Source: Burkholderiales bacterium (GTDB taxonomy: Bacteria > Pseudomonadota > Gammaproteobacteria > Burkholderiales > Burkholderiaceae_C). Taken from it: 64,000 bases of DNA. Location: the NCBI GenBank assembly GCA_947377275.1, contig CANCFV010000004.1:1-64000 (forward strand), written 5' to 3'. Under the pieces are notes generated by a model. That model had not been told where the DNA came from. It made no database searches and worked only from the letters and a program-made list of their open reading frames with translations. Numbering within the stretch: position 1 is the first letter of the stretch; every line of letters starts with the position of its first letter. A program made the position numbers and the translations under genes. Shown piece by piece: positions 1 through 64,000 of this stretch.

Positions 1-378
1 GTCCAACAGGCCGGCCAACTGCATGGTCACCGTCGAGGCGCCGCGTGTGCGGCCGTTCCACACATTGCCCCAGGCGGCGGCGCCCACGCCTTGCCAGTCG
101 ACGCCCGCATGTTCGTAAAAGCGCTTGTCTTCGGACAGCAGCAGCGCCGTGCGCAAGGCCGGCGAGACCTTGGGCAAGCTCACCCATTCGCCGCGCAGCC
201 CTTGTGCGTCGGTGCGCACCGCTTGCAAAGGCGCGCCGTGGCGGTCGACCACGAGGGTGTCTGACGAGCGGTGGCTGGCTTTGACCTGCTCGAAGCTGGG
301 CAAGGCCATTGCGGCCGTGCTGACCCCGCAGGCGCTCCAACACAGCGCCCAGCGCACGAGCAGACGGTGCCGCTTCAA
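1..378 (-). CDS. pbpC: Penicillin-binding protein 1C, N-terminal part (truncated by window edge)
   Basis: Reverse-strand translation from a TTG at 378 gives MKRHRLLVRWALCWS...EDKRFYEHAGVDWQGVGAAAWGNVWNGRTRGASTVTMQLAGLLD. The RGAST(V)TMQ transglycosylase motif and the position after an alpha-2-macroglobulin gene fit pbpC. Confidence 0.85.
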   Translation of the reverse strand, partial: MKRHRLLVRWALCWSACGVSTAAMALPSFEQVKASHRSSDTLVVDRHGAPLQAVRTDAQGLRGEWVSLPKVSPALRTALLLSEDKRFYEHAGVDWQGVGAAAWGNVWNGRTRGASTVTMQLAGLLD

Positions 379-3300
379 GGCTTGACCACCACCGCCGCGT
401 TGGGCGACTCGCCGAAGACCTCGGGCGCGTACATCGATTCCATGCGGGTTTGCGGCAGCCCGAAGGTGCCGGGGTTGTTCAAGCGCACGGTGTACGACAC
501 GCTGAAAGGCCCCTTGGGCAGGTAGCGGTAGTAGGCGCGGAAGGCTTCGAAGCTGCGCTCTTGGTAGGCCAGCCAGCCGCGGTCGTCGGTCTCTTCTGAG
601 GCGGTGTCGATTTGGCTGTCGCGGCCCAGGCCCGTGCCCAGGATGGCCGCGCCGCCCGGCACCGGGTCGTTGAGCACGATCCAGGTGCCATCGGCCTGCA
701 CGTCGATGTCCAGGCGCACGCGCAGCACATCGCCGCGGCTGTACTGGCCCTTGACCTTTTGCTCGACGGGGGTGATGGTCTTGGTGATGCGGTAGCCCGA
801 GCTGAAGGGCGTGAGCACCGGCACCGCCGCCTTGCTGGTGAAGGTCACCCACGGCTTGCCCGTGCCCTCGTGCGTGAGCTTGACGGCGGTGGCGGCCTTG
901 TTGCCACCCACGCCAAAGCCCGCGGGCCAGCCCAAGGACACCACGCCCCCGTCGGCCTGTTTGGCCCAGTCCAGCATCTGCCGGTTCTCGCCGGGCTCAA
1001 CGCCCACGTGTGAGGTGCCACTGACGGGCTCCTTTTCAAAGCGCTTGGAGAAGGCCTCGATGGCCACGCTGCCCCAGGCATTGGCCACCGTGGTCGACCA
1101 GCGGCCGGCTTGGTGGCGTTGCAGGGTGCCGGTCACCAGGCGGGGCACGTCGTCTTTCCAGTTGGGCTTGTCGAGCACGCCCAGCAGCATGCGCACGCTG
1201 TTGACGTCGCCATTGGCCATCAGCCACCACCAGCTGTCGTCGCGCTCGGTTGAAAAGCCCATGCGCGTGCCTTGCATGTTCAAGCGCGCACGCAAGACCT
1301 GTTCGGCTTCCTGCAGACGCTTGTCGCGGTCGGGCAGGGTCTTGACGCGGTCCAGCACCATCCACCAATCGATGACGGTGCCCGTGGGCCACTGGTTGGG
1401 CAGCACCTGGACCGAGCCCAGCATGCGCGGCAACACACGGCCGGTGCGGCTGAGTGCTTCGAGCGCGGCCACCTTGCGCACGTCCAGGTCACCGTTCTTC
1501 AAAAAGGCCGGTGCCCAGAAGTCGCGTTGGATGCGGCCTTCGACAAAGGCGATCAGGCCTCGCTCCATCTTGGCCCGGGTCTCGGGTGGGATGTGGAAGT
1601 CGTGCCCCAGCTTGCTGGCTTCGTCGCTGATGGACAGCAGGTAGGCCGTCAGCGTGTCGCTGCCGGTGTGTGGCATGCCAGCGCTGGGTGGGAAGTAATT
1701 CGCCAGCCCGTCTTCATCGAGGTAGAGCGGCATTTGGCTGGCCACGGCCTGCCAGCGGCCCGTGTCGCGCAGGCCAATGGCGATCGAGGCTTGCTGCTCC
1801 AGGCAAGACCAGGGGTAGCGCCTGAAGAAGTCTTGCACGCCGGGCAAGTCACCGCCCAGCCTGGGTTTGAAGGCCACGTCGATGCCACCGCGCAGGGCGC
1901 CCTTGGCATCGGGCAGGGCCTTGGTGGGCGGCGCGATCGGGATGCCGATGGGCTTGTCGAGTTGCATCAAGGTGGCTTGCTGCACCGTCACGGGGATGGC
2001 CTCCACCACCTTCTGCGTGAACTTCATGCGGTCTTGGGCCTTGGCGCTTTGCGCGCTCACCTGCCAGTCCAGCACGTTTGCGTTGAAAGGCACGGTCACG
2101 TCCCAACCGGCTTCGGCAGCGGCTTGCGGCTCGATGCGCAGGCGCTGTTCGGGCAAAGGCGCGCCGGCCTGGCCGGTGAGCACCACGTCCATCGGCTGCG
2201 TGGTCGTGTTGCGCAGGGTGAACATGGCGCGGTACTGGTCGCCTTCGCGCACCAGCGGCGGCACACCCGAGATGATCTGCAGGTCTTGCGTGGCGCGGAT
2301 CATGGCCTGGCCGGTGCCGAACCAGGCCACGTTCTCGCCCTGCACGGCATCGGCCACCACGACGATGCGAAAGCGCGTGAGCGCGTCGTTGAGCGGCACC
2401 TTCACCAGGGCCTCGCCCTTGGCATCGAGCACCACGCGCGGCTGCCACAGCAGCAGCGTGTCAAACAGCTCGCGCGTTGGGAAGTCGCCGCCGCCACCAC
2501 CGGCGGGCGCGGCCTTCTTGCCGTAATGGCGCTTGCCAATGATCTGCATCTGCGCCGTGGCCGTTTCAACGCCATAGCCTCGCGGCTGCACCATGGCCTT
2601 GAGCAAGTCCCAGCTGTCATTGGGTTTGAGCTCCAGCAAGGCTTCGTCGACGGCGGCCAGCGCCACCTCGGTGCCCGCGGGCACGGGCTTGCCATTGGGC
2701 AGGCTCACCTTCACGCGCACCTGGCTGGTGGCGCGGATGGGGTAGCTTTCCTTGTCAGGGCGCACCTCGACCTTGAGCTGGTGCGCTGCCGTGCCCACTT
2801 CGATTTCGGTGATGCCGTATTTGAAGGCCGGCTTGGACAGGTCGACCATGGCCGTGGGCTCTTGGTACTGCTGCCCGCTGTCTCGGAAGGCCTGCCACCA
2901 TTGGCTGGGCGCGCGCCAGCCCCAGCTGAAGAAGGAATACCAGGGCACTTCCAGCACGCGGCCACGCACGGCCAGCACCGACACATACACATTGGGCGCC
3001 CACTCGGCCTTGACGGGCACCTCGATGGTGGGGTCGCGCCCATTGAGCTCGACCGTGAAGTGCTCGATGATGCCGTTGCGCTCGATGGCGACCAGGGCCG
3101 TGGCTTGGCGGAAGGGGCTGCGCACCTGGAAGCGCGCCACCTGCCCGGCCTCGTATTGGCGGCGCTCGGGGATCACGTCCATGCGGTCTTGGTTGTCGCC
3201 ACCGAACCAGACCTCGCCTTGCCGCGTCACCCACACCGATGCGGCCGAGCGTGCCACGTGCCCGCCGCTGTCTTTGGCTTGCGCGATCAGTTCGATCTCG

Positions 3301-6300
3301 CCCGGCGTGCGCATCTCGGCTTCGCACAACACCAGGCCGCGCGCGTCGGTGGTGCCGCTGCAGACCTCGCCCAGGTCTTCGTCGGCGTTTTGGTTGTCAT
3401 AGGCGTAAAAGCCCCCCACCAGGCGCTTGCGCGTCGAGCTGGTGCGGTGGGCCACGGCACGCACCGTGACGCTGACGCCCGCCTGCGCCTGTCCCTCGGT
3501 GTTCAGGGCCATCACCTGTGTGCTCACCTTTTGTTTGACCGACACCCAACTGTCGGTGCGCACGCCCAGCACGATGGCCGAGGGCCACACGGGCAGGGTC
3601 TGGCTCAGCGTTTGCACCTCGCCATTGGGGTCGGCATAGGTCGCTTGCACCAGCAATTGGCGCGGCGTGTTCACCTCGGGCAGTTTGCTCAGACTGACCT
3701 TGCCCGCGCCCTTGCTGTCCAGCGTGACGGCCAGCTTGTCGGCCACCAGCTTGGCGCTGCCATCGCGCGTGTGCAGGGCGCCGTCGCTGTCTTCTTCGTC
3801 CACAAAGTCTTCGGCGAAGTAGCCACGCGCATCGGGGTCACGCGGCGCCTGGGGCGGCTTGAAGCTGAAGCCTGGGAAGCGCTGCGTGCGCAGGGCGCTG
3901 TCCACATCGGCGTCGTTCAACTGGGCTGACACACGCACCGGCAGGCCGGCCGCGCCGCCGCCATTGCCGTAGTTCACCTGCAGGTTCAGGGGCACCTCGC
4001 CCGGTTGAACCAAAGCCCCTTTGGGCCCTTGGATGCGACCGGTCATCACCGGCAGCCGGAATTCTTCGACCCGGAACGAGCCGGTCTCGACCTGGCCGTG
4101 CTCTGTCTCCAGTTGCACCTTGTAGACGCCCAGCTTGGCGTCTGCGGGGATGTTGAAGACCGTGTCGGCGTGCATTTGCATGCGCCATTGCAACGGGAAG
4201 CGGAACTCCTGCCCCGAGCCTTCGTGCACGATGGTCACCGACTCGGGCAACTCGTCGGCGCGCAGCAGGCGCAGGCCTTTGAGTTGCTCGGCCCGCGCGT
4301 GGTGTTGCATGGACACGGTTTGGCCGGCGCGCAACAAGGTGCGGTCGAGCACGGTGTGCAGGCGCTTGGCTTCGGGCTCGCCGCGGTTGCTGCCCTGCAC
4401 GTGGAAGCGCCAGGACTCGATGCCCTCGTTCCAGCTCGACCACACAAAAGCCATGTCGGCGCGGCCTCCCTCATCGGTCTTGCGGGCGCTGATGAAATAG
4501 CCTTCTTCACGGCCTGAGCGGCCTTGGCCTGTGCAGTGGTCCCAAGCCAGCGGGGGGAGGTCTTCGTGGATGCTGGCAAAGCCTTGCGCGTCGGTGTGGC
4601 CGCTCCACACGGGCTTGCCGCGGCAGTCCGATACCTGGATGCGCGCTTCGGGCACTGGCTTGCCCTTGTCCAGCGTGGTCACCCACACGCCCGAGTTGAC
4701 CTCGCCCCACTTGAAATGCACGGCCAGGTTGGTGACCAGCACGCTGGTGCGCACGTACATGGGCGCGTCACGGTCCAGCAGGGCCTTGCCCAAGCGCGGC
4801 GAGGCGATCTCGACCACGTGAAAGCCTGGTTGCGGCATGGGGATGCCGATCACCTCAAAGGGATGCGGATCGGTCTTGGCTTGAGCGGGCAAGGCCAGCT
4901 GCCGTGCCGACGAGGCGCGGTTGAGCAGGCTCACCGTGCGCGTCTGCACCAAGTGGGCCATGCCGTTGTCATCGTCTGCATCGACTTTGCGCACGGGCTG
5001 CGGTGGCAGCTTGATGCGCAGTTCGTTTTCGACTTCGTTCCGCGGCAGGCGGGTTTCGTCGTAACGCTTGACCTTGGCCAGCCACTCGATGATGGCTGCG
5101 TCTTCGACCACGGTGAGGTCGCGCACCGCGGCCTTGCTGCGCTGGTTCGCAGCTTGGACGGCACTGGCTTGCAGGCCTTTGACGGCCAGGTCGCCTTCCA
5201 CGTGGCGTACCGTCACGGGCAGGGTGGGTTCGGCGTTCAGCTCCAAGATGCCGAAGGTGGCGCGCGGGAACTTGGCCAGAGGCGGCGCATCGGCCGTGCG
5301 TGTCTTGATCGGGAAGGCCGTGGCATTGCTCAGGCTGCGCCCCGAGTCGTCTTTCAGATCAGACGGGATCTCGATGTGGACCTCGCTGCTTTCAGGGAAC
5401 GAAGGCTTGAATTCCACCGCGCTGACGGCGCTCTCTGAGGGGTCGATCTTGACCTCGCCCGGGTTGCGCGAGAAGAAGTACAGCCACTTGCGGATGCCAC
5501 CACTGAGCACGCCCACCAGGCGCTCTTGCGTCTCGCCCTTGTGCTGTTCGACCATGGGCGGGTGGCTGCCGTCGGCCGCCTTGAGCACGATGCGCTCGGC
5601 CAGCTTGCGCGGTACGGGCGATGAGAACTCGATGCGCATGGGCCGGATCGGCAAGCAGTCCGAGCGCGCGTTCACCCGCTCGCAGGTGAAGCTGGCCGTG
5701 AACGGCGGGCGCACCTCGTAGCTCAGCTTGCGCTCGGCCGAATTGGGCACGCCCGAGGCCGTGGCAATGCCCTTGCCCCAGACCAAGTTCACGCTCGCGT
5801 CTGGCGGCAGCGGGCGGGCGCAGCGCACCATCACCACACGCTCTTGCTGTGGCACCAGGTCCACCGCTTTGAGGATGTCGGCGCGCACCTGCCCGCCCAC
5901 CACCGCCACGGGCAGGCGCTCAGACACGCCACTGACCTCGCAATGGGCGTGCTTTTCGATGCTGGCCTGGGTGGCGTCGCCATTGAGCAGCAGCGCGAAC
6001 ACCTGCTCTTCTTCGATCTTGCTGTAGCTGCTGGGCGAGGGGTAGGCGCGCACCACCGAAGGCCCCCCGGTGCTGAAGGCAAAGCGCTTGCCACCGGTCA
6101 CGGCCTCGCCGCTGACGGCCTTGACGCCTGCGCTCAGGTTCAAGGCGCAGCGCGTGCCCGCAGGCACGTCTTGGGTGAAGTCATACACCCAGGTCTTGTC
6201 GTCCACCCAGCGGCCCGTGCCGGTCACGCTTTTGCCGCTTTGGCAGGCCACCTCGAAGGGCGATGGCAAGCGCGGGTCGCCCAGTTTGACCATCGAGTCA

Positions 6301-6467
6301 GAGAAGGTCACGCGCGCTTGCCGCACCTTGGCCACCTCGCCTTGGGGCGACATGGTTTGCACCGTCACTGCCAGGGCCTGCGTGATCAGCGCGGCGGAAG
6401 CCACCGCCAAGCCCAGTCCCAGTCCGATGGACAGGCGGCCCCATGGTTTCTTGGGTGACAGGTGCAT
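375..6467 (-). CDS. Alpha-2-macroglobulin family protein (YfhM-like) with thioester motif
   Basis: ~2030 aa, signal-like N-terminus from MHLSPKKPWGRLS, MG-domain-like content, thioester motif WSCLEQQASIA. Paired with pbpC. Confidence 0.9.
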   Translation of the reverse strand: MHLSPKKPWGRLSIGLGLGLAVASAALITQALAVTVQTMSPQGEVAKVRQARVTFSDSMVKLGDPRLPSPFEVACQSGKSVTGTGRWVDDKTWVYDFTQDVPAGTRCALNLSAGVKAVSGEAVTGGKRFAFSTGGPSVVRAYPSPSSYSKIEEEQVFALLLNGDATQASIEKHAHCEVSGVSERLPVAVVGGQVRADILKAVDLVPQQERVVMVRCARPLPPDASVNLVWGKGIATASGVPNSAERKLSYEVRPPFTASFTCERVNARSDCLPIRPMRIEFSSPVPRKLAERIVLKAADGSHPPMVEQHKGETQERLVGVLSGGIRKWLYFFSRNPGEVKIDPSESAVSAVEFKPSFPESSEVHIEIPSDLKDDSGRSLSNATAFPIKTRTADAPPLAKFPRATFGILELNAEPTLPVTVRHVEGDLAVKGLQASAVQAANQRSKAAVRDLTVVEDAAIIEWLAKVKRYDETRLPRNEVENELRIKLPPQPVRKVDADDDNGMAHLVQTRTVSLLNRASSARQLALPAQAKTDPHPFEVIGIPMPQPGFHVVEIASPRLGKALLDRDAPMYVRTSVLVTNLAVHFKWGEVNSGVWVTTLDKGKPVPEARIQVSDCRGKPVWSGHTDAQGFASIHEDLPPLAWDHCTGQGRSGREEGYFISARKTDEGGRADMAFVWSSWNEGIESWRFHVQGSNRGEPEAKRLHTVLDRTLLRAGQTVSMQHHARAEQLKGLRLLRADELPESVTIVHEGSGQEFRFPLQWRMQMHADTVFNIPADAKLGVYKVQLETEHGQVETGSFRVEEFRLPVMTGRIQGPKGALVQPGEVPLNLQVNYGNGGGAAGLPVRVSAQLNDADVDSALRTQRFPGFSFKPPQAPRDPDARGYFAEDFVDEEDSDGALHTRDGSAKLVADKLAVTLDSKGAGKVSLSKLPEVNTPRQLLVQATYADPNGEVQTLSQTLPVWPSAIVLGVRTDSWVSVKQKVSTQVMALNTEGQAQAGVSVTVRAVAHRTSSTRKRLVGGFYAYDNQNADEDLGEVCSGTTDARGLVLCEAEMRTPGEIELIAQAKDSGGHVARSAASVWVTRQGEVWFGGDNQDRMDVIPERRQYEAGQVARFQVRSPFRQATALVAIERNGIIEHFTVELNGRDPTIEVPVKAEWAPNVYVSVLAVRGRVLEVPWYSFFSWGWRAPSQWWQAFRDSGQQYQEPTAMVDLSKPAFKYGITEIEVGTAAHQLKVEVRPDKESYPIRATSQVRVKVSLPNGKPVPAGTEVALAAVDEALLELKPNDSWDLLKAMVQPRGYGVETATAQMQIIGKRHYGKKAAPAGGGGGDFPTRELFDTLLLWQPRVVLDAKGEALVKVPLNDALTRFRIVVVADAVQGENVAWFGTGQAMIRATQDLQIISGVPPLVREGDQYRAMFTLRNTTTQPMDVVLTGQAGAPLPEQRLRIEPQAAAEAGWDVTVPFNANVLDWQVSAQSAKAQDRMKFTQKVVEAIPVTVQQATLMQLDKPIGIPIAPPTKALPDAKGALRGGIDVAFKPRLGGDLPGVQDFFRRYPWSCLEQQASIAIGLRDTGRWQAVASQMPLYLDEDGLANYFPPSAGMPHTGSDTLTAYLLSISDEASKLGHDFHIPPETRAKMERGLIAFVEGRIQRDFWAPAFLKNGDLDVRKVAALEALSRTGRVLPRMLGSVQVLPNQWPTGTVIDWWMVLDRVKTLPDRDKRLQEAEQVLRARLNMQGTRMGFSTERDDSWWWLMANGDVNSVRMLLGVLDKPNWKDDVPRLVTGTLQRHQAGRWSTTVANAWGSVAIEAFSKRFEKEPVSGTSHVGVEPGENRQMLDWAKQADGGVVSLGWPAGFGVGGNKAATAVKLTHEGTGKPWVTFTSKAAVPVLTPFSSGYRITKTITPVEQKVKGQYSRGDVLRVRLDIDVQADGTWIVLNDPVPGGAAILGTGLGRDSQIDTASEETDDRGWLAYQERSFEAFRAYYRYLPKGPFSVSYTVRLNNPGTFGLPQTRMESMYAPEVFGESPNAAVVVKP

Positions 6468-6684
6468 GTTTGACTCCTCTGGTTTTTGGTGTGGTCGGCC
6501 CGCGCATGGGGCAGCGCAAACTATAGGGGCCGAGGCGGGGATGTCACGCTGTGGCGTCGCCCCTCTTTGGAAGGGGCCTCGGCGGCCGGAGGGCATCGCT
6601 TGAAGATGCTCGCCGCGAATGTGCGCAAAATCCAGTCTGGCCTTCGCCCATCCGCGCCCTTTCATTTCAGCTGATCACCTGCAC

Positions 6685-7380
6685 ATGCCCCTCACCGCCG
6701 CCATCATCGACCTCGACGGCACCATGGTCGACACCCTCGGCGACTTCATCGTCGTTCTTCAGTACACCTTGTCCGACATGGGCTGCCACCCGGTCGAGAT
6801 CGCCCGCGTTGACCGTAGCTTCGTGGCCCAGACCGTGGGCAAGGGCACCGACGACCTCGTGCGCCGCAGCCTGGCGCATGCCTGGGGCCTGCTGCCCGAT
6901 GACGCCGATGTGAGCGCCCACTTGCCCCAGGCGCTGGCCTTCTATCACCACCACTACCCGCGGCTCAACGGCTTGCATGCCGAGGTGTTTGCCGGCGTGC
7001 CTGAGGGCTTGCAGCAACTCAAAGACCTTGGCGTGCCCCTGGCGTGTCTGACCAACAAGCCCACGGCCTTTGCCAAGCAGTTGTTGGCGGCCAAAGGGCT
7101 GGATGGCTTTTTCAGCCAGGTGTTTGGGGGTGATGCCTTCGAGCGCAAGAAGCCCGACCCGCTGCCGCTCATCAAGACTTGTGAGGCCTTGGGCGTGCCG
7201 CCCTCACAAGTGGTGATGGTGGGAGATTCGAGCAACGATGCCCAGGCGGCGCGCGCCGCGGGCTGCGAGGTGCTGCTGGTCACCTATGGCTACAACCACG
7301 GTGACCCCATTGAAGCGGTGCCGGCGCTGGCCCACGTCGCACGTCTGGACCAGGTCAACTGGCGCGCCGTGCTGGGCTGA
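6685..7380 (+). CDS. gph: HAD-family phosphoglycolate phosphatase
   Basis: IIDLDGTMVDT motif, LTNKPTAFAKQLL, VVMVGDSSNDAQAARAAGC. Located just upstream of trpE. Confidence 0.85.
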   Translation: MPLTAAIIDLDGTMVDTLGDFIVVLQYTLSDMGCHPVEIARVDRSFVAQTVGKGTDDLVRRSLAHAWGLLPDDADVSAHLPQALAFYHHHYPRLNGLHAEVFAGVPEGLQQLKDLGVPLACLTNKPTAFAKQLLAAKGLDGFFSQVFGGDAFERKKPDPLPLIKTCEALGVPPSQVVMVGDSSNDAQAARAAGCEVLLVTYGYNHGDPIEAVPALAHVARLDQVNWRAVLG

Positions 7381-8025
7381 TCAGAGCAGGGCGTCCAGCA
7401 CCGGGGCCGCCTTGTGGTCCAGCAAGGCGTCTTTCATGTTCGTGGAGTTGGGGCGGTTGCCCAACCACACGCGCAACACCGCGCCGAAGTACTGCGTGTC
7501 TTGCAGCGGCAGGCCCACGGGCTGGTTGTTCACGTAGAACACGGTGCCGCGGGCGGGCACATAGTCGATGGCGAACACATCGCCCACGTTCAGGCGCTTG
7601 ATGCGCGAAAACTGCTCGCCCATGGTGCGGATGGCCGGGATGAGCTTGAAGAACTCTTCGCGGCTTGAGTTGACTTCAATGCCCTTGGTCACGACCTTGC
7701 CCAATTCGTCCACGCGCATGCCTTGCAGCATCACGAACCGCAGCTGCATGGGGGCGTTGGTTGCCAGCACGTCTTCGGCCTTGGCGGTTTTCTTGGGCAG
7801 GTACAAGCCCACCGTGTAGAGCTTGGCCACCGCGCGGTAGGCCACGCCCGAACCGTTGAGGTTCACGGTGGTGCCTTCGATCTTCAGGCTCGGCGGGTAG
7901 TGCACGCCGACCAAGTCGGCAGACTGAGCCCATGCGCCGTGGCAAGCCAGCGTGACCAGGGCCGTGCCCGTGGCGGTGAGCGCAAAGCGCCTGAGTTGAA
8001 CCAGATCTGAGGGCTTGGGCAACAT
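7381..8025 (-). CDS. Chalcone isomerase-like family protein, secreted
   Basis: MLPKPSDLVQLRRFALTATG signal region. Body VGVHYPPSLKIEGTTVNLNGSGVAYRAVAKLYTVGLYLPKK is typical of the chalcone isomerase-like family. Confidence 0.75.
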   Translation of the reverse strand: MLPKPSDLVQLRRFALTATGTALVTLACHGAWAQSADLVGVHYPPSLKIEGTTVNLNGSGVAYRAVAKLYTVGLYLPKKTAKAEDVLATNAPMQLRFVMLQGMRVDELGKVVTKGIEVNSSREEFFKLIPAIRTMGEQFSRIKRLNVGDVFAIDYVPARGTVFYVNNQPVGLPLQDTQYFGAVLRVWLGNRPNSTNMKDALLDHKAAPVLDALL

Positions 8026-8443
8026 ACGCGAGGTGTGGGTGGTTCCTGAGCTGCGGGAACGTTGACAGTAAGGGATTCTTACGCGTTCAACGTCAATCAC
8101 AATTTGGGTTTGCCCTTGAGGAGGGCTTCCTCGGGTGGGCGGCGCGTCAGCTGGCGCCAAGCCCCCCCTGCTACACTGGTTTGATGTTCATTTCTCGCAA
8201 ACAGACCCGAGGTTCGAGCGACCGGGGGGCATGGCCCTGGCGTCGCTGTTCGCCCTAGTCCGTCTGGGTGATGCCGATCATAGGCGTCACACCCACCCGG
8301 CCCAGTGCGTGCCATCCCTAAACGGTAAGCGCTGGTTAACAGTGGCCCCCACTCGCTCGTGTGGGGGGTGCGACGAGATGACATCTGTGGCGCAAAGCTC
8401 ACTGCCCAGAACGTGCAGCGCCGGGCTTGGAGGCCCAATACCC

Positions 8444-9931
8444 ATGATCACCGAAGCCCAATTCAATGAACTGGCCGCACAGGGCCACAACCGCATCCCT
8501 CTGGTCGCCCAGGCCCTGGCCGACCTCGATACCCCGCTGTCGCTCTACCTCAAGCTCACGCAAAGCCGGCCCTTGAGCTTCTTGCTCGAATCGGTGGTGG
8601 GGGGTGAGCGTTTTGGCCGCTACTCGTTTGTCGGTTTGCCCGCCCGGACCCTGGTGCGCGCCACCGGCCGGCAGGTCGAAGTCGTGACGGACGGCGCCGT
8701 GATCGAAACCTTCACGGGCAACCCGCTCGATTTCATTGCCGCCTACCAAGAGCGCTTCAAGGTGGCCGTGCCCCAGGGCCTGCCGCGCTTTTGCGGCGGC
8801 TTGGCTGGCTATTTTGGTTACGACACGGTGCGCCACATCGAGCCTCGCCTGGCCCAGACGCACAAGCCCGGTGGCATCGGCACGCCCGACATCCTGCTGC
8901 TGCAGTGCGAAGAGCTGGCCGTCATCGACAACCTGGCCGATCGCCTGTTCCTGATCGTCTATGCCGACCCGGCCCTGCCCGGCGCCTACGCCCAGGCCGC
9001 TGCGCGCATCGCCCAGCTGCAAGCGCAGCTCAACGCGGTGGTGGCGGTGCCGCCCATCGCCGCGGGCGAGTCATACCCGGTTGAGCGCCATTTCGCGCAG
9101 GCCGATTTCGAGGCGGCGGTGCGCAAGGGCAAGGAATACATCGCTGCGGGCGACTGCATGCAGATCGTGATCGGTCAGCGCCTGCAAAAGCGCTTCACGG
9201 CCTCGCCCCTGAGCTTGTACCGTGCGCTGCGCTCGATCAACCCCAGCCCTTACATGTACTACTACGACCTGGGCGACCACCACGTGGTGGGTTCTTCGCC
9301 TGAGATCCTGGTGCGCCAGGAAAAGGTCAGCGGGCCGCAAGGCGAGAGCGAAACCGTCACCATCCGCCCCATTGCAGGGACACGTCCGCGTGGCGCCACG
9401 CCTGAGCTCGATGTGGTCAACGAGGCCGAACTGCTGGCCGACCCGAAAGAGCGTGCCGAGCACGTCATGCTGATCGACCTGGCCCGCAACGACATCGGCC
9501 GCATCGCCAAAACCGGCACCGTCAAGGTGACCGAAGCCTTTGGCATCGAGCGCTACTCGCATGTCATGCACATCGTCAGCAACGTCGAGGGCACCTTGAA
9601 GGACGGCATGACCGGCCTGGACGTGCTGCGCGCCAGCTTCCCGGCGGGCACCTTGAGCGGCGCGCCCAAGATCCGCGCCATGGAGATCATCGACGAGCTC
9701 GAGCCCGTGCAGCGTGGCGTGTACGGCGGTGCAGTGGGCTACCTGAGCTTTGCCGGCGACATGGATGTGGCCATTGCGATCCGCACTGGCGTGATCAAAG
9801 ACCAGACCTTGTACGTGCAGGCCGGCGCCGGCGTGGTGGCCGACTCGGTGCCCGAGCTCGAATGGAAAGAGACCGAGGCCAAGGCCCGCGCCGTGATCCG
9901 CGCCGCCGAAATGGTCGAGCAGGGCTTGTGA
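8444..9931 (+). CDS. trpE: Anthranilate synthase component I
   Basis: [23 protein letters not shown]..., chorismate-binding motifs [35 protein letters not shown]. Confidence 0.95.
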
Positions 9932-9943
9932 TGCTTCCGCGCT

Positions 9944-11035
9944 TCAGCGGCCCAGCAACTTGACACGCAGGGCCGCTTGCGCAGGCACCTCAACCCAGCG
10001 GTACACCGCCACCGCCAGCGCGAACGTGATCCCCAGGAAACCCAACAGCCAATAGGGCTCGCTCAAAGGCAGGTTTTCAGGTTGGCCGCCGCTCAGGTTG
10101 GCCACCAGCAACTGCAGTGGGAAGTGCAGCAAGTAGCTGGCGTAGGTGGTGTTGCCCAAGGTGGCAATCAGTTGGGACGTGCGGGCGCCGCGCGGATGCA
10201 CCCAGCGCAGCAGCAGCAAGATGGCCGTGGGCGCCAACAAGGCGGTGTAAAACATGGGGCGCAGCACGCCCAAGGCTGTGGCCGCAGTGCCCGCCGCCAG
10301 CAGGGCTGCCGCGCCCATCACAGCCAGGCTTTGCGCCTTCGGTGCCAGGCGCAGCAAGGTCTGGTGCGCGAAGTGCGTCAAGCCACCCAGGTAAAAGAAG
10401 AACACGCACAGCACCACGGGGTGATCCGTTCGCTTGCTCGCATAGACGGCACCTGCCGCGGCGATGATGCCCAACACCTGCCACCAGCGCGTCAGGCCCA
10501 GCCGGCACAGGCCAAAGAACAGGCCATACACCAGCACCTCGATCGACACGCTCCAGATGGGTCCGTTGAATGACCACTCCGAGCGCCCCGGCCAGTCGCT
10601 GGCCAGCAAGAGCTGCAGTCCGAAATGAGGCAGGTCATTGAATTGATAGACGTAGCCCGCGCCATGCTGAGCCTGGTACCAAGCGGCCAGGGCGGCCACG
10701 GCCAGCAGCGTGATCAGGTGCAGGGGGTAAAGCCGCGAAAAACGCAGCGCCGCAAAGCGCCATGGCGATACCTGCCCTTGTTGAACCGGCTGCGCGTACT
10801 TCCAGAAGAAGATGAAGCCTGACAGCGCCCAGAACACCTGCACGCCCAGCCAGCCCGCTTCGTAAAACGGTTTGAGCAGGGCATACATGGGTTGGGCCGT
10901 GACCTCAAAGCCCTGGTGCGTGCCACCCACCATGTAGAAATGGTTGTAGTGCCACACCAGCACCGAGATGGCACAGGCAAAACGCAAGACCTCTAAACCC
11001 AGCAGGGAGTGATTGACGGGAGACGTGGGACGCAT
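9944..11035 (-). CDS. Acyltransferase 3 family membrane protein (OafA/YrhL-like)
   Basis: N-terminal GLEVLRFACAISVLVWHYNHF, multiple hydrophobic helices, GPIWSVSIEVLVYGLFF. Confidence 0.85.
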   Translation of the reverse strand: MRPTSPVNHSLLGLEVLRFACAISVLVWHYNHFYMVGGTHQGFEVTAQPMYALLKPFYEAGWLGVQVFWALSGFIFFWKYAQPVQQGQVSPWRFAALRFSRLYPLHLITLLAVAALAAWYQAQHGAGYVYQFNDLPHFGLQLLLASDWPGRSEWSFNGPIWSVSIEVLVYGLFFGLCRLGLTRWWQVLGIIAAAGAVYASKRTDHPVVLCVFFFYLGGLTHFAHQTLLRLAPKAQSLAVMGAAALLAAGTAATALGVLRPMFYTALLAPTAILLLLRWVHPRGARTSQLIATLGNTTYASYLLHFPLQLLVANLSGGQPENLPLSEPYWLLGFLGITFALAVAVYRWVEVPAQAALRVKLLGR

Positions 11036-11120
11036 CCCGTCATCTTGGCATGAAGCCCCGCTGTGCTTGGGCGCGCGGGCCCCCTCAGCTGCATGTCACC
11101 GGAGGGCTGGCATGTTGTGT

Positions 11121-11453
11121 CTATTTTTTGAGGGTGATTTCATTGTGGATGGTGTGAGCACCTTCGGCGGCCCGCGCGATCCGCAGGGCCGCTTCCATCT
11201 GCGACGGCAGATTGACCTCGCCGCTCAGCCGCACATCGCCTTTGGTGGTCACCACGGCGATGTCAAAGCCCTTGACAGCGTCGTTTTGCTGCAAAGCGGT
11301 TTTCACGTGCTCGGTGACATCGGTGTCTGACACGTTGACAGCTTCTGCCGTAGCCAAAGGCATGGGGGCTTGTGGCGTCTTGTTGCAGCCAACCAAGGCC
11401 ATGGCGGTGGTCAGAGCGATGGCCCAGCGGGCGGCACAGGTGCGTTGCTTCAT
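11121..11453 (-). CDS. BON-domain lipoprotein
   Basis: MKQRTCAARWAIALTTAMALVGC lipobox; VKTALQQNDAVKGFDIAVVTTKGDVRLSGEVNLPSQMEAALRIARAAEGAHTIHNEI is BON-like. Confidence 0.8.
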   Translation of the reverse strand: MKQRTCAARWAIALTTAMALVGCNKTPQAPMPLATAEAVNVSDTDVTEHVKTALQQNDAVKGFDIAVVTTKGDVRLSGEVNLPSQMEAALRIARAAEGAHTIHNEITLKK

Positions 11454-11674
11454 GAGAGGCCTTTCCAAACCAGGAGCCCTGTTGGCAGGGATGGGCGCCC
11501 AGCTTGGCCTCTTGTTCAGCGTCTGTCTGTTCGGTGTCCAACACTGCCCCTGGAACCGTTGAACCACACCACTCTCACCCCGTTTTTTGACCGAATGACG
11601 CCCATCCAGTGAAGCAAAGTGCACTGAATCGTGCGAAATCCACGCAACAGCGGTGATGGAGCTCATTCCGTCGT

Positions 11675-11717
11675 TTCGGCGCAAGCGATCACTCAAGTTC
11701 GAATGGCTTGCGTCGAA
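11675..11717. promoter_or_regulatory. Candidate operator: 12-nt inverted repeat upstream of xoxF
   Basis: Arms TTCGGCGCAAGC (11675-11686) and GCTTGCGTCGAA (11706-11717), 11/12 complementary, centres 31 bp apart. Confidence 0.35.
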
Positions 11718-11840
11718 AAACGTGACTCACACCCAATTGCAAATGGATGTTCAGTGTGGGCAGACGCGCGTTGGTGCCGGCTGCCATGTTCGTGTGGCAG
11801 TACCTCTTAACAGCGTTCATTCTTACGGAAGGAATTCCCA

Positions 11841-13658
11841 ATGACTTCAAAGACAACATCGCATCGTTTTGCCAAGACGGTGGGCTTTTTCGCCGCGGTC
11901 TTGCCCGCCTTGGCCCTGGCCAACGCAGACGTTGAAAAAAACATCGCCAACCCGAACAACTGGGCGATGCAAGCGGGCGACATGTTCAATCAGCGCCACA
12001 GCAAGCTCAAGCAAATCAACACCAAAAACGTGGGGAAGATGCAGGTTGCTTGGACCTTCTCCACGGGCGTTCTGCGCGGCCATGAGGGCTCGCCGCTGGT
12101 GGTGGATGGCGTGATGTATTTGCACTCGCCTTTCCCCAACAAAGTCTATGCCGTTGATTTGGACACCCAGAAAATCCTCTGGAAGTACGAGCCCAAACAA
12201 GACTCGGCCGTGATCCAGCAAATGTGTTGCGACACCGTCAACCGCGGTGTGGCTTATGCAGAAGGCAAGGTCTTCCTGCAACAGGCAGACAGCACCTTGG
12301 TCGCCCTGGACGCCAAATCAGGCAAGCCCGTTTGGAGCGTCAAGAATGGCGATCCCAAGAAGGGCGCCGTGAACACCAATGCGCCTCACGTCTTTGGCAA
12401 CAAGGTGATCACTGGCATCGCCGGTGGCGAATGGGGTGTCCGCGGCTTCTTGGCCGCTTATGACATCAACACCGGCGCCCTGGCCTGGAAGGGCTACAGC
12501 ACCGGCCCTGACGCCGAAATGCTGATGGACCCTGAGAAGACCACCACCTGGGCCGATGGCGCCGTGCGCCCTGTTGGCAAAGACTCGTCTTTGAAGACGT
12601 GGCAAGGCGACCAGTGGAAAACCGGCGGCGGCACCACTTGGGGTTGGTACAGCTATGACAAGGCCACCAACTCGGTTTACTACGGAACAGGCAACCCATC
12701 CACCTGGAACCCCTCTCAGCGCCCTGGCGACAACAAGTGGTCCATGAGCATCTGGTCTCGTGACCTGGACACCGGCGCCGTGAAGTGGGTCTACCAGATG
12801 ACCCCGTTTGACGAGTGGGACTTTGACGGCGTCAACGAGATGATCTTGGCCGACATCGACGTCAAGGGCAAGCCCACCAAGGCACTGGTTCACTTTGACC
12901 GCAACGGCTTCGGCTACACGCTGGACCGCACCACCGGCGCCCTGCTGGTGGCTGAAAAGTTCGACCCCAAAGTCAACTGGGCCACCCACGTCGACATGAA
13001 GAGCGGCCGCCCTCAGGTCGTGCCCAAGTACTCGACGGCTCAAAACGGCCCCGACGTGAACACCAAGGGCATCTGCCCTTCGGCGCTGGGCACCAAAGAC
13101 CAGCAACCTGCTTCGTTCGATCCTGACACCAAGCTGTTCTATGTGCCCACCAACCACGTGTGCATGGACTACGAGCCCTTCAAGATCGACTACACCGCAG
13201 GTCAGCCTTACGTGGGCGCCACCCTGTCGATGTACCCCACGCCGGGCAGCCATGGCGGCATGGGCAACTTCATTGTCTGGGATGCCAGCAAGGGCAAGAT
13301 CGTTCAGAGCCACCCAGAGAAATTCTCTGTCTGGTCTGGCGCGCTGACCACCGCCGGCGGCCTGGTTTGCTACGGCACGCTGGAAGGCTACCTGAAGTGC
13401 ATGGACAAGAAAGACCTGTCCAAGGAGCTGTTCAAGTTCAAGACGCCATCGGGCATCGTCGGCAACGTGTTCACCTATGAGCACAAGGGCAAGCAGTTCA
13501 TCGGCGTGTTCTCGGGCATTGGTGGCTGGGCCGGCATCGGCATGGCCGCAGGTCTGGAAAAAGACACCGACGGTCTTGGCGCGGCAGGTGGCTACCGTGA
13601 ACTGGCTCAGTACACCGAACTGGGCGGTTCTCTGACGGTCTTTGCCGTGCCCAAGTAA
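11841..13658 (+). CDS. xoxF: Lanthanide-type PQQ-dependent methanol dehydrogenase
   Basis: Quinoprotein ADH family; adjacent-cysteine motif [20 protein letters not shown], with Asp two residues after the catalytic Asp (XoxF signature); followed by cytochrome c and xoxJ. Confidence 0.95.
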
Positions 13659-13681
13659 ACGGTCAAATCCTCGTAAAACGG

Positions 13682-13726
13682 AAAGGGCCCCTTCTGTGCA
13701 GAGCTGTTCAGAAGCGGCCCTTTTTT
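13682..13726 (+). terminator. Intrinsic-terminator-like hairpin between xoxF and xoxG
   Basis: AAAGGGCC-C-CTTCTG / CAGAAG-C-GGCCCTTT stem, ~12-nt loop, TTTTTT run at 13721-13726. Confidence 0.8.
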
Positions 13727-13759
13727 GCAATCAATCCCATCGGTTGCCAGGTTGAAATC

Positions 13760-14167
13760 ATGCGTAAATTGACGTTGGTGTTTTGTTTGTTCGGTGCCAT
13801 CAGCGGCCCCCTTTGGGCCCAGGCCACCGCCCCGGCAGCGTCTGCTGCGCCCCTCTACAAGGTGGTTGACGGCAACAAAGTCGACGCTGAAACCATGAAG
13901 GGCTTTCGGCTTTGGCGCGCATCGGCTTGCGACCGATGCCATGGCGCCAACCAAGAGGGCATGGTGGGGCCTTCGTTGATCAACAGCCTCAAGACCTTGA
14001 GCAAAGACGAATTCATCAAGACGGTGCGCGATGGCCGGCTTGAAAAAGGCATGCCCAATTTCGGCAACAACCCTGCCTTCATGGCCGATGTTGACGACTT
14101 GTATGCCTACCTCAAAGGCCGCTCAGACGGCGCCATCACCAAGGCGAAGGTTGAGGCCATCAAATGA
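13760..14167 (+). CDS. xoxG: Periplasmic c-type cytochrome, XoxG-like
   Basis: Signal peptide, single CDRCH heme motif, distal Met in KGMPNF; directly downstream of xoxF. Confidence 0.85.
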   Translation: MRKLTLVFCLFGAISGPLWAQATAPAASAAPLYKVVDGNKVDAETMKGFRLWRASACDRCHGANQEGMVGPSLINSLKTLSKDEFIKTVRDGRLEKGMPNFGNNPAFMADVDDLYAYLKGRSDGAITKAKVEAIK

Positions 14168-15027
14168 GCCCGCTGGCCCGCGTTGGCCTCGTGTGCATTG
14201 CCTCTGTCTTGTCCATGCACACGGCCATGGCGCAAGGCGTCAGCAGCGAGCGCAAAGCGTTCCGCGTCTGCCTTGACCCCAGCAACCTGCCCTTTGCGAA
14301 CCTGCAGGGCGAGGGCATTGAAAACAAGCTGGCCGATGTGTTTGGCAAGTCCTTGGGCTTGCCCGTCACGTACTACGCCTTCCCGCAGCGCTTTGCCTTC
14401 GTGCGCAACACGCTCAAATACAAGCTGCCCGGCGAAGAATACCCCTGCGACATCCTGATGGGTGTGCCTGTGGGTTTCGATCAGGTCTCGGTCACCAAGC
14501 CGTACTACACATCGACCTATGTGATGGTGTTTGCCCGCGGCGTGAACAAGGCCCTCGATGGCGTTGCTTCGACCGAGGACTTCCTGAAGCTGCCGCCTGA
14601 GACCTTGAAGTCATTGCGCATCGGCGTGTACGACAAATCCCCCGCTTCAGAGTGGCTGAGCAAGCACCATCTGGTTGACCAGGGGGTGCCCTATCGCATG
14701 CTCAATTCCGATCCGCAGCAGTACCCTGGCGAAATCATCGAGAAAGACCTGGCCTCTGGCAAGCTGGACGTGGCCATCGTCTGGGGCCCCATGGGTGGCT
14801 ACTTCGCCAAGAAGGTCAAAGCACCCGCATTGACGGTCGTGCCGATGGCATCAGAGCCCGGCGTCAAGTTTGACTACGCGGTTGCCATGGGCGTGCGCTA
14901 CGGTGAACGCGAGTGGAAGGCGACGATCGAGGGGCTGATCGACAAACACCGTGCGGACATCCAATCGATACTGAGCAGCTACGGTGTGCCTTTGGTGGGC
15001 GCGCCACCCTCTGCCACACCACCATGA
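14164..15027 (+). CDS. xoxJ: Quinoprotein dehydrogenase-associated periplasmic binding protein, XoxJ-like
   Basis: Signal peptide, SBP-like sequence FRVCLDPSNLPFANLQGEGIENKLADVFGKSLGLPVTYYAFPQRFAFVRNTL. 4-bp overlap with xoxG. Confidence 0.88.
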   Translation: MSPLARVGLVCIASVLSMHTAMAQGVSSERKAFRVCLDPSNLPFANLQGEGIENKLADVFGKSLGLPVTYYAFPQRFAFVRNTLKYKLPGEEYPCDILMGVPVGFDQVSVTKPYYTSTYVMVFARGVNKALDGVASTEDFLKLPPETLKSLRIGVYDKSPASEWLSKHHLVDQGVPYRMLNSDPQQYPGEIIEKDLASGKLDVAIVWGPMGGYFAKKVKAPALTVVPMASEPGVKFDYAVAMGVRYGEREWKATIEGLIDKHRADIQSILSSYGVPLVGAPPSATPP

Positions 15028-15713
15028 ATCGCATCCAATTTTGCCTGGCCGTGTCTCTGCTGGCGCCCATGGTCGGCGGAGCTGCAGCAGCCGCCGCCAC
15101 CACAGACGGCACGCCAGACTATTCAGACGCCGAACGCCTGGTCTTCATGCGAGACCACCTGCATGGCGCCAAGCCTTCGGCCACTTTGAGCTACGTGTTC
15201 AAAAAGACCGGCAGCATGGAGCCGGGGTTTGAAGACAAGGTGCAGGTGCAGCTGATCGCCAAAGCAGATGGCAGCTGCTGCGATGCCAAGGGTGACTTTT
15301 TCACCGGCGCGCACCACATGGACATGCCCGATGTGCCGGATGCCAAAAGCAACCCCGTCATCCTGTACTTCTTGGAGCGAGACATCCGTGAAATGCAGCG
15401 GCTGACGAAGGGGCAGGCCAACCATTTCCGCAAGTACATCCGCATGGCGGTGTACGAAGGCGCCGTGGTCAAGGACGCCACCTTGACGTACCAAGGGCGC
15501 CAGGTCAAAGGACAAGAGGTGAGCTTTTCGCCTTACCTGAAAGACCCCAACCGTCCGCGTTTCGAGAAGCTGGCCCAGAAACAGTACACCTTCCGCTTCT
15601 CTGATGCGGTGCCCGGTGGCGTTCTCAGCCTGAGCACGCAGGTGCCCAACCCGGATGGCACATCGGCGCCACTGATGACCGAAGAGCTGCTCCTTGACGG
15701 CGCCAACCATTGA
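15024..15713 (+). CDS. Secreted conserved protein of unknown function in xox operon
   Basis: Starts by ATGA overlap with xoxJ; signal peptide MNRIQFCLAVSLLAPMVGGAAAAAA; no family recognised. Confidence 0.75.
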   Translation: MNRIQFCLAVSLLAPMVGGAAAAAATTDGTPDYSDAERLVFMRDHLHGAKPSATLSYVFKKTGSMEPGFEDKVQVQLIAKADGSCCDAKGDFFTGAHHMDMPDVPDAKSNPVILYFLERDIREMQRLTKGQANHFRKYIRMAVYEGAVVKDATLTYQGRQVKGQEVSFSPYLKDPNRPRFEKLAQKQYTFRFSDAVPGGVLSLSTQVPNPDGTSAPLMTEELLLDGANH

Positions 15714-15723
15714 GAGATCACAC

Positions 15724-16092
15724 ATGAAAAAAGCAACTGTTTGGATGCAGATCGCCACTGGCCTGGGCTTGGGCTTGCTGTGCAGTGTCGGTGCATGGGC
15801 CAACGACTTTCCCACCAGCGAACGCGTGATCTACGTGCAGGAATGCATCAAAGCCAACCCTGGTCCTCACTTCGAAATGATCAGCAAGTGTTCGTGCGCG
15901 CTCGACACCCTGGCCGCCAAGGTGCCCTACAAAACGTATGTGGAAATGAGCACGGCCGCCAACGCCACCACGATTGGCGGTGAGCGTGGCAGCGAGATCC
16001 GAGACAACCCCTCTCTGCAAGAGTTGATCAAGACCTACAAGGGATTGCAGGCGCAGGTCAAAGCGTCCTGCTTCATCGGCGGCGTCAAATAA
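15724..16092 (+). CDS. Small secreted Cys-containing protein of unknown function in xox operon
   Basis: MKKATVWMQIATGLGLGLLCSVGAWA signal peptide; mature part has CIKANPGPHFEMISKCSCALDTLAAKVP. Confidence 0.75.
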   Translation: MKKATVWMQIATGLGLGLLCSVGAWANDFPTSERVIYVQECIKANPGPHFEMISKCSCALDTLAAKVPYKTYVEMSTAANATTIGGERGSEIRDNPSLQELIKTYKGLQAQVKASCFIGGVK

Positions 16093-16753
16093 GAGACAGC
16101 AAAGCCCGCAGGCTGGACTCGTCCAGCTTGGCGACACGGTCGCCCGCGCACACCGCCGTTCTGAAGCCCGCGAACGTGGGCGACAAGGCTTGCAGTTGCG
16201 CCACGTGGGCCATTCGCAAGGCTCCCGCCACACCCGACATCGCCCCTGACGCTCCCACAAGGTGGACAAAGCGTTGCAGGTCGTCAAGCGTGAGCACATC
16301 GAACAAGCTGCCTTGGCGCTTGTCAAAGGTGTCCACCATGATGCCGGGCAGACCCAAGCGACAGGCTTGCTCGATGCGCTCCCAATCCAGCCCCTGGTCG
16401 GCCAAAAACACTGGGATGACCGCGTGCCCGGATTGCCCCAAGGCCGCGAGCACGTCGCCAGCGCCTGGGGAGCGGTCGATGCCGACCTTCACATAGGTGA
16501 CGCCACAAGTGGCAACGGCTTGCACGCACGCCAAGATCGGTGCGGGGTCAAGCGACGGGATGTCGCCAATGGTGGCACTCAGGGGCTGACTCAAGCCCTG
16601 GGCGCGCAGGGTGTCGACCACGTCCCGGATGACGCCCACCCCCAAGCCACCCAAAGCACCTTCGCGAGGCTCTTTGAGGTCAATGAAGTGCGCACCACCG
16701 TGCGCGGCAATGAGCGCTTCCTCGACACTGCGAACGCTGACCAGAACCCGCAT
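16085..16753 (-). CDS. mfnB: (5-formylfuran-3-yl)methyl phosphate synthase homolog (methanofuran biosynthesis)
   Basis: MRVLVSVRSVEEALIAAHGGAHFIDLKEPREGALGGLG; GASGAMSGVAGAL; DUF556/MfnB-like. Confidence 0.85.
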   Translation of the reverse strand: MRVLVSVRSVEEALIAAHGGAHFIDLKEPREGALGGLGVGVIRDVVDTLRAQGLSQPLSATIGDIPSLDPAPILACVQAVATCGVTYVKVGIDRSPGAGDVLAALGQSGHAVIPVFLADQGLDWERIEQACRLGLPGIMVDTFDKRQGSLFDVLTLDDLQRFVHLVGASGAMSGVAGALRMAHVAQLQALSPTFAGFRTAVCAGDRVAKLDESSLRALLSLI

Positions 16754-17337
16754 CACGCATTCGCCCCAACAGATGTGGCCTGGCGATGGGTGTGAATGGC
16801 CTCTTGCAGCCACACCCAAGCCTCTCGCTCGGCCGGGCCTGCCGTTTTGTCGATGGCGATTTGCAGATAGGCCATTTCGCTGTCGACTTTGGCCGCATCC
16901 AGCATGTGCAGCCGGCTCACCAGCACCGCGCCTTCCACCACCGCAGCCTGGGCGCGGTTCATGCCGATGAAGGGCGCATGCACGGCCTCGTCGATGCGGT
17001 CCATGTGCAGCACGGTGCGTGGCCCGTCTTCAGCTTCATGGGCCAGTCGCAGAACCAGATGGCTCAACGCGCTTGCCAACCTCACACCATGGGGCGTGGC
17101 TGCTGGCACGCAAGGCCAGGTTTTGCGGCCCGTCACGCAGCCAGCGAAAACGCGGGTGTCGGTGACCACATTGAGCACGGCATGGCGCGTGGCCAAGATG
17201 TTGTCCAAAGTCACCGAGGGCCGAAAAGGCATCAGCACCACTTGCTGCCCCGCGTAGCGCACGCCCATGGGCGCCACGTGAGGATCACCTTGTACGGACA
17301 CCGTGGTGATCACGGTTTCGAAAATGACGTCGTTCAT
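16753..17337 (-). CDS. DUF447 family protein
   Basis: MNDVIFETVITTVSVQGDPHVAPMGVRYAGQQVVLMPFRPSVTLDNIL. Translationally coupled (ATGA) to both neighbours. Confidence 0.8.
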   Translation of the reverse strand: MNDVIFETVITTVSVQGDPHVAPMGVRYAGQQVVLMPFRPSVTLDNILATRHAVLNVVTDTRVFAGCVTGRKTWPCVPAATPHGVRLASALSHLVLRLAHEAEDGPRTVLHMDRIDEAVHAPFIGMNRAQAAVVEGAVLVSRLHMLDAAKVDSEMAYLQIAIDKTAGPAEREAWVWLQEAIHTHRQATSVGANA

Positions 17338-18722
17338 GCTGCAGGCTTTTTCATGGTCGTGCCAGGTGCGCACCAGTTGTCCAAGTCTGTGGCCAACTTG
17401 GGCGTTGCACAGCCCCAGTCCAGCGCTTGATCTTGAACATAACGCTTGCCCAAACGCCACGCGGTTTCGGCATGGGCCAACTCCACCCCCATGTAAAAAG
17501 CATGGGCGGCGTCAGATTCCAAATTCAGCTGTGGCCACAAGTCAAAAGCACCTTGGGCCAGGCGCATGCCATCGCGGTTGTAGACATGCAAACCCAGTGG
17601 CGAAATTTGAACCCGGAAGTTGGGGTCTTTCACCAAAGCGGCAGTGGCCGCGATGTCTTGCGGGGAGTCGGTGAAGGGGTGCTTGGCATGCACCGTCATC
17701 AGCTCATCGGTCATGCCCTTGGGCAGGGTTCGATGGCGCACGGCGGCATGCATCATGCGTCGCGCCACATCGGCCTCGCGCACGGCACGGCGTGCGTGCT
17801 GGCTCACTTGCGTCGTCAAAACGGCCGACACATGCAGCTCTGCCGCGATGCCAAACAGCACGGCGTTGATGCCGCTGGTGTCGGCTTCGGTCAGCTCGGT
17901 CACATTGCCCACGCCCATCATGATGGCCACGTCGGGGTAGCGCTCGCGCAGCCGGTGGTAGCGCACGATGGCCTTGGTCAGGCCAAAGGGAATGGGGTCG
18001 AGGATCGAATCCGCCAGGAACGCGCGCCCCTTCTTGTGCATGGCGTCTATCGCCGCAAACAAGGAGTCTTCGTCCGCAGGCTCGCGAGGGATCAGCACCG
18101 GCGTGGCGGCCACTTCATCGGCCACCCACAAGGTGTCCAGCGTGAGGCTGAGCAGGTAGTCGGCCCCGGCTCTGCCCGCACGCAGCAGTTCTTGGGTGTC
18201 GAGGGAGTCCACGCTCACAGCCCAGCCTTGTGCCTTCAAAGCAAGCACGCTGTCTTCCAGGTGAGCGAAGGCCGTTTCAGGCAAACAACCCAAGTCAATG
18301 ACGTTGGCACCGTCGGCCACCAAAGCCCGTGCGCGCGCCACGATGGCGTCCACACTCAAGCGTGGCGCGTCCACGATCTCGGCAAAGATGGCCACCTCGT
18401 ACTCGCTCAAGTCCATCGGCTTGGCGGCGCGTTGGAAGAAGCGAGGCAGGTCTTTGAGCTCCTCTGGCCCGCGCTCCACGGGGATGCCGAAATGGGCACT
18501 CAGCGCATCGACATCGCCACGGCAGCGGCCGGGCACGATGATGCGGTCGGCAGACACGGGCAAGGTGACGCGACGGCGGATCATGTCCGCCGTCATCAGC
18601 GCGGCAACTTGCAAACCGATCTCACGCACCTCCCAAGTGAAAGGCAGCGGCGCCAAGCCCTCCAGCACCTGGATCAAGCCCGCTTGCGCGAGTCGGCCCG
18701 TCAGAAAGAGGGTGTGAGCCAT
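17334..18722 (-). CDS. Dihydropteroate-synthase-like (pterin-binding) protein of the H4MPT cluster
   Basis: GANVIDLGCLPE, VSVDSLDTQELLRAGRAGADYLLSLT, ADSILDPIPFGLTKAI: TIM-barrel DHPS-like. Confidence 0.75.
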   Translation of the reverse strand: MAHTLFLTGRLAQAGLIQVLEGLAPLPFTWEVREIGLQVAALMTADMIRRRVTLPVSADRIIVPGRCRGDVDALSAHFGIPVERGPEELKDLPRFFQRAAKPMDLSEYEVAIFAEIVDAPRLSVDAIVARARALVADGANVIDLGCLPETAFAHLEDSVLALKAQGWAVSVDSLDTQELLRAGRAGADYLLSLTLDTLWVADEVAATPVLIPREPADEDSLFAAIDAMHKKGRAFLADSILDPIPFGLTKAIVRYHRLRERYPDVAIMMGVGNVTELTEADTSGINAVLFGIAAELHVSAVLTTQVSQHARRAVREADVARRMMHAAVRHRTLPKGMTDELMTVHAKHPFTDSPQDIAATAALVKDPNFRVQISPLGLHVYNRDGMRLAQGAFDLWPQLNLESDAAHAFYMGVELAHAETAWRLGKRYVQDQALDWGCATPKLATDLDNWCAPGTTMKKPAA

Positions 18723-19267
18723 GCGAGTGACAGTTCGCGCAATCGCGCATCCAACGCGGCCTGCAATTGATCTGGCGAGCTCACAACTTGGCAGAAGTCG
18801 ATGCCGCGCAGGCGTTCCACGTTCTCCAGCTCAATGCGGCGAGGGCGCAAGGTGACCCAATCATGCGGGGCCTTGGTGACCACCACAGGCTCGGTGTCGC
18901 AGGCCAACACGATGCTGGGGATGCTCAGCTTGCCTGCCTGCGCCATCATGTTGGTGGGCAGGGTGTCGCTGATGCCCAGGGCGCACTTGGCCACGGTGTT
19001 GCTGGTGGCAGGTGCAATGACCACGGTGTGATAGACGTCATCGTAGAGCGTGCCCACAGGTGCGGCGCTGGCCGTCTTGTCGCGGAACACACGAAAGCGG
19101 GCCTTGATGTCGGTCAGCTCCATTTTGTAAATGGACAGGACTTCTTCGCCCGCGGCTGACAAATACACATCAACCTCAGGCAAGCGTGCGGCCATGGCCA
19201 ACGACTCGTCCAAGTAATGCCCAGACCCTGTGATACACCAGGCAAAGCGAGATCGGGTGGCTTTCAT
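18701..19267 (-). CDS. Flavoprotein, possible dihydromethanopterin reductase-like
   Basis: AWCITGSGHYLDESLAMA, VVIAPATSNTVAKCALGISDTLPTNMMAQAGK (flavoprotein family) in the H4MPT cluster. Confidence 0.7.
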   Translation of the reverse strand: MKATRSRFAWCITGSGHYLDESLAMAARLPEVDVYLSAAGEEVLSIYKMELTDIKARFRVFRDKTASAAPVGTLYDDVYHTVVIAPATSNTVAKCALGISDTLPTNMMAQAGKLSIPSIVLACDTEPVVVTKAPHDWVTLRPRRIELENVERLRGIDFCQVVSSPDQLQAALDARLRELSLAWLTPSF

Positions 19268-19469
19268 CAAGGCTGCTGCCCCCACAAGTCAAAAGTTGGC
19301 GTTCTCAACACAAAGGGCATTCTCAACACGGCGTGTGCAAAACACTTCGAGGGATGGCGGTGTAAAACGGCACTTTTCACGGGATGCGTCGGTTGCAATT
19401 TCGTGCGAAAAAAGGCATTGTCAACAAGCGATCGTTGCGCACCATTGTCACCCCAGAAAAGGACCTCCG

Positions 19470-19982
19470 ATGAATACCATTCGGCACGTTGAGCACCCAG
19501 CGTTCGCAGGCTCCAAGCCTGGGTTTGAGCAGAATGCCACGCCGATGGACATTGTCTTCGTCGAAGGGCTGCGAGCGCAAACCATCATCGGCATTGACCC
19601 CGAGGAGTTGCATACCCCGCAAGACTTGGTCATCGATGTTCACGCAGGTGTGCCCGTCGCAAAGGCGTGCAGCACAGACCATATTGTGGACACCATCCAT
19701 TACGGCGTGGTCAGAGATCGCATTTTGCGGCTGTTGCAAAACCACCAGATCAAATTGCTGGAGGCATTGGCCGAAGTCATCTCTGACATTCTCATTCAGG
19801 AGTTTGGCGCGCATTGGGTTCGCGTCAAAGTGGTCAAGCCCCAAAAGTACAACGATGTGCACGCAGTGGGTGTGCTGATTGAACGCACGCGGCCAGAAAC
19901 ACCCCCGAGCGTCGGCGTCACACCGCAAGTTCAAAACTTCCTGCGCCTGATTGGCTCCGGCATGGTGCCAAACAGCCATTGA
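19470..19982 (+). CDS. folB: Dihydroneopterin aldolase family protein
   Basis: MDIVFVEGLRAQTIIGIDPEELHTPQDLVIDVHA...TDHIVDTIHYGVV...LLEALAEVISDILIQEF. Confidence 0.85.
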   Translation: MNTIRHVEHPAFAGSKPGFEQNATPMDIVFVEGLRAQTIIGIDPEELHTPQDLVIDVHAGVPVAKACSTDHIVDTIHYGVVRDRILRLLQNHQIKLLEALAEVISDILIQEFGAHWVRVKVVKPQKYNDVHAVGVLIERTRPETPPSVGVTPQVQNFLRLIGSGMVPNSH

Positions 19983-19996
19983 GCTGGCCAAACAAA

Positions 19997-20026
19997 AAAA
20001 CCGACGGGTTTGACGCCGTCGGTTTT
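19997..20026. terminator. Bidirectional intrinsic terminator between folB and fae
   Basis: Perfect 11-bp stem AAAACCGACGG / CCGTCGGTTTT with 8-nt loop, A- and T-rich flanks, between convergent genes. Confidence 0.9.
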
Positions 20027-20060
20027 GTGATGCCGTCCAAGACGGCATACCCATTTGACT

Positions 20061-20570
20061 TTACTTGGCAGCGAAAGGGTGCGCAGAAGCGCCCTTCTTG
20101 GCCACCACTTCAGCAGCCGTGGGCGAGCCGGTCACGGCACGCTTGATGGACTCTTTGACGGCTTGGTAGTTGTATTCCTGGATCTTGGCATCGTCGTCGG
20201 CCAACCAGTGGATGAACACGCCAACGCAAATGAACAGGTTGTCTGCTTCATCGGCGGGAATGGTGCCATCTTCCACGCAGTCAGCTACGGCCAACGCGAC
20301 ACCACGCTGGGCTGGGCCAAACATCTGAACAGCTTGTTTGGCGCCCTTGATCGTGACCTTGTTGAACATCACCGTTGCGGGCTTGGTCAACAAATTGGGG
20401 GCCACCACGGCCAACAAAGATGTGAAGCCATCCTTGTTGTTGGTCAGCGCATTGGCGAAGGCTGTTTCTGCAGCGCTGCCACGTGGCCCAATCAGCAAGT
20501 CGATGTGCGCCACTTCGTTGCCATCTCCAACGAGTGACTCACCAACCATCATGCGGTCAATTTTTGCCAT
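20061..20570 (-). CDS. fae: Formaldehyde-activating enzyme
   Basis: [60 protein letters not shown]. Confidence 0.97.
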
Positions 20571-20693
20571 GTCTCGAATCTCCAATGTGCACAGGGGGGG
20601 TTGTTTGAATGCGCCACCAGTTGGTCTGACAGCGCCGATAAAGTTACCACGAACTGAGGGGGTAGCCAAATCGAGTTAGCCATGTTATTGGCC

Positions 20694-21530
20694 CTAAATG
20701 TGATTTCGCCACGCGAGCAGCATCATGATGGCGACCGTCAGGTCAGCGCTGGTGCCCGGGTTGATGCGTTCGTGCTTGAGAGATTCATCCCATTCGATGA
20801 AACCGGGTGCCTGATCGATCGCCTCGCCATCTGTCAATCGAGTGAGCCACGTCTTGGCTTGGGCAGATACCTGCGCTGCAACAAGCTGACCATGTTTGCG
20901 AACAATGTGCGAATCCAGGCACGACGACAGCACCGACAAGAACACGCGCTGCACAGAGACGACCTCCATGCCATCGGCTCGCAACGCAGGCTGTGCATCT
21001 GCCCATTCGAACACTTGCTTGAAACCATCTCGATACTGACGCGCAATGGCATCACGCTCAGCCGCCAGCGCCATGGCGGATCTCAAACCGATGCTGGGTG
21101 AGTCGTGCACATCGCCTTCGGGTACGCGCCCCAAGCCTCCCGGACTGGCACGGGCAATGGCCCGAAAGACCGACCGGGCATCTTCTTGTGTGAGTTGCGA
21201 CAAAATGCCCTCGACGGCATCTGGTAATGCTGTCGCAGCGCCAGGTGCAGCCACGCGCTCCATCGCCATGACCATGGGTGCACAGAGCAACACGATGCCG
21301 AGATTGGTGTTGCAAGCCGCTGCTGCCCAACTGGCTTCGACCGCTCGCTCGACCCGTTCGCCCAGGCTCAGCCCCCTTTGAAAAAGAGGGCCTGCAGCCG
21401 CTTGCGCGCTGCCGATGAACAAGGGGGCACTCATGCCGTGGCCAGGAGAAGCCCAGCTCACGTTGCCTGGCTTGCGCACGGCCACGTCCCACTCACATGC
21501 GCGAAGAAAAGCCGCTTGAGCCAGGCTCAT
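20694..21530 (-). CDS. Triphosphoribosyl-dephospho-CoA synthase (CitG/MdcB)-like protein
   Basis: RKPGNVSWASPGHGM..., NTNLGIVLLCAPMVMA; a CitG-like ORF is a common member of methylotroph H4MPT clusters. Confidence 0.8.
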   Translation of the reverse strand: MSLAQAAFLRACEWDVAVRKPGNVSWASPGHGMSAPLFIGSAQAAAGPLFQRGLSLGERVERAVEASWAAAACNTNLGIVLLCAPMVMAMERVAAPGAATALPDAVEGILSQLTQEDARSVFRAIARASPGGLGRVPEGDVHDSPSIGLRSAMALAAERDAIARQYRDGFKQVFEWADAQPALRADGMEVVSVQRVFLSVLSSCLDSHIVRKHGQLVAAQVSAQAKTWLTRLTDGEAIDQAPGFIEWDESLKHERINPGTSADLTVAIMMLLAWRNHI

Positions 21531-21539
21531 GCCATCTCC

Positions 21540-22499
21540 TTACGAAAGTCGGGCGCAGGCAATCAACTTGGGCGCGCGTGCCATGCACCGGTCCAGCAGG
21601 TCATCGACGATGGCCTGTGCGATGTTGAAAGGCGTGACCCGTTGCAAACCTTGCCAGGCGGCAATGCCGTTGACTTCCAGAACCTGAATGCCGTGGCCCA
21701 TTGCGCCACCTGGCTCGCCAGGCAGCAGGTCGATGCCGGCATAGTCCATGTCGAGTGCGCGTGCCGCTTGTTCAGCCAAGCTGGCCAGCTCAGGCGTGAG
21801 GGCTTGAGGTTCGCAATGCGCGCCTTGCGCCACGTTGTGGACCCAATGCGCACTGACGCGGCGCATGGCGGTGATGGCCCTTCCGCCCACCACCAAGACG
21901 CGCCAATCAAAGCCAGGCTCGGTCATGGGTGGCACGAAGCGTTGCAGGTAGGCCAGGCGGCCATAGCCTTTGTCCAGCGGCGGCACAGGGTGAAAGACCC
22001 CGTCGACCTGGCCCACCAACTGAAGGCCCTTGCCTTGCGAGCCGAACAGGGGCTTGAGGACCAAGGCATGCCCGCGCGCGCCTTCGCGCATCGTCAAGCG
22101 TTGCGCGTGGGCAGCGGATTCCGTCGCCCAGGTCGGCGGTGTGGGTATGCCGGCGGCCAACAGCAACAGGCTGGTCATGGATTTGTCCACGCAGCGCTCA
22201 ATGGCCCGGGCATCGTTGTAGACCGGGACCCCCCAGGCTTTGAGCGCATGCAGAACGCCCAGCCGCTTGGTGACTTGTTCGAAAGTGCCGCCTGCAATCC
22301 CTCTGACGATCACGGCATGGGGCAGCTCTTGTCCAAACCCTGGGATGCACAGGCCATGCGGGGCGACGTTGGTGTCGATGTGGCACTCAGCCAAGTCCAC
22401 ACAGCGGCCTTGAGCCCCGCGTCGCCGCAAAGCCGCTTGCAACTGGCGCGTGTGCCAGCCCACCTCATCCGTCATGATGGCAATGCGCAACTTGGGCAT
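21540..22499 (-). CDS. RimK-like ATP-grasp ligase (H4MPT cluster; MptN-like)
   Basis: KPLFGSQGKGLQLV, FDWRVLVVGGRAITAMRR, DYAGIDLLPGEPGGAMGHGIQVLEVNGIAAW. Confidence 0.8.
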   Translation of the reverse strand: MPKLRIAIMTDEVGWHTRQLQAALRRRGAQGRCVDLAECHIDTNVAPHGLCIPGFGQELPHAVIVRGIAGGTFEQVTKRLGVLHALKAWGVPVYNDARAIERCVDKSMTSLLLLAAGIPTPPTWATESAAHAQRLTMREGARGHALVLKPLFGSQGKGLQLVGQVDGVFHPVPPLDKGYGRLAYLQRFVPPMTEPGFDWRVLVVGGRAITAMRRVSAHWVHNVAQGAHCEPQALTPELASLAEQAARALDMDYAGIDLLPGEPGGAMGHGIQVLEVNGIAAWQGLQRVTPFNIAQAIVDDLLDRCMARAPKLIACARLS

Positions 22500-22502
22500 G
22501 GC

Positions 22503-23513
22503 TCAGGCTTCCTGCTGCCAGTGGTTCATCAGCAGGGGCAAGTTCATCGCGCCGCTGTGCCAGGTGTTGCCGCTGTCAAGGTTGCTGACCCACACTTCTG
22601 CAGGCGCAAAAAGACCGGGGTCGACTTTGTAGAAGTCGTAGCCGTAGTCCTTGAAGATGTCAGCAAACGGCCTGCCGTAATCTTTCGAGTGGCTCGATGG
22701 CAATTGCTTGGCCAGTTGGCGGGCAGCCTCATCACTGCCGCGAACCGACAAGTGAACCCGACCGCCATACAAGATGGCGTCATTGCTGCGCCCCATGGCC
22801 ATGGCTTGATCCACACTGGGGATCGGGAGCGGTGCCACGCCACTGCCTTCAACGATGTCTGCCAGCGGAAAGCCCAACTGGTGAACCTTGTGCATGGCGA
22901 CCTCCAGCACCCTGGCCACGACCTGGGTGGTGCCCGCCACGCTGGTGATGGGGGTCAAGACGATGGTCAATTGTTCTGGACGCAAGCCACACGCTTTCAG
23001 CACCTTGTCGATCACCACGGGCGGCGGCGGGCCATTGACCTCAAGGACCAAAGCGGTGACGCCGGCGTCGGCATCAATGTGGTCTTGATACCCCATCTCT
23101 TTCAGGATCTCTTCTTTGTTGGCCAACGCCCTGATGGGCCCAGAGCCCAGCGCAAAAAATTTCTTGCCGCCGGTTTCTTCCTTGGTGGCTTGCAAAGCCC
23201 AGCCCGCATATTGACTGGCCAGACAGGCCAACACCGGTTGTGAGCTTTTCACAGACACAGCGCTGAGCCATTCACTGCCCACCGTGCTGGGTTGAAGGTC
23301 AACCCGGCCCAAACCGCCCAGGCAAAGCGTGGCGATCAGTTGGCCCGCACCTGCACCCGCATGGGTCGCATCGATGATGCGAACGCCACTGGCATCTGTC
23401 GATTCAATCAAACCCAGGGTGTCTGCTTGCAAACTCAATCGCTTCACCAGCGATTGAACCCTTGCATTCACGCTGAGCTTGTGGCGGTGAGACATGTCGT
23501 TTGGGGGGTTCAT
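22503..23513 (-). CDS. mch: Methenyl-H4MPT cyclohydrolase
   Basis: LCLGGLGRV, GSGPIRALANKEE, DAILYGGRVHLSVRG, PADIFKDYGYDFYKVDP-type C-terminus. Start ATG at 23513 or 23495. Confidence 0.93.
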   Translation of the reverse strand: MNPPNDMSHRHKLSVNARVQSLVKRLSLQADTLGLIESTDASGVRIIDATHAGAGAGQLIATLCLGGLGRVDLQPSTVGSEWLSAVSVKSSQPVLACLASQYAGWALQATKEETGGKKFFALGSGPIRALANKEEILKEMGYQDHIDADAGVTALVLEVNGPPPPVVIDKVLKACGLRPEQLTIVLTPITSVAGTTQVVARVLEVAMHKVHQLGFPLADIVEGSGVAPLPIPSVDQAMAMGRSNDAILYGGRVHLSVRGSDEAARQLAKQLPSSHSKDYGRPFADIFKDYGYDFYKVDPGLFAPAEVWVSNLDSGNTWHSGAMNLPLLMNHWQQEA

Positions 23514-24678
23514 CGTGAGCCTCTGAATGGGGCAGCAAGGTGCTGAGCTGCCGGGCCAGTTGGTGTTGAACTTGCTGAACGCTGCTGCCGTAGGCGCTGA
23601 GGCTGCACATGGGCTGCCCCTTGTCAAAGCGCATCGCTGCAGCAGGTAGATCGTGGCAATCGGCCCTTGAGGCCCATTTGGCAATGTCCGACTCGGTGAT
23701 CAGCACCGAATGAGGTGCATACGCAATTTCAAAGCCTTCGACCTGGCTTTGTGCAGAGAGAAGATGCGCCCATGGAGGCAACTCTCCTGTCTGGCAGGCA
23801 CGCACGTGCGCGAGCATCAGGCCATCGTCACTGAGTCGGTTGGCAGGCGCCACATACAGCGCCATGCTGGCGGGCGGGCGGGGGTTGATTTCGAGCACCA
23901 GGCAGCGCTCACCGTCAAGCATGAAGTCAAGGCTGCAAAGCCCCTTCAGACCCAAAACGGGCGTCAACTTCGAGACGGCTTGGCCGATGCTCCGGCTCAC
24001 CGCTTTGCTGACGGGCACAGGCCCTATGGCGCCACAAAACACGAAGGGATGGCCACCCACCGGGCGCACGATCAATTCGTTGAAGCCGAGGATGGCCGCT
24101 TCGCGACCATTGGCCAGAAACGTCACCGACATCGGTGTGCCATCGACCCTTTTTTGAAAATAAGCGCGGTCTGTTGGCGGCTGGCCATCTGCGTCATCTG
24201 CTTCACCTGTGCCATCTGCCATGCGGATGTGCCAACCCCCACTGCCATGCGCTTGCTTGATGAGCCAATCGGTTGGTGAGTCTGGAGCGTGATGACGGGT
24301 GGGCGGGTGGTCGATGTCCAACGAAGTCAGGAGATCGAAAAACAGCACGGGGTCTTTGACCTGGCAGACGTGTTCTGCAGCGGTGCCGATCAGTGGCAGC
24401 AACTTGCTGCCCTCCCTGAGCACCTCAGGCAAGCCTTCAAAGTTGCTGCCCCCGATCCAGGCCGAAGCATCACCACTGCGCGCCAAAGAATGCAGGGTGG
24501 TCAGCACCCTTTCAGGGTCAATGCAAGCGCTTGTGGGGTGGCCTATCGGTATCCAGCGGTCTGCCGCATTCAACGTGTCGCGATCACCAAAGACGTCCAT
24601 CGCCACCGTGGTGACGTGTTCATGCAAGCCCTCGGCCATCACGCGCGCTGACAAAGCGGCTATCGCAATCGCTGGCAC
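23404..24678 (-). CDS. ATP-grasp domain protein of the H4MPT cluster
   Basis: DWLIKQAHGSGGWHIR, LKGLCSLDFMLDGERCLVLEINPRPPASMALY. The 3' end overlaps mch by ~110 bp. Confidence 0.8.
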   Translation of the reverse strand: MPAIAIAALSARVMAEGLHEHVTTVAMDVFGDRDTLNAADRWIPIGHPTSACIDPERVLTTLHSLARSGDASAWIGGSNFEGLPEVLREGSKLLPLIGTAAEHVCQVKDPVLFFDLLTSLDIDHPPTRHHAPDSPTDWLIKQAHGSGGWHIRMADGTGEADDADGQPPTDRAYFQKRVDGTPMSVTFLANGREAAILGFNELIVRPVGGHPFVFCGAIGPVPVSKAVSRSIGQAVSKLTPVLGLKGLCSLDFMLDGERCLVLEINPRPPASMALYVAPANRLSDDGLMLAHVRACQTGELPPWAHLLSAQSQVEGFEIAYAPHSVLITESDIAKWASRADCHDLPAAAMRFDKGQPMCSLSAYGSSVQQVQHQLARQLSTLLPHSEAHDEPPKRHVSPPQAQRECKGSIAGEAIEFASRHPGFD

Positions 24679-24691
24679 GTGCGCATTTCAA

Positions 24692-25600
24692 TCAAGCAAC
24701 ACTGGCCGCCAAGATGGCTCGCGCTTTGGCGTAAGCCTCAGGGAAGCTCAGGTAAACGGCTTTGGGCGCGTCGTGCATGTCGACCAACAACTGGTGTTGG
24801 GTTTGGTACTTGACATTGCCGATGACCAAGGCGCCAATGCCCACGGCTTGGGTGCCACTGATGGGCACGCAATCGCTCATCATCGAGACGCCTTCGATGC
24901 CGGTGGGCGACACCGCGTTGAGGTCTGCGGCGATTTTCAGGTCAGGGGCAAACAGAAGGTCTGCGCTGCTGAGTGATTGGATCCCAGCCGGGGTGCACGA
25001 CAGCACCACATCGACGTTGGCCAATGAGGCCCGCAAGTGCTCGGGCGTTTCGGCAGACACCCCCGACATGTCGACGCCAAAGCGCGCCGAGGTCACGCGA
25101 GCGGCCTGCTCTGCAGCGTCCTGTCCCTCGTGGCTGGACAAGCTCACCGTGGCCCCCGCTTGCGCGGCGAGCACACCGACCACGCGGCCGACGGGGCCGA
25201 TGCCCCCCAAGACCAAAACACGCCTGTCTTTGAGGCCGGCGCCGTGAAGGCGCTCCAAGGCAGCCTCGACATAAGCCACCATGGCGCCAGCAGTGGTGTA
25301 AGCCCCGCTCGGGTCGGCCATCACCGACACGGCAAAGGGCTTTTGCATGGCCCCTTTGGCCTTGTCCAGCATGTCCGCTGCGATCACGGAGTCGCGGCCA
25401 CCGATGAAGATCCCCGTGCGCGCAACGCCTTTGGGGCCGCGAGAAAAGATCACGTCCTGAGTCAGGCTCACGATGTTCTCGAATTCCACATGGCTGTAGG
25501 GCAGCACCATTTGGTAGCCGGCATCGGCCGCCATGTTGATGTCAAACGGGCTCATTTGGCGTCCCGTTGTGAACATGTGCAGGATGTAAGGACGTTCCAT
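24692..25600 (-). CDS. mtdB: NAD(P)-dependent methylene-H4MPT dehydrogenase
   Basis: MERPYILHMFTTGRQMSPFDINMAADAGY..., IFIGGRD, VLVLGGIGPVGRVVGVLAA. Confidence 0.93.
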   Translation of the reverse strand: MERPYILHMFTTGRQMSPFDINMAADAGYQMVLPYSHVEFENIVSLTQDVIFSRGPKGVARTGIFIGGRDSVIAADMLDKAKGAMQKPFAVSVMADPSGAYTTAGAMVAYVEAALERLHGAGLKDRRVLVLGGIGPVGRVVGVLAAQAGATVSLSSHEGQDAAEQAARVTSARFGVDMSGVSAETPEHLRASLANVDVVLSCTPAGIQSLSSADLLFAPDLKIAADLNAVSPTGIEGVSMMSDCVPISGTQAVGIGALVIGNVKYQTQHQLLVDMHDAPKAVYLSFPEAYAKARAILAASVA

Positions 25601-25691
25601 AAGACCCCTCTGGTCATCATTGCTTTGAGCGATCTTAGCGCGCTGGGTTAAATCGCCAGTGGTCAAAGTGCGAGCATTTACGGTCATATTT

Positions 25692-26714
25692 CTAAACCAG
25701 TTGCGCGCCCGCATTGCTAAACCGGACGATGTTGAGGATCAACGCCGGGTCGATGACGCCAGCGCGTTGGGCTGTGTGCACCAAGGTCTCGGCTTCAAGC
25801 TGCGAAGCGAAAAACGCAAAACCTGTTGGGCCCCATGAACTTTGTCCTGTCGCCAGTGGTGGCTGAGCTTCTGCGCTACCCGCCATCCACGACATCACAT
25901 GGCCTACCGCAGGGCTGGTGTATGCACCGCCTTGGGCGAGGGCAAAGTGCTCGCCCAGCAACTGCTGCACGCGCGTCACCCCTTGAGAGAATGCCGCGAA
26001 GTCGGCATTGGCGGCGCCTGGTAAAACCCTCATGAGGATGTGATGACAGATGTCGGCGGACTGTGCTCTGCCCAAGGGGGGCAAAGCGGCGATCGCCTTT
26101 TTCTCTTCTGCGCCTGAGAGGCCTTGGCAGCGAGGGTCCATCACGACCAGCGCTCGCCATGCCTCTGGCATCGCGAACTGGGCCAACAAAGGCGCGGGGG
26201 TGCCATCTGCATTGGGGCCGCCATCCAACAGCAGCCCGCCGCGATCGAACCCACCAATGCCAATGCCGGAACGCCCCCCACGACCCAGCATGCGGGCCAC
26301 TGTGGGCGTGTCCAGGTTCAAGCCGTGGCAACGCGCAAAAGAGCGGCCCACCGACAGCGCCAGTTGGGTGCCTGAGCCAAATCCTGAGTGCGACGGAGGG
26401 GTTTGCAGCAAGTGCAAATGCAAGGGCTGGCGCAAGCCCGTTTCAAGCATCATGGTGCTCAGGTGAGCGCTGGCCCGGTCCACATCGGAAGGTGATACGC
26501 CAGCGGCAGCACTGACGCCCATTGATGGCGCCGGCGTCAAGGTCAACTGCGTGTCAAAGCCCTCGATCATCACGCCCAGGCTTCCGAAACGTCGCCCCAA
26601 GGTGCCGGAGGGATCCAGGAATCCCAGGTGAAGCCGGGAGGGTGCCCGCACCGTCGCGCGCGGCAACAGGGTGCCGGTCGGCAAGACAGTGTGTTCGCGG
26701 ACGAGACTGGTCAT
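25692..26714 (-). CDS. mptG: Beta-ribofuranosylaminobenzene 5'-phosphate synthase
   Basis: GHMP-kinase-like; APSRLHLGFLDPSG, HSGFGSGTQLALSVG, GGRSGIGIGGFDRGGLLLDGG. Confidence 0.9.
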   Translation of the reverse strand: MTSLVREHTVLPTGTLLPRATVRAPSRLHLGFLDPSGTLGRRFGSLGVMIEGFDTQLTLTPAPSMGVSAAAGVSPSDVDRASAHLSTMMLETGLRQPLHLHLLQTPPSHSGFGSGTQLALSVGRSFARCHGLNLDTPTVARMLGRGGRSGIGIGGFDRGGLLLDGGPNADGTPAPLLAQFAMPEAWRALVVMDPRCQGLSGAEEKKAIAALPPLGRAQSADICHHILMRVLPGAANADFAAFSQGVTRVQQLLGEHFALAQGGAYTSPAVGHVMSWMAGSAEAQPPLATGQSSWGPTGFAFFASQLEAETLVHTAQRAGVIDPALILNIVRFSNAGAQLV

Positions 26715-26718
26715 GACA

Positions 26719-27321
26719 CTATGCTACTGGCATATGACTGGGCATGGCAGGCAATAAGGCCGCCAAATCCCCCCAACGTCCTTTGAACAGCAGGGTGATG
26801 TCGAGCGTGGCTTCGCGGGCCAATTCGCTGAAGCGCGCATCGACCCAGCCAGCTTGTCCCCACTGTGCAGGGGTGGTCAAGCCGATGGGATCGAAGGACT
26901 TCACCAAGATCAAGCCATGCGCCTGCAGCCGCTGTGCCAGAGACAGGGCCAGGCTGTCTGAGGTGACATCCCAGTTGGTGTCTGCGTCAACCTGCTCGCT
27001 GAGCGAGGCATGCGGCGACCACACGGGCACCTCGCTTCGCGCAAGGGCCTGATGGATGTCGGCGTCGTTGCTGACGATGCGCAGCGTGGGGTACATGGCC
27101 TGGTACATGAAGGCGGTTTGTGCCATGGCCAGCAAGGCCATGTTGTGCGCGGCCAGGTCATGAAAGCCCCAATGCGCCTGGGTATGGCGCACTTCATCGG
27201 CAAAGCTGCCGCCACCGCTGACCAGCACCACGCGGCCGCCGCCATGCCGACTCAACACCGAGAGCCACTCGGGCAGCGATGCGTCGGTGTTCATGGCGCC
27301 ACCCAGCTTGACCACCCACAT
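26719..27321 (-). CDS. Amino acid kinase family protein, MfnE-like
   Basis: MWVVKLGGAMNTD, VVLVSGGGSFADEVR, NWDVTSDSLALSLA, ILVKSFDP. Confidence 0.78.
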   Translation of the reverse strand: MWVVKLGGAMNTDASLPEWLSVLSRHGGGRVVLVSGGGSFADEVRHTQAHWGFHDLAAHNMALLAMAQTAFMYQAMYPTLRIVSNDADIHQALARSEVPVWSPHASLSEQVDADTNWDVTSDSLALSLAQRLQAHGLILVKSFDPIGLTTPAQWGQAGWVDARFSELAREATLDITLLFKGRWGDLAALLPAMPSHMPVA

Positions 27322-28445
27322 CAGAGGTGATCTCGCGCAAAGAGCGTCGCCACGGCCACACTGGGGGCACAAACCTGGGCCCACGCCGACAAGGTGTCTG
27401 GCTCGCACAGGGGATTGGCGCCCAGCTCAATGAAGTCCCGGCCATAAGACAAGAGGCGTGCCCGCGGGCCATTGGGTTGGATCAAATCAGGCACCAGGAA
27501 ATCGCCACAACCCGCGCTCACGATGACCGCATCGGCGGGCAGGGCATGCAGGCTCATGACACGCTGCAGTTGTCCACGCAGCTCATCGACTTGGGCTTGC
27601 CGCCATGCCTGAGCGCAGGCCAGCCAATCGGCCTCACTGGCATCGCGGGCGTCCAGGCCGATCATGCGGGCGAGCCGCTGGCGTGTGGCGTGGGCGTCTT
27701 TGGCGGCGTTGTCGGCACTGGGGTAGAGGTCATGCGCTTCGCGCAATTCGCCGGTGAGGCGATAGACGTCCGCGACGGTGGCAAAAAACTCGTTCATCAC
27801 ATTGAGCGATCGCCCTTGGTGATCGATGCGGTGGCTCAAGGCGCACAAGGGGGTGCGCACCACGCCTTGATAGACCAACTCGCCCGTGGCCAGGCGCTCG
27901 GCGTCAGAGCGGGCGCGGGTGAGCACGCGGCCACGCCCGAACGCAATGAGATCGGTCGTGGTGCTGCCGATGTCGACCAGCAGGCCCTCGCTCACGCCGT
28001 GTTCAGTGGAGGCAGACAGCTCACGCGCTGCATGGTTGGCGGTGGCCAGCCAATTGGCCGAGGCAATGTGCGCCCATTCGCGGCCTGCTTGCGCAACACC
28101 GCACCAGCCTGCATCGCCCGCATACAGCCGAGGTTCCGCACCCAAGGTGCGGGCCAGCGTGGCTGCAATCTGAGCGACGCCGTCTTCGCGGTTGGCAAAC
28201 AAGTCCACCATCTCACCCGTCATGGTCACGGCGTGCTGCGCCTGTGCCAAGCCAGGCCAGCGCGCTTGTGCAGAGGCCAGCACCTGCACCAATTGATCGA
28301 GGCCTTGCCACAGGGGGCAAGCCCATTGCGCCACGTCGATCACCCCGGCGCCGGCTCCCGTTTGCAGCAGGCAGGCTTTGACGTGCGCGCCACCAATGTC
28401 CCAGCCCACCACCAGGGTGCGAGCGTCCAGCGTGTCACGCGCCAT
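27321..28445 (-). CDS. Hydantoinase/oxoprolinase-like protein, MfnF-like
   Basis: LVVGWDIGGAHVKACLL, LLVDIGSTTTDLIAFGRGR, VIVSAGCGDFLVPDL; adjacent to MfnD- and MfnE-like genes. Confidence 0.78.
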   Translation of the reverse strand: MARDTLDARTLVVGWDIGGAHVKACLLQTGAGAGVIDVAQWACPLWQGLDQLVQVLASAQARWPGLAQAQHAVTMTGEMVDLFANREDGVAQIAATLARTLGAEPRLYAGDAGWCGVAQAGREWAHIASANWLATANHAARELSASTEHGVSEGLLVDIGSTTTDLIAFGRGRVLTRARSDAERLATGELVYQGVVRTPLCALSHRIDHQGRSLNVMNEFFATVADVYRLTGELREAHDLYPSADNAAKDAHATRQRLARMIGLDARDASEADWLACAQAWRQAQVDELRGQLQRVMSLHALPADAVIVSAGCGDFLVPDLIQPNGPRARLLSYGRDFIELGANPLCEPDTLSAWAQVCAPSVAVATLFARDHL

Positions 28446-29403
28446 GGCCATGCTCCACCATGTGCGCGCCGATGACCTCGGCGGCCAATTCTCGGCCCTG
28501 CGATGCGGGCAGCCCCACGTACGCACAGGTGATGCGCGGATTGACCTCGATCACCACGGCGCCCTTGTCCGCGTGCCACACCAAATCAACGCCGACAAAC
28601 CCACGAAGACCTGGGATGGCCGCCATGAGCCGCTCGGCCAGGGGCGCCAGTGCCCCGGTGATGGCTTGCTGTTCTGTCTGCGGCAGGGGTGAGACGCCAC
28701 GAAAGGCCAGCACGCCCCGCGCGTCAATCTCAATGTGTTGGCGGTTCACGCTGACGATGCTCGCCCCATGGGCGCTGCACAGCAATGACAGGCTCATGGC
28801 CTCGCCGGGCACCCACGGCTCCAGCAAGGGGTCTTCGCCCGACAATCGGCGCTGGGCTTGGTCTGCCTGTGCGCTGTCCAGGCTGTCATGGACCACCGTG
28901 CCTACGGCGCCAGCACCATCATTGGGCTTGACCACCCATTGGCAGGTCTGCGGGTCATGCTTGAAATTTTGTGGGGTGAGCACCCCTTGTTCGCCCAACA
29001 CGGCCGCGGTGGCGCGCTTGTCAGAGGCCACGTGAATGGCCTCGACATGGCAGCCCAGCCATTTGCGCGACCCCACCAAGGTGGCCATTTCGGCCAGCAA
29101 ACCCATGGTTTCTGGCGCCACGAGCCACACCAAGTCATGCGCGGCGGCTTGCCGGGCAACGAAGGAAAACGGCGATTCGTCCTTGTTTGGTTCAGCCATG
29201 CGCAATGGGCCGGAAGGCGGGTCAACGCCAGCGCCACAAGCGACCGTGACCGCCACATCGCGCGACTCAACAAGGGGCATCAAGCCTGAGACCATGGCGT
29301 TGCGCATGGACAGGCCAAGGGGCATCAGCGTGGCCGCGGCTTGCGCATCGGCGCCCATCAAGCCGCCGCCGCTGAGATACTCATAGACGAACACGCGCTT
29401 CAT
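28435..29403 (-). CDS. ATP-grasp ligase, MfnD-like
   Basis: MKRVFVYEYLSGGGLMG, WVVKPNDGAGAVGT, FVGVDLVWHADKGAVVIEVNPRITCAYVGL. Confidence 0.78.
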   Translation of the reverse strand: MKRVFVYEYLSGGGLMGADAQAAATLMPLGLSMRNAMVSGLMPLVESRDVAVTVACGAGVDPPSGPLRMAEPNKDESPFSFVARQAAAHDLVWLVAPETMGLLAEMATLVGSRKWLGCHVEAIHVASDKRATAAVLGEQGVLTPQNFKHDPQTCQWVVKPNDGAGAVGTVVHDSLDSAQADQAQRRLSGEDPLLEPWVPGEAMSLSLLCSAHGASIVSVNRQHIEIDARGVLAFRGVSPLPQTEQQAITGALAPLAERLMAAIPGLRGFVGVDLVWHADKGAVVIEVNPRITCAYVGLPASQGRELAAEVIGAHMVEHGHGA

Positions 29404-29423
29404 GGCCTACCTTTTCAACATTC

Positions 29424-30122
29424 ATGAACATCATCCCGGTCATTGACATTCTGCACGGCCAGGTGGTGCGCGCCGTTCGGGGAAACCGCCAAACCTATGC
29501 GCCCATGGTGTCGCGCTTGTGTCAGGGAAGTGATCCGGTGACGCTGGCGCGCGCCCTGGTCAAACATTGTGTGGCAAAGCAGTTGTATGTGGCCGATCTG
29601 GACGCGCTGATGGGCGGGCCGGCACAGCACGACGTGCTTCGGGCGCTGGCCACGGCCTTGCCTGACATCGAACTGTGGCTGGATGCAGGTTTTCGGGGGC
29701 AGCAAGCTGCCGATGTGGTGCTGAACTTGGCCAAGGACACGGCGCATGAGGCGTCGGCGTCTGCTCGATTGGTGCCGGTGTATGGCAGCGAAACCTTACA
29801 GACGCAGACCCCGTACGGGCCGCAATCGGTGGATGCCATTTTGTCATTGGACATCTTGCGCAAGCAAAGATTGGGGCCCGCAAGCTTGTGGCAGCAAGCT
29901 GATCGGTGGCCTTCTCGGGTCATCGTCATGACGCTGGACCGCGTGGGCGCGCATGACGGCCCCGACCTGGACACACTCACCGAACTGCAGGGCTTGTCGC
30001 CTCACACCTGCATGGTCGGCGCGGGCGGGATACGCGGCGCACATGACCTGCGGGCTGCGCAAGCGGCGGGCGCCCAGGCCTGGCTGGTTGCCAGCGCGCT
30101 GCACGACGGCCTTTTGCCCTAG
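29424..30122 (+). CDS. HisA/HisF-like TIM-barrel protein of the H4MPT cluster
   Basis: MNIIPVIDILHGQVVRAVRGNRQTYAPM, LYVADLDALMG, MVGAGGIRGAHDLRAAQAAGAQAWLVASALH. Confidence 0.78.
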   Translation: MNIIPVIDILHGQVVRAVRGNRQTYAPMVSRLCQGSDPVTLARALVKHCVAKQLYVADLDALMGGPAQHDVLRALATALPDIELWLDAGFRGQQAADVVLNLAKDTAHEASASARLVPVYGSETLQTQTPYGPQSVDAILSLDILRKQRLGPASLWQQADRWPSRVIVMTLDRVGAHDGPDLDTLTELQGLSPHTCMVGAGGIRGAHDLRAAQAAGAQAWLVASALHDGLLP

Positions 30123-30202
30123 CCTCGCAAGTCATCCGGTGGTTTAATGTTTTTCGTCAGATCTACTCAGATTTGCTGATGTTCAATCAGAGACGTTCAG
30201 CC

Positions 30203-31591
30203 ATGATGGCGCCGCGACCCAAGGCCTCCCACAAGCACATGACGCCAAACACACACATTGCGCTCGCCACATCCGCCGAAGCGTCGGCGTCCACGCAGCC
30301 GTGGACCTGCCCTTTTTGTCCGCTGCTGTGCGATGCCTTCAAGGTGACTTTGGACAAGGCAGATTCCCACCTGCGCTTGAGCGGCAGTCATTGCCACCGA
30401 GCCCAATCTGCGCTGGCCACGTTCAAATCCGACGCGGCAAGCACCACGGCGACGCAGCACGGGCAAGCCTGCACCTTGGATGACGCCATCGCTGCCGCGG
30501 CACGGCTGCTGGTCGCCAGCCATCAACCCTTGTTTGGCGGTTTGGGCACCGATGTCGCGGGCGCCAGGGCCCTGTACAGGCTGGCGGCACAGACCGGTGC
30601 CATCTGCGATGCCGCTGGGGGGCGAGCTCAAATGGACGGCCTGCGCGCCCTGCAAGACCGTGGCGCTTTCACGACCAGCTTGGCCGAAGTGCGCACCCGT
30701 GCCGATGTGATCGTGTGTTTGGGTGGCTGGCCTACCCAGCGCTACCCGGAGTTTTTCAATCGCTGCGGCGTCGGTGAGGCGCTGGTCAAGCGGCGCGATG
30801 TGGTGGTCTTGGGCGCCCAGCCCTCAGATGCCCCTGACGTTTGGGCGGCCTTGAGCGCCGCGCCTGGCGTGACCGTGAGCTGCCTGCCCTGGCATGGCGA
30901 TGCATTCACCACCTTGCAATGCCTGTCGGCTTTGGTGGCCGGGCGTGCCGTGCCCGAGGCGCCCGAGGCCTTGTCGGCCTTGGCCGCGCAATTGCGGGCG
31001 GCGACCTACGGTGTCATGGCTTACCAAACCTACGCCTTGCCCGAGCAGGGTGCATTGATCGTGGAAGCCGCCAACCACCTGGTCGGTCAGCTCAACCAGC
31101 ACACACGTGCCGCCACCTTGGCCCTGGGCGGCGACGATGGCGCCAACACCGTGAACCAGGTCATGACGTGGACGTCGGGTTTACCCTTGAGGTCGCGCGC
31201 TGGCCCCTTGGGGCTGGAACACGACCCCTTGTGCTTTGACGCGGCCACCTTGCTGGCAGACCACGCCGTGGACGCGCTGCTGTGGGTGTCGAGTTTCGGT
31301 GCGACACAGAAGCCGCCCACCTCTCCGCCGGGCCGCGCTGTGCCAACGGTGGTGTTGGGGCATCCAGATTTGGCCTCATCTGATGCGGATGTGTTCATCC
31401 CGGTGGCCACACCGGGTGTGGATGTGGCAGGGCATTTGTTCAGAACCGACAGCGTGGTGCTGATGCCGCTCAGCCCAGTGCATGCACGCCCGCCCAGCGG
31501 TTTGCCGACCGTGCATGACATGCTCGACCGGCTCTCACACGCTGTGACGGCTTTGCGTGCTGCCGCCACACCGCCTCAGGAGGCGCCATGA
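30203..31591 (+). CDS. fhcB: Formyltransferase/hydrolase complex subunit B (formylmethanofuran dehydrogenase B-like)
   Basis: WTCPFCPLLCDAFKV...; first gene of a tightly overlapping fhcBADC block. Alternative starts at 30206 or 30239. Confidence 0.85.
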   Translation: MMAPRPKASHKHMTPNTHIALATSAEASASTQPWTCPFCPLLCDAFKVTLDKADSHLRLSGSHCHRAQSALATFKSDAASTTATQHGQACTLDDAIAAAARLLVASHQPLFGGLGTDVAGARALYRLAAQTGAICDAAGGRAQMDGLRALQDRGAFTTSLAEVRTRADVIVCLGGWPTQRYPEFFNRCGVGEALVKRRDVVVLGAQPSDAPDVWAALSAAPGVTVSCLPWHGDAFTTLQCLSALVAGRAVPEAPEALSALAAQLRAATYGVMAYQTYALPEQGALIVEAANHLVGQLNQHTRAATLALGGDDGANTVNQVMTWTSGLPLRSRAGPLGLEHDPLCFDAATLLADHAVDALLWVSSFGATQKPPTSPPGRAVPTVVLGHPDLASSDADVFIPVATPGVDVAGHLFRTDSVVLMPLSPVHARPPSGLPTVHDMLDRLSHAVTALRAAATPPQEAP

Positions 31592-33288
31592 GCACGACCA
31601 TCCGGCTGCGCGGTGGCCGCGTCATCGACCCAGCCCAAAGCCACAGCGGCACACAGCGCGATGTGTGCCTGCGTGATGGCCGCATCATCGACCTGGACGA
31701 GCGCGAGGCCGTTGACGAGACCTTCGACGCGACAGGCTGCGTGATCATGGCCGGCGGCATCGACATGCACACGCACATCGGCGGCGGCAAGATGAACCTG
31801 GCCCGCATGCTGCTGCCCGAAGACCATCGCGCCAATGCCGGCAGCCCCATTGCCTTGCCAGACAACGCGCTGGAGCTGGCTTCGTGCGGCACCTGCACGC
31901 CGGGCACACTGGCCACGGGCTACCGCTACATTGAAATGGGCTACACCTCGGCGTTCGAGCCCGCCATGATGGCGGCCAACGCCCGGCACGCGCACATGGA
32001 GATGGGCGACATCCCCATCCTCGACCACGGCGCTTACGTGATGCTGGGCAACGACGAGCTTTTCTTGCAGATGCTGCACGAGGGCGGCGAGCAGGGGCTC
32101 AACCAGGCTTTGATCCGAGACTACGTGGGCTGGACCCTCAACGCCTCCAAAGCCATGGGCGTGAAGGTGGTGAACCCAGGGGGCATCTCCGCCTTCAAGT
32201 TCAACCAGCGCAAACTGGACGTCAACGAGGTGCACACGCATTGGCAGGTCACGCCCCGCCAGGTGGTGCATTCGCTGGCGCGGGCGCTGCGCGAACTGGG
32301 TGTGCCTCACCCGTTGCACATCCACGGCAGCAACCTGGGCGTGGCGGGCAACATCGAATCCACCTTAGAGACCATCGCCGCACTCGAAGGACTGCCCGCG
32401 CACCTGACGCACATCCAGTTCCACGCCTATGGCAAAGAGGGGCCGAAGAAGTTCTCTTCAGCCGCTTTGCAAGTCGCCGAAGCGGTGAACGCCAACCCGA
32501 ACATCAGCATCGACGTGGGCCAGATCATGTTTGGTCAAACGGTGACGGCTTCGGGCGACACCATGCGCCAGTTCGCCAACTCAGGGCATGGCAGCCCGCG
32601 CAAATGGGTGGGCGCCGACCAGGAATGCGATGCAGGCTGCGGCGTGGTGCCGTTTCGCTACCGCGAGCAGAGCTATGTGAATGCCCTGCAGTGGGCCATC
32701 GGCCTGGAGATCTTCTTGCTGGTCAAGAACCCGTGGCAGGTGGTGCTCACCACCGACCACCCCAATGGCGGGCCCTTCACCAGCTACCCGCACCTGATCC
32801 GTCTGCTCACTGACAAGTCGTTCAGAGACGAGCAACTCAGCAAGCTCCACCCAGACGTGGCCTCGACCAGTGCACTGCGCGAGATCAGCCGCGAGCTGAC
32901 GCTGGACGAAGTCGCCATCATGACCCGCTCGGCGCCTGCCCGCCTGCTGGGGCTGACTGACAAAGGCCATCTGGGCCAAGGTGCCGTGGCCGATGTGGCC
33001 GTGTACCGCGAAGAGGCCAACCATGAAGCCATGTTTGCGACGCCACAGTGGGTGTTCAAAAACGGCAGCTTGGTGGCCCAGGCGGGCAAGGTCATGGCCG
33101 TGCCCACAGGCGGCAGCCATTTCCTGACACCCGACTACGACACGGCCGTTGAGCGCACTTTGCGCAAGCATTGGGCCGCGCACGGGTCGGTCAATTTTGA
33201 CCACGTGCCCATCAGCCGCGACGAGCTCTGCAGTTGTTGCAATGGGGGGCGCTTGCTGCCCACCGCTTGTTTCCAAGGGCAAACATGA
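31588..33288 (+). CDS. fhcA: Formyltransferase/hydrolase complex subunit A (amidohydrolase)
   Basis: IRLRGGRVIDPAQ, GGIDMHTHIGGGKMNLARMLLPEDHR, PHPLHIHGSNLGVAGN, TTDHPNGGPFTSYP. Confidence 0.95.
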   Translation: MSTTIRLRGGRVIDPAQSHSGTQRDVCLRDGRIIDLDEREAVDETFDATGCVIMAGGIDMHTHIGGGKMNLARMLLPEDHRANAGSPIALPDNALELASCGTCTPGTLATGYRYIEMGYTSAFEPAMMAANARHAHMEMGDIPILDHGAYVMLGNDELFLQMLHEGGEQGLNQALIRDYVGWTLNASKAMGVKVVNPGGISAFKFNQRKLDVNEVHTHWQVTPRQVVHSLARALRELGVPHPLHIHGSNLGVAGNIESTLETIAALEGLPAHLTHIQFHAYGKEGPKKFSSAALQVAEAVNANPNISIDVGQIMFGQTVTASGDTMRQFANSGHGSPRKWVGADQECDAGCGVVPFRYREQSYVNALQWAIGLEIFLLVKNPWQVVLTTDHPNGGPFTSYPHLIRLLTDKSFRDEQLSKLHPDVASTSALREISRELTLDEVAIMTRSAPARLLGLTDKGHLGQGAVADVAVYREEANHEAMFATPQWVFKNGSLVAQAGKVMAVPTGGSHFLTPDYDTAVERTLRKHWAAHGSVNFDHVPISRDELCSCCNGGRLLPTACFQGQT

Positions 33289-34229
33289 GCGAAGCCATGC
33301 AAGCACCCCTGATCCGCAATGGCGTCACCATTGACGACGGTTTTGCTGAGGCCTTCCCCATGAAGGCCACGCGCATCGTCATCACCGCCATCAACCCCAC
33401 CTGGGCCATGCACGCGGCCACGGCGGCCTCTGGTTTTGCCACCTCGGTGATTGCCTGCGGATGTGAGGCGGGCATTGAGCGGCTGCTGGGCCCGCATGAA
33501 ACCCCCGATGGCCGGCCCGGCGTGAGCGTGTTGCTGTTTGCCATGTCGGGCAAAGAGCTGGGCAAGCAGCTGGAACGCCGCGTGGGCCAATGCGTGCTGA
33601 CCTGCCCCACCACGGCTGTGTTCGCGGGCATTTCTGAGGGTGAGGCGCTGCCGCTTGGCAAGAACCTGCGCTTCTTCGGCGATGGCTGGCAGATGTCCAA
33701 GGTGATCAATGGGCAGCGTTACTGGCGCATCCCCGTGATGGACGGCGAGTTCGTGGCCCAAGAAACCACGGCCATCACCAAGGCGGTTGGCGGTGGCAAC
33801 CTGCTCTTGCTCGCACGCGATACTGAATCGGCTTTGGCTGCGGCCGAGGCGGCTGTGGCCGCGATGAAGCTTGTTCCCGATGTGATCATGCCGTTCCCAG
33901 GTGGCGTGGTGCGTTCAGGCTCCAAGGTGGGCAGCAAGTACCCGGCGCTCAACGCGTCCACCAACGATGCCTTCTGCCCCAGCCTGTATGGCCTGACGAA
34001 GCGCAGTGAACTCACCCCAGAGACCCGTTGCGTGATGGAGATCGTCATCGATGGATTGACTGAGGCCTCCGTGGCCCGCGCCATGCGTGTGGGCATGGAC
34101 GCCTGCATCACCATCGGCGCAGCAGGTGGCTTGCTGCGCATCTCGGCTGGCAACTACGGCGGCAAGCTGGGGCCTTATCACTTCCATCTGCACAAGCTGA
34201 TGGACGACACCCAAGGAGGCCAGGCATGA
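33285..34229 (+). CDS. fhcD: Formylmethanofuran--H4MPT formyltransferase
   Basis: NGVTIDDGFAEAFPMKATRIVITA, CPTTAVFAG, GRTYW-type RYWRIPVMDGEF, VMPFPGGVVRSGSKVGSKY. Confidence 0.95.
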   Translation: MSEAMQAPLIRNGVTIDDGFAEAFPMKATRIVITAINPTWAMHAATAASGFATSVIACGCEAGIERLLGPHETPDGRPGVSVLLFAMSGKELGKQLERRVGQCVLTCPTTAVFAGISEGEALPLGKNLRFFGDGWQMSKVINGQRYWRIPVMDGEFVAQETTAITKAVGGGNLLLLARDTESALAAAEAAVAAMKLVPDVIMPFPGGVVRSGSKVGSKYPALNASTNDAFCPSLYGLTKRSELTPETRCVMEIVIDGLTEASVARAMRVGMDACITIGAAGGLLRISAGNYGGKLGPYHFHLHKLMDDTQGGQA

Positions 34230-35071
34230 GCCACATCGTGTTGAGCCTCAAGCAACAGCCCGCTTTGCGCGTGGACATGCGCGGCATCACGCCCAAGGCG
34301 CTGAGCACACTCAGCCTTGCCGACATCGAGCGGCTGGTGGTTCACCATGGCACTCAGGCGCTGCCACTGGCTGAGTTCTTCACCGTGTCCACCATGGGCA
34401 GCGAAGCTTCCTTGCCAGACACATTGCGGCTGGAAGGCGACCTGTCCCGCTTTGACCGCGTTGGTTGGCAAATGGATGCAGGTCAGCTGGTGGTGCAAGG
34501 CCATGTGGGCGACTACGCCGGCGCCTGCATGAGCGGTGGCAGCTTGCACGTGCAAGGCAACGTGGCGCGCCTGGCCGCGTGCGAAATGGCGGGTGGCACC
34601 TTGACCATCGATGGCAACGCAGGCGACTTTGCCGCCAGCACGCTGCCCGGCAGCATGGACGGCATGCGTGGCGGCACGCTCTTGATCAAAGGCCGTGCGG
34701 GCGACCGCTTCGCAGACCGCATGCGCCGTGGCACAGCGGTGGTCTTTGGTGATGTGGGTGACTTTGCCGCCTCGCGCATGGTGGCGGGCACCGTGGCCTT
34801 GGGAGGCGATGTCGGTGCGCACTTGGGCTTTGGCATGCGACGCGGCAGTGTCGTGCTGGCCCGGGACATGGCCAGCAACGCAACGCCCATATCGCCCACA
34901 GCGCCCACATTTGTACCGGCCTTGGTGGACGCCGCGGTGTTTTGGCAACTGCTCTCGCGCGACTTGGTGCAGCACGGCGGGCCGTTCGCGGGTTTGCCGA
35001 GCCGGCGTGTGCAACGGCGCTTGGGTGATGTCGCTTTCGGTGGCAAGGGCGAGCTGATCTTCGCGCTTTGA
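34226..35071 (+). CDS. fhcC: Formyltransferase/hydrolase complex subunit C
   Basis: GXXGXXXG-type beta-helix repeats: VQGHVGDYAGACMSGGSLHVQGNVARLAACEMAGGTLTIDGNAGDFAA. ATGA overlap with fhcD. Confidence 0.93.
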   Translation: MSHIVLSLKQQPALRVDMRGITPKALSTLSLADIERLVVHHGTQALPLAEFFTVSTMGSEASLPDTLRLEGDLSRFDRVGWQMDAGQLVVQGHVGDYAGACMSGGSLHVQGNVARLAACEMAGGTLTIDGNAGDFAASTLPGSMDGMRGGTLLIKGRAGDRFADRMRRGTAVVFGDVGDFAASRMVAGTVALGGDVGAHLGFGMRRGSVVLARDMASNATPISPTAPTFVPALVDAAVFWQLLSRDLVQHGGPFAGLPSRRVQRRLGDVAFGGKGELIFAL

Positions 35072-35075
35072 AGCC

Positions 35076-36065
35076 ATGTCGACGGATGCCATGCCAGAGG
35101 CGCCTCAGGGGCGCCTGACGCCCACCCCATCAGACCGTTTCCCAGCCACCTTCTCGGCCATCCTGCGCGACATGCTCATGTTGTGCGCGTTGGCGGTGCT
35201 GTTCTTCATCGCAGCATCTCAGTTCGAGCTGTTTGAGATCGTCACACGGGCAACCCACCGCTATGAGCACTGGCAACTCGATGAACTGCCGCTGACCTTG
35301 TTGGTGCTGTCTGTGGGACTGAGCTGGTTTGGTTGGCGCAGGGTGCGCGAGATCCGCTCAGAGTTGACCGAGCGTGTGCGTGCGCAAACGCAGGTCGCTC
35401 AGTTGCTTGCCCACAACCGAGAACTGCTGCAACGCTTGATCACCGTGCAGGAAAGCGAGCGCCGCGCCCTGGCGCGTGAACTGCACGACGAGCTGGGCCA
35501 GCATTGCACGGCCATGCGCGCAGAGGCAAGCTTCATTGGCCAGGCGGGCGGGCCAGAGGGCGTCACGCAGAGTGCATCGCGCATCGCGCAATCGGCCAGC
35601 ACTTTGTATGGCCTGGTCAATGGCATGTTGCGGCGCCTGCGGCCCCCCGCGCTTGACAGCCTGGGGCTGTCACCCGCCCTGCTGGAGTTGTGCGACACCT
35701 GGGCCAAGCAAACCGGCCTGACCTGCAGGTTCGAGGCTCCAGATGTGCCGCAGGTGCTGGGCGATGCGACGGCGGTGACCCTCTTCCGCCTCGTGCAGGA
35801 GGCGCTGACCAATGTGGCCCGCCATGCCGATGCCACGCAGGTCTGGGTGAGCCTGCGACTCGATGGGTCAAACCATCGCTTGTGCCTGAGTGTGAAGGAC
35901 AACGGCTGCGGCATGGCGCAAACCGACGGCACCGTGAGCGGCCTGGGCTTCGTCGGCATGCGTGAACGCGTGGCGGCCTTGCAAGGGCGCATTGAATGGC
36001 GGAGTCAGCCCGGACATGGCGTGCAGATCGACGTGTCTCTGCCATACCCGGAGATCACACCATGA
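35076..36065 (+). CDS. Sensor histidine kinase, NarL/UhpB (HisKA_3) type
   Basis: Two predicted TM segments, ESERRALARELHDELGQHCTAMRAE, LVQEALTNVARHADATQ, DNGCGM. Confidence 0.92.
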   Translation: MSTDAMPEAPQGRLTPTPSDRFPATFSAILRDMLMLCALAVLFFIAASQFELFEIVTRATHRYEHWQLDELPLTLLVLSVGLSWFGWRRVREIRSELTERVRAQTQVAQLLAHNRELLQRLITVQESERRALARELHDELGQHCTAMRAEASFIGQAGGPEGVTQSASRIAQSASTLYGLVNGMLRRLRPPALDSLGLSPALLELCDTWAKQTGLTCRFEAPDVPQVLGDATAVTLFRLVQEALTNVARHADATQVWVSLRLDGSNHRLCLSVKDNGCGMAQTDGTVSGLGFVGMRERVAALQGRIEWRSQPGHGVQIDVSLPYPEITP

Positions 36066-36715
36066 TCCGCGTGGCCTTGATCGATGACCACCCCGTGGTG
36101 CGCATGGGCTACCGCCAGTTGGTCGAACAAACAGGCAACATCTGTGTGGTGCTGGAGGCGAGCAATGCCGAAAGCGCGTACCCGCTGCTGCTGCAAGTTC
36201 AACCCGATGTGTGCGTGACCGACTTGTCGATGCCAGGTTCAGGTGGCCTGGCCTTGCTGCGCAAAATGGTGGCACGCCAGCAAGCGGGACACAGTGCCTG
36301 CAAGATGCTGGTGTTCAGCATGCACGATTCAGCACCCCTGGTGCAACAAGCGCTGTCTGGTGGCGCGCACGGTTTTGTCAGCAAACAGGCCGAACCCCAG
36401 GACTTGATCGAGGCGATCCGCGTGGTTCATCGCGGCGGCACCTACTTCGGTACAGAGGTGTCTGGCGCGGGTAGCGCGTCATCCGCGGTGACGGACGAGA
36501 CCGCCAATTTGGCCAGCCTCAGCCCGCGTGAGTTCGAGATTTTCAGGTTGCTGGCTCAGGGACTGTCGCCGGGCGATTGTGCCCATCGCCTTTGCCTCAG
36601 CCCCAAAACGGTGGCCAATCACCAGACCCAGATCAAAGAAAAGCTGGGCGTGGCCACGTCAGCGGCGTTGGTGCATCTGGCGATACGCAATGGCGTCATC
36701 GCCAGTCATGAATGA
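36062..36715 (+). CDS. LuxR/NarL-type response regulator
   Basis: VALIDDHPVVRMGYRQLV, CVTDLSMPGSGG, C-terminal LSPREFEIFRLLAQGLS...LSPKTVANHQTQIKEKLGV. ATGA overlap with the kinase. Confidence 0.93.
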   Translation: MIRVALIDDHPVVRMGYRQLVEQTGNICVVLEASNAESAYPLLLQVQPDVCVTDLSMPGSGGLALLRKMVARQQAGHSACKMLVFSMHDSAPLVQQALSGGAHGFVSKQAEPQDLIEAIRVVHRGGTYFGTEVSGAGSASSAVTDETANLASLSPREFEIFRLLAQGLSPGDCAHRLCLSPKTVANHQTQIKEKLGVATSAALVHLAIRNGVIASHE

Positions 36716-36740
36716 CGGCACAAGGTCTGCCATGGGCGCA

Positions 36741-39116
36741 TCACAGGCTGTAGCGCAGGCCCAGCCACACATTGCGCGGTGCGCCAGGAGCGTAAAACGT
36801 TGTGCTGGTGTCTTTGCTGTTGCGGAATCCGCCAGCGGCATCGAATGCTTCGGGGCCCAGCTGTCCGGCCGTGCTGTAGCGACGGTCAAACAAGTTGTTG
36901 ACATTGGCCAGCAACTGCAAACGCGCGGTGGTTTTGTAGCTGCCCGACCAGTTCAGCACCGCGTAGCCAGGCGCACGCCCTGAACCAAGGTGGTCGACCC
37001 CATCGGCCTGATGCCGGTTGTTTTCGTTGCCGCGCACAAAACTGCCGCTCACGGCCACCATCTCCAACCCCACCCGCCAGTCGGCCCCAGGTGCGTAGGC
37101 CACATTGGCTTTGAGCAGGTGATCGGGCATCAAGGGCAGCCGGTCGCCGCGATGCACGGCAATGTGGCCATCGGCATCGGCGGTGCTGTTGTAATCGGCG
37201 CCCACGGTTTCGTCAGATTGGTAGGTGGCTTGCAGGTAGGTGTAGTTCACGCCCCAGCTCACCGCCCCAAACACACTCGACCAAGCCGCCTCGACGCCTT
37301 GACGGCGGGTTTGACCAAAGTTCTTGAAGTAGCCGGTGGAGGCCGTGTTCGCCACGAACTGGATGTCGTCGTGGTTGTCGCCCCTGAACAGCCCGACACT
37401 CCAGCGGGTTTGGCCAGGCAACTTGCCCCTCAAGCCCATCTCCCATGTTTTGGACACCACCTGCTCCAGCGGCGGATCGCCCGCCATGGCGTTGGGCAGG
37501 CGGCAGCCAAAGTTAGGGTCGGCGCAACCCAGCTCCACCGAGGTGGGCGCACGGCTGCTCTCGCTGTAGCCTGCGTAGGCGTTGACGCTCTTGCTCGGGG
37601 TGAAGCTCACACCCAGCGCAGGATTGAAGCGCCGAAACGCATGGTTGCCATCGAGTGAGCCACGTTGCTCACCCTGGGTGGTCGCGTTGTTGTAGGGGTA
37701 GAGCTTGTCGGTGTTGTGCAAGCGCGTGTCGTTGAAACGCCCTGATGCGGTGATGTGCCAGGTGTCGGCAATGGAGAGGGTGTCGGTGCCAAACACGCTC
37801 CATGTGCGCACATGGCCATCGAGGTTCACACGCTGGTCGAACGCGTCTGCCGAGTTTTGCGTGCCATCGGCAAACGCATCCACCGGGCTGATGGAGCGAT
37901 CCGGGTTCAGGTCGCCAAACTGTGCGGCTTGCCGGAAGTTCAGCTTGCTGGCGTCGTAGGCCATGCCCACCGCAGCCTGGTTGCGATGCCCCAGCAGGTC
38001 GTCGGTGAAGGTCAGTTGCCCAGACATTCCCAAGTTGCTCTGCCGGGTGCGCGTGGTGTTGATGAGGCCTGTGGAGACACCCGTTTGGCCCAGTGCCGCT
38101 TCGTTCAAGTCGCCATTGAGCGTTTTCGTGGTGGTGTGCCGCCAATACACATTGCCTGAGGCCTTGACCGAGCTGGACAACTCGGTGGCGCCACGCAAGT
38201 TGAACACGCTGGCCACATTGCCTGTGTTGTCCGGCTTGGTGAAGACGCTGTTGTAGCGCTGTGCCAGCAACTGCTCTTGTTGCAAGCCGTTGCCGACCAA
38301 GGCATTGTTGGCGTAGGTGTAAGTCAAAGCCGCATCGCTTTTGGCGTCTTTCCAACCCACCTTGCCAAACAACTGGCCCACGCGGGACGGTGAGTCGTCG
38401 CGCCAGCCGTCTTCGCGGTAGGCGGTGGCGGTGGTGAACCAGTCCAGGCCTTTGTCATTGGTGCCGCCATGTTCAAGGCCCAAGCTGGTGCGCCCATGTT
38501 GGCCAAGCGAGGCTTCAAGCACGGTGCCAGGGTGGGTCTCGCCACTTTTGGTTTCAATGGACAGCGCGCCACCCAAGGTGTTCAGGCCGAACAGCGGGTT
38601 GGCGCCCGACATCAGCGTGACCGACGAAATCGCGGCCTTGGGGATCAAGTCCCACAAGACCACGTCCCCAAAGGCCTGGTTCATGCGCACGCCATCGACG
38701 TACACCGACAAGCCCTGCGGCGTGCCCAGCAGCGGCGAGGCGCTGTAGCCGCGGTAATTCACGTCCGCCATGAACGGGTTGCTTTGTACCTCGTTGATGT
38801 GCACGCTGCCGAGGTTGCGGTTCAGCAAATCGGCGAGGTCGAGCGCGCTGCTCTTTTCAATGTCCTTGGATCGGATCACCTGCACAGCGGCCGGGATTTG
38901 TTCGCGCGAGAGGCTCAAGCCAGGCAAGGGCGTGATGCCGGTGACGGTCACTTCGGGCAGCGTGGCTTCCACCGGATTGGCTTGCGCGCCGACCGTCGCC
39001 GGCCACGCTGCGGCGGCCACCACCGCTGTGGCCCAGCGGGCAGCGCTTGACGTGGCGCGTTCGGTCGCGATCGAGCCAACCTGAGGCTTGGCGGACAGAT
39101 GCAGCGGCTTTGGCAA
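36741..39116 (-). CDS. TonB-dependent outer-membrane receptor (candidate lanthanophore/metal receptor)
   Basis: TonB-box-like LPEVTVTG, plug domain QIPAAVQVIRSKDIEKSSALDLADLLNRNLGSV, beta-barrel C-terminus ending WLGLRYSL. TTG start at 39116 preceded by AGGAGA. The ATG ORF extends to 39248. Confidence 0.88.
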   Translation of the reverse strand: MPKPLHLSAKPQVGSIATERATSSAARWATAVVAAAAWPATVGAQANPVEATLPEVTVTGITPLPGLSLSREQIPAAVQVIRSKDIEKSSALDLADLLNRNLGSVHINEVQSNPFMADVNYRGYSASPLLGTPQGLSVYVDGVRMNQAFGDVVLWDLIPKAAISSVTLMSGANPLFGLNTLGGALSIETKSGETHPGTVLEASLGQHGRTSLGLEHGGTNDKGLDWFTTATAYREDGWRDDSPSRVGQLFGKVGWKDAKSDAALTYTYANNALVGNGLQQEQLLAQRYNSVFTKPDNTGNVASVFNLRGATELSSSVKASGNVYWRHTTTKTLNGDLNEAALGQTGVSTGLINTTRTRQSNLGMSGQLTFTDDLLGHRNQAAVGMAYDASKLNFRQAAQFGDLNPDRSISPVDAFADGTQNSADAFDQRVNLDGHVRTWSVFGTDTLSIADTWHITASGRFNDTRLHNTDKLYPYNNATTQGEQRGSLDGNHAFRRFNPALGVSFTPSKSVNAYAGYSESSRAPTSVELGCADPNFGCRLPNAMAGDPPLEQVVSKTWEMGLRGKLPGQTRWSVGLFRGDNHDDIQFVANTASTGYFKNFGQTRRQGVEAAWSSVFGAVSWGVNYTYLQATYQSDETVGADYNSTADADGHIAVHRGDRLPLMPDHLLKANVAYAPGADWRVGLEMVAVSGSFVRGNENNRHQADGVDHLGSGRAPGYAVLNWSGSYKTTARLQLLANVNNLFDRRYSTAGQLGPEAFDAAGGFRNSKDTSTTFYAPGAPRNVWLGLRYSL

Positions 39117-39274
39117 AAAAGTCTCCTGAGTGAGGATGGAAAGCAGGCGTGCAAAGTGCACCATCAATGCTTGTGCAGTATCCAAAGCAACCGGGCCTTC
39201 CATCCAGGGAAAAACTCCCGTCAATGGCTGGGCGTGCTGTTTTAGCAACCTGGCCGCGCCAGGGGGAAACGGCA

Positions 39275-39303
39275 GCTTGCAGTTCCGCGCTCACACCTAT
39301 AAT
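39275..39303 (+). promoter_or_regulatory. Candidate sigma70 promoter for the EF-hand gene
   Basis: Perfect TATAAT at 39298-39303 with a weak -35 (GCTTGC/TTGCAG) 15-17 bp upstream; gene start at 39362. Confidence 0.45.
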
Positions 39304-39361
39304 TTGTGCGGTATTTCACATACACCCCAGGCGCGCTTGGGCTTGACCCACAGGAGCTGAC

Positions 39362-39760
39362 ATGAAAAAACTGCTTTTGACCTGCATGCTGGCGTTGCCC
39401 ATGGTGGGCGCCGTCGCGGCCGATGCCACCCTGACTGATGAACAGGTTGGCGCGGCCTTCAAAAAGGCCGACAAGAACGGCGATGGCACCTTGAGCAAGG
39501 CCGAGGCACGCGCCTTCGGGATCACCTCAAAGGTGTTCATGACCGCCAACCCCGACAAAGATGGCACGCTCGATACCAAAGAGTTTGCTGCCGCGATGGC
39601 GATTCGCTTCCATGCTGCCAACCCCGACAAAGACGGCACGCTGGACTGGAAAGAAGCGCGCAAGGCCGGCGTGAAGTCCAAGAAGGCGTTTGAAGGCGCC
39701 AACCCGGACAAAGACGGATCTCTCGACTTGGCCGAGTACGTGGCCGCCTTGGCCGAGTAA
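39362..39760 (+). CDS. Secreted lanmodulin-like four-EF-hand protein (132 aa)
   Basis: Signal peptide MKKLLLTCMLALPMVGAVAA. Loops DKNGDGTLSKAE, NPDKDGTLDTKE, NPDKDGTLDWKE, NPDKDGSLDLAE; inter-loop spacing 14, 12 and 15 residues; Pro at position 2 and Asp at position 9 in loops 2-4. Confidence 0.85.
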   Translation: MKKLLLTCMLALPMVGAVAADATLTDEQVGAAFKKADKNGDGTLSKAEARAFGITSKVFMTANPDKDGTLDTKEFAAAMAIRFHAANPDKDGTLDWKEARKAGVKSKKAFEGANPDKDGSLDLAEYVAALAE

Positions 39761-39777
39761 GGCACGCAAGCCCGTCG

Positions 39778-39806
39778 CCTCAGTCGATCACCGCGATCGA
39801 CTGAGG
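39778..39806. terminator. Perfect hairpin between convergent EF-hand and beta-propeller genes
   Basis: CCTCAGTCGATC-accgc-GATCGACTGAGG: 12-bp perfect stem, 5-nt loop, includes the propeller stop codon; no T-tract. Confidence 0.6.
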
Positions 39807-40919
39807 GGCCTTGCCCACCGTCACGGTTTGCAGCACCTTGAAGGTGCTTGTGTCGACCACCGTGACGTCGTCAGACAAGCCGCCCGCGGCCATCAGCACC
39901 GTGCCTGCGCTGTTCAGGCCAACCCCCCAGACCCGCTTGCCCGCAGGCACGAGTGCCTTGACCGTTCGGCTGGGCACATCGATCACCGCCACATGGTTGG
40001 CACGGCCCAGGCCCACGTACATCGTTTTGCCGTCTGGTGAGGCTTGCAAGCCTGCGGGCAATGGCGGCGACGGCCACCCATCGGCCGGCATGATGCGCAG
40101 CGTGTGCACAACCACGAGATCCTGCGTGTCGATCACGCTCAGGGTGCCTTCGAGTTCATTGCTGACCCAGAGTTCTTTGCCGCCAGCGGCCAGGGCCAGT
40201 CGTCGTGCGCGCTTGCCAGCGGGGATCTTCTTGATGACCACGCCCTTGGCCACGTCGACCACCGCGACGTGGTGCTCCGCTTCTGATGCGACAAAAACGT
40301 ACTTGCCATCGGCAGACACAGCCACGCCCTCAGGCTCTCCGCCCACTGCGACGCGCTGCACCACCTTGGCTTTGGCGATGTCCAAAATGAGGAGTTCGCC
40401 GCTGTCTTCGCTGGAGATGAACAAGTGCTTGCCGTCGGGCGAGATGTCGAACAGTTCTGGGTCGTGACCACCCGGCAGCCGCCCCAATGACTGGCCAGTC
40501 GCTGGGTCGATCACGTCGATCTGATCGTCGCTGCTGCAAGCCACGTACAAGCGCTCAGATTTGTAGGCTTGCACATGGCGAGGCCGCTTGCAGGTGGCCA
40601 CCGTGGCCTTGATGGCCCACGTGCGGTCGTCCAGCACGGTGAGCGTGTTGTCTTTCTCGTTGGCCACCCACACCGAGTGGGCGCCAAATGACGCAGGAGA
40701 GGCAGCGGGCGCCACAGACGCCACAGACGGCGCCTTGGTTGGCGCGGCATCAGCGCCGGCCGACAACGTGGCCGCACCGACATTCGCCCAGGCAACGATG
40801 TTGATGCTCACGCCCGTCAGGACGGTGCCCAACACCAGGCACAGCCTGTGTTGAAGGCCATGTGGGACCGTTTGGCCCCGGCGAACCGCGCAGCGGGCTG
40901 GTGCTTTGTTGGGCGTCAT
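39780..40919 (-). CDS. YVTN-type beta-propeller protein, PQQ-dependent catabolism-associated type
   Basis: Repeated blades: VWVANEKDNTLTVLDDRTW, GGHDPELFDISPDGKHLFISSEDSGELLILD, GGEPEGVAVSADGKYVFVASEAEHHVAVVDV; secreted. Confidence 0.85.
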   Translation of the reverse strand: MTPNKAPARCAVRRGQTVPHGLQHRLCLVLGTVLTGVSINIVAWANVGAATLSAGADAAPTKAPSVASVAPAASPASFGAHSVWVANEKDNTLTVLDDRTWAIKATVATCKRPRHVQAYKSERLYVACSSDDQIDVIDPATGQSLGRLPGGHDPELFDISPDGKHLFISSEDSGELLILDIAKAKVVQRVAVGGEPEGVAVSADGKYVFVASEAEHHVAVVDVAKGVVIKKIPAGKRARRLALAAGGKELWVSNELEGTLSVIDTQDLVVVHTLRIMPADGWPSPPLPAGLQASPDGKTMYVGLGRANHVAVIDVPSRTVKALVPAGKRVWGVGLNSAGTVLMAAGGLSDDVTVVDTSTFKVLQTVTVGKAPQSIAVID

Positions 40920-41111
40920 GTCGAGCTCATGCCAAGTTGGAACACAGCGCCCAACATAGTCCAGATTGCGTCAGGTGAAAGCATGAATTGGCCTGCGAAA
41001 CGGCGCTGGACTCTGGCTTCGCTGCAGCCCCCGGTTCAAGGGTTTACCACTGGAGATGGGTACGTGTGTTGCATGGCTCTTGGCACCGATCAACTCGCCG
41101 GGAGCGTCCAC

Positions 41112-41786
41112 ATGATGAAAAGCATCCAACAGGCGTTGGTGGCCGCTGCGCTGTGCCTTGCGGCGACATCTTGGGTTCAGGCGGAGACCATCGTCAACGT
41201 GCTGGACCGGTCGCAGCGCATGCGCCTGGAGGCGATGCATCCAGCGGACACCGCCACGCCTCAGGCTTTGAAAATCAGTGCCAGCTTTGACAAGGTCATG
41301 CAGCACATGCCGCCGTCACATGCCGTCGAATTGCGGATCGTGCGTGGCGTTGGCCTGGCTGAGGCCATGCAAGGCCACATCGTGGCGGTTCACGAGTCGG
41401 TGGGCGACCTGCCTGAAACGGTGCAACTGTTCATTTTGGCGCACGAGTTGGGGCACATCGCACACTCACATTGGTCGCAAATGGGCTTGTTGTTCCTGAA
41501 GTGGGTGCCTGGCGAGGTCGTGCCACAAAACACCAATGCCGTGTCCAGCCAGCTGGGTCGCGACGCATCGGCCTTGACGTACAACATGGAGTTCGAAGCC
41601 GATGCATTCGCCATGGGCGTCTTGCGACGCATGGGCTACACCTTGGATGACGTGACCAGTGTGTTTGCGTGCCTGGGGATGTACCGTGACTCCCCAACCC
41701 ACCCAAGCTCGTTCAAGAGGATCGTGGCACTGCGCGCACTATGGAGCCGCGATGTGCCGTCATCGCCCTCGTCCTCGTCATCCTGA
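41112..41786 (+). CDS. M48-like periplasmic metallopeptidase
   Basis: Signal peptide from MMKSIQQALVAAALCLAATSWVQA; zinc motif LAHELGHIAHSHW; downstream NMEFEADAFAMGVL. Confidence 0.8.
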   Translation: MMKSIQQALVAAALCLAATSWVQAETIVNVLDRSQRMRLEAMHPADTATPQALKISASFDKVMQHMPPSHAVELRIVRGVGLAEAMQGHIVAVHESVGDLPETVQLFILAHELGHIAHSHWSQMGLLFLKWVPGEVVPQNTNAVSSQLGRDASALTYNMEFEADAFAMGVLRRMGYTLDDVTSVFACLGMYRDSPTHPSSFKRIVALRALWSRDVPSSPSSSSS

Positions 41787-42455
41787 GCGCAGGATGGGCC
41801 ACCGAGCTTGCACCGCATGCGCCGCCAAACGTGCGTCAGGCCTGACCGCAACGGGGTCACTGACAGCGCACAGCAAGGGCATGTCGCTGAAAGAATCTGA
41901 GTAAAACCACGATTGTTCAAAACCTGCCAGCTCAGACGGCAAATGCGCGTGCTCAGCCAGCCATGCCTGCACGTGCACCAGCTTGCCCGCCCCGTGGCAG
42001 GGCTCGCCCACGATGTCACCCGTGTATGAAGCCTGCTCGCCCTCACCTGCGATGGCTGACTGCGTGGCCAGCACGTGAGGCAACCCGAACAGGCGCCCCA
42101 ATGGCTCGGCGATGAAGCGCGTGGTGGCGGTGACCAGCGCGCAGACGTGCCCTGCATCCAAATGACCTTGCACGAGCGCCTGCATGTCTGCGGACAGCCG
42201 TGTCGCCATGCTCGCCTCAAAGGCCATCGCCCATGCCGCCACGCTGGCCACGGTCTCTTGTCGCAAGGCTGAGACCGTCGCGTGGTGCAAAGTGCGGATG
42301 TTCAAGCGGCCATCGACGTAGGCTTGGCAATGCGCCAGGTAATCGGCCTCGGCTGATGCGGGCAGCACGCCTTGCGCCATGAGGAAGCGAGTCCAGGCCA
42401 TGCCGCTGTCAAAGGGCAGCAAGGTGTGGTCGAGATCGAACAAGGCCAGTTTCAT
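41778..42455 (-). CDS. HAD-IB family phosphatase (SerB-like)
   Basis: MKLALFDLDHTLLPFDSGMAWTRFL, CALVTATTRFIAEPLGRLFG, FYSDSFSDMPLL. Confidence 0.85.
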   Translation of the reverse strand: MKLALFDLDHTLLPFDSGMAWTRFLMAQGVLPASAEADYLAHCQAYVDGRLNIRTLHHATVSALRQETVASVAAWAMAFEASMATRLSADMQALVQGHLDAGHVCALVTATTRFIAEPLGRLFGLPHVLATQSAIAGEGEQASYTGDIVGEPCHGAGKLVHVQAWLAEHAHLPSELAGFEQSWFYSDSFSDMPLLCAVSDPVAVRPDARLAAHAVQARWPILRSG

Positions 42456-44401
42456 GTCACGGGGAGCTCAGCGACGTGCATCAGTTTGGCTTTCAAGGTG
42501 CCGCGCAAGGCATTGCTGACCATGATGGCATCGGCACGCATCAGGTCATCCAGATGCAGGCTGCGCTCTGTGGCCTGCCAGGCCGGGTCTGCCAAAACGG
42601 CGGCGCGCATGACACCGGGCAAGGCGCCATCCGACACGGGCGGCGTCCACCAGCGGCCATCGATTTGCACGAACACGTTGGTGCGTCCGCCCTCCACCAA
42701 CAGGCCGTCGGTGTTCACAAAAAGGCTGTCGAAAGCGCCCACGCTGTGTGCCATGGCAACGCCTTCATCGTAATGCTGACGCCATGTCGTCTTGTGTGCA
42801 GCCAAGGGCTTGGCCACAGGCAATCGGTGTGGGGACAAGATCAATTCGACATGCTGAGGATCGGCCTGCTGCAAGGGCGGCAATGGCGCCAATGCCACAC
42901 CCAAGGTGCCGTCGTGAGACAAGGTCAAGCGCAGGCGATGGGGTGAAGGTGCCTGTCCATGGGCAAGCGGTGCCGCCATGTGCGCGGCCAGCGCATCTTG
43001 GATGGCCTGCAAGGCAGCCGCTTCATCGAAGGCGAACGCCAATGTGGCCGCGCTGCTTGCCAGGCGCCGCATGTGTGACGCCAGCCGCGCCACCTCGCCG
43101 GCCGGGGTGACCAGCATCGTTTCGAACAGGGCGAAGCCAGGGTCCAGGCGCGTGAGGAAGCGGGCCTTGAGGCGGCACTCTTCAAACTCGTCGTCTGCCT
43201 TGCTGTCCAAGACGATGCCCGCGCCGACGCCAATGCATGCCGGCCGCAGGCCATCTCGTTCGGCTTTGAGGGTCGCGGTTCGGATGGTCACCGAGAAGCA
43301 GAAATCGCCGCAAAGCGCATCGCCCTGTGGTGCATCGATCCAGCCCAAGGCGCCGCAATACAAGCCGCGCGGCTCGGTTTCCAGCTGCGCAATCAAGTCC
43401 ATGGTGTGGTGCTTGGGGGCGCCCGTGATGGAGCCACAAGGGAAGGCCGCGCGCAGCACATCGGTGAAGCCCACCTCGGGCTTCAAGCGGGCTTGCACGG
43501 TGGACGTCATCTGGAACACCGTGGCGTAGGGCTCGATGGTGAACAGGTGCGGCACCTTGACCGAGCCCGTTTGCGCCAGCTTGCTCAAATCGTTGCGCAG
43601 CAGGTCAACGATCATCAGGTTCTCGGCGCGGTTCTTGGTGTCCAGCGAAAGGTGGCGTGCCGCCTCGCTGTCAGCTTCAACCTGGGCGATGCGCGATGCG
43701 GTGCCCTTCATGGGCCGGGCCGTCAGCACACCGCCTTCGTGGCGCAAAAACAGCTCGGGCGAGCACGACAACACATGCGTGGCCTCATCGGCTGAAGCGA
43801 CAGGCAAGGCAATCAGCGCACCGAAGGCCACCGGCTGGCGCACCCTGAGTTTGCGATACAGCCCGACGGGCGAGCCGTAAGCTTGCCCATGCAGGCGGTA
43901 GGTGTAGTTGACCTGGTAGGTCTCACCTGCTTGGATCAAGGCGTGGATGCGGTCGATGGCCTGGGTGAAGCTGGCTTGGTCTACGCTGGCTTGCAGGTTC
44001 ATGACGCCACACGGCTGCGTCGGCCCATCGGCATCTTCCAGCTGGCTCAGCCATGCATCCACGTCTTGCAAAGACAGGTGCGCGAGGTCGGTGAACATCA
44101 ACACCCGCATCGCCGAGGCGTCGTGCGCGGTCAACTTCGCCTGCCCGGCTTGCAGCAGCTTGGCGCCCCACTCGTAATCCAGCATCACCAAGGCGTGCAG
44201 GCCTTGGCGCTGGTCAGATGCCACCTGCGCCCAGGTGGCGTCCAGGTTGGCGGGGTCAACGCACCGGTGCTCGCGCACAAAGCCTGTGTAGAGCCGACTG
44301 CTCGGGCTTTGGGGTGTTGCGGCCCGGTCATCGAGCAAAGCAAAAACCGTCGGGTTCATGGTGGTGGCAGGCCGGTCTTTCAAGCGGGGGTCAAACGTCA
44401 T
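42452..44401 (-). CDS. pabB: Aminodeoxychorismate synthase component I / aminodeoxychorismate lyase fusion
   Basis: N-terminal chorismate-binding domain (MKGTASRIAQ, AAFPCGSITGAPKHHTMDLIAQLE) fused to a PLP class-IV lyase-like domain (FALFETMLVTPAGEVARLASHMRRL). Confidence 0.9.
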   Translation of the reverse strand: MTFDPRLKDRPATTMNPTVFALLDDRAATPQSPSSRLYTGFVREHRCVDPANLDATWAQVASDQRQGLHALVMLDYEWGAKLLQAGQAKLTAHDASAMRVLMFTDLAHLSLQDVDAWLSQLEDADGPTQPCGVMNLQASVDQASFTQAIDRIHALIQAGETYQVNYTYRLHGQAYGSPVGLYRKLRVRQPVAFGALIALPVASADEATHVLSCSPELFLRHEGGVLTARPMKGTASRIAQVEADSEAARHLSLDTKNRAENLMIVDLLRNDLSKLAQTGSVKVPHLFTIEPYATVFQMTSTVQARLKPEVGFTDVLRAAFPCGSITGAPKHHTMDLIAQLETEPRGLYCGALGWIDAPQGDALCGDFCFSVTIRTATLKAERDGLRPACIGVGAGIVLDSKADDEFEECRLKARFLTRLDPGFALFETMLVTPAGEVARLASHMRRLASSAATLAFAFDEAAALQAIQDALAAHMAAPLAHGQAPSPHRLRLTLSHDGTLGVALAPLPPLQQADPQHVELILSPHRLPVAKPLAAHKTTWRQHYDEGVAMAHSVGAFDSLFVNTDGLLVEGGRTNVFVQIDGRWWTPPVSDGALPGVMRAAVLADPAWQATERSLHLDDLMRADAIMVSNALRGTLKAKLMHVAELPVT

Positions 44402-44417
44402 GGCAAGGCTACCAGCA

Positions 44418-45473
44418 TCAGCTCAACAGGCGCGGCGCAGCGGCTTCGAAATGCCCATGCACTGCGTAGTCATCCAAAGAGCGCACCATGGCATCCACCA
44501 TTGCAGGGTGGGTGGGGTCGTGCCCGGCGTCGGCTACCCAGGTGAGGCGGCTGCCCGCGAGGGCAGCATGCACTGCCGCGGCGGCTTGAGGCAGGCAAAC
44601 CTGGTCTTGGCGGCCATGGAGGATCAAGGTCGGCACCGCTGGAACCTGTGTGCAGCGCGCCAGCAAGGGCGGGTCATTCAACCAGCAGCGGTGCATCAGG
44701 TAGTGCACCTGGATTTGATAGCGCCTGAGCAAGGCGCTCAGGGCGTCGCCTGTCGGTGGCTGCTGCGGATCTGCTGAGGCATCTGGCTGGACCAAGCTCA
44801 GCTCCCATGCGCGCCAAGCGCAAGCGGCGTGTGCCTGCTGCTCAGGCGTCCCCTTCAGCAGCGCATCGGCCAACAGCGGCAAAAGTGGCTCTGAGCCATC
44901 GGCTGCCAAGGCATGGGCCAGGTCTTGCCAGGCCAGTGGGCGCACTTGCTGTGCACCCTGGAAAAACCAGTCGATGTCTTGCTGGCGCGCGAGAAACACC
45001 GCCCGCAGCAACAAGCCGTCAACAGCCGCGGGCTCCGCTGCAGCATGCGCCAATGCCAGTGCTGCCCCCCACGAGCCTCCGACCACCAGCCACTGGTTCA
45101 GCATCAGATGGCGCCTGAGGGCGTGCAAATCCTCCAGCAGCAGGTCGGTGTGGTTGTGAGCCACGTCACCCCCAGGTTCGCTCAGCCCGGCGCCGCGCTG
45201 GTCGACGCAGATCACGCGGTAGACGCTCGGGTCGAAAAAGCGGCCAAGCAAAGGCGAGCAGCCCGAACCCGGCCCGCCATGCAACACCAGGGCAGGGCGA
45301 CCCACTGGCGAGCCCCACTCCTGAACGTGCAAGGTGTGGCCATGGGACACCCGCAGGCGCCATTGCTTGAACGGCGCCACATCGGGGTACAGAACACGTT
45401 TGCGCTCAAAGGCCATCATGGGGCGATGTGGGTGAGTTGCATCAACCATGCCTTTGCTGAGCTGCCCATTCAT
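44418..45473 (-). CDS. Proline iminopeptidase-family alpha/beta hydrolase
   Basis: LVLHGGPGSGCSPLLGRFFDPSVYRVICVDQRGAGLS, VVGGSWGAALALAHA. Confidence 0.85.
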   Translation of the reverse strand: MNGQLSKGMVDATHPHRPMMAFERKRVLYPDVAPFKQWRLRVSHGHTLHVQEWGSPVGRPALVLHGGPGSGCSPLLGRFFDPSVYRVICVDQRGAGLSEPGGDVAHNHTDLLLEDLHALRRHLMLNQWLVVGGSWGAALALAHAAAEPAAVDGLLLRAVFLARQQDIDWFFQGAQQVRPLAWQDLAHALAADGSEPLLPLLADALLKGTPEQQAHAACAWRAWELSLVQPDASADPQQPPTGDALSALLRRYQIQVHYLMHRCWLNDPPLLARCTQVPAVPTLILHGRQDQVCLPQAAAAVHAALAGSRLTWVADAGHDPTHPAMVDAMVRSLDDYAVHGHFEAAAPRLLS

Positions 45474-45599
45474 GGAAATGATGAGGATTAATGCCTGGCT
45501 TTTTGCCTTATCGATGGGGCGCAACTGCCGATACTGTGATCTAGGAGTGATTGCTCCTGCTGACGTCATCCGGCGTTGGGCCACTCGAAAGGAACCACC

Positions 45600-45674
45600 A
45601 TGAAATGGCAAACCCCTGAAGCTTGTGACTTCCGTTTTGGCTTTGAAATCACGATGTACGTTGCAGCCCGCTGA
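45600..45674 (+). CDS. pqqA: PQQ precursor peptide (24 aa)
   Basis: MKWQTPEACDFRFGFEITMYVAAR: conserved Glu-x3-Tyr; upstream GAAAGGA; immediately before pqqB. Too short for the supplied ORF track. Confidence 0.95.
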   Translation: MKWQTPEACDFRFGFEITMYVAAR

Positions 45675-45693
45675 GGCGGCATGTCATCATGTG

Positions 45694-45721
45694 CAACGCC
45701 CTGGGCCATCCCGGGGCGTTG
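45694..45721 (+). promoter_or_regulatory. pqqA-pqqB intergenic hairpin
   Basis: CAACGCCCTGGG-CCAT-CCCGGGGCGTTG: 12-bp stem (one G-U), 4-nt loop, 20 nt after the pqqA stop. Confidence 0.75.
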
Positions 45722-45738
45722 GTGTTTGAGGGGGTCAC

Positions 45739-46659
45739 ATGCACATTACCGTATTGGGAGCGGCCGCTGGTGGCGGCTTTCCTCAGTGGAACTGCAATTG
45801 CCGCAACTGTGATGGCGTGCGCAAAGGCAGCATCCGCGCCAAGGCCCGCACGCAGTCGTCCATTTTCGTGCAGCCAGATGCGGGCGCAGACGGCGTGTTG
45901 TTCAACGCCTCGCCTGACATCCTGGAGCAAATCCGGGCCAAGCCTGCGCTGCAGCCCGGCCGCCAGCTGCGCGACACTGCCATCGCGGGTGTGGTGCTGA
46001 TGGACGGCCAGATTGACCACGCCACCGGCCTGTTCATGCTCCGTGAGCGCGCAACGCCACTGCCGCTGTGGTGCACAGACCCGGTCGAAGAAGACCTCAC
46101 CCAGGGCAACCCCGTGCTGCGGGTGCTGAGCCACTACTGCGGCGTCAAGCGCCACCGCATTGCGCTGGATGGCATGCCGTTTGAGATTCCCGGAGTGGCC
46201 CACCTGAGCTTTCGCGCCATGCCGCTGTCCAGCAAAGCGGCGCCCTATTCGCCGCACCGCGAACAATCGGTGGCGGGCGACAACATTGGCATCACCATCA
46301 CCGACGAGCGCAGCGGCAAGAAGCTGTTTTACGCGCCGGGCCTGGGCGACATCACCCCCGCCGTGTTCGACGCCATGGCGAGCGCCAACGGCGTGATGGT
46401 GGACGGCACCTTCTGGACGGACGACGAAATGGTGCGACTGGGCATCAGCCGCAAGCACGCCCGCGAGATCGGTCACTTGCCGCAGTCTGGCCCCGGCGGC
46501 ATGGTCGAGTGGCTGGATCGCCTGCCGCCCGACACCCGGCGCTTGCTGATCCACATCAACAACACCAACCCCATCCTCGACGAGGATTCCAATGAGCGTG
46601 CCACGCTGGCTCGCCACGCCATTGAAGTCTGCGAAGACGGCATGCTGATCGAGGTTTGA
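45739..46659 (+). CDS. pqqB: PQQ biosynthesis protein B
   Basis: [47 protein letters not shown]. Confidence 0.97.
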
Positions 46660-46663
46660 AACG

Positions 46664-47428
46664 ATGCGCGCTGACATGATCTTGGCCAACACCTCGTCCA
46701 CTTCAGCTTCGGCCCCCGCCTGGAGCCCCAGCGAGTTTGAAGCCCAGCTGCGGGAGCGCGGCAAGGCTTATCACATCCACCACCCCTACAACGTGATGCT
46801 CAACACGGGCAAAGCCTCGGTCGAGCAAATCAAGGGCTGGGTGGCCAACCGCTTTTATTACCAGATCGCCATCCCCATCAAGGACGCAGCGGTGATGTCC
46901 AACTGCCCCGACCAGGCGGTGCGCCGCGGCTGGATCCAACGCATCCTGGACCACGATGGCTTCGAGATCAGCGGGCCAGAAGGCACGGTGCGTGACGCAG
47001 GCGGCATCGAAGCCTGGCTGCGTTTGGCTGAGGCCGTGGGCTTGAGCCGCGAAGAGGTGCTGGACCAGCGCCACGTCATCCCCGCCGTGCGTTTCGCAGT
47101 GGATGCCTACGTGAACTTCGCGCGCCGAGCACCTTGGCAAGAAGCCGTGTGCTCATCGCTGACCGAACTGTTTGCCCCCGAGATCCACAAGCAAAGGCTG
47201 GCGACCTGGCCTGAGCATTACGCCTGGATCAACGCCGATGGTCTGAGTTACTTCCGCAACCGCGTCAGCCAAGCGCGCCGCGATGTGGACCAGGGCCTGG
47301 CCATCACGCTGGGGCACTTCACCACCCGGGCGCAGCAAGAGCGTGCGCTGGAGGTTTTGCAGTTCAAGCTCGACATCCTTTGGGCGCTGAGCGACGCCAT
47401 GGTCACGCGCTACGGAGTGAACCCATGA
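46664..47428 (+). CDS. pqqC: Pyrroloquinoline-quinone synthase
   Basis: [48 protein letters not shown]. Confidence 0.97.
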
Positions 47429-47703
47429 GCAGCCCACTGACCGCCGACACCGTGCCGCGCGTCGGGCCAGGCTTTCGGCTGCAATGGGAAGTGGCGCAAA
47501 ACTGCCATGTGTTGCTTTATCCTGAAGGCATGGTCAAGCTCAACCAAACAGCAGGCGAAATCATGAAGCGTTGCGACGGCCAACAAAGCCTGCAAGCCAT
47601 CGTGGCAGATTTGGAAAAGGCCTTTGATGCCACCGGCCTTCAGGGCGATGTGCAGGCCTTCATCGAGATGGCCCACAAGCAGCGCTGGTTGACCTGGAAC
47701 TGA
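47425..47703 (+). CDS. pqqD: PQQ biosynthesis peptide chaperone
   Basis: [46 protein letters not shown] overlap with pqqC. Confidence 0.95.
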
Positions 47704-47710
47704 ACACGCC

Positions 47711-48889
47711 ATGAGCGTCCTCACCAGCACCCAGAACACCTCTCCCTCGCGCCCAGGCCCGCCGCTTTGGCTGCTGGCCGAAGTGACCTACCGCTGCCCT
47801 TTGCACTGCGTGTTTTGCTACAACCCGGTCGACTTTGCTCGCCAGGAAGATGAGCTCTCCACCGAGGACTGGAAGCGTGTGCTGCAAGAGGGCCGCGCCA
47901 TGGGGGCCGTGCAGTTGGGCTTGTCTGGCGGTGAACCTCTGGTGCGCGATGACCTGGAAGAGATCGTGGCCGAGGCGCACCGCCTGGGCTTCTACACCAA
48001 CCTGCTGACATCTGGCGTGGGCTTGACCGCGCAGCGGGCGGCAGCGCTCAAAGCAGCGGGCCTGGACCACGTGCAGCTGTCCTTCCAGGACTCCACCCGG
48101 GAGATGAACGACTTCCTCTCGCACACCAAAACCTTCGAGCTCAAGAACCGCGTCGCCAAGATCATCAAAGACCAAGGCTGGCCCATGGTCATGAACGTGG
48201 TGATCCACCGCATGAACATCGACCACATCGATCGCATCATCGGCATGGCCCATGAGTTCGGTGCCGAGTACCTTGAGCTGGCCAACACACAGTACTACTC
48301 GTGGGCCATGGTCAACCGCGACCAGTTGCTGCCCACCCATGCCCAGCTGCAGCACGCCGAAGCTGTCACCGACGCATGGCGAGCCAAGCTGGGTGAGGAC
48401 ATGCGCATCTTCTTTGTGGCGCCTGACTACCATGAGGGCCGCGCCAAGAAGTGCGTCAACGGCTGGGGCAACATGTTCATCACCGTCGCGCCCGATGGCA
48501 CCGCCTTGCCCTGCCACACCGCGCGCATGCTGCCTGGCCTGAGCTTCCCCAGCGTCAAAGACCACAGCCTCGAGCACATCTGGTACGAATCAGAAGGCTT
48601 CAACCGTTACCGCGGCACGGGCTGGATGAAAGAGCCGTGCACCAGCTGTGAGCACCGTGAGGCCGACTTGGGCGGCTGCCGCTGCCAAGCCTATATGCTG
48701 GCGCAAGACCCGGCTGCAGCCGATCCTGTGTGCATCAAAAGCCCACACCATCACGAGGTCAAAGCCGCTGTGGCGCAAGCAGAGGCACAAGCCCTGGTGC
48801 GTGCACAAGCCAACACCAGTGGCATACAGGGTGAGCACCCGCTGGTCTTCCGAGACCCGGCCAATTCTTTGCGTTTGAGCAAAGTTTGA
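47711..48889 (+). CDS. pqqE: PQQ biosynthesis radical SAM enzyme
   Basis: CPLHCVFCYNPVDF radical SAM motif; C-terminal Cys-rich CTSCEHREADLGGCRCQAYML. Confidence 0.97.
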   Translation: MSVLTSTQNTSPSRPGPPLWLLAEVTYRCPLHCVFCYNPVDFARQEDELSTEDWKRVLQEGRAMGAVQLGLSGGEPLVRDDLEEIVAEAHRLGFYTNLLTSGVGLTAQRAAALKAAGLDHVQLSFQDSTREMNDFLSHTKTFELKNRVAKIIKDQGWPMVMNVVIHRMNIDHIDRIIGMAHEFGAEYLELANTQYYSWAMVNRDQLLPTHAQLQHAEAVTDAWRAKLGEDMRIFFVAPDYHEGRAKKCVNGWGNMFITVAPDGTALPCHTARMLPGLSFPSVKDHSLEHIWYESEGFNRYRGTGWMKEPCTSCEHREADLGGCRCQAYMLAQDPAAADPVCIKSPHHHEVKAAVAQAEAQALVRAQANTSGIQGEHPLVFRDPANSLRLSKV

Positions 48890-48948
48890 GCAAAACACGG
48901 ACTTGAGGGGGTCTCGAACGCCCCTGAAGTTTGCAGTGTGAAAACGGT

Positions 48949-48964
48949 GCGGGGCATGCCCCGC
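48949..48964. repeat. 16-nt perfect palindrome GCGGGGCATGCCCCGC
   Basis: Read directly; intergenic between pqqE and a small secreted-protein gene. Confidence 0.6.
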
Positions 48965-49092
48965 GAGCCAGGGATACCCCGTCCCAGGCCCGACCCTTAT
49001 AGTGCTTCTACCTATTTGGCCGATGTCGGGTTTCCATCCATGCGGCTTTTGTCACGTTGACATAGGCCCTGTTGCTTGGATCGGAACCTGCC

Positions 49093-49419
49093 ATGAACGC
49101 CAAATCCCTGAGCGCCCTGTTGTGCGCGATTTTCTGCCTCTCCGGCGTGCAAGCCCAAGAACTCGGCCAGCACCCAGCGGTCTTGATTCAGCGCATGAAC
49201 GCAGGCATTGACGCCAACACCTTCATCGTGCGCCACCCTGCTGGCTTGGCCCTGCGAGGCGGCCATGCGAACGCCGAGCATCCCGCTGTGGCCATCGCTC
49301 GCCAGGCCAAGTCGGCTGTCAATGCGAACGAGTTCATTGTTCAACCACCTGCCTCGGTGACCTGGGCGCTGGGCCCGGTGAGCAACACGGACGTCCAGGT
49401 GAGCAAGCTGGCAGACTGA
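49093..49419 (+). CDS. Small secreted protein with two internal repeats, unknown function
   Basis: MNAKSLSALLCAIFCLSGVQAQ signal peptide; repeats GQHPAVLIQRMNAGIDANTFIVRHPAG and AEHPAVAIARQAKSAVNANEFIVQPPAS. Confidence 0.7.
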   Translation: MNAKSLSALLCAIFCLSGVQAQELGQHPAVLIQRMNAGIDANTFIVRHPAGLALRGGHANAEHPAVAIARQAKSAVNANEFIVQPPASVTWALGPVSNTDVQVSKLAD

Positions 49420-49422
49420 CGC

Positions 49423-50835
49423 TCAAGCAGCCCCGCGCCGGTGCAGCGAGACGTTGGCGCCGTCATGAGGGCGCAGCGTCAAGAACGATGCGGCGGTCAG
49501 GCATGTGATGCCACCCAGCGTCAAAAAGGTGTACCGCAGGGCCGATGTGAGCGCTGCATGGTTGGTCTGCGCGTCATCTCCGATGTACTGGGCCATCCAC
49601 AGCGTGGCACAAGCCAGCCCAAAGGCCATGGACATCTGTTGCATGGAGCTGGCCAAGGTGCTGGCCATGCTGGTGCGCTCAGCCTCAATGTCGGCGTAGC
49701 TCATGGAGTTCAAGCTCGTGAACTGCAAAGAGTTGAACAGCCCTTGAGCCAAGCCCAGCGCGATGATCAGCGGCACCGGGGTGCCCTGCGTCACGAAGGC
49801 AAAACAAGCGATGGTCAAACCCATCATGCCCGTGTTGACCGACAACACCTTGCGGTAGCCAAACTGGCGCAGCAACTTGGCCCCGAACCATTTCATGGCC
49901 ATCGCTGACAAAGCGGCTGGCACCATCAGCAGGCCCGATTGCCAAGCTGGCAAGCCCAGCCCAAGTTGATACAGCAGCGGCACCAGAAAGGGCATGCCAC
50001 CCATGCCCAAGCGCGTGGCAAAGCCGCCCAGCACAGCCACGCGGAACGTGCGAACACGCAGCAATCCCAAGTTGAGCAGCGGGTGCGTTGTGCGCCTGCC
50101 GTGCCATGCATATGCGGCGATCAGGCTCAGCGCCAACACCAGCAAAGCCAGCGCTTGTGGGCCCACCATGCCCTCACTGAGTGCCTCCAGTTGCCAAGAC
50201 AGCAAGCCCACGCCAGAGCCAAACAGCACCCAGCCTTGCCAATCAAAGGGTCGCGGTGCTGCGGCCCGGTAGTCAGGCATGTAGCGCCTCACCATGATGA
50301 GGGCCAGCACACACACGGGCACATTGACGAAGAAGATGCATCGCCATGAGAACCAGTGGACGATCAAGCCGCCTATCGTTGGGCCCAAGAGCGGGCCAAT
50401 CAGCGCCGGGATGATCACGAAGTTCATCGCGGTGATCAATTCTGATTTGGCGAAAGTGCGCACGATGGCCAAACGCCCCACGGGCATCATCATGGCCGCG
50501 CCGGCACCTTGAAGCACGCGACCCATCAGCAGCATGGGCACGTTCGCCGCTAGGCCGCACATGACCGATGCCAAGGTGAACAGCGCGATGGCAAAGCCAA
50601 AGACGCGCCGTGTGCCGAAGTGGTCAGCCATCCAGCCGCTCACGGGAATGCAGATCGCCAAACTCAGCGTGTAGCAATTGGCGACGGTCTTGAGGCTCAG
50701 TGGCGCCACCCCAAGGCTGTCGGCCATCACTGGGATGGCCGTGTTGACAATGGTGATGTCGAGCTGCTCCATGAACAGCGCGATGGCCACCAGCCAAGGT
50801 AAAAAGGTCTTGATGTCAGGGCTTGTTGTTTTCAT
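49423..50835 (-). CDS. MFS transporter, DHA2 (EmrB/QacA) family
   Basis: ~14 hydrophobic segments; MEQLDITIVNTAIPVMADSLGV; GRVLQGAGAAMMMPVGRLAIVR. Confidence 0.9.
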   Translation of the reverse strand: MKTTSPDIKTFLPWLVAIALFMEQLDITIVNTAIPVMADSLGVAPLSLKTVANCYTLSLAICIPVSGWMADHFGTRRVFGFAIALFTLASVMCGLAANVPMLLMGRVLQGAGAAMMMPVGRLAIVRTFAKSELITAMNFVIIPALIGPLLGPTIGGLIVHWFSWRCIFFVNVPVCVLALIMVRRYMPDYRAAAPRPFDWQGWVLFGSGVGLLSWQLEALSEGMVGPQALALLVLALSLIAAYAWHGRRTTHPLLNLGLLRVRTFRVAVLGGFATRLGMGGMPFLVPLLYQLGLGLPAWQSGLLMVPAALSAMAMKWFGAKLLRQFGYRKVLSVNTGMMGLTIACFAFVTQGTPVPLIIALGLAQGLFNSLQFTSLNSMSYADIEAERTSMASTLASSMQQMSMAFGLACATLWMAQYIGDDAQTNHAALTSALRYTFLTLGGITCLTAASFLTLRPHDGANVSLHRRGAA

Positions 50836-50881
50836 CGGCCGAGGAAAAACGGCACGTCACATCGTCAGCCAGCCGTGGTGA

Positions 50882-52042
50882 TCAGGGGGTCACGTTGAAG
50901 TTGCTCACCGTTTCATTGAGGCGTCCCGACTGCCCCCGGAGCGACACGGCCGCCGCAGCGAGCTGCTCAACCAATGCCGCGTTTTGCTGCGTCATGTCAT
51001 CGATTTGTGCAATCGCTTGGTGGACGTGGGAGATGTCGGAGCTTTGGTGCTCGCCCGCCGTGGCAATCTCCGAAATCAACTCAGACGCGTGGCTGACGCT
51101 GGTGTAGATCTCGTGCATCGTCGTGCCAGCTTCATTGATGATCTTGGATCCGGCCCCAATCTTCTCGCTGGAGTCGCCGATCAGCATTTTGATTTCTCTT
51201 GCAGCGGTTGAACTGCGCTGAGCCAAGCTGCGCACCTCAGAGGCGACCACAGCGAACCCGCGGCCATGCTCACCGGCCCGGGCGGCTTCCACGGCGGCGT
51301 TGAGCGCCAGGATGTTGGTTTGGAAAGCGATGCCATCGATCACCCCGATGATCTCGGCAATTTTCGTCCCCGAGCGGTTGATCTCGTCCATCCGCAGGAC
51401 CACGTCCTTCATCATTTCAGCGCCACGTTTGGCAATGTCGCTGGACTGCTCCACTTGAAGGCGGGCTTGGTTGGTGTTTTGCGCATTCCTGTTCACCATT
51501 TCAGCCAATTGCTTCATGGCGCCCGTGGTTTGCTGGACGGTCGCAGCCTGGTTCTCGGTGCGTGCCGACAAATCCAGGTTACCGCTGGCGATCTCGTCTG
51601 AGGCCACATTGACGCCTTCCACCGTTTGGCGAACATCCAGCACCATGGTGCGCAGCTTCTTGCGCATTTGGTTCAGTTCATGCCTGAGCCAAGTGATTTC
51701 GTCCTTACCCGGCGTGGGCAATTTGGTTTCGAGGTCTCCGCCTGCAATCCGTATGACGCACTGCACCGTGTCCTCAACGGAGTCCTTGATGCTGCTGCGT
51801 ATCAGCCAGGCCAGCACGGCGCTCAAAGCAATCAAACAGATGGACGTCGCACCAACGGCCCAGGCCACGTTTGCGGTGGCAGGCTCAGCGCCTGCGTGCT
51901 TGGTGAGGGTGCTTGACAGCGTGTCAATTTTGTACGCGGCATACCCACCCAAGGCCCCTGTCAACGCAGCCACGATGAAGAACCCGTAGTTCACACGGTT
52001 TACCAAGCTGACGCGGCGAATCCATTCCATACTCAGCTCCAC
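50882..52042 (-). CDS. Methyl-accepting chemotaxis protein
   Basis: [55 protein letters not shown] hairpin tip. Confidence 0.95.
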
Positions 52043-52515
52043 ACAAGGGTCAATTCAATTCTGGGTGCAATGCACCTCGCTGTGTCACTTATCGGTTGTC
52101 TCAAAAACTGATGAAGGCAATCGATGCTAAATCGCTGTTGTTCCCCATCAAACCGTGACTAATGGGCAGTTTTCCTTGTTTTTTCGGGTGTGCCTTTGTT
52201 GAAAGCTGCGGCCCCGGGGCCTGTGCCTTCGACGTCAGCGTGCGCCGGGCCCGCCTTTGGTGCGTCGGGTCACGGTGTCTTGCACCGTAAAATGGGCTCA
52301 CATGCGTGCGTTCTTGTCTTCCCCAGCAGACCTCTACCGTCAGCGTTGGCGTCAACCAGCGAACTGATCGACCTGTTGCGCCAACACCCAGGCGCCAGAC
52401 GCCCCACCTGCATGTGACACTGGCTTTCCAGTGAGCAAAAATATGGGTATCAAAGCGGGTATCAAAACGAGGGCGGCCAAGAAATCCCTCATGAAATCAA
52501 TAGGATAGAGCGCAT

Positions 52516-53100
52516 ATGCTGCTGATGATCGACAACTACGACAGTTTCACCTTCAACCTGGTGCAGTATTTCTGCGAGCTGGGTGAAGAGGTCAAGGTCG
52601 TTCGCAACGACGAAGTCACGCTCGACGAGGTCGCCGCTTTCAAGGCCGACCGCATCGTGCTGTCGCCCGGTCCGTGCTCACCCGCTGAAGCCGGCGTGTG
52701 CGTGCCCTTGCTGCAACGCTTCACCGGGCAGCTGCCCATCTTGGGCGTGTGCCTGGGCCACCAAAGCATTGGTGCAGCCCTGGGCGGCAAGGTCATTCGC
52801 GCGCAGCAGCAAATGCATGGCAAGACCAGCGTGATCACCACCGACCAGAAGGGCGTTTACGCCGGCCTGCCCGAGCACTTCACCGTGATCCGCTACCACT
52901 CGCTGGCCATCGAACGCGCGAGCCTGCCCGACTCCCTGGAGATCACCTCCTGGACCGAAGACGGCGAGATCATGGGCGTGCGCCACAAGGGCCCGCAAAC
53001 GGACGCGGGCTTTGCGCCGCTGGAAGGCGTGCAGTTCCACCCCGAGTCCATCCTGAGCGAGCACGGCCACGCCATGCTGGCCAACTTCCTGAAGATGTGA
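52516..53100 (+). CDS. trpG: Anthranilate/aminodeoxychorismate synthase component II
   Basis: [46 protein letters not shown]. Confidence 0.96.
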
Positions 53101-53113
53101 GCGGGGCATTGCC

Positions 53114-54160
53114 ATGAGCCAGTTGACAGACCAGCAAGCCCTGCAGCGCGTCATCGAGCACCGCGAGATCTTCCACGACGAGATGCTGGGCCTGATGCGC
53201 CGCGTCATGACCGGAGAGATGTCACCGGTGACCATGGCCGCGTTCATCACCGGCTTGCGCGTCAAGAAAGAAACCGTGGGCGAGATCACCGCGGCCGCGC
53301 AGGTCATGCGCGAGTTCGCCACGCCCGTGTCGGTGCCTGACAAGGCCCACTTGGTGGACCTGTGTGGCACCGGCGGCGACGGCCAGCACACCTTCAACAT
53401 CTCGACCACGGCCATGTTCGTGGCTGCTGCAGCGGGTGCGCGCGTGGCCAAGCACGGCGGGCGCAGCGTGTCGTCCAGCACGGGCAGCGCCGATGTGCTT
53501 GAAGCCTTGGGCGCGGCCATCAACTTGCAGCCCGTGCAGGTGGCGCAAAGCCTGCAAGACACCGGCATCGGCTTCATGTTCGCGCCCAACCACCACGGGG
53601 CCATGAAGCACGCCGCGCCGGTGCGCAAAGAACTTGGCATCCGCACCCTGTTCAACATCCTGGGGCCCTTGACCAACCCAGCCGGCGCTCCCAACCAGCT
53701 CATGGGCGTGTTCCACCCCGACCTGGTCGGCATCATGGCCCGTGTGCTGCAGCGCCTGGGCTCGCAGCACGTGCTGGTGGTGCATGGCCGCGATGGGCTG
53801 GACGAAATCACCCTCAATGGCGAGACCCTGGTGGCCGAGCTCAAAGGCGGCGAGGTGCGCGAGTACACCATCAACCCCGGTCAGTTTGGTTTCGCCGAGC
53901 ACGACGGTTCCGCGCTGAAGGCCGCCAGCCGCGAGGCCTCGGTGGCCATCGTGCGCCGTGTGCTCGACAACGAGCTCTGTCCGGCACGTGACATCGTCTT
54001 GCTCAACGCCGGGGCGGCGCTGTATGCCGCAGACGTGGCCGACTCGCTGGCCAACGGCGTCGAGCGCGCCCGCGATGCACTGGCCAGTGGCCGTGCCGCC
54101 GAGGCGCTGTTCAACTTCACGCAGACCACCCAAGGCCTGGCCAGCGCGGCTTCGGCTTGA
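53114..54160 (+). CDS. trpD: Anthranilate phosphoribosyltransferase
   Basis: [51 protein letters not shown]. Confidence 0.97.
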
Positions 54161-54181
54161 CCCCATCTACTTCGCCTCGCC

Positions 54182-54982
54182 ATGTCCGACATCCTCAACA
54201 AGATCAACGCCGTCAAGCACGAAGAGGTTGCGGCGGCCCGCCAGCGCATCTCCAAAACCGCCCTGCGCGAGTTGGCCGAGCATCGCCTGCGCGAAGCCAC
54301 CGACCTGCGTGACTTCGGCGGCGCCTTGCGCGCCAAGATCGAAGCTGGCCAATCGGGCGTGATCGCCGAGATCAAAAAAGCCAGCCCCAGCAAAGGCGTG
54401 TTGCGCGAACACTTTGTGCCCGCCGAGATCGCCACCAGCTACGCCCAGCATGGCGCGGCCTGCCTGAGCGTGCTGACCGACGAGCCCTTCTTTCAAGGTC
54501 ATGCCGACTACCTCAAGCAAGCCCGCGCCGCCTGCAGCCTGCCCGTGCTGCGCAAAGACTTCATGGTCGACGAGTACCAGGTCTTTGAAGCCGCCGCTTG
54601 GGGCGCCGACGCGATCTTGCTGATCGCTGCCAGCCTGTCTGACATGCAGATGCGCGACCTCGAGGCCGTGGCCCATGGCCTGGGTTTGGCCGTGCTGGTC
54701 GAGGTGCACGACGGTGAAGAGCTCGAGCGCGCGCTCGAACTCGACACCCAGCTGGTGGGCATCAACAACCGCAACCTGCGCACCTTCGAGGTCACGCTCG
54801 ACACCACCTTGGGCCTGCTGCCCCAGGTGCCGGCCGACCGCCTGCTGGTGTGCGAGTCCGGCATCTTGGTGGCGGCCGACGTGCAGCGCATGCGCCAAGC
54901 CCAGGTCAACGCCTTCTTGGTGGGCGAGGCCTTCATGCGCCAGAGCGACCCTGGTTTGGCCCTGTCCACCTTGTTCGCCTGA
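54182..54982 (+). CDS. trpC: Indole-3-glycerol phosphate synthase
   Basis: [64 protein letters not shown]. Confidence 0.97.
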
Positions 54983-54988
54983 GCCCGC

Positions 54989-55819
54989 ATGGCGCGGCGC
55001 AGCCAGCAGTTGGAGGCCGGGCAGGGCGCCTTGTTCGGCGAAGGCCCAGCCATGGCTGACGGGGCGATGGCGCTGGCTGCGGCCTCTTCACCGGCCTTGT
55101 CCACGCCCTTGTCGGACTTGTTTGATGCCGTGCCTTCAGATTGGCGCGAACTCACCGACGCCTTTCGCCACAGCGACACCGGTCAGGCTTTGATCCAGCG
55201 CGTGGACGCGGCCCGCGCGGTCGGTGAATGCATCTACCCAGACGACGTGTTTGCCGCCTTGCGCCTGACGCCCCGCGCCCAGGTGAAGGTGGTGATCTTG
55301 GGCCAAGACCCGTACCACGGCCCGGCTCAAGCCCATGGCCTGGCCTTCTCGGTGCGGCCCGGCGTGGCCATCCCGCCCAGCCTGCGCAACATCCGCAAAG
55401 AGCTGCAGCGTGACCTGGGGCTGGCGTTGCCGGCCCACGGCAGCCTGCAGGCCTGGGCTGAACGCGGTGTGCTCTTGCTCAACACGAGCTTGACGGTGGC
55501 GCAGGCGCAAGCGGGCAGCCACGCCAAGTGGGGCTGGGAGGCCTTGACCGATGCCTTGGTGGCCGCGGTCGCCGCCGACGCATCCCCCAAGGTCTTCATG
55601 CTGTGGGGCGCGCATGCGCAGCGCAAGGCCGAGTTGATCGAGCGCGCCCAGGCCCAACGTGCGCCTGGGTCGGCCGCCCACTTGGTGCTGCAAAGCAACC
55701 ACCCCTCGCCCTTGTCGGCCACCCGTGGCCCGGTGCCTTTCATGGGCTGTGGCCACTTTGGCCAGGCCCGCGTCTTTTGGCAGGCCCGTGGGCAGGACTT
55801 GGATTGGGCCTTGGCCTGA
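54989..55819 (+). CDS. ung: Uracil-DNA glycosylase
   Basis: [35 protein letters not shown]. Confidence 0.95.
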
Positions 55820-55839
55820 GGTTCAGGCGCTGAGCCGCG

Positions 55840-56490
55840 TCAGTTGAAATACCACTGTGTGGCCAGGCCCACGTGGTCGCCCTTGACCGTTTCGGGCGCG
55901 TCGTCTTGCGTTTTGAAGCGCTCGCGCACATAGCGCAAGCTCAAGCCCCAGCCTGGCGTGATGGCCCATTCACCTTCTAGCACCACACCCACCGATGATT
56001 TGTATTTTTCACGGAAAGTCACGTTCTGTTGGGTGTTGCCGTTGCCATCGCTCAGGGTGGCGTTGTTCACGCCAAACACCGCGCGGGTGGCCTTGCGTGC
56101 GCCCAGCCCCAAGCTCAATTGCGGGCTCTGGTGCCAGATGGCTTGCAGCTCGATGGGGTAGCGGCGGAAGAACGACTGGTCGTTGTTGATGCCGTTGGAT
56201 TGGTCGTTGTGCACGCCCAGGCTGCCACGCACCGAAAACGCCGAACCCTGCGGGCGGAACCACAACCCCGCGCGCGCCTCAATGCCGGCGCCTGCGCTGA
56301 TGTCTTCGCGGTATTGCGTGCCGGCCGAATTGGTCACGGTGATCTGCACCGGCATGATGGTGTCCCCCCCCGACGAATAGCCAATGCCCACGAAAGGACG
56401 CACCCCTCCTGTGGCATTTGATGTGTCTGCCGCCATCGCGGACGTGCTGAGCGCGCAGGCAAAGGCCGCAGCTTTCAAGGTCGATTTCAT
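55840..56490 (-). CDS. Outer-membrane beta-barrel protein
   Basis: MKSTLKAAAFACALSTSAMA signal peptide; alternating beta pattern; C-terminal aromatic ...LATQWYFN. Confidence 0.7.
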   Translation of the reverse strand: MKSTLKAAAFACALSTSAMAADTSNATGGVRPFVGIGYSSGGDTIMPVQITVTNSAGTQYREDISAGAGIEARAGLWFRPQGSAFSVRGSLGVHNDQSNGINNDQSFFRRYPIELQAIWHQSPQLSLGLGARKATRAVFGVNNATLSDGNGNTQQNVTFREKYKSSVGVVLEGEWAITPGWGLSLRYVRERFKTQDDAPETVKGDHVGLATQWYFN

Positions 56491-56692
56491 GTCACCCCCA
56501 TAGGTTTGTTTCAATTTCGTGGGTATTTTGACCTATTTGCGCCAAATGCCGCCCATCCACGGGGGCGAGGGTTTCACCTGGATTTGCAAGAATGGCGAAC
56601 TGAATATGCGCTTCGTCACTGTGCCTGTGACGGCCCTCGCATTCGTTTGATGTTTCGTTTTGACGCACCGGCCTTTCACACATTCCACGTTC

Positions 56693-57610
56693 ATGGCGCC
56701 TCACTCTCACCTCTCCTCATCTGACCGCAAGGGCACCCTTGGGGTGGTGATCGTCAATTACCGCACTTTCGATCTGACGATGCAGTGCGTGGCGTCTTTG
56801 CTCGAGCACCGCATCGCGGCCCCCGAGCACATCGTCGTGGTCGACAACGATTCCCCCGATGGTTCGGGGGAGCGTTTGCGTGAGGCCTTGCCGCAGGGTG
56901 TCTGCACCGTGCTGTCCAAGCACAACGGCGGTTTTGGTGCGGGTGTGAACCTGGGCGTGTCGGCTTTGCAGACCGACCTGGTTTTGGTGCTCAACCCCGA
57001 CACCCATTTCCTGACCAACCGCATCCACGTCATCCAAGACCTCTTTGCCAAGCACGAACGCCTGGGCATTGCGGGCCTCAAGCTCATCAACCCCGATGGC
57101 ACGCTGCAGTACTCCGCGCGCCGCTTCTACTCGCTGACCGACATCGTGGCGCGCCGCACGCCGCTGGGGCAACTGGGCCCCCTGCGCAAGCTGGTGAGCT
57201 CTCACATGCTCAAGCGCCATTGGCGCGGTGGGCCGTTCGAGGCCGACTGGGTCATGGGCACCGGCTTTGTCCTGCGCCGCTCGGCGTTCGAGCAGGTCGG
57301 GCGGATGGACGAAGGCTACTTCCTCTATTTCGAAGAGGTCGACCTGTGCGCGCGCATGTGGGTCAAGGGCTGGCAGGTGATGGCCGTCCCCGAGGTCGAG
57401 TTGGTGCACGAGCACCAACGCCACAGCCAGGCGGGCATCTGGTCCACCTCTGGCAAAACCCACCTGCGCAGCATGGTGCGGTTCTTCGCCAAGTTCGGCG
57501 TGCCCTGGGTGCACCGCCCTCGCCGGGCCGCCATGAGCTTGGCTTACCAGCGTTGGCGCAAGCAAGTGGCCGAAGATCACCGCATCAAGCAGCCAGATGC
57601 GTCGACTTGA
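56693..57610 (+). CDS. Family 2 glycosyltransferase
   Basis: GVVIVNYRTFDLTMQCVASLL, VVVDNDSPDGSGERL, HNGGFGAGVNLGV, FLYFEEVDLCARMW. Confidence 0.88.
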   Translation: MAPHSHLSSSDRKGTLGVVIVNYRTFDLTMQCVASLLEHRIAAPEHIVVVDNDSPDGSGERLREALPQGVCTVLSKHNGGFGAGVNLGVSALQTDLVLVLNPDTHFLTNRIHVIQDLFAKHERLGIAGLKLINPDGTLQYSARRFYSLTDIVARRTPLGQLGPLRKLVSSHMLKRHWRGGPFEADWVMGTGFVLRRSAFEQVGRMDEGYFLYFEEVDLCARMWVKGWQVMAVPEVELVHEHQRHSQAGIWSTSGKTHLRSMVRFFAKFGVPWVHRPRRAAMSLAYQRWRKQVAEDHRIKQPDAST

Positions 57611-57698
57611 CGCTGCATGGGGCTCAACGGGCCCTTCTGGCTCTTATCATGGCCACTTCGTCGCGCTCGCTTTACACAGGCTTTTGCCGCACTCTGTC

Positions 57699-58451
57699 AT
57701 GAAGCTTTTTGTTGTTTTGATCGCCTTGCTGGCCGTGGGCTGTACCCCCATGGGCAATCTCAAGCCTGCGGGCGAGGTGCGCTACCTCAGTGCCGACGAC
57801 ATCGCTCGCATGGCCAAGCAGCCCACGCGCATCCACCCGGGCGACACGCTGCGCATCGTGCGCGACGCGCAGGACGCGTCGCTCGATCTGCGTAACCTGG
57901 TGGAAGACAGCCAGACGCAGCTCTACACGGTGCGCCCTGACGGCAGTTTCTCGTACCGCTACGCCGGTCGGATCGAAGCCGCAGGCAAGACGCCCGATGA
58001 GCTGGCTGCCGACCTCAAGGGCAAGCTCGACGCCCTCTACCGCCAGCCTGGCGTGACGGTCAACATTGCCAACTCGCCCAGCAGCAAGGTGGTGATCGGC
58101 GGGGCCGTGCGCGCGCCTGGCGCCATCGACATGACCGCGGTGGCGACGCTGCAGCAGGGCTTGTTCGCTGTGGGCGGTTTGCTGCCGGCAGCCGACCCCA
58201 CGCACGTCGCCTTGTTGCGTTTGGATGAGGCCCAGCGCTACCAGCTTTATTTTGTCGACATGGGCCGTTTGCTGGAGCAGACCCCCGGTGGCCTGGACAC
58301 CGTGGCCTTCCAGCGCGGTGACATCCTCTTCGTGCCCAAGTCCGATGCAGGCAATGCTGGCGATGGGGTCGAGGTTTACATCAACCAGTTGCTGCCCTTC
58401 TCACGCTCTTTGGGTGTGGGCTATTCCTGGGGCGAGACCCGCGTCAAGTGA
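57699..58451 (+). CDS. Polysaccharide export lipoprotein (Wza/GumB-like)
   Basis: MKLFVVLIALLAVGC lipobox; RIHPGDTLRIVRDAQ; LYTVRPDGSFSYRYAGRIEAAGKT; VVIGGAVRAPG. Confidence 0.88.
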   Translation: MKLFVVLIALLAVGCTPMGNLKPAGEVRYLSADDIARMAKQPTRIHPGDTLRIVRDAQDASLDLRNLVEDSQTQLYTVRPDGSFSYRYAGRIEAAGKTPDELAADLKGKLDALYRQPGVTVNIANSPSSKVVIGGAVRAPGAIDMTAVATLQQGLFAVGGLLPAADPTHVALLRLDEAQRYQLYFVDMGRLLEQTPGGLDTVAFQRGDILFVPKSDAGNAGDGVEVYINQLLPFSRSLGVGYSWGETRVK

Positions 58452-58470
58452 CCGACAAGCCGTACACCCC

Positions 58471-60450
58471 ATGATCGACATCCGCTCCTTCCGCGACTTC
58501 GTCCGGCTGTTCTACATCTTCCGCCGGCCCTTCTTCATTGCGCTGTGGGTGACGGTGGCTGCCATCACCGCCGGTGCGTTTTTCATGCCGCCCAAGTACG
58601 CCTCCGAGGCGCGCTTGCTGATCAAGCCGGGCCGTGAAAACCTCACCGTGCCTTTGGATTCGGGTGACCGCCAAACCTACATGGCCTACTCGGCCCAGCG
58701 CGACCCCATCGCCGACGACGAGAAGATGCTCACTGGCCGCCCCGTGCTGCTGCAGGTGGCGCGCTTGTACATCGCCGAACTGAACCAGCAGGCCCCAGGC
58801 CCACAAAGTTGGAAGCAGGTGCTCAAGGCCCGCCTCAAGGACACAGGCATGGCCACGCTGGAAGCTTTCCGCAGCTTCACTGTGGTGCTGGGCCTGACCG
58901 AGCCGCAAAGCCCCGAAGAGCGACTGGCCAACAAGCTGGCCGACAAGTTCAAGGTCACGCACAGCCCGGGCTCGAACGTGATGGAGCTGGTCTTCGAGTG
59001 GGACGACCCGGTCGTCGCACAACGCATCATGCAGACCTGGGTGAAGGTCTACACCGACGAACGCACCACGGTGCTGGGCCGCAAGAGCCTCGTGGCCTTT
59101 TACGACGGCAAGGTGCGCGACGCCGATCAGCAGATCGAGTCCATGAAAGGCCAGATGCGCGCCCGCCTGGAGCAGATCAATGGCGTGAGCGTGGAAGAGC
59201 GCCTCACCGCTTTGACCAAGCGCCTCAACGAGTTGCGTGACCGCCAGGCCGAAGCCCTGGCCGAACGCACCTCGATCGAGCAAGGCGTGGCGTTCGCCGT
59301 GGGCAAGGCCAAAACGCTGAGCAGCGAGGTTGTGTCTGAACGCGAGATGGGCTTGGGCCCCAACTGGATCGCCCTGAGCACGCAACTGGCCGAACTGCGC
59401 CGCCAGCGCACCGATGCCTTGCGCACCTACAAAGAAACCTCGCCCGCGGTGCTCTCTCTCAATGAGAGCATCGCCAGCGTGGAGGCCCAGCTCAAGGCCG
59501 AAGACCGCAACACGCAGCGCGCCGAGCGCCGCACACCCAACGAGTTGGGCACCTTGCTGGCTCGCAACCAGCTTGAAAAGTCGGTGCGCTTGAGCGAGCT
59601 CAAGTCCATGACGGCCACCTTCGACCACGAGATCGAGCTGCTCACCCAGGCCCGCGCCAAGGTGCTGGCCAACGAGCCCGAGCTGGCCCGCCTGGAGCAA
59701 GGCCTGCAAGTGGCCGAAAAGAGCCGCCTGCTCTACCTTGACAGCCTGGAGAAGGCCCGCATTGACCAGGCCCTGGACGACAGCCGCATCAACAACATCG
59801 CCGTGATCGAAGCGGCCACGCTGAACCCCGCACGCACGGGCCCCAAGAGCCTTTTGCTGCTCTTGCTGGCGCTGCCTGCCGGTGGCATCGTGGGCCTGGT
59901 GGTGGTCTACCTCAGTGCCCTGCTTGACCAGCGCATCCACGATGGCGGCCGCATCGAGTCGCGCTTTGGCGTGCCGCTGTGGAGCACCGTCAAAGAGATC
60001 AGTGCCGGTGCAGAAGACAACGACTTCCACGCCAGCCTGCACCGCATCTACGGCACCTTGCCTCTCGACCGCGTCGCGCAGTCTGGCCTGACCTTGGGAT
60101 TGACCTCGTCGCGTGTCGGTGAGGGGGTGTCCTTCATCGTTCAGCGCCTGACCCTGCTTTTGCAGGCGCAAGGGCTGAAGGTGCGTGTCAACCCGGAGTC
60201 GGGCCCCGCACAGCCGGGTGAGGTCGTGTTGCTCGATGCGTCCAATTTGCTCAGCAACCGCGAGGCCTTTTTGCGCTTGGGCAAAGCCGACCTGATCGTG
60301 TTGGTGGTCGAAGCCCGCGCCAGCGTGGTGCCCGTGGTCGACAACGCTTTGGGCGTGTTGCGCACCGCCTTCCGCAAGGTCGATGGCGTGATCCTCAACC
60401 GCCGCCGTTTTGAAGTGCCGCCGCGCGTGTTGCGTTTCTTCCAGCGTTGA
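58471..60450 (+). CDS. Polysaccharide chain-length/export protein (GumC/Wzc-like)
   Basis: N-terminal TM FIALWVTVAAITAGAFFMPPKYASEARLLIKPGRENL; long coiled-coil; second TM LLLLLLALPAGGIVGLVVVYL. Confidence 0.85.
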   Translation: MIDIRSFRDFVRLFYIFRRPFFIALWVTVAAITAGAFFMPPKYASEARLLIKPGRENLTVPLDSGDRQTYMAYSAQRDPIADDEKMLTGRPVLLQVARLYIAELNQQAPGPQSWKQVLKARLKDTGMATLEAFRSFTVVLGLTEPQSPEERLANKLADKFKVTHSPGSNVMELVFEWDDPVVAQRIMQTWVKVYTDERTTVLGRKSLVAFYDGKVRDADQQIESMKGQMRARLEQINGVSVEERLTALTKRLNELRDRQAEALAERTSIEQGVAFAVGKAKTLSSEVVSEREMGLGPNWIALSTQLAELRRQRTDALRTYKETSPAVLSLNESIASVEAQLKAEDRNTQRAERRTPNELGTLLARNQLEKSVRLSELKSMTATFDHEIELLTQARAKVLANEPELARLEQGLQVAEKSRLLYLDSLEKARIDQALDDSRINNIAVIEAATLNPARTGPKSLLLLLLALPAGGIVGLVVVYLSALLDQRIHDGGRIESRFGVPLWSTVKEISAGAEDNDFHASLHRIYGTLPLDRVAQSGLTLGLTSSRVGEGVSFIVQRLTLLLQAQGLKVRVNPESGPAQPGEVVLLDASNLLSNREAFLRLGKADLIVLVVEARASVVPVVDNALGVLRTAFRKVDGVILNRRRFEVPPRVLRFFQR

Positions 60451-60460
60451 GGAGACCCTT

Positions 60461-61672
60461 TTGAGACTGGCCCTTCTGTCGCCCTTGCCGCCCGAGCAAA
60501 CGGGCATTGCCGATTACGCGGCCCACTGGCGCCGCGGTGTGAATGCCGCTGGCGTCGAGGTGCTCACGCCCCTGTTGGGCCAGCGCCCGGTTGCCAGCCT
60601 GGAGGCCGCGCGCCGTTGGGTGGCTGAGCGCGATTGGTCCAAGATCGATGTGGTCCACGCCGAACTCGGCGGTGGTCGCCACAGTGAGTTCTTCGTGCTC
60701 TCGGCCTTGGCCGAGTTGCCGCAGCACCCGGCCTTGTCGGCCACGGTGCACGACCCCGAACGCCTGGTCTGGCGCCCCGTGAGCGCCTTGTGGCGCGCCA
60801 TGGACGAGTCCTCGGTGGTGCCTGCCCTGGTCAGCAAATTGGCCGCCGTGTTTTTTGACCCGCACACCCTGTGGGCCGAGCGCCGTCTGGCCCGCCAGCT
60901 CGACGGCTTGGTGGCCCTCACGCAAACCGGTGCTCAGCGCCTGGTGCGCCGCATGAAGGTGCCGGCGTCCAAGGTCCGCGTGATCCCACATGGCACCTTG
61001 CCGCTGGCGCCCGCGCCGCTGCCTGAGCTGTCGCCCGTGCGCTTCATCTACTTCGGCTTCATCTACAGCGGCAAAGGCATCGAGGACCTGATCGACGCCT
61101 TCGGCCGCCTGCGCAAGCACCACCCCGAGCTGGCCGCCAACGCGCGCCTGACCATCGCCGGTGGCACCGCGCCCGACATCGCTTTTGGTGCCGGTGGCAG
61201 CTACCTGCATGGCTTGCGCGAACGCGTCAATGCCTTGGGCCTCAATGCCCATGTCGATTGGGAGCTCGACGTTGATGAGCGCGACATCCCCGCGCTGATC
61301 CAGCGCCATCACCTCATGGTGCTGCCCTACCGCGAGTCGCGCAAGCTCTCCATCTTGGGCCAGATGCGGGGCACCAGTGGTGCCTTGGCCTGGGCCATTG
61401 CCTGTGGACGCGGTGCGATCACCTCAGACGCGAGGGCGTTTGCCGAAGAGATCAGCCATGGCAATGGCGTGTCTTACGTGCAAGGCCACGTCAGCCAGCT
61501 GGGCGACATCCTCGCGTCCATCATGAACGAGCCCGAACGCCTGAAGCAGTGGGCGACCGCCGCGCGCGACGTGGGTGAGATCCGCCAATGGGGTCGCACC
61601 GGTCACGCCTTTGCCGGTTACTTTGACGCGGTCTTGCAGCAAGCCAAAGCCGGGTTGCGGGGGCGTGCCTGA
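60461..61672 (+). CDS. Glycosyltransferase (GT4-like)
   Basis: LRLALLSPLPPEQTGIADYAAHW; VRFIYFGFIYSGKGIEDLIDAFGRL. TTG start at 60461 after GAGGAGA. Confidence 0.82.
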   Translation: MRLALLSPLPPEQTGIADYAAHWRRGVNAAGVEVLTPLLGQRPVASLEAARRWVAERDWSKIDVVHAELGGGRHSEFFVLSALAELPQHPALSATVHDPERLVWRPVSALWRAMDESSVVPALVSKLAAVFFDPHTLWAERRLARQLDGLVALTQTGAQRLVRRMKVPASKVRVIPHGTLPLAPAPLPELSPVRFIYFGFIYSGKGIEDLIDAFGRLRKHHPELAANARLTIAGGTAPDIAFGAGGSYLHGLRERVNALGLNAHVDWELDVDERDIPALIQRHHLMVLPYRESRKLSILGQMRGTSGALAWAIACGRGAITSDARAFAEEISHGNGVSYVQGHVSQLGDILASIMNEPERLKQWATAARDVGEIRQWGRTGHAFAGYFDAVLQQAKAGLRGRA

Positions 61673-63018
61673 TGGCAGCCACGCGCCGCGCCATGGTGTT
61701 GGGCACGGCGGCCTTGGCGGCTGCGCCGTTGGCCCAAGCCTGGCCGTGGGATGGCCTGCCTGTTCAGGCGCTCAAGCCGGTGCGCCCCGTGGTGTGGCGC
61801 GACTTCTTGGGCGTCAACGCCCAGCTGCAGTGGTTCCCCATCGAGGTGGCGCGCAAGCAGGTCAAGCAGCTGCAGGCTTTGGGCTTGAATTGGGTGCGCT
61901 TGGGGCTGCATTGGTTTTTGCTGGAGCCTCAAGAAGGCCAGTACAAGTTAGAGCCCATCGACGCCATGATGGCCCTGGTCAAAGAGGCCGGCCTGCGCAA
62001 CATCACCTATGTGGTGGGCACGCCGCGTTGGGCCTCTTCGGTCGACAAGGGTGACAAGTACGAGCAGTACTTCGACAAGTTCCCGCCGCGCGACCCGGTG
62101 GTCTTTGCCCAGCGCATGGTCATGCTGGCCAAGCGCTACCCGCAGGTCGACAGCTGGCAGGTCTGGAACGAGCCCAACATCTTGGGCTTTTGGGCGCCCA
62201 AGCCCGACCCCGAAGGCTATGGCCGCATGCTCTTGACCAGCGTGCAAGGCCTGCGCGCCACCGTGCCCAACAAGCCCATCGCGATGGCCGGCATGGCCTA
62301 CTTCAGCGAAATGGGCGGCAGCCAGGGCCTGATGATCGAGGCCTTGGCCAAGCTGGGGGCGTTCAACCTCAACGTCACGGTGGCTTACCACCCCTACACC
62401 GCCACGGCCGAAGGCTCGCAGGCCGATGCCCGCGACTTCGTCAAGCGCGTGCAACCGGCTCACCAATGGTTGCGCTCGGCTGGCGTCAAGCAGATCTGGT
62501 CCACCGAATGGGGCTGGTCCAGCTACAAAGGCCCGGTTGAAGAGCAGCCCCTGGTGGGCGAAGACGGTCAGGCCGACCACACGCTGCGCCGGCTGGCGCT
62601 GATGGCCGCCCTCGACTACGACCGCGTCTTTTTGTTCACCTTGTCAGACCTGGACAAGCGCGCCTCGGTGCGCGACCAAAGCTACGGCCTGCTGCGCGAG
62701 AACGGCGAGCCCAAGCCTGTCTACATCGCGCTGCAGCGCTTCTTGCAAATTTGCGGGCCACGCCTGGAGCCCGACAACCCTCCCACGCTCGATGGCGCCT
62801 TGCCCGAAGGCCTGGTCAGCATTGGCTGGCGCCGCCCGGATGGCCGTAAGTTGTGGATGGTCTGGGCGAACAAGCCCGGCACCGTGCGCCTGAAAAACGC
62901 GCCGCGTCAGGCCACGCTGCACCAGCCGCTCAAGGGCACGCAAAAGGCCTTGAGCGCTCTTGACGGCGTGCTCAGCGTGCCGGTGGACACCGCCTTGCAA
63001 ATCTTGGTGGACGCATGA
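61672..63018 (+). CDS. Exported glycoside hydrolase (TIM-barrel, cellulase/GH39-like)
   Basis: Twin-Arg-like TRRAMVLGTAALAAAPLAQA; WVRLGLHWFLLEPQEGQY; SWQVWNEPNI; IWSTEWGW. Confidence 0.75.
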   Translation: MAATRRAMVLGTAALAAAPLAQAWPWDGLPVQALKPVRPVVWRDFLGVNAQLQWFPIEVARKQVKQLQALGLNWVRLGLHWFLLEPQEGQYKLEPIDAMMALVKEAGLRNITYVVGTPRWASSVDKGDKYEQYFDKFPPRDPVVFAQRMVMLAKRYPQVDSWQVWNEPNILGFWAPKPDPEGYGRMLLTSVQGLRATVPNKPIAMAGMAYFSEMGGSQGLMIEALAKLGAFNLNVTVAYHPYTATAEGSQADARDFVKRVQPAHQWLRSAGVKQIWSTEWGWSSYKGPVEEQPLVGEDGQADHTLRRLALMAALDYDRVFLFTLSDLDKRASVRDQSYGLLRENGEPKPVYIALQRFLQICGPRLEPDNPPTLDGALPEGLVSIGWRRPDGRKLWMVWANKPGTVRLKNAPRQATLHQPLKGTQKALSALDGVLSVPVDTALQILVDA

Positions 63019-64000
63019 CGCCGGTGACCTCGCCCCCGGCGGCGCCTTTGCGCCTGCTCTGGACCCTGCCTTACCTGCCCTGGCCCATCACCAGCGGGGG
63101 CAAGGCCCGCCAGTTTCACCTCATCCGCGAGCTGGCCGAGCGCGGCCACCGCATCACGCTGCTGGTGCAGTCCAAAACCGAACTGGACGACGACACCCGC
63201 CGCGTGCTGGCGCCCTTGCTCGAAGCCCTGATCGTGCTGCCGCGCCGCCCGCTCAAGCACCCGCTGACGCTGTGGCATGCGGCCACGTCCTCATTGCCTT
63301 TGCTGGCCACGGTCAATGGCTACGCGCCTGCCCTGAGCGCGCGCTTTGCCGAACTGCTGCGCAGCCAGCGCTGGGACGCCGTGCAGATCGAGCACAGCTA
63401 CGGCTTTGCACCCTTTCAAGCCGAACTGCGCGCCACCGGTCAGCCCTTCATCGTCACCGAGCACAACGTCGAGTCCGAACTGGGCGCGGCCACCTACGGC
63501 AAGTGGCCCGCGGCCTTGCGTGGCCTGGCCACCTACGATCAGTTCCGTGCCCGCCGATGGGAGCGGCGCGCCCTGTCGCAAGCCAGCGCGGTGGTGGCCG
63601 TCACCGACGCCGACGCCCACGCCTTGGGCCAAATCAGCGGTCGTCCCACGCATGTGGTCAGCAATGGCGTTGACACCCGCGGCTTTGCCCGTGTCACCCC
63701 TGACCTGAGCTCGGCCACCGCCCTGTTCGTCGGCAACTACGAATACGCGCCCAACGTCGATGCCGTCGAGTGGGCGCTGACCGAGGTGTGGCCGCGCGTG
63801 TGGGCGCTCAACCCTGCACTGCGCTTTCGCATCTGTGGACACGGCCTGCCCGATGCCTGGCGCCAGCGCTTTCCCGACCCGCGCATCGACTGGATGGGCT
63901 ATGTGCACGACCTCACCGAGGTCCAGGCCCGCTCGGCTGCTTTTGTGGCGCCGCTGCGTTTTGGTGGCGGCTCCAAGCTCAAGGTGCTCGAGGCCATGGC
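63015..64000 (+). CDS. Glycosyltransferase (GT4-like), truncated by window end
   Basis: ORF open to the window end: LLWTLPYLPWPITSGGKARQFHLIRELAERGHRITLLV...ALFVGNYEYAPNVDAVEW...APLRFGGGSKLKVLEAMA. ATGA overlap with the upstream gene. Confidence 0.85.
   Translation, partial: MTPVTSPPAAPLRLLWTLPYLPWPITSGGKARQFHLIRELAERGHRITLLVQSKTELDDDTRRVLAPLLEALIVLPRRPLKHPLTLWHAATSSLPLLATVNGYAPALSARFAELLRSQRWDAVQIEHSYGFAPFQAELRATGQPFIVTEHNVESELGAATYGKWPAALRGLATYDQFRARRWERRALSQASAVVAVTDADAHALGQISGRPTHVVSNGVDTRGFARVTPDLSSATALFVGNYEYAPNVDAVEWALTEVWPRVWALNPALRFRICGHGLPDAWRQRFPDPRIDWMGYVHDLTEVQARSAAFVAPLRFGGGSKLKVLEAM

Follow-up and report, generated by a model that had tools for sequence, protein, structure and literature searches.

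The locus raises the question of whether a small EF-hand protein encoded in a methylotrophy island of a Burkholderiales bacterium is a lanmodulin and, if so, of which kind. The window, i.e., the whole stretch of 64,000 nucleotides that was analyzed, contains a gene that the original prediction had described as encoding a secreted protein of 132 amino acids with four EF loops. The open reading frame and the loops were found exactly as described, and the following features were assigned:

39362..39760, + strand: phase-shifted lanmodulin-like EF-hand protein, 132 amino acids, ATG start (open reading frame, Pfam, NCBIfam and PDB search)
39362..39421, + strand: Sec-type signal peptide MKKLLLTCMLALPMVGAVAA, predicted by eye
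39470..39505, + strand: EF loop 1 DKNGDGTLSKAE, without Pro2 and with Ser9
39548..39583, + strand: EF loop 2 NPDKDGTLDTKE
39584..39619, + strand: linker between EF2 and EF3, 12 residues, modelled as one fused helix (residues 72-86), resembling the canonical EF3-EF4 linker
39620..39655, + strand: EF loop 3 NPDKDGTLDWKE
39701..39736, + strand: EF loop 4 NPDKDGSLDLAE

The Pfam family EF-hand_1 matched the protein with an E-value of 1.5e-18, and homologues of equal length and spacing are present in other genera with 57-63% identity, showing that this is not a chance reading frame. The GC3 of 0.77 was in line with the adjoining genes. The N-terminus reads by eye as a Sec signal peptide, in agreement with the predicted secretion, and the protein is thus probably exported to the periplasm; the confidence of the AF2 model was below 50 across these residues (1-20). 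Loops 2-4 are of the NPDKDG(T/S)LD type, with Asn1, Pro2 and Asp9, and the inter-loop gaps are 14, 12 and 15 residues; Pro2, Asp9 and the gaps had been predicted exactly so. EF1 is a textbook calcium loop and has neither Pro2 nor Asp9. When the hallmarks of lanmodulin (PMC10232371) were applied, the protein had four EF-hand motifs in fewer than 200 residues and Pro2 in at least one EF hand, namely in EF2, EF3 and EF4, but its gaps of 14, 12 and 15 residues differ from the 12-13 residues expected between adjacent EF hands. It also differs from the calmodulin type, which has about 24-25 residues between EF hands and no Pro2.

When the PDB was searched by sequence, the top four matches were Mex-LanM (6mi5, 4.4e-19, and 8fns, 1.2e-18), a lanthanum-bound protein of Ancylobacter (9pi2) and Hans-LanM (8dq2), the last with a weaker match of 1.3e-8. 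Calmodulins were found at E-values of about 1e-6, about 12 orders of magnitude behind the lanmodulins. Best matches consisting entirely of calcium-binding EF-hand proteins, the outcome that the original prediction had named as speaking against it, did not occur, as lanmodulins came first. The top NCBIfam model was also that of lanmodulin (LanM, NF053806, an equivalog model), with an E-value of 1.7e-23 and 83.2 bits, which is below its cut-off of 135. The AF2 model, a metal-free model from a two-sequence alignment, had a pLDDT of about 93 over the EF region and the expected helices, i.e., one long helix between EF2 and EF3 (residues 72-86), and a pair of short helices both between EF1 and EF2 and between EF3 and EF4. 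In a fold search with this model, Mex-LanM 8fns came first by TM-score among the 50 structures listed, with 0.57 by target and 0.47 by query, and calmodulin-like proteins reached at most 0.41. The E-values of this fold search could not tell the two apart: those of calmodulin-like proteins began at 6e-5, Mex-LanM had 3e-4, and many calmodulin-like proteins ranked above it. The fold comparison is therefore drawn from the TM-scores only.

The frequency of the loop type was analyzed with a degenerate DNA pattern for [DN]P[DN]xDG[ST]xD, which was searched in 398 genomes of the order and matched in five. EF-hand loops were among these matches only in the window's own protein and in one canonical lanmodulin (G207); of the other three matches, two belong to DAHP-synthase-like proteins and one (G204, L013) to a long frame that does not have the character of an EF hand. 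With the pattern in just five of 398 genomes, and in EF hands in only two, the Pro2/Asp9 motif is not background. A short distance between EF hands is not in itself diagnostic, since ordinary EF pairs 13-15 residues apart without Pro2 are present in the same genomes (L053-L059) and since L008 has a spacing of 12-15-12 without Pro2. The L008 protein (4268-4657), from a Rhodospirillales MAG, has calcium-type loops and reached 52.6 bits with the LanM model; it is possibly a calcium relative of lanmodulin.

These ordinary pairs, the textbook calcium loop of EF1, the Pfam call of EF-hand as the only family and the score under the LanM cut-off are what would be expected of an ordinary bacterial calcium-binding EF-hand protein, in which the Pro2/Asp9 loops and the short spacing are incidental. 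We regard this explanation as very improbable, because lanmodulins match so far ahead of calmodulin, because the Pro2/Asp9 loops are kept in the relatives described next and are nearly absent elsewhere in the order, and because of the lanM-type gene neighborhood and the presence of XoxF in all genomes that encode these relatives.

Close relatives were searched for in 400 genomes of the window's GTDB family and were found in G000 (the window's own genome), G047, G632, G636, G703 and G761, i.e., a clade of six members from four genera. The G761 copy appears to be the same as L007 from an uncultured Methylibium MAG, and the G703 copy is without its N-terminus because the contig ends there, with all four loops present. 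The spacing was 14-12-15 in all six members. Loops 2 and 3 had Asn1, Pro2, Asp3, Asp5 and Asp9 in 6/6, loop 4 had Asn1 and Pro2 each in 5/6 and Asp9 in 6/6, and Asp3, Asp5, Asp9 and Glu12 were conserved in EF2-4. Loop 1 had Pro2 in four of the six members, so that the calcium-like EF1 represents a local divergence in the window protein, and only L019 has something similar. The odd EF1, which had been described as unusual together with Asn1 in the other three loops, is therefore not a feature of the clade.

A search of 41 further species from the genus of the window did not find the clade protein, and it was present in three of six Methylibium-group genomes. The 399 genomes sampled from the phylum contained, besides the window, canonical LanMs only, and a contig scan with the single protein yielded just two proteins, the close relative L007 and a distant EF protein. 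A plasmid collection had one partial Methylobacterium match, and the search in E. coli gave no match. The group has thus so far been found only in the window's GTDB family. Mis-binning of the contig was examined with trpD, which lies on the same contig: it was 81-88% identical to that of most species of the same genus, with 74% as the lowest value among full-length matches, and identity to other families of the order did not exceed 71%. The contig is therefore consistent with the genome.

The loop order was compared with that of 20 canonical LanMs, 17 from outside the order (taken as Alphaproteobacteria) and three from Burkholderiales (L021, L022 and L034). The spacing was constant inside each group, 12-13/14-12 in 20 of 20 canonical proteins and 14-12-15 in the clade, and the canonical linker order (short fused, longer, short fused) was in the opposite phase in all six clade members. 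Read from the sequences, 14-12-15 is the canonical alternation displaced by one EF hand, in the manner of a circular permutation. The short spacing that had been taken as a lanmodulin trait is thus not to be read as a relaxed form of 12-13-12. When the linkers were compared alone, the EF2-EF3 linker of the clade scored 1.58 BLOSUM62 units per residue with the canonical EF3-EF4 linker, and only 0.06 with the canonical EF2-EF3 linker. In addition, on inspection by eye, the EF1-EF2 linker of the clade (FGIS..AF; FGIT in the window protein) is similar to the linker that joins EF2 and EF3 in two LanMs from Burkholderiales, L022 and L021 (LGIS..AF or LGIS..DF).

Most matches of the clade profile to canonical proteins were also shifted by one EF hand, with EF1-3 of the clade over EF2-4, and without gaps in L021 and L022, which are canonical LanMs of the same family. 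This shifted gapless alignment had 46-54% identity over 70 columns. Clade EF2-4 on canonical EF1-3 was also seen, as a two-hand repeat would lead one to expect. If the clade protein were simply a divergent orthologue of the canonical one, with EF1-4 corresponding to EF1-4 and small linker indels as the source of 14-12-15, this would explain why each group has four EF hands and a similar length, and also why, over the full length, the best score was that of a gapped 1:1 profile alignment between the groups (E=1.4e-28, 91 columns). However, the near-identical loops dominate this score, and the 1:1 loop matching was not accepted, whereas the linker sequences match out of phase and the 70 shifted columns need no gap. 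The orthologue is therefore an unlikely explanation.

An independent origin, in which an ordinary EF pair with a spacing of 14 was doubled and the loops converged on the lanmodulin type, would fit the identity of 44-67%, with a one-residue indel, between EF1-2 and EF3-4 of one and the same clade protein, and single EF pairs about 14 residues apart are common in these genomes. Against it, canonical LanMs of the same family match comparably well, and the gene neighborhood is shared with canonical lanM. In the phylogeny of the shifted 70-column core, a check that had been proposed for the locus, the clade was monophyletic (100/99) and was placed next to L021 and L022, but with weak support for this position (73/77). 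Because canonical LanM itself resembles a doubled pair, the two origins are not cleanly separable; a doubling appears improbable to us. Taken together, the linkers and the shifted profile matches make both groups look cut from one alternation of fused-helix and two-helix linkers, in opposite phase. This is what a circular permutation, or loss plus gain, would produce, and circular permutation is the presumed route.

The shift also bears on the curated model. Five clade proteins tested with NF053806 reached 79-92 bits, all under the cut-off of 135, and the three canonical Burkholderiales LanMs reached 146-160 bits, so that the cut-off separates the two groups. The low scores have a structural cause, namely the spacing of 14-12-15, one EF hand out of phase, and the present curated model misses such proteins. 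The clade is lanmodulin-like, but it lacks two of the features tested, the spacing of 12-13 residues throughout and the curated score.

The gene is embedded in a methylotrophy island, and this island, to which a betaproteobacterial character had been ascribed, proved to be real. The following features were assigned:

11841..13658, + strand: XoxF-type PQQ methanol dehydrogenase with the motif DEWDFDG
13760..14167, + strand: c-type cytochrome, in the position of XoxG
14164..15027, + strand: XoxJ/MoxJ-like periplasmic binding protein (TIGR03871)
20061..20669, - strand: formaldehyde-activating enzyme Fae
22503..23684, - strand: methenyl-H4MPT cyclohydrolase Mch
30173..34229, + strand: fhcB-, fhcA- and fhcD-like formylmethanofuran genes
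35076..36065, + strand: sensor histidine kinase (HisKA_3)
35996..36715, + strand: LuxR-type response regulator
36741..39248, - strand: TonB-dependent receptor, divergent neighbor of the lanmodulin-like gene
39780..40919, - strand: YncE-like/PQQ-catabolism-associated beta-propeller, convergent neighbor (TIGR03866-like, just below the cut-off)
45739..48889, + strand: pqqB, pqqC, an open reading frame of pqqD size, and pqqE

An MptN-like ligase is also present in the window. The lanmodulin-like gene lies between the divergent receptor and the convergent propeller, with the kinase/regulator pair beyond the receptor. The second Asp of the XoxF motif marks lanthanide enzymes, and the Asp at +2 in DEWDFDG is this lanthanide Asp. 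The window XoxF is the sole match to TIGR03075 in its own genome, which is 87% complete, and thus no MxaF was seen in it; with a single XoxF and no MxaF found, methanol use may be obligately lanthanide-dependent. A close XoxF was not found in five sampled species of the window's genus. Since both XoxF and the EF-hand protein are missing from sampled congeners, the island may have been acquired recently, or have been lost in the relatives. Two further open reading frames of 266 and 132 amino acids follow the XoxJ-like gene (14913-16092), the second of which appears by eye to be exported; neither had a Pfam or NCBIfam family at the thresholds used.

XoxF was present in 6/6 clade genomes, compared with a background of 11% in the family (45/400 genomes). 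The hypergeometric probability of this co-occurrence was 1.5e-6 by genome and 7e-4 by genus, and the latter is the fairer value because the genomes are related. One clade member (L028) has the same set as the window, i.e., TonB receptor, kinase/regulator pair and YncE-like propeller, and another (L029) has a kinase/regulator pair, a receptor and H4MPT-type genes nearby. In a third member, L027, no methylotrophy gene or such neighbors were found within about 10 kb. G047 has three TonB receptors, which are 66-77% identical to one another and lie within 12 kb near the phase-shifted gene (L025, 6025-17657). The same genome contains a truncated second copy with EF3-EF4 only (L026, about 10815-11000), directly upstream of a second XoxF homologue that is 58% identical to the window XoxF, with a kinase/regulator pair also beside it.

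The neighborhood was compared with canonical lanM loci from outside the order. In one of them (L066) propeller, lanM, receptor, kinase and regulator are found in a row, and in a second (L060) receptor and propeller adjoin the gene. In five others (L061-L065) neither receptor, kinase/regulator pair nor propeller was found within the stretch taken. When the L060 receptor was searched against the window's genome, the window receptor was the best match (197+145 bits), and the next one had 27 bits. The clade thus has the genomic association with XoxF and lanthanide-uptake-type genes that is used as a further criterion for lanmodulins. The nearest solved relative of the window receptor was the PQQ receptor PqqU/YncD, at low similarity (E about 6e-16), and its cargo may be either a lanthanide complex or PQQ. 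A canonical Burkholderiales LanM of G645 (L030, 6651-12033) was seen between two PQQ alcohol dehydrogenase-like genes.

The best matches in the PDB and the neighbors of the canonical lanM type support the proposed lanmodulin homolog or analog, and a LanM-like function, as a phase-shifted sister group of lanmodulin, is likely. Our reading of the locus as a whole, to which we assign a probability of roughly 80%, is that it encodes a lanthanide-binding periplasmic protein of this sister group near XoxF, with the loop order shifted by one EF hand; the earlier interpretation as a whole is partly supported. According to the proposed mechanism, the lanthanide would enter the periplasm via the neighboring TonB-dependent receptor and would be bound by the EF-hand protein through loops 2-4, and perhaps loop 1. 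The protein would fold upon binding, and would buffer the ion or hand it on near XoxF, the sole detected PQQ alcohol dehydrogenase. The alternating linkers begin in the opposite phase, with two-helix linkers between EF1/EF2 and EF3/EF4 and the fused helix between EF2 and EF3. Lanthanide binding, selectivity, and a role in shuttling or buffering are thus what the sequence and its neighbors suggest. La induces lanM in Methylobacterium aquaticum, where a TonB receptor and the two-component system mxcQE regulate the gene; deletion of lanM left methanol growth unimpaired and led to periplasmic La deposition and aggregation (PMC9260416). As loss of lanM left methanol growth intact there, buffering is at least as likely as delivery.

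The conserved Asn1 of the clade appears to point both ways with respect to affinity. It is a feature of the weak EF4 of Mex-LanM, where the exchange N108D raised the Gd stoichiometry from 2.2 to 3.8 (PMC11561317). It is also present in the metal-bound EF1-3 of the tight binder Hans-LanM, with an apparent Kd of 68-91 pM (PMC10232371), where it is paired with Glu9, not Asp9. A weak lanthanide binder, or a partner protein such as a chaperone or sensor input, would thus agree with Asn1 in EF2-4 and with an EF1 that has neither Pro2 nor Asp9. We consider it doubtful, because Hans-LanM responds at picomolar concentrations with the same residue and because Asp3, Asp5, Asp9 and Glu12 are conserved in EF2-4. 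A lanthanide-binding sister-group protein could even be a natural circular permutant in the full sense, i.e., a tight, lanthanide-selective protein with the EF repeat cut elsewhere, and with a selectivity, set by Asn1/Pro2/Asp9, unlike that of Mex- and Hans-LanM; this is quite possible, although we would not count on it.

LanM is already known in Betaproteobacteria, from Derxia lacustris (PMC12482762). In the literature collection that was searched, no paper was found on a lanmodulin with circular permutation or on a lanmodulin in Methylibium, and the papers that name lanmodulin and Burkholderiales together did not, in the parts consulted, describe such a phase-shifted group. A published collection of 696 LanMs used a laxer filter, one EF pair less than 14 residues apart, which is satisfied by EF2-EF3 of the window protein; since this filter would admit 14-12-15 proteins, some clade members may sit unremarked in the collection. 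Lanmodulins are among the leading biological means of capturing and separating rare earths, and to our knowledge the characterized lanmodulins all share one chain order. A shifted sister group with Asn1/Pro2/Asp9 loops would separate loop chemistry from fold in lanthanide selectivity, and the clade would extend lanthanide handling in Burkholderiales past the canonical LanMs.

Among the known systems, Mex-LanM of Methylorubrum extorquens (6MI5, 8FNS; NF053806) is likewise a small exported four-EF protein with Pro2/Asp9 loops, short linkers and a methylotrophy setting. It differs in its spacing of 12-13-12 as opposed to 14-12-15, and the window protein has Asn1 in three loops, a calcium-like EF1, and 83 bits versus the cut-off of 135. 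Hans-LanM of Hansschlegelia quercus (8DQ2) shares Asn1 in the metal-binding loops and has, too, diverged from Mex-LanM, but it has Glu9 where the window protein has Asp9, and three of the four window loops carry Pro2. The canonical Burkholderiales LanMs (L021/L030, L022/L031 and L034) are from the same order or family; their spacing is 12-14-12, and in spite of the one gap of 14 they are over the LanM cut-off. Calmodulin and generic bacterial EF pairs have the EF-hand motif in common with the window protein, as well as the pairing of EF1/EF2 and EF3/EF4 that is expected from its linkers, but calmodulin has a spacing of about 24 residues and no Pro2/Asp9. The lanM-TonB-two-component loci of methylotrophs (the lut cluster, and tonB_Ln/mxcQE of Methylobacterium aquaticum) resemble the window in the receptor, the two-component pair and the YncE-like propeller around lanM, as in L066, and differ from it in gene order and orientation and in the receptor, which is only about 31% identical.
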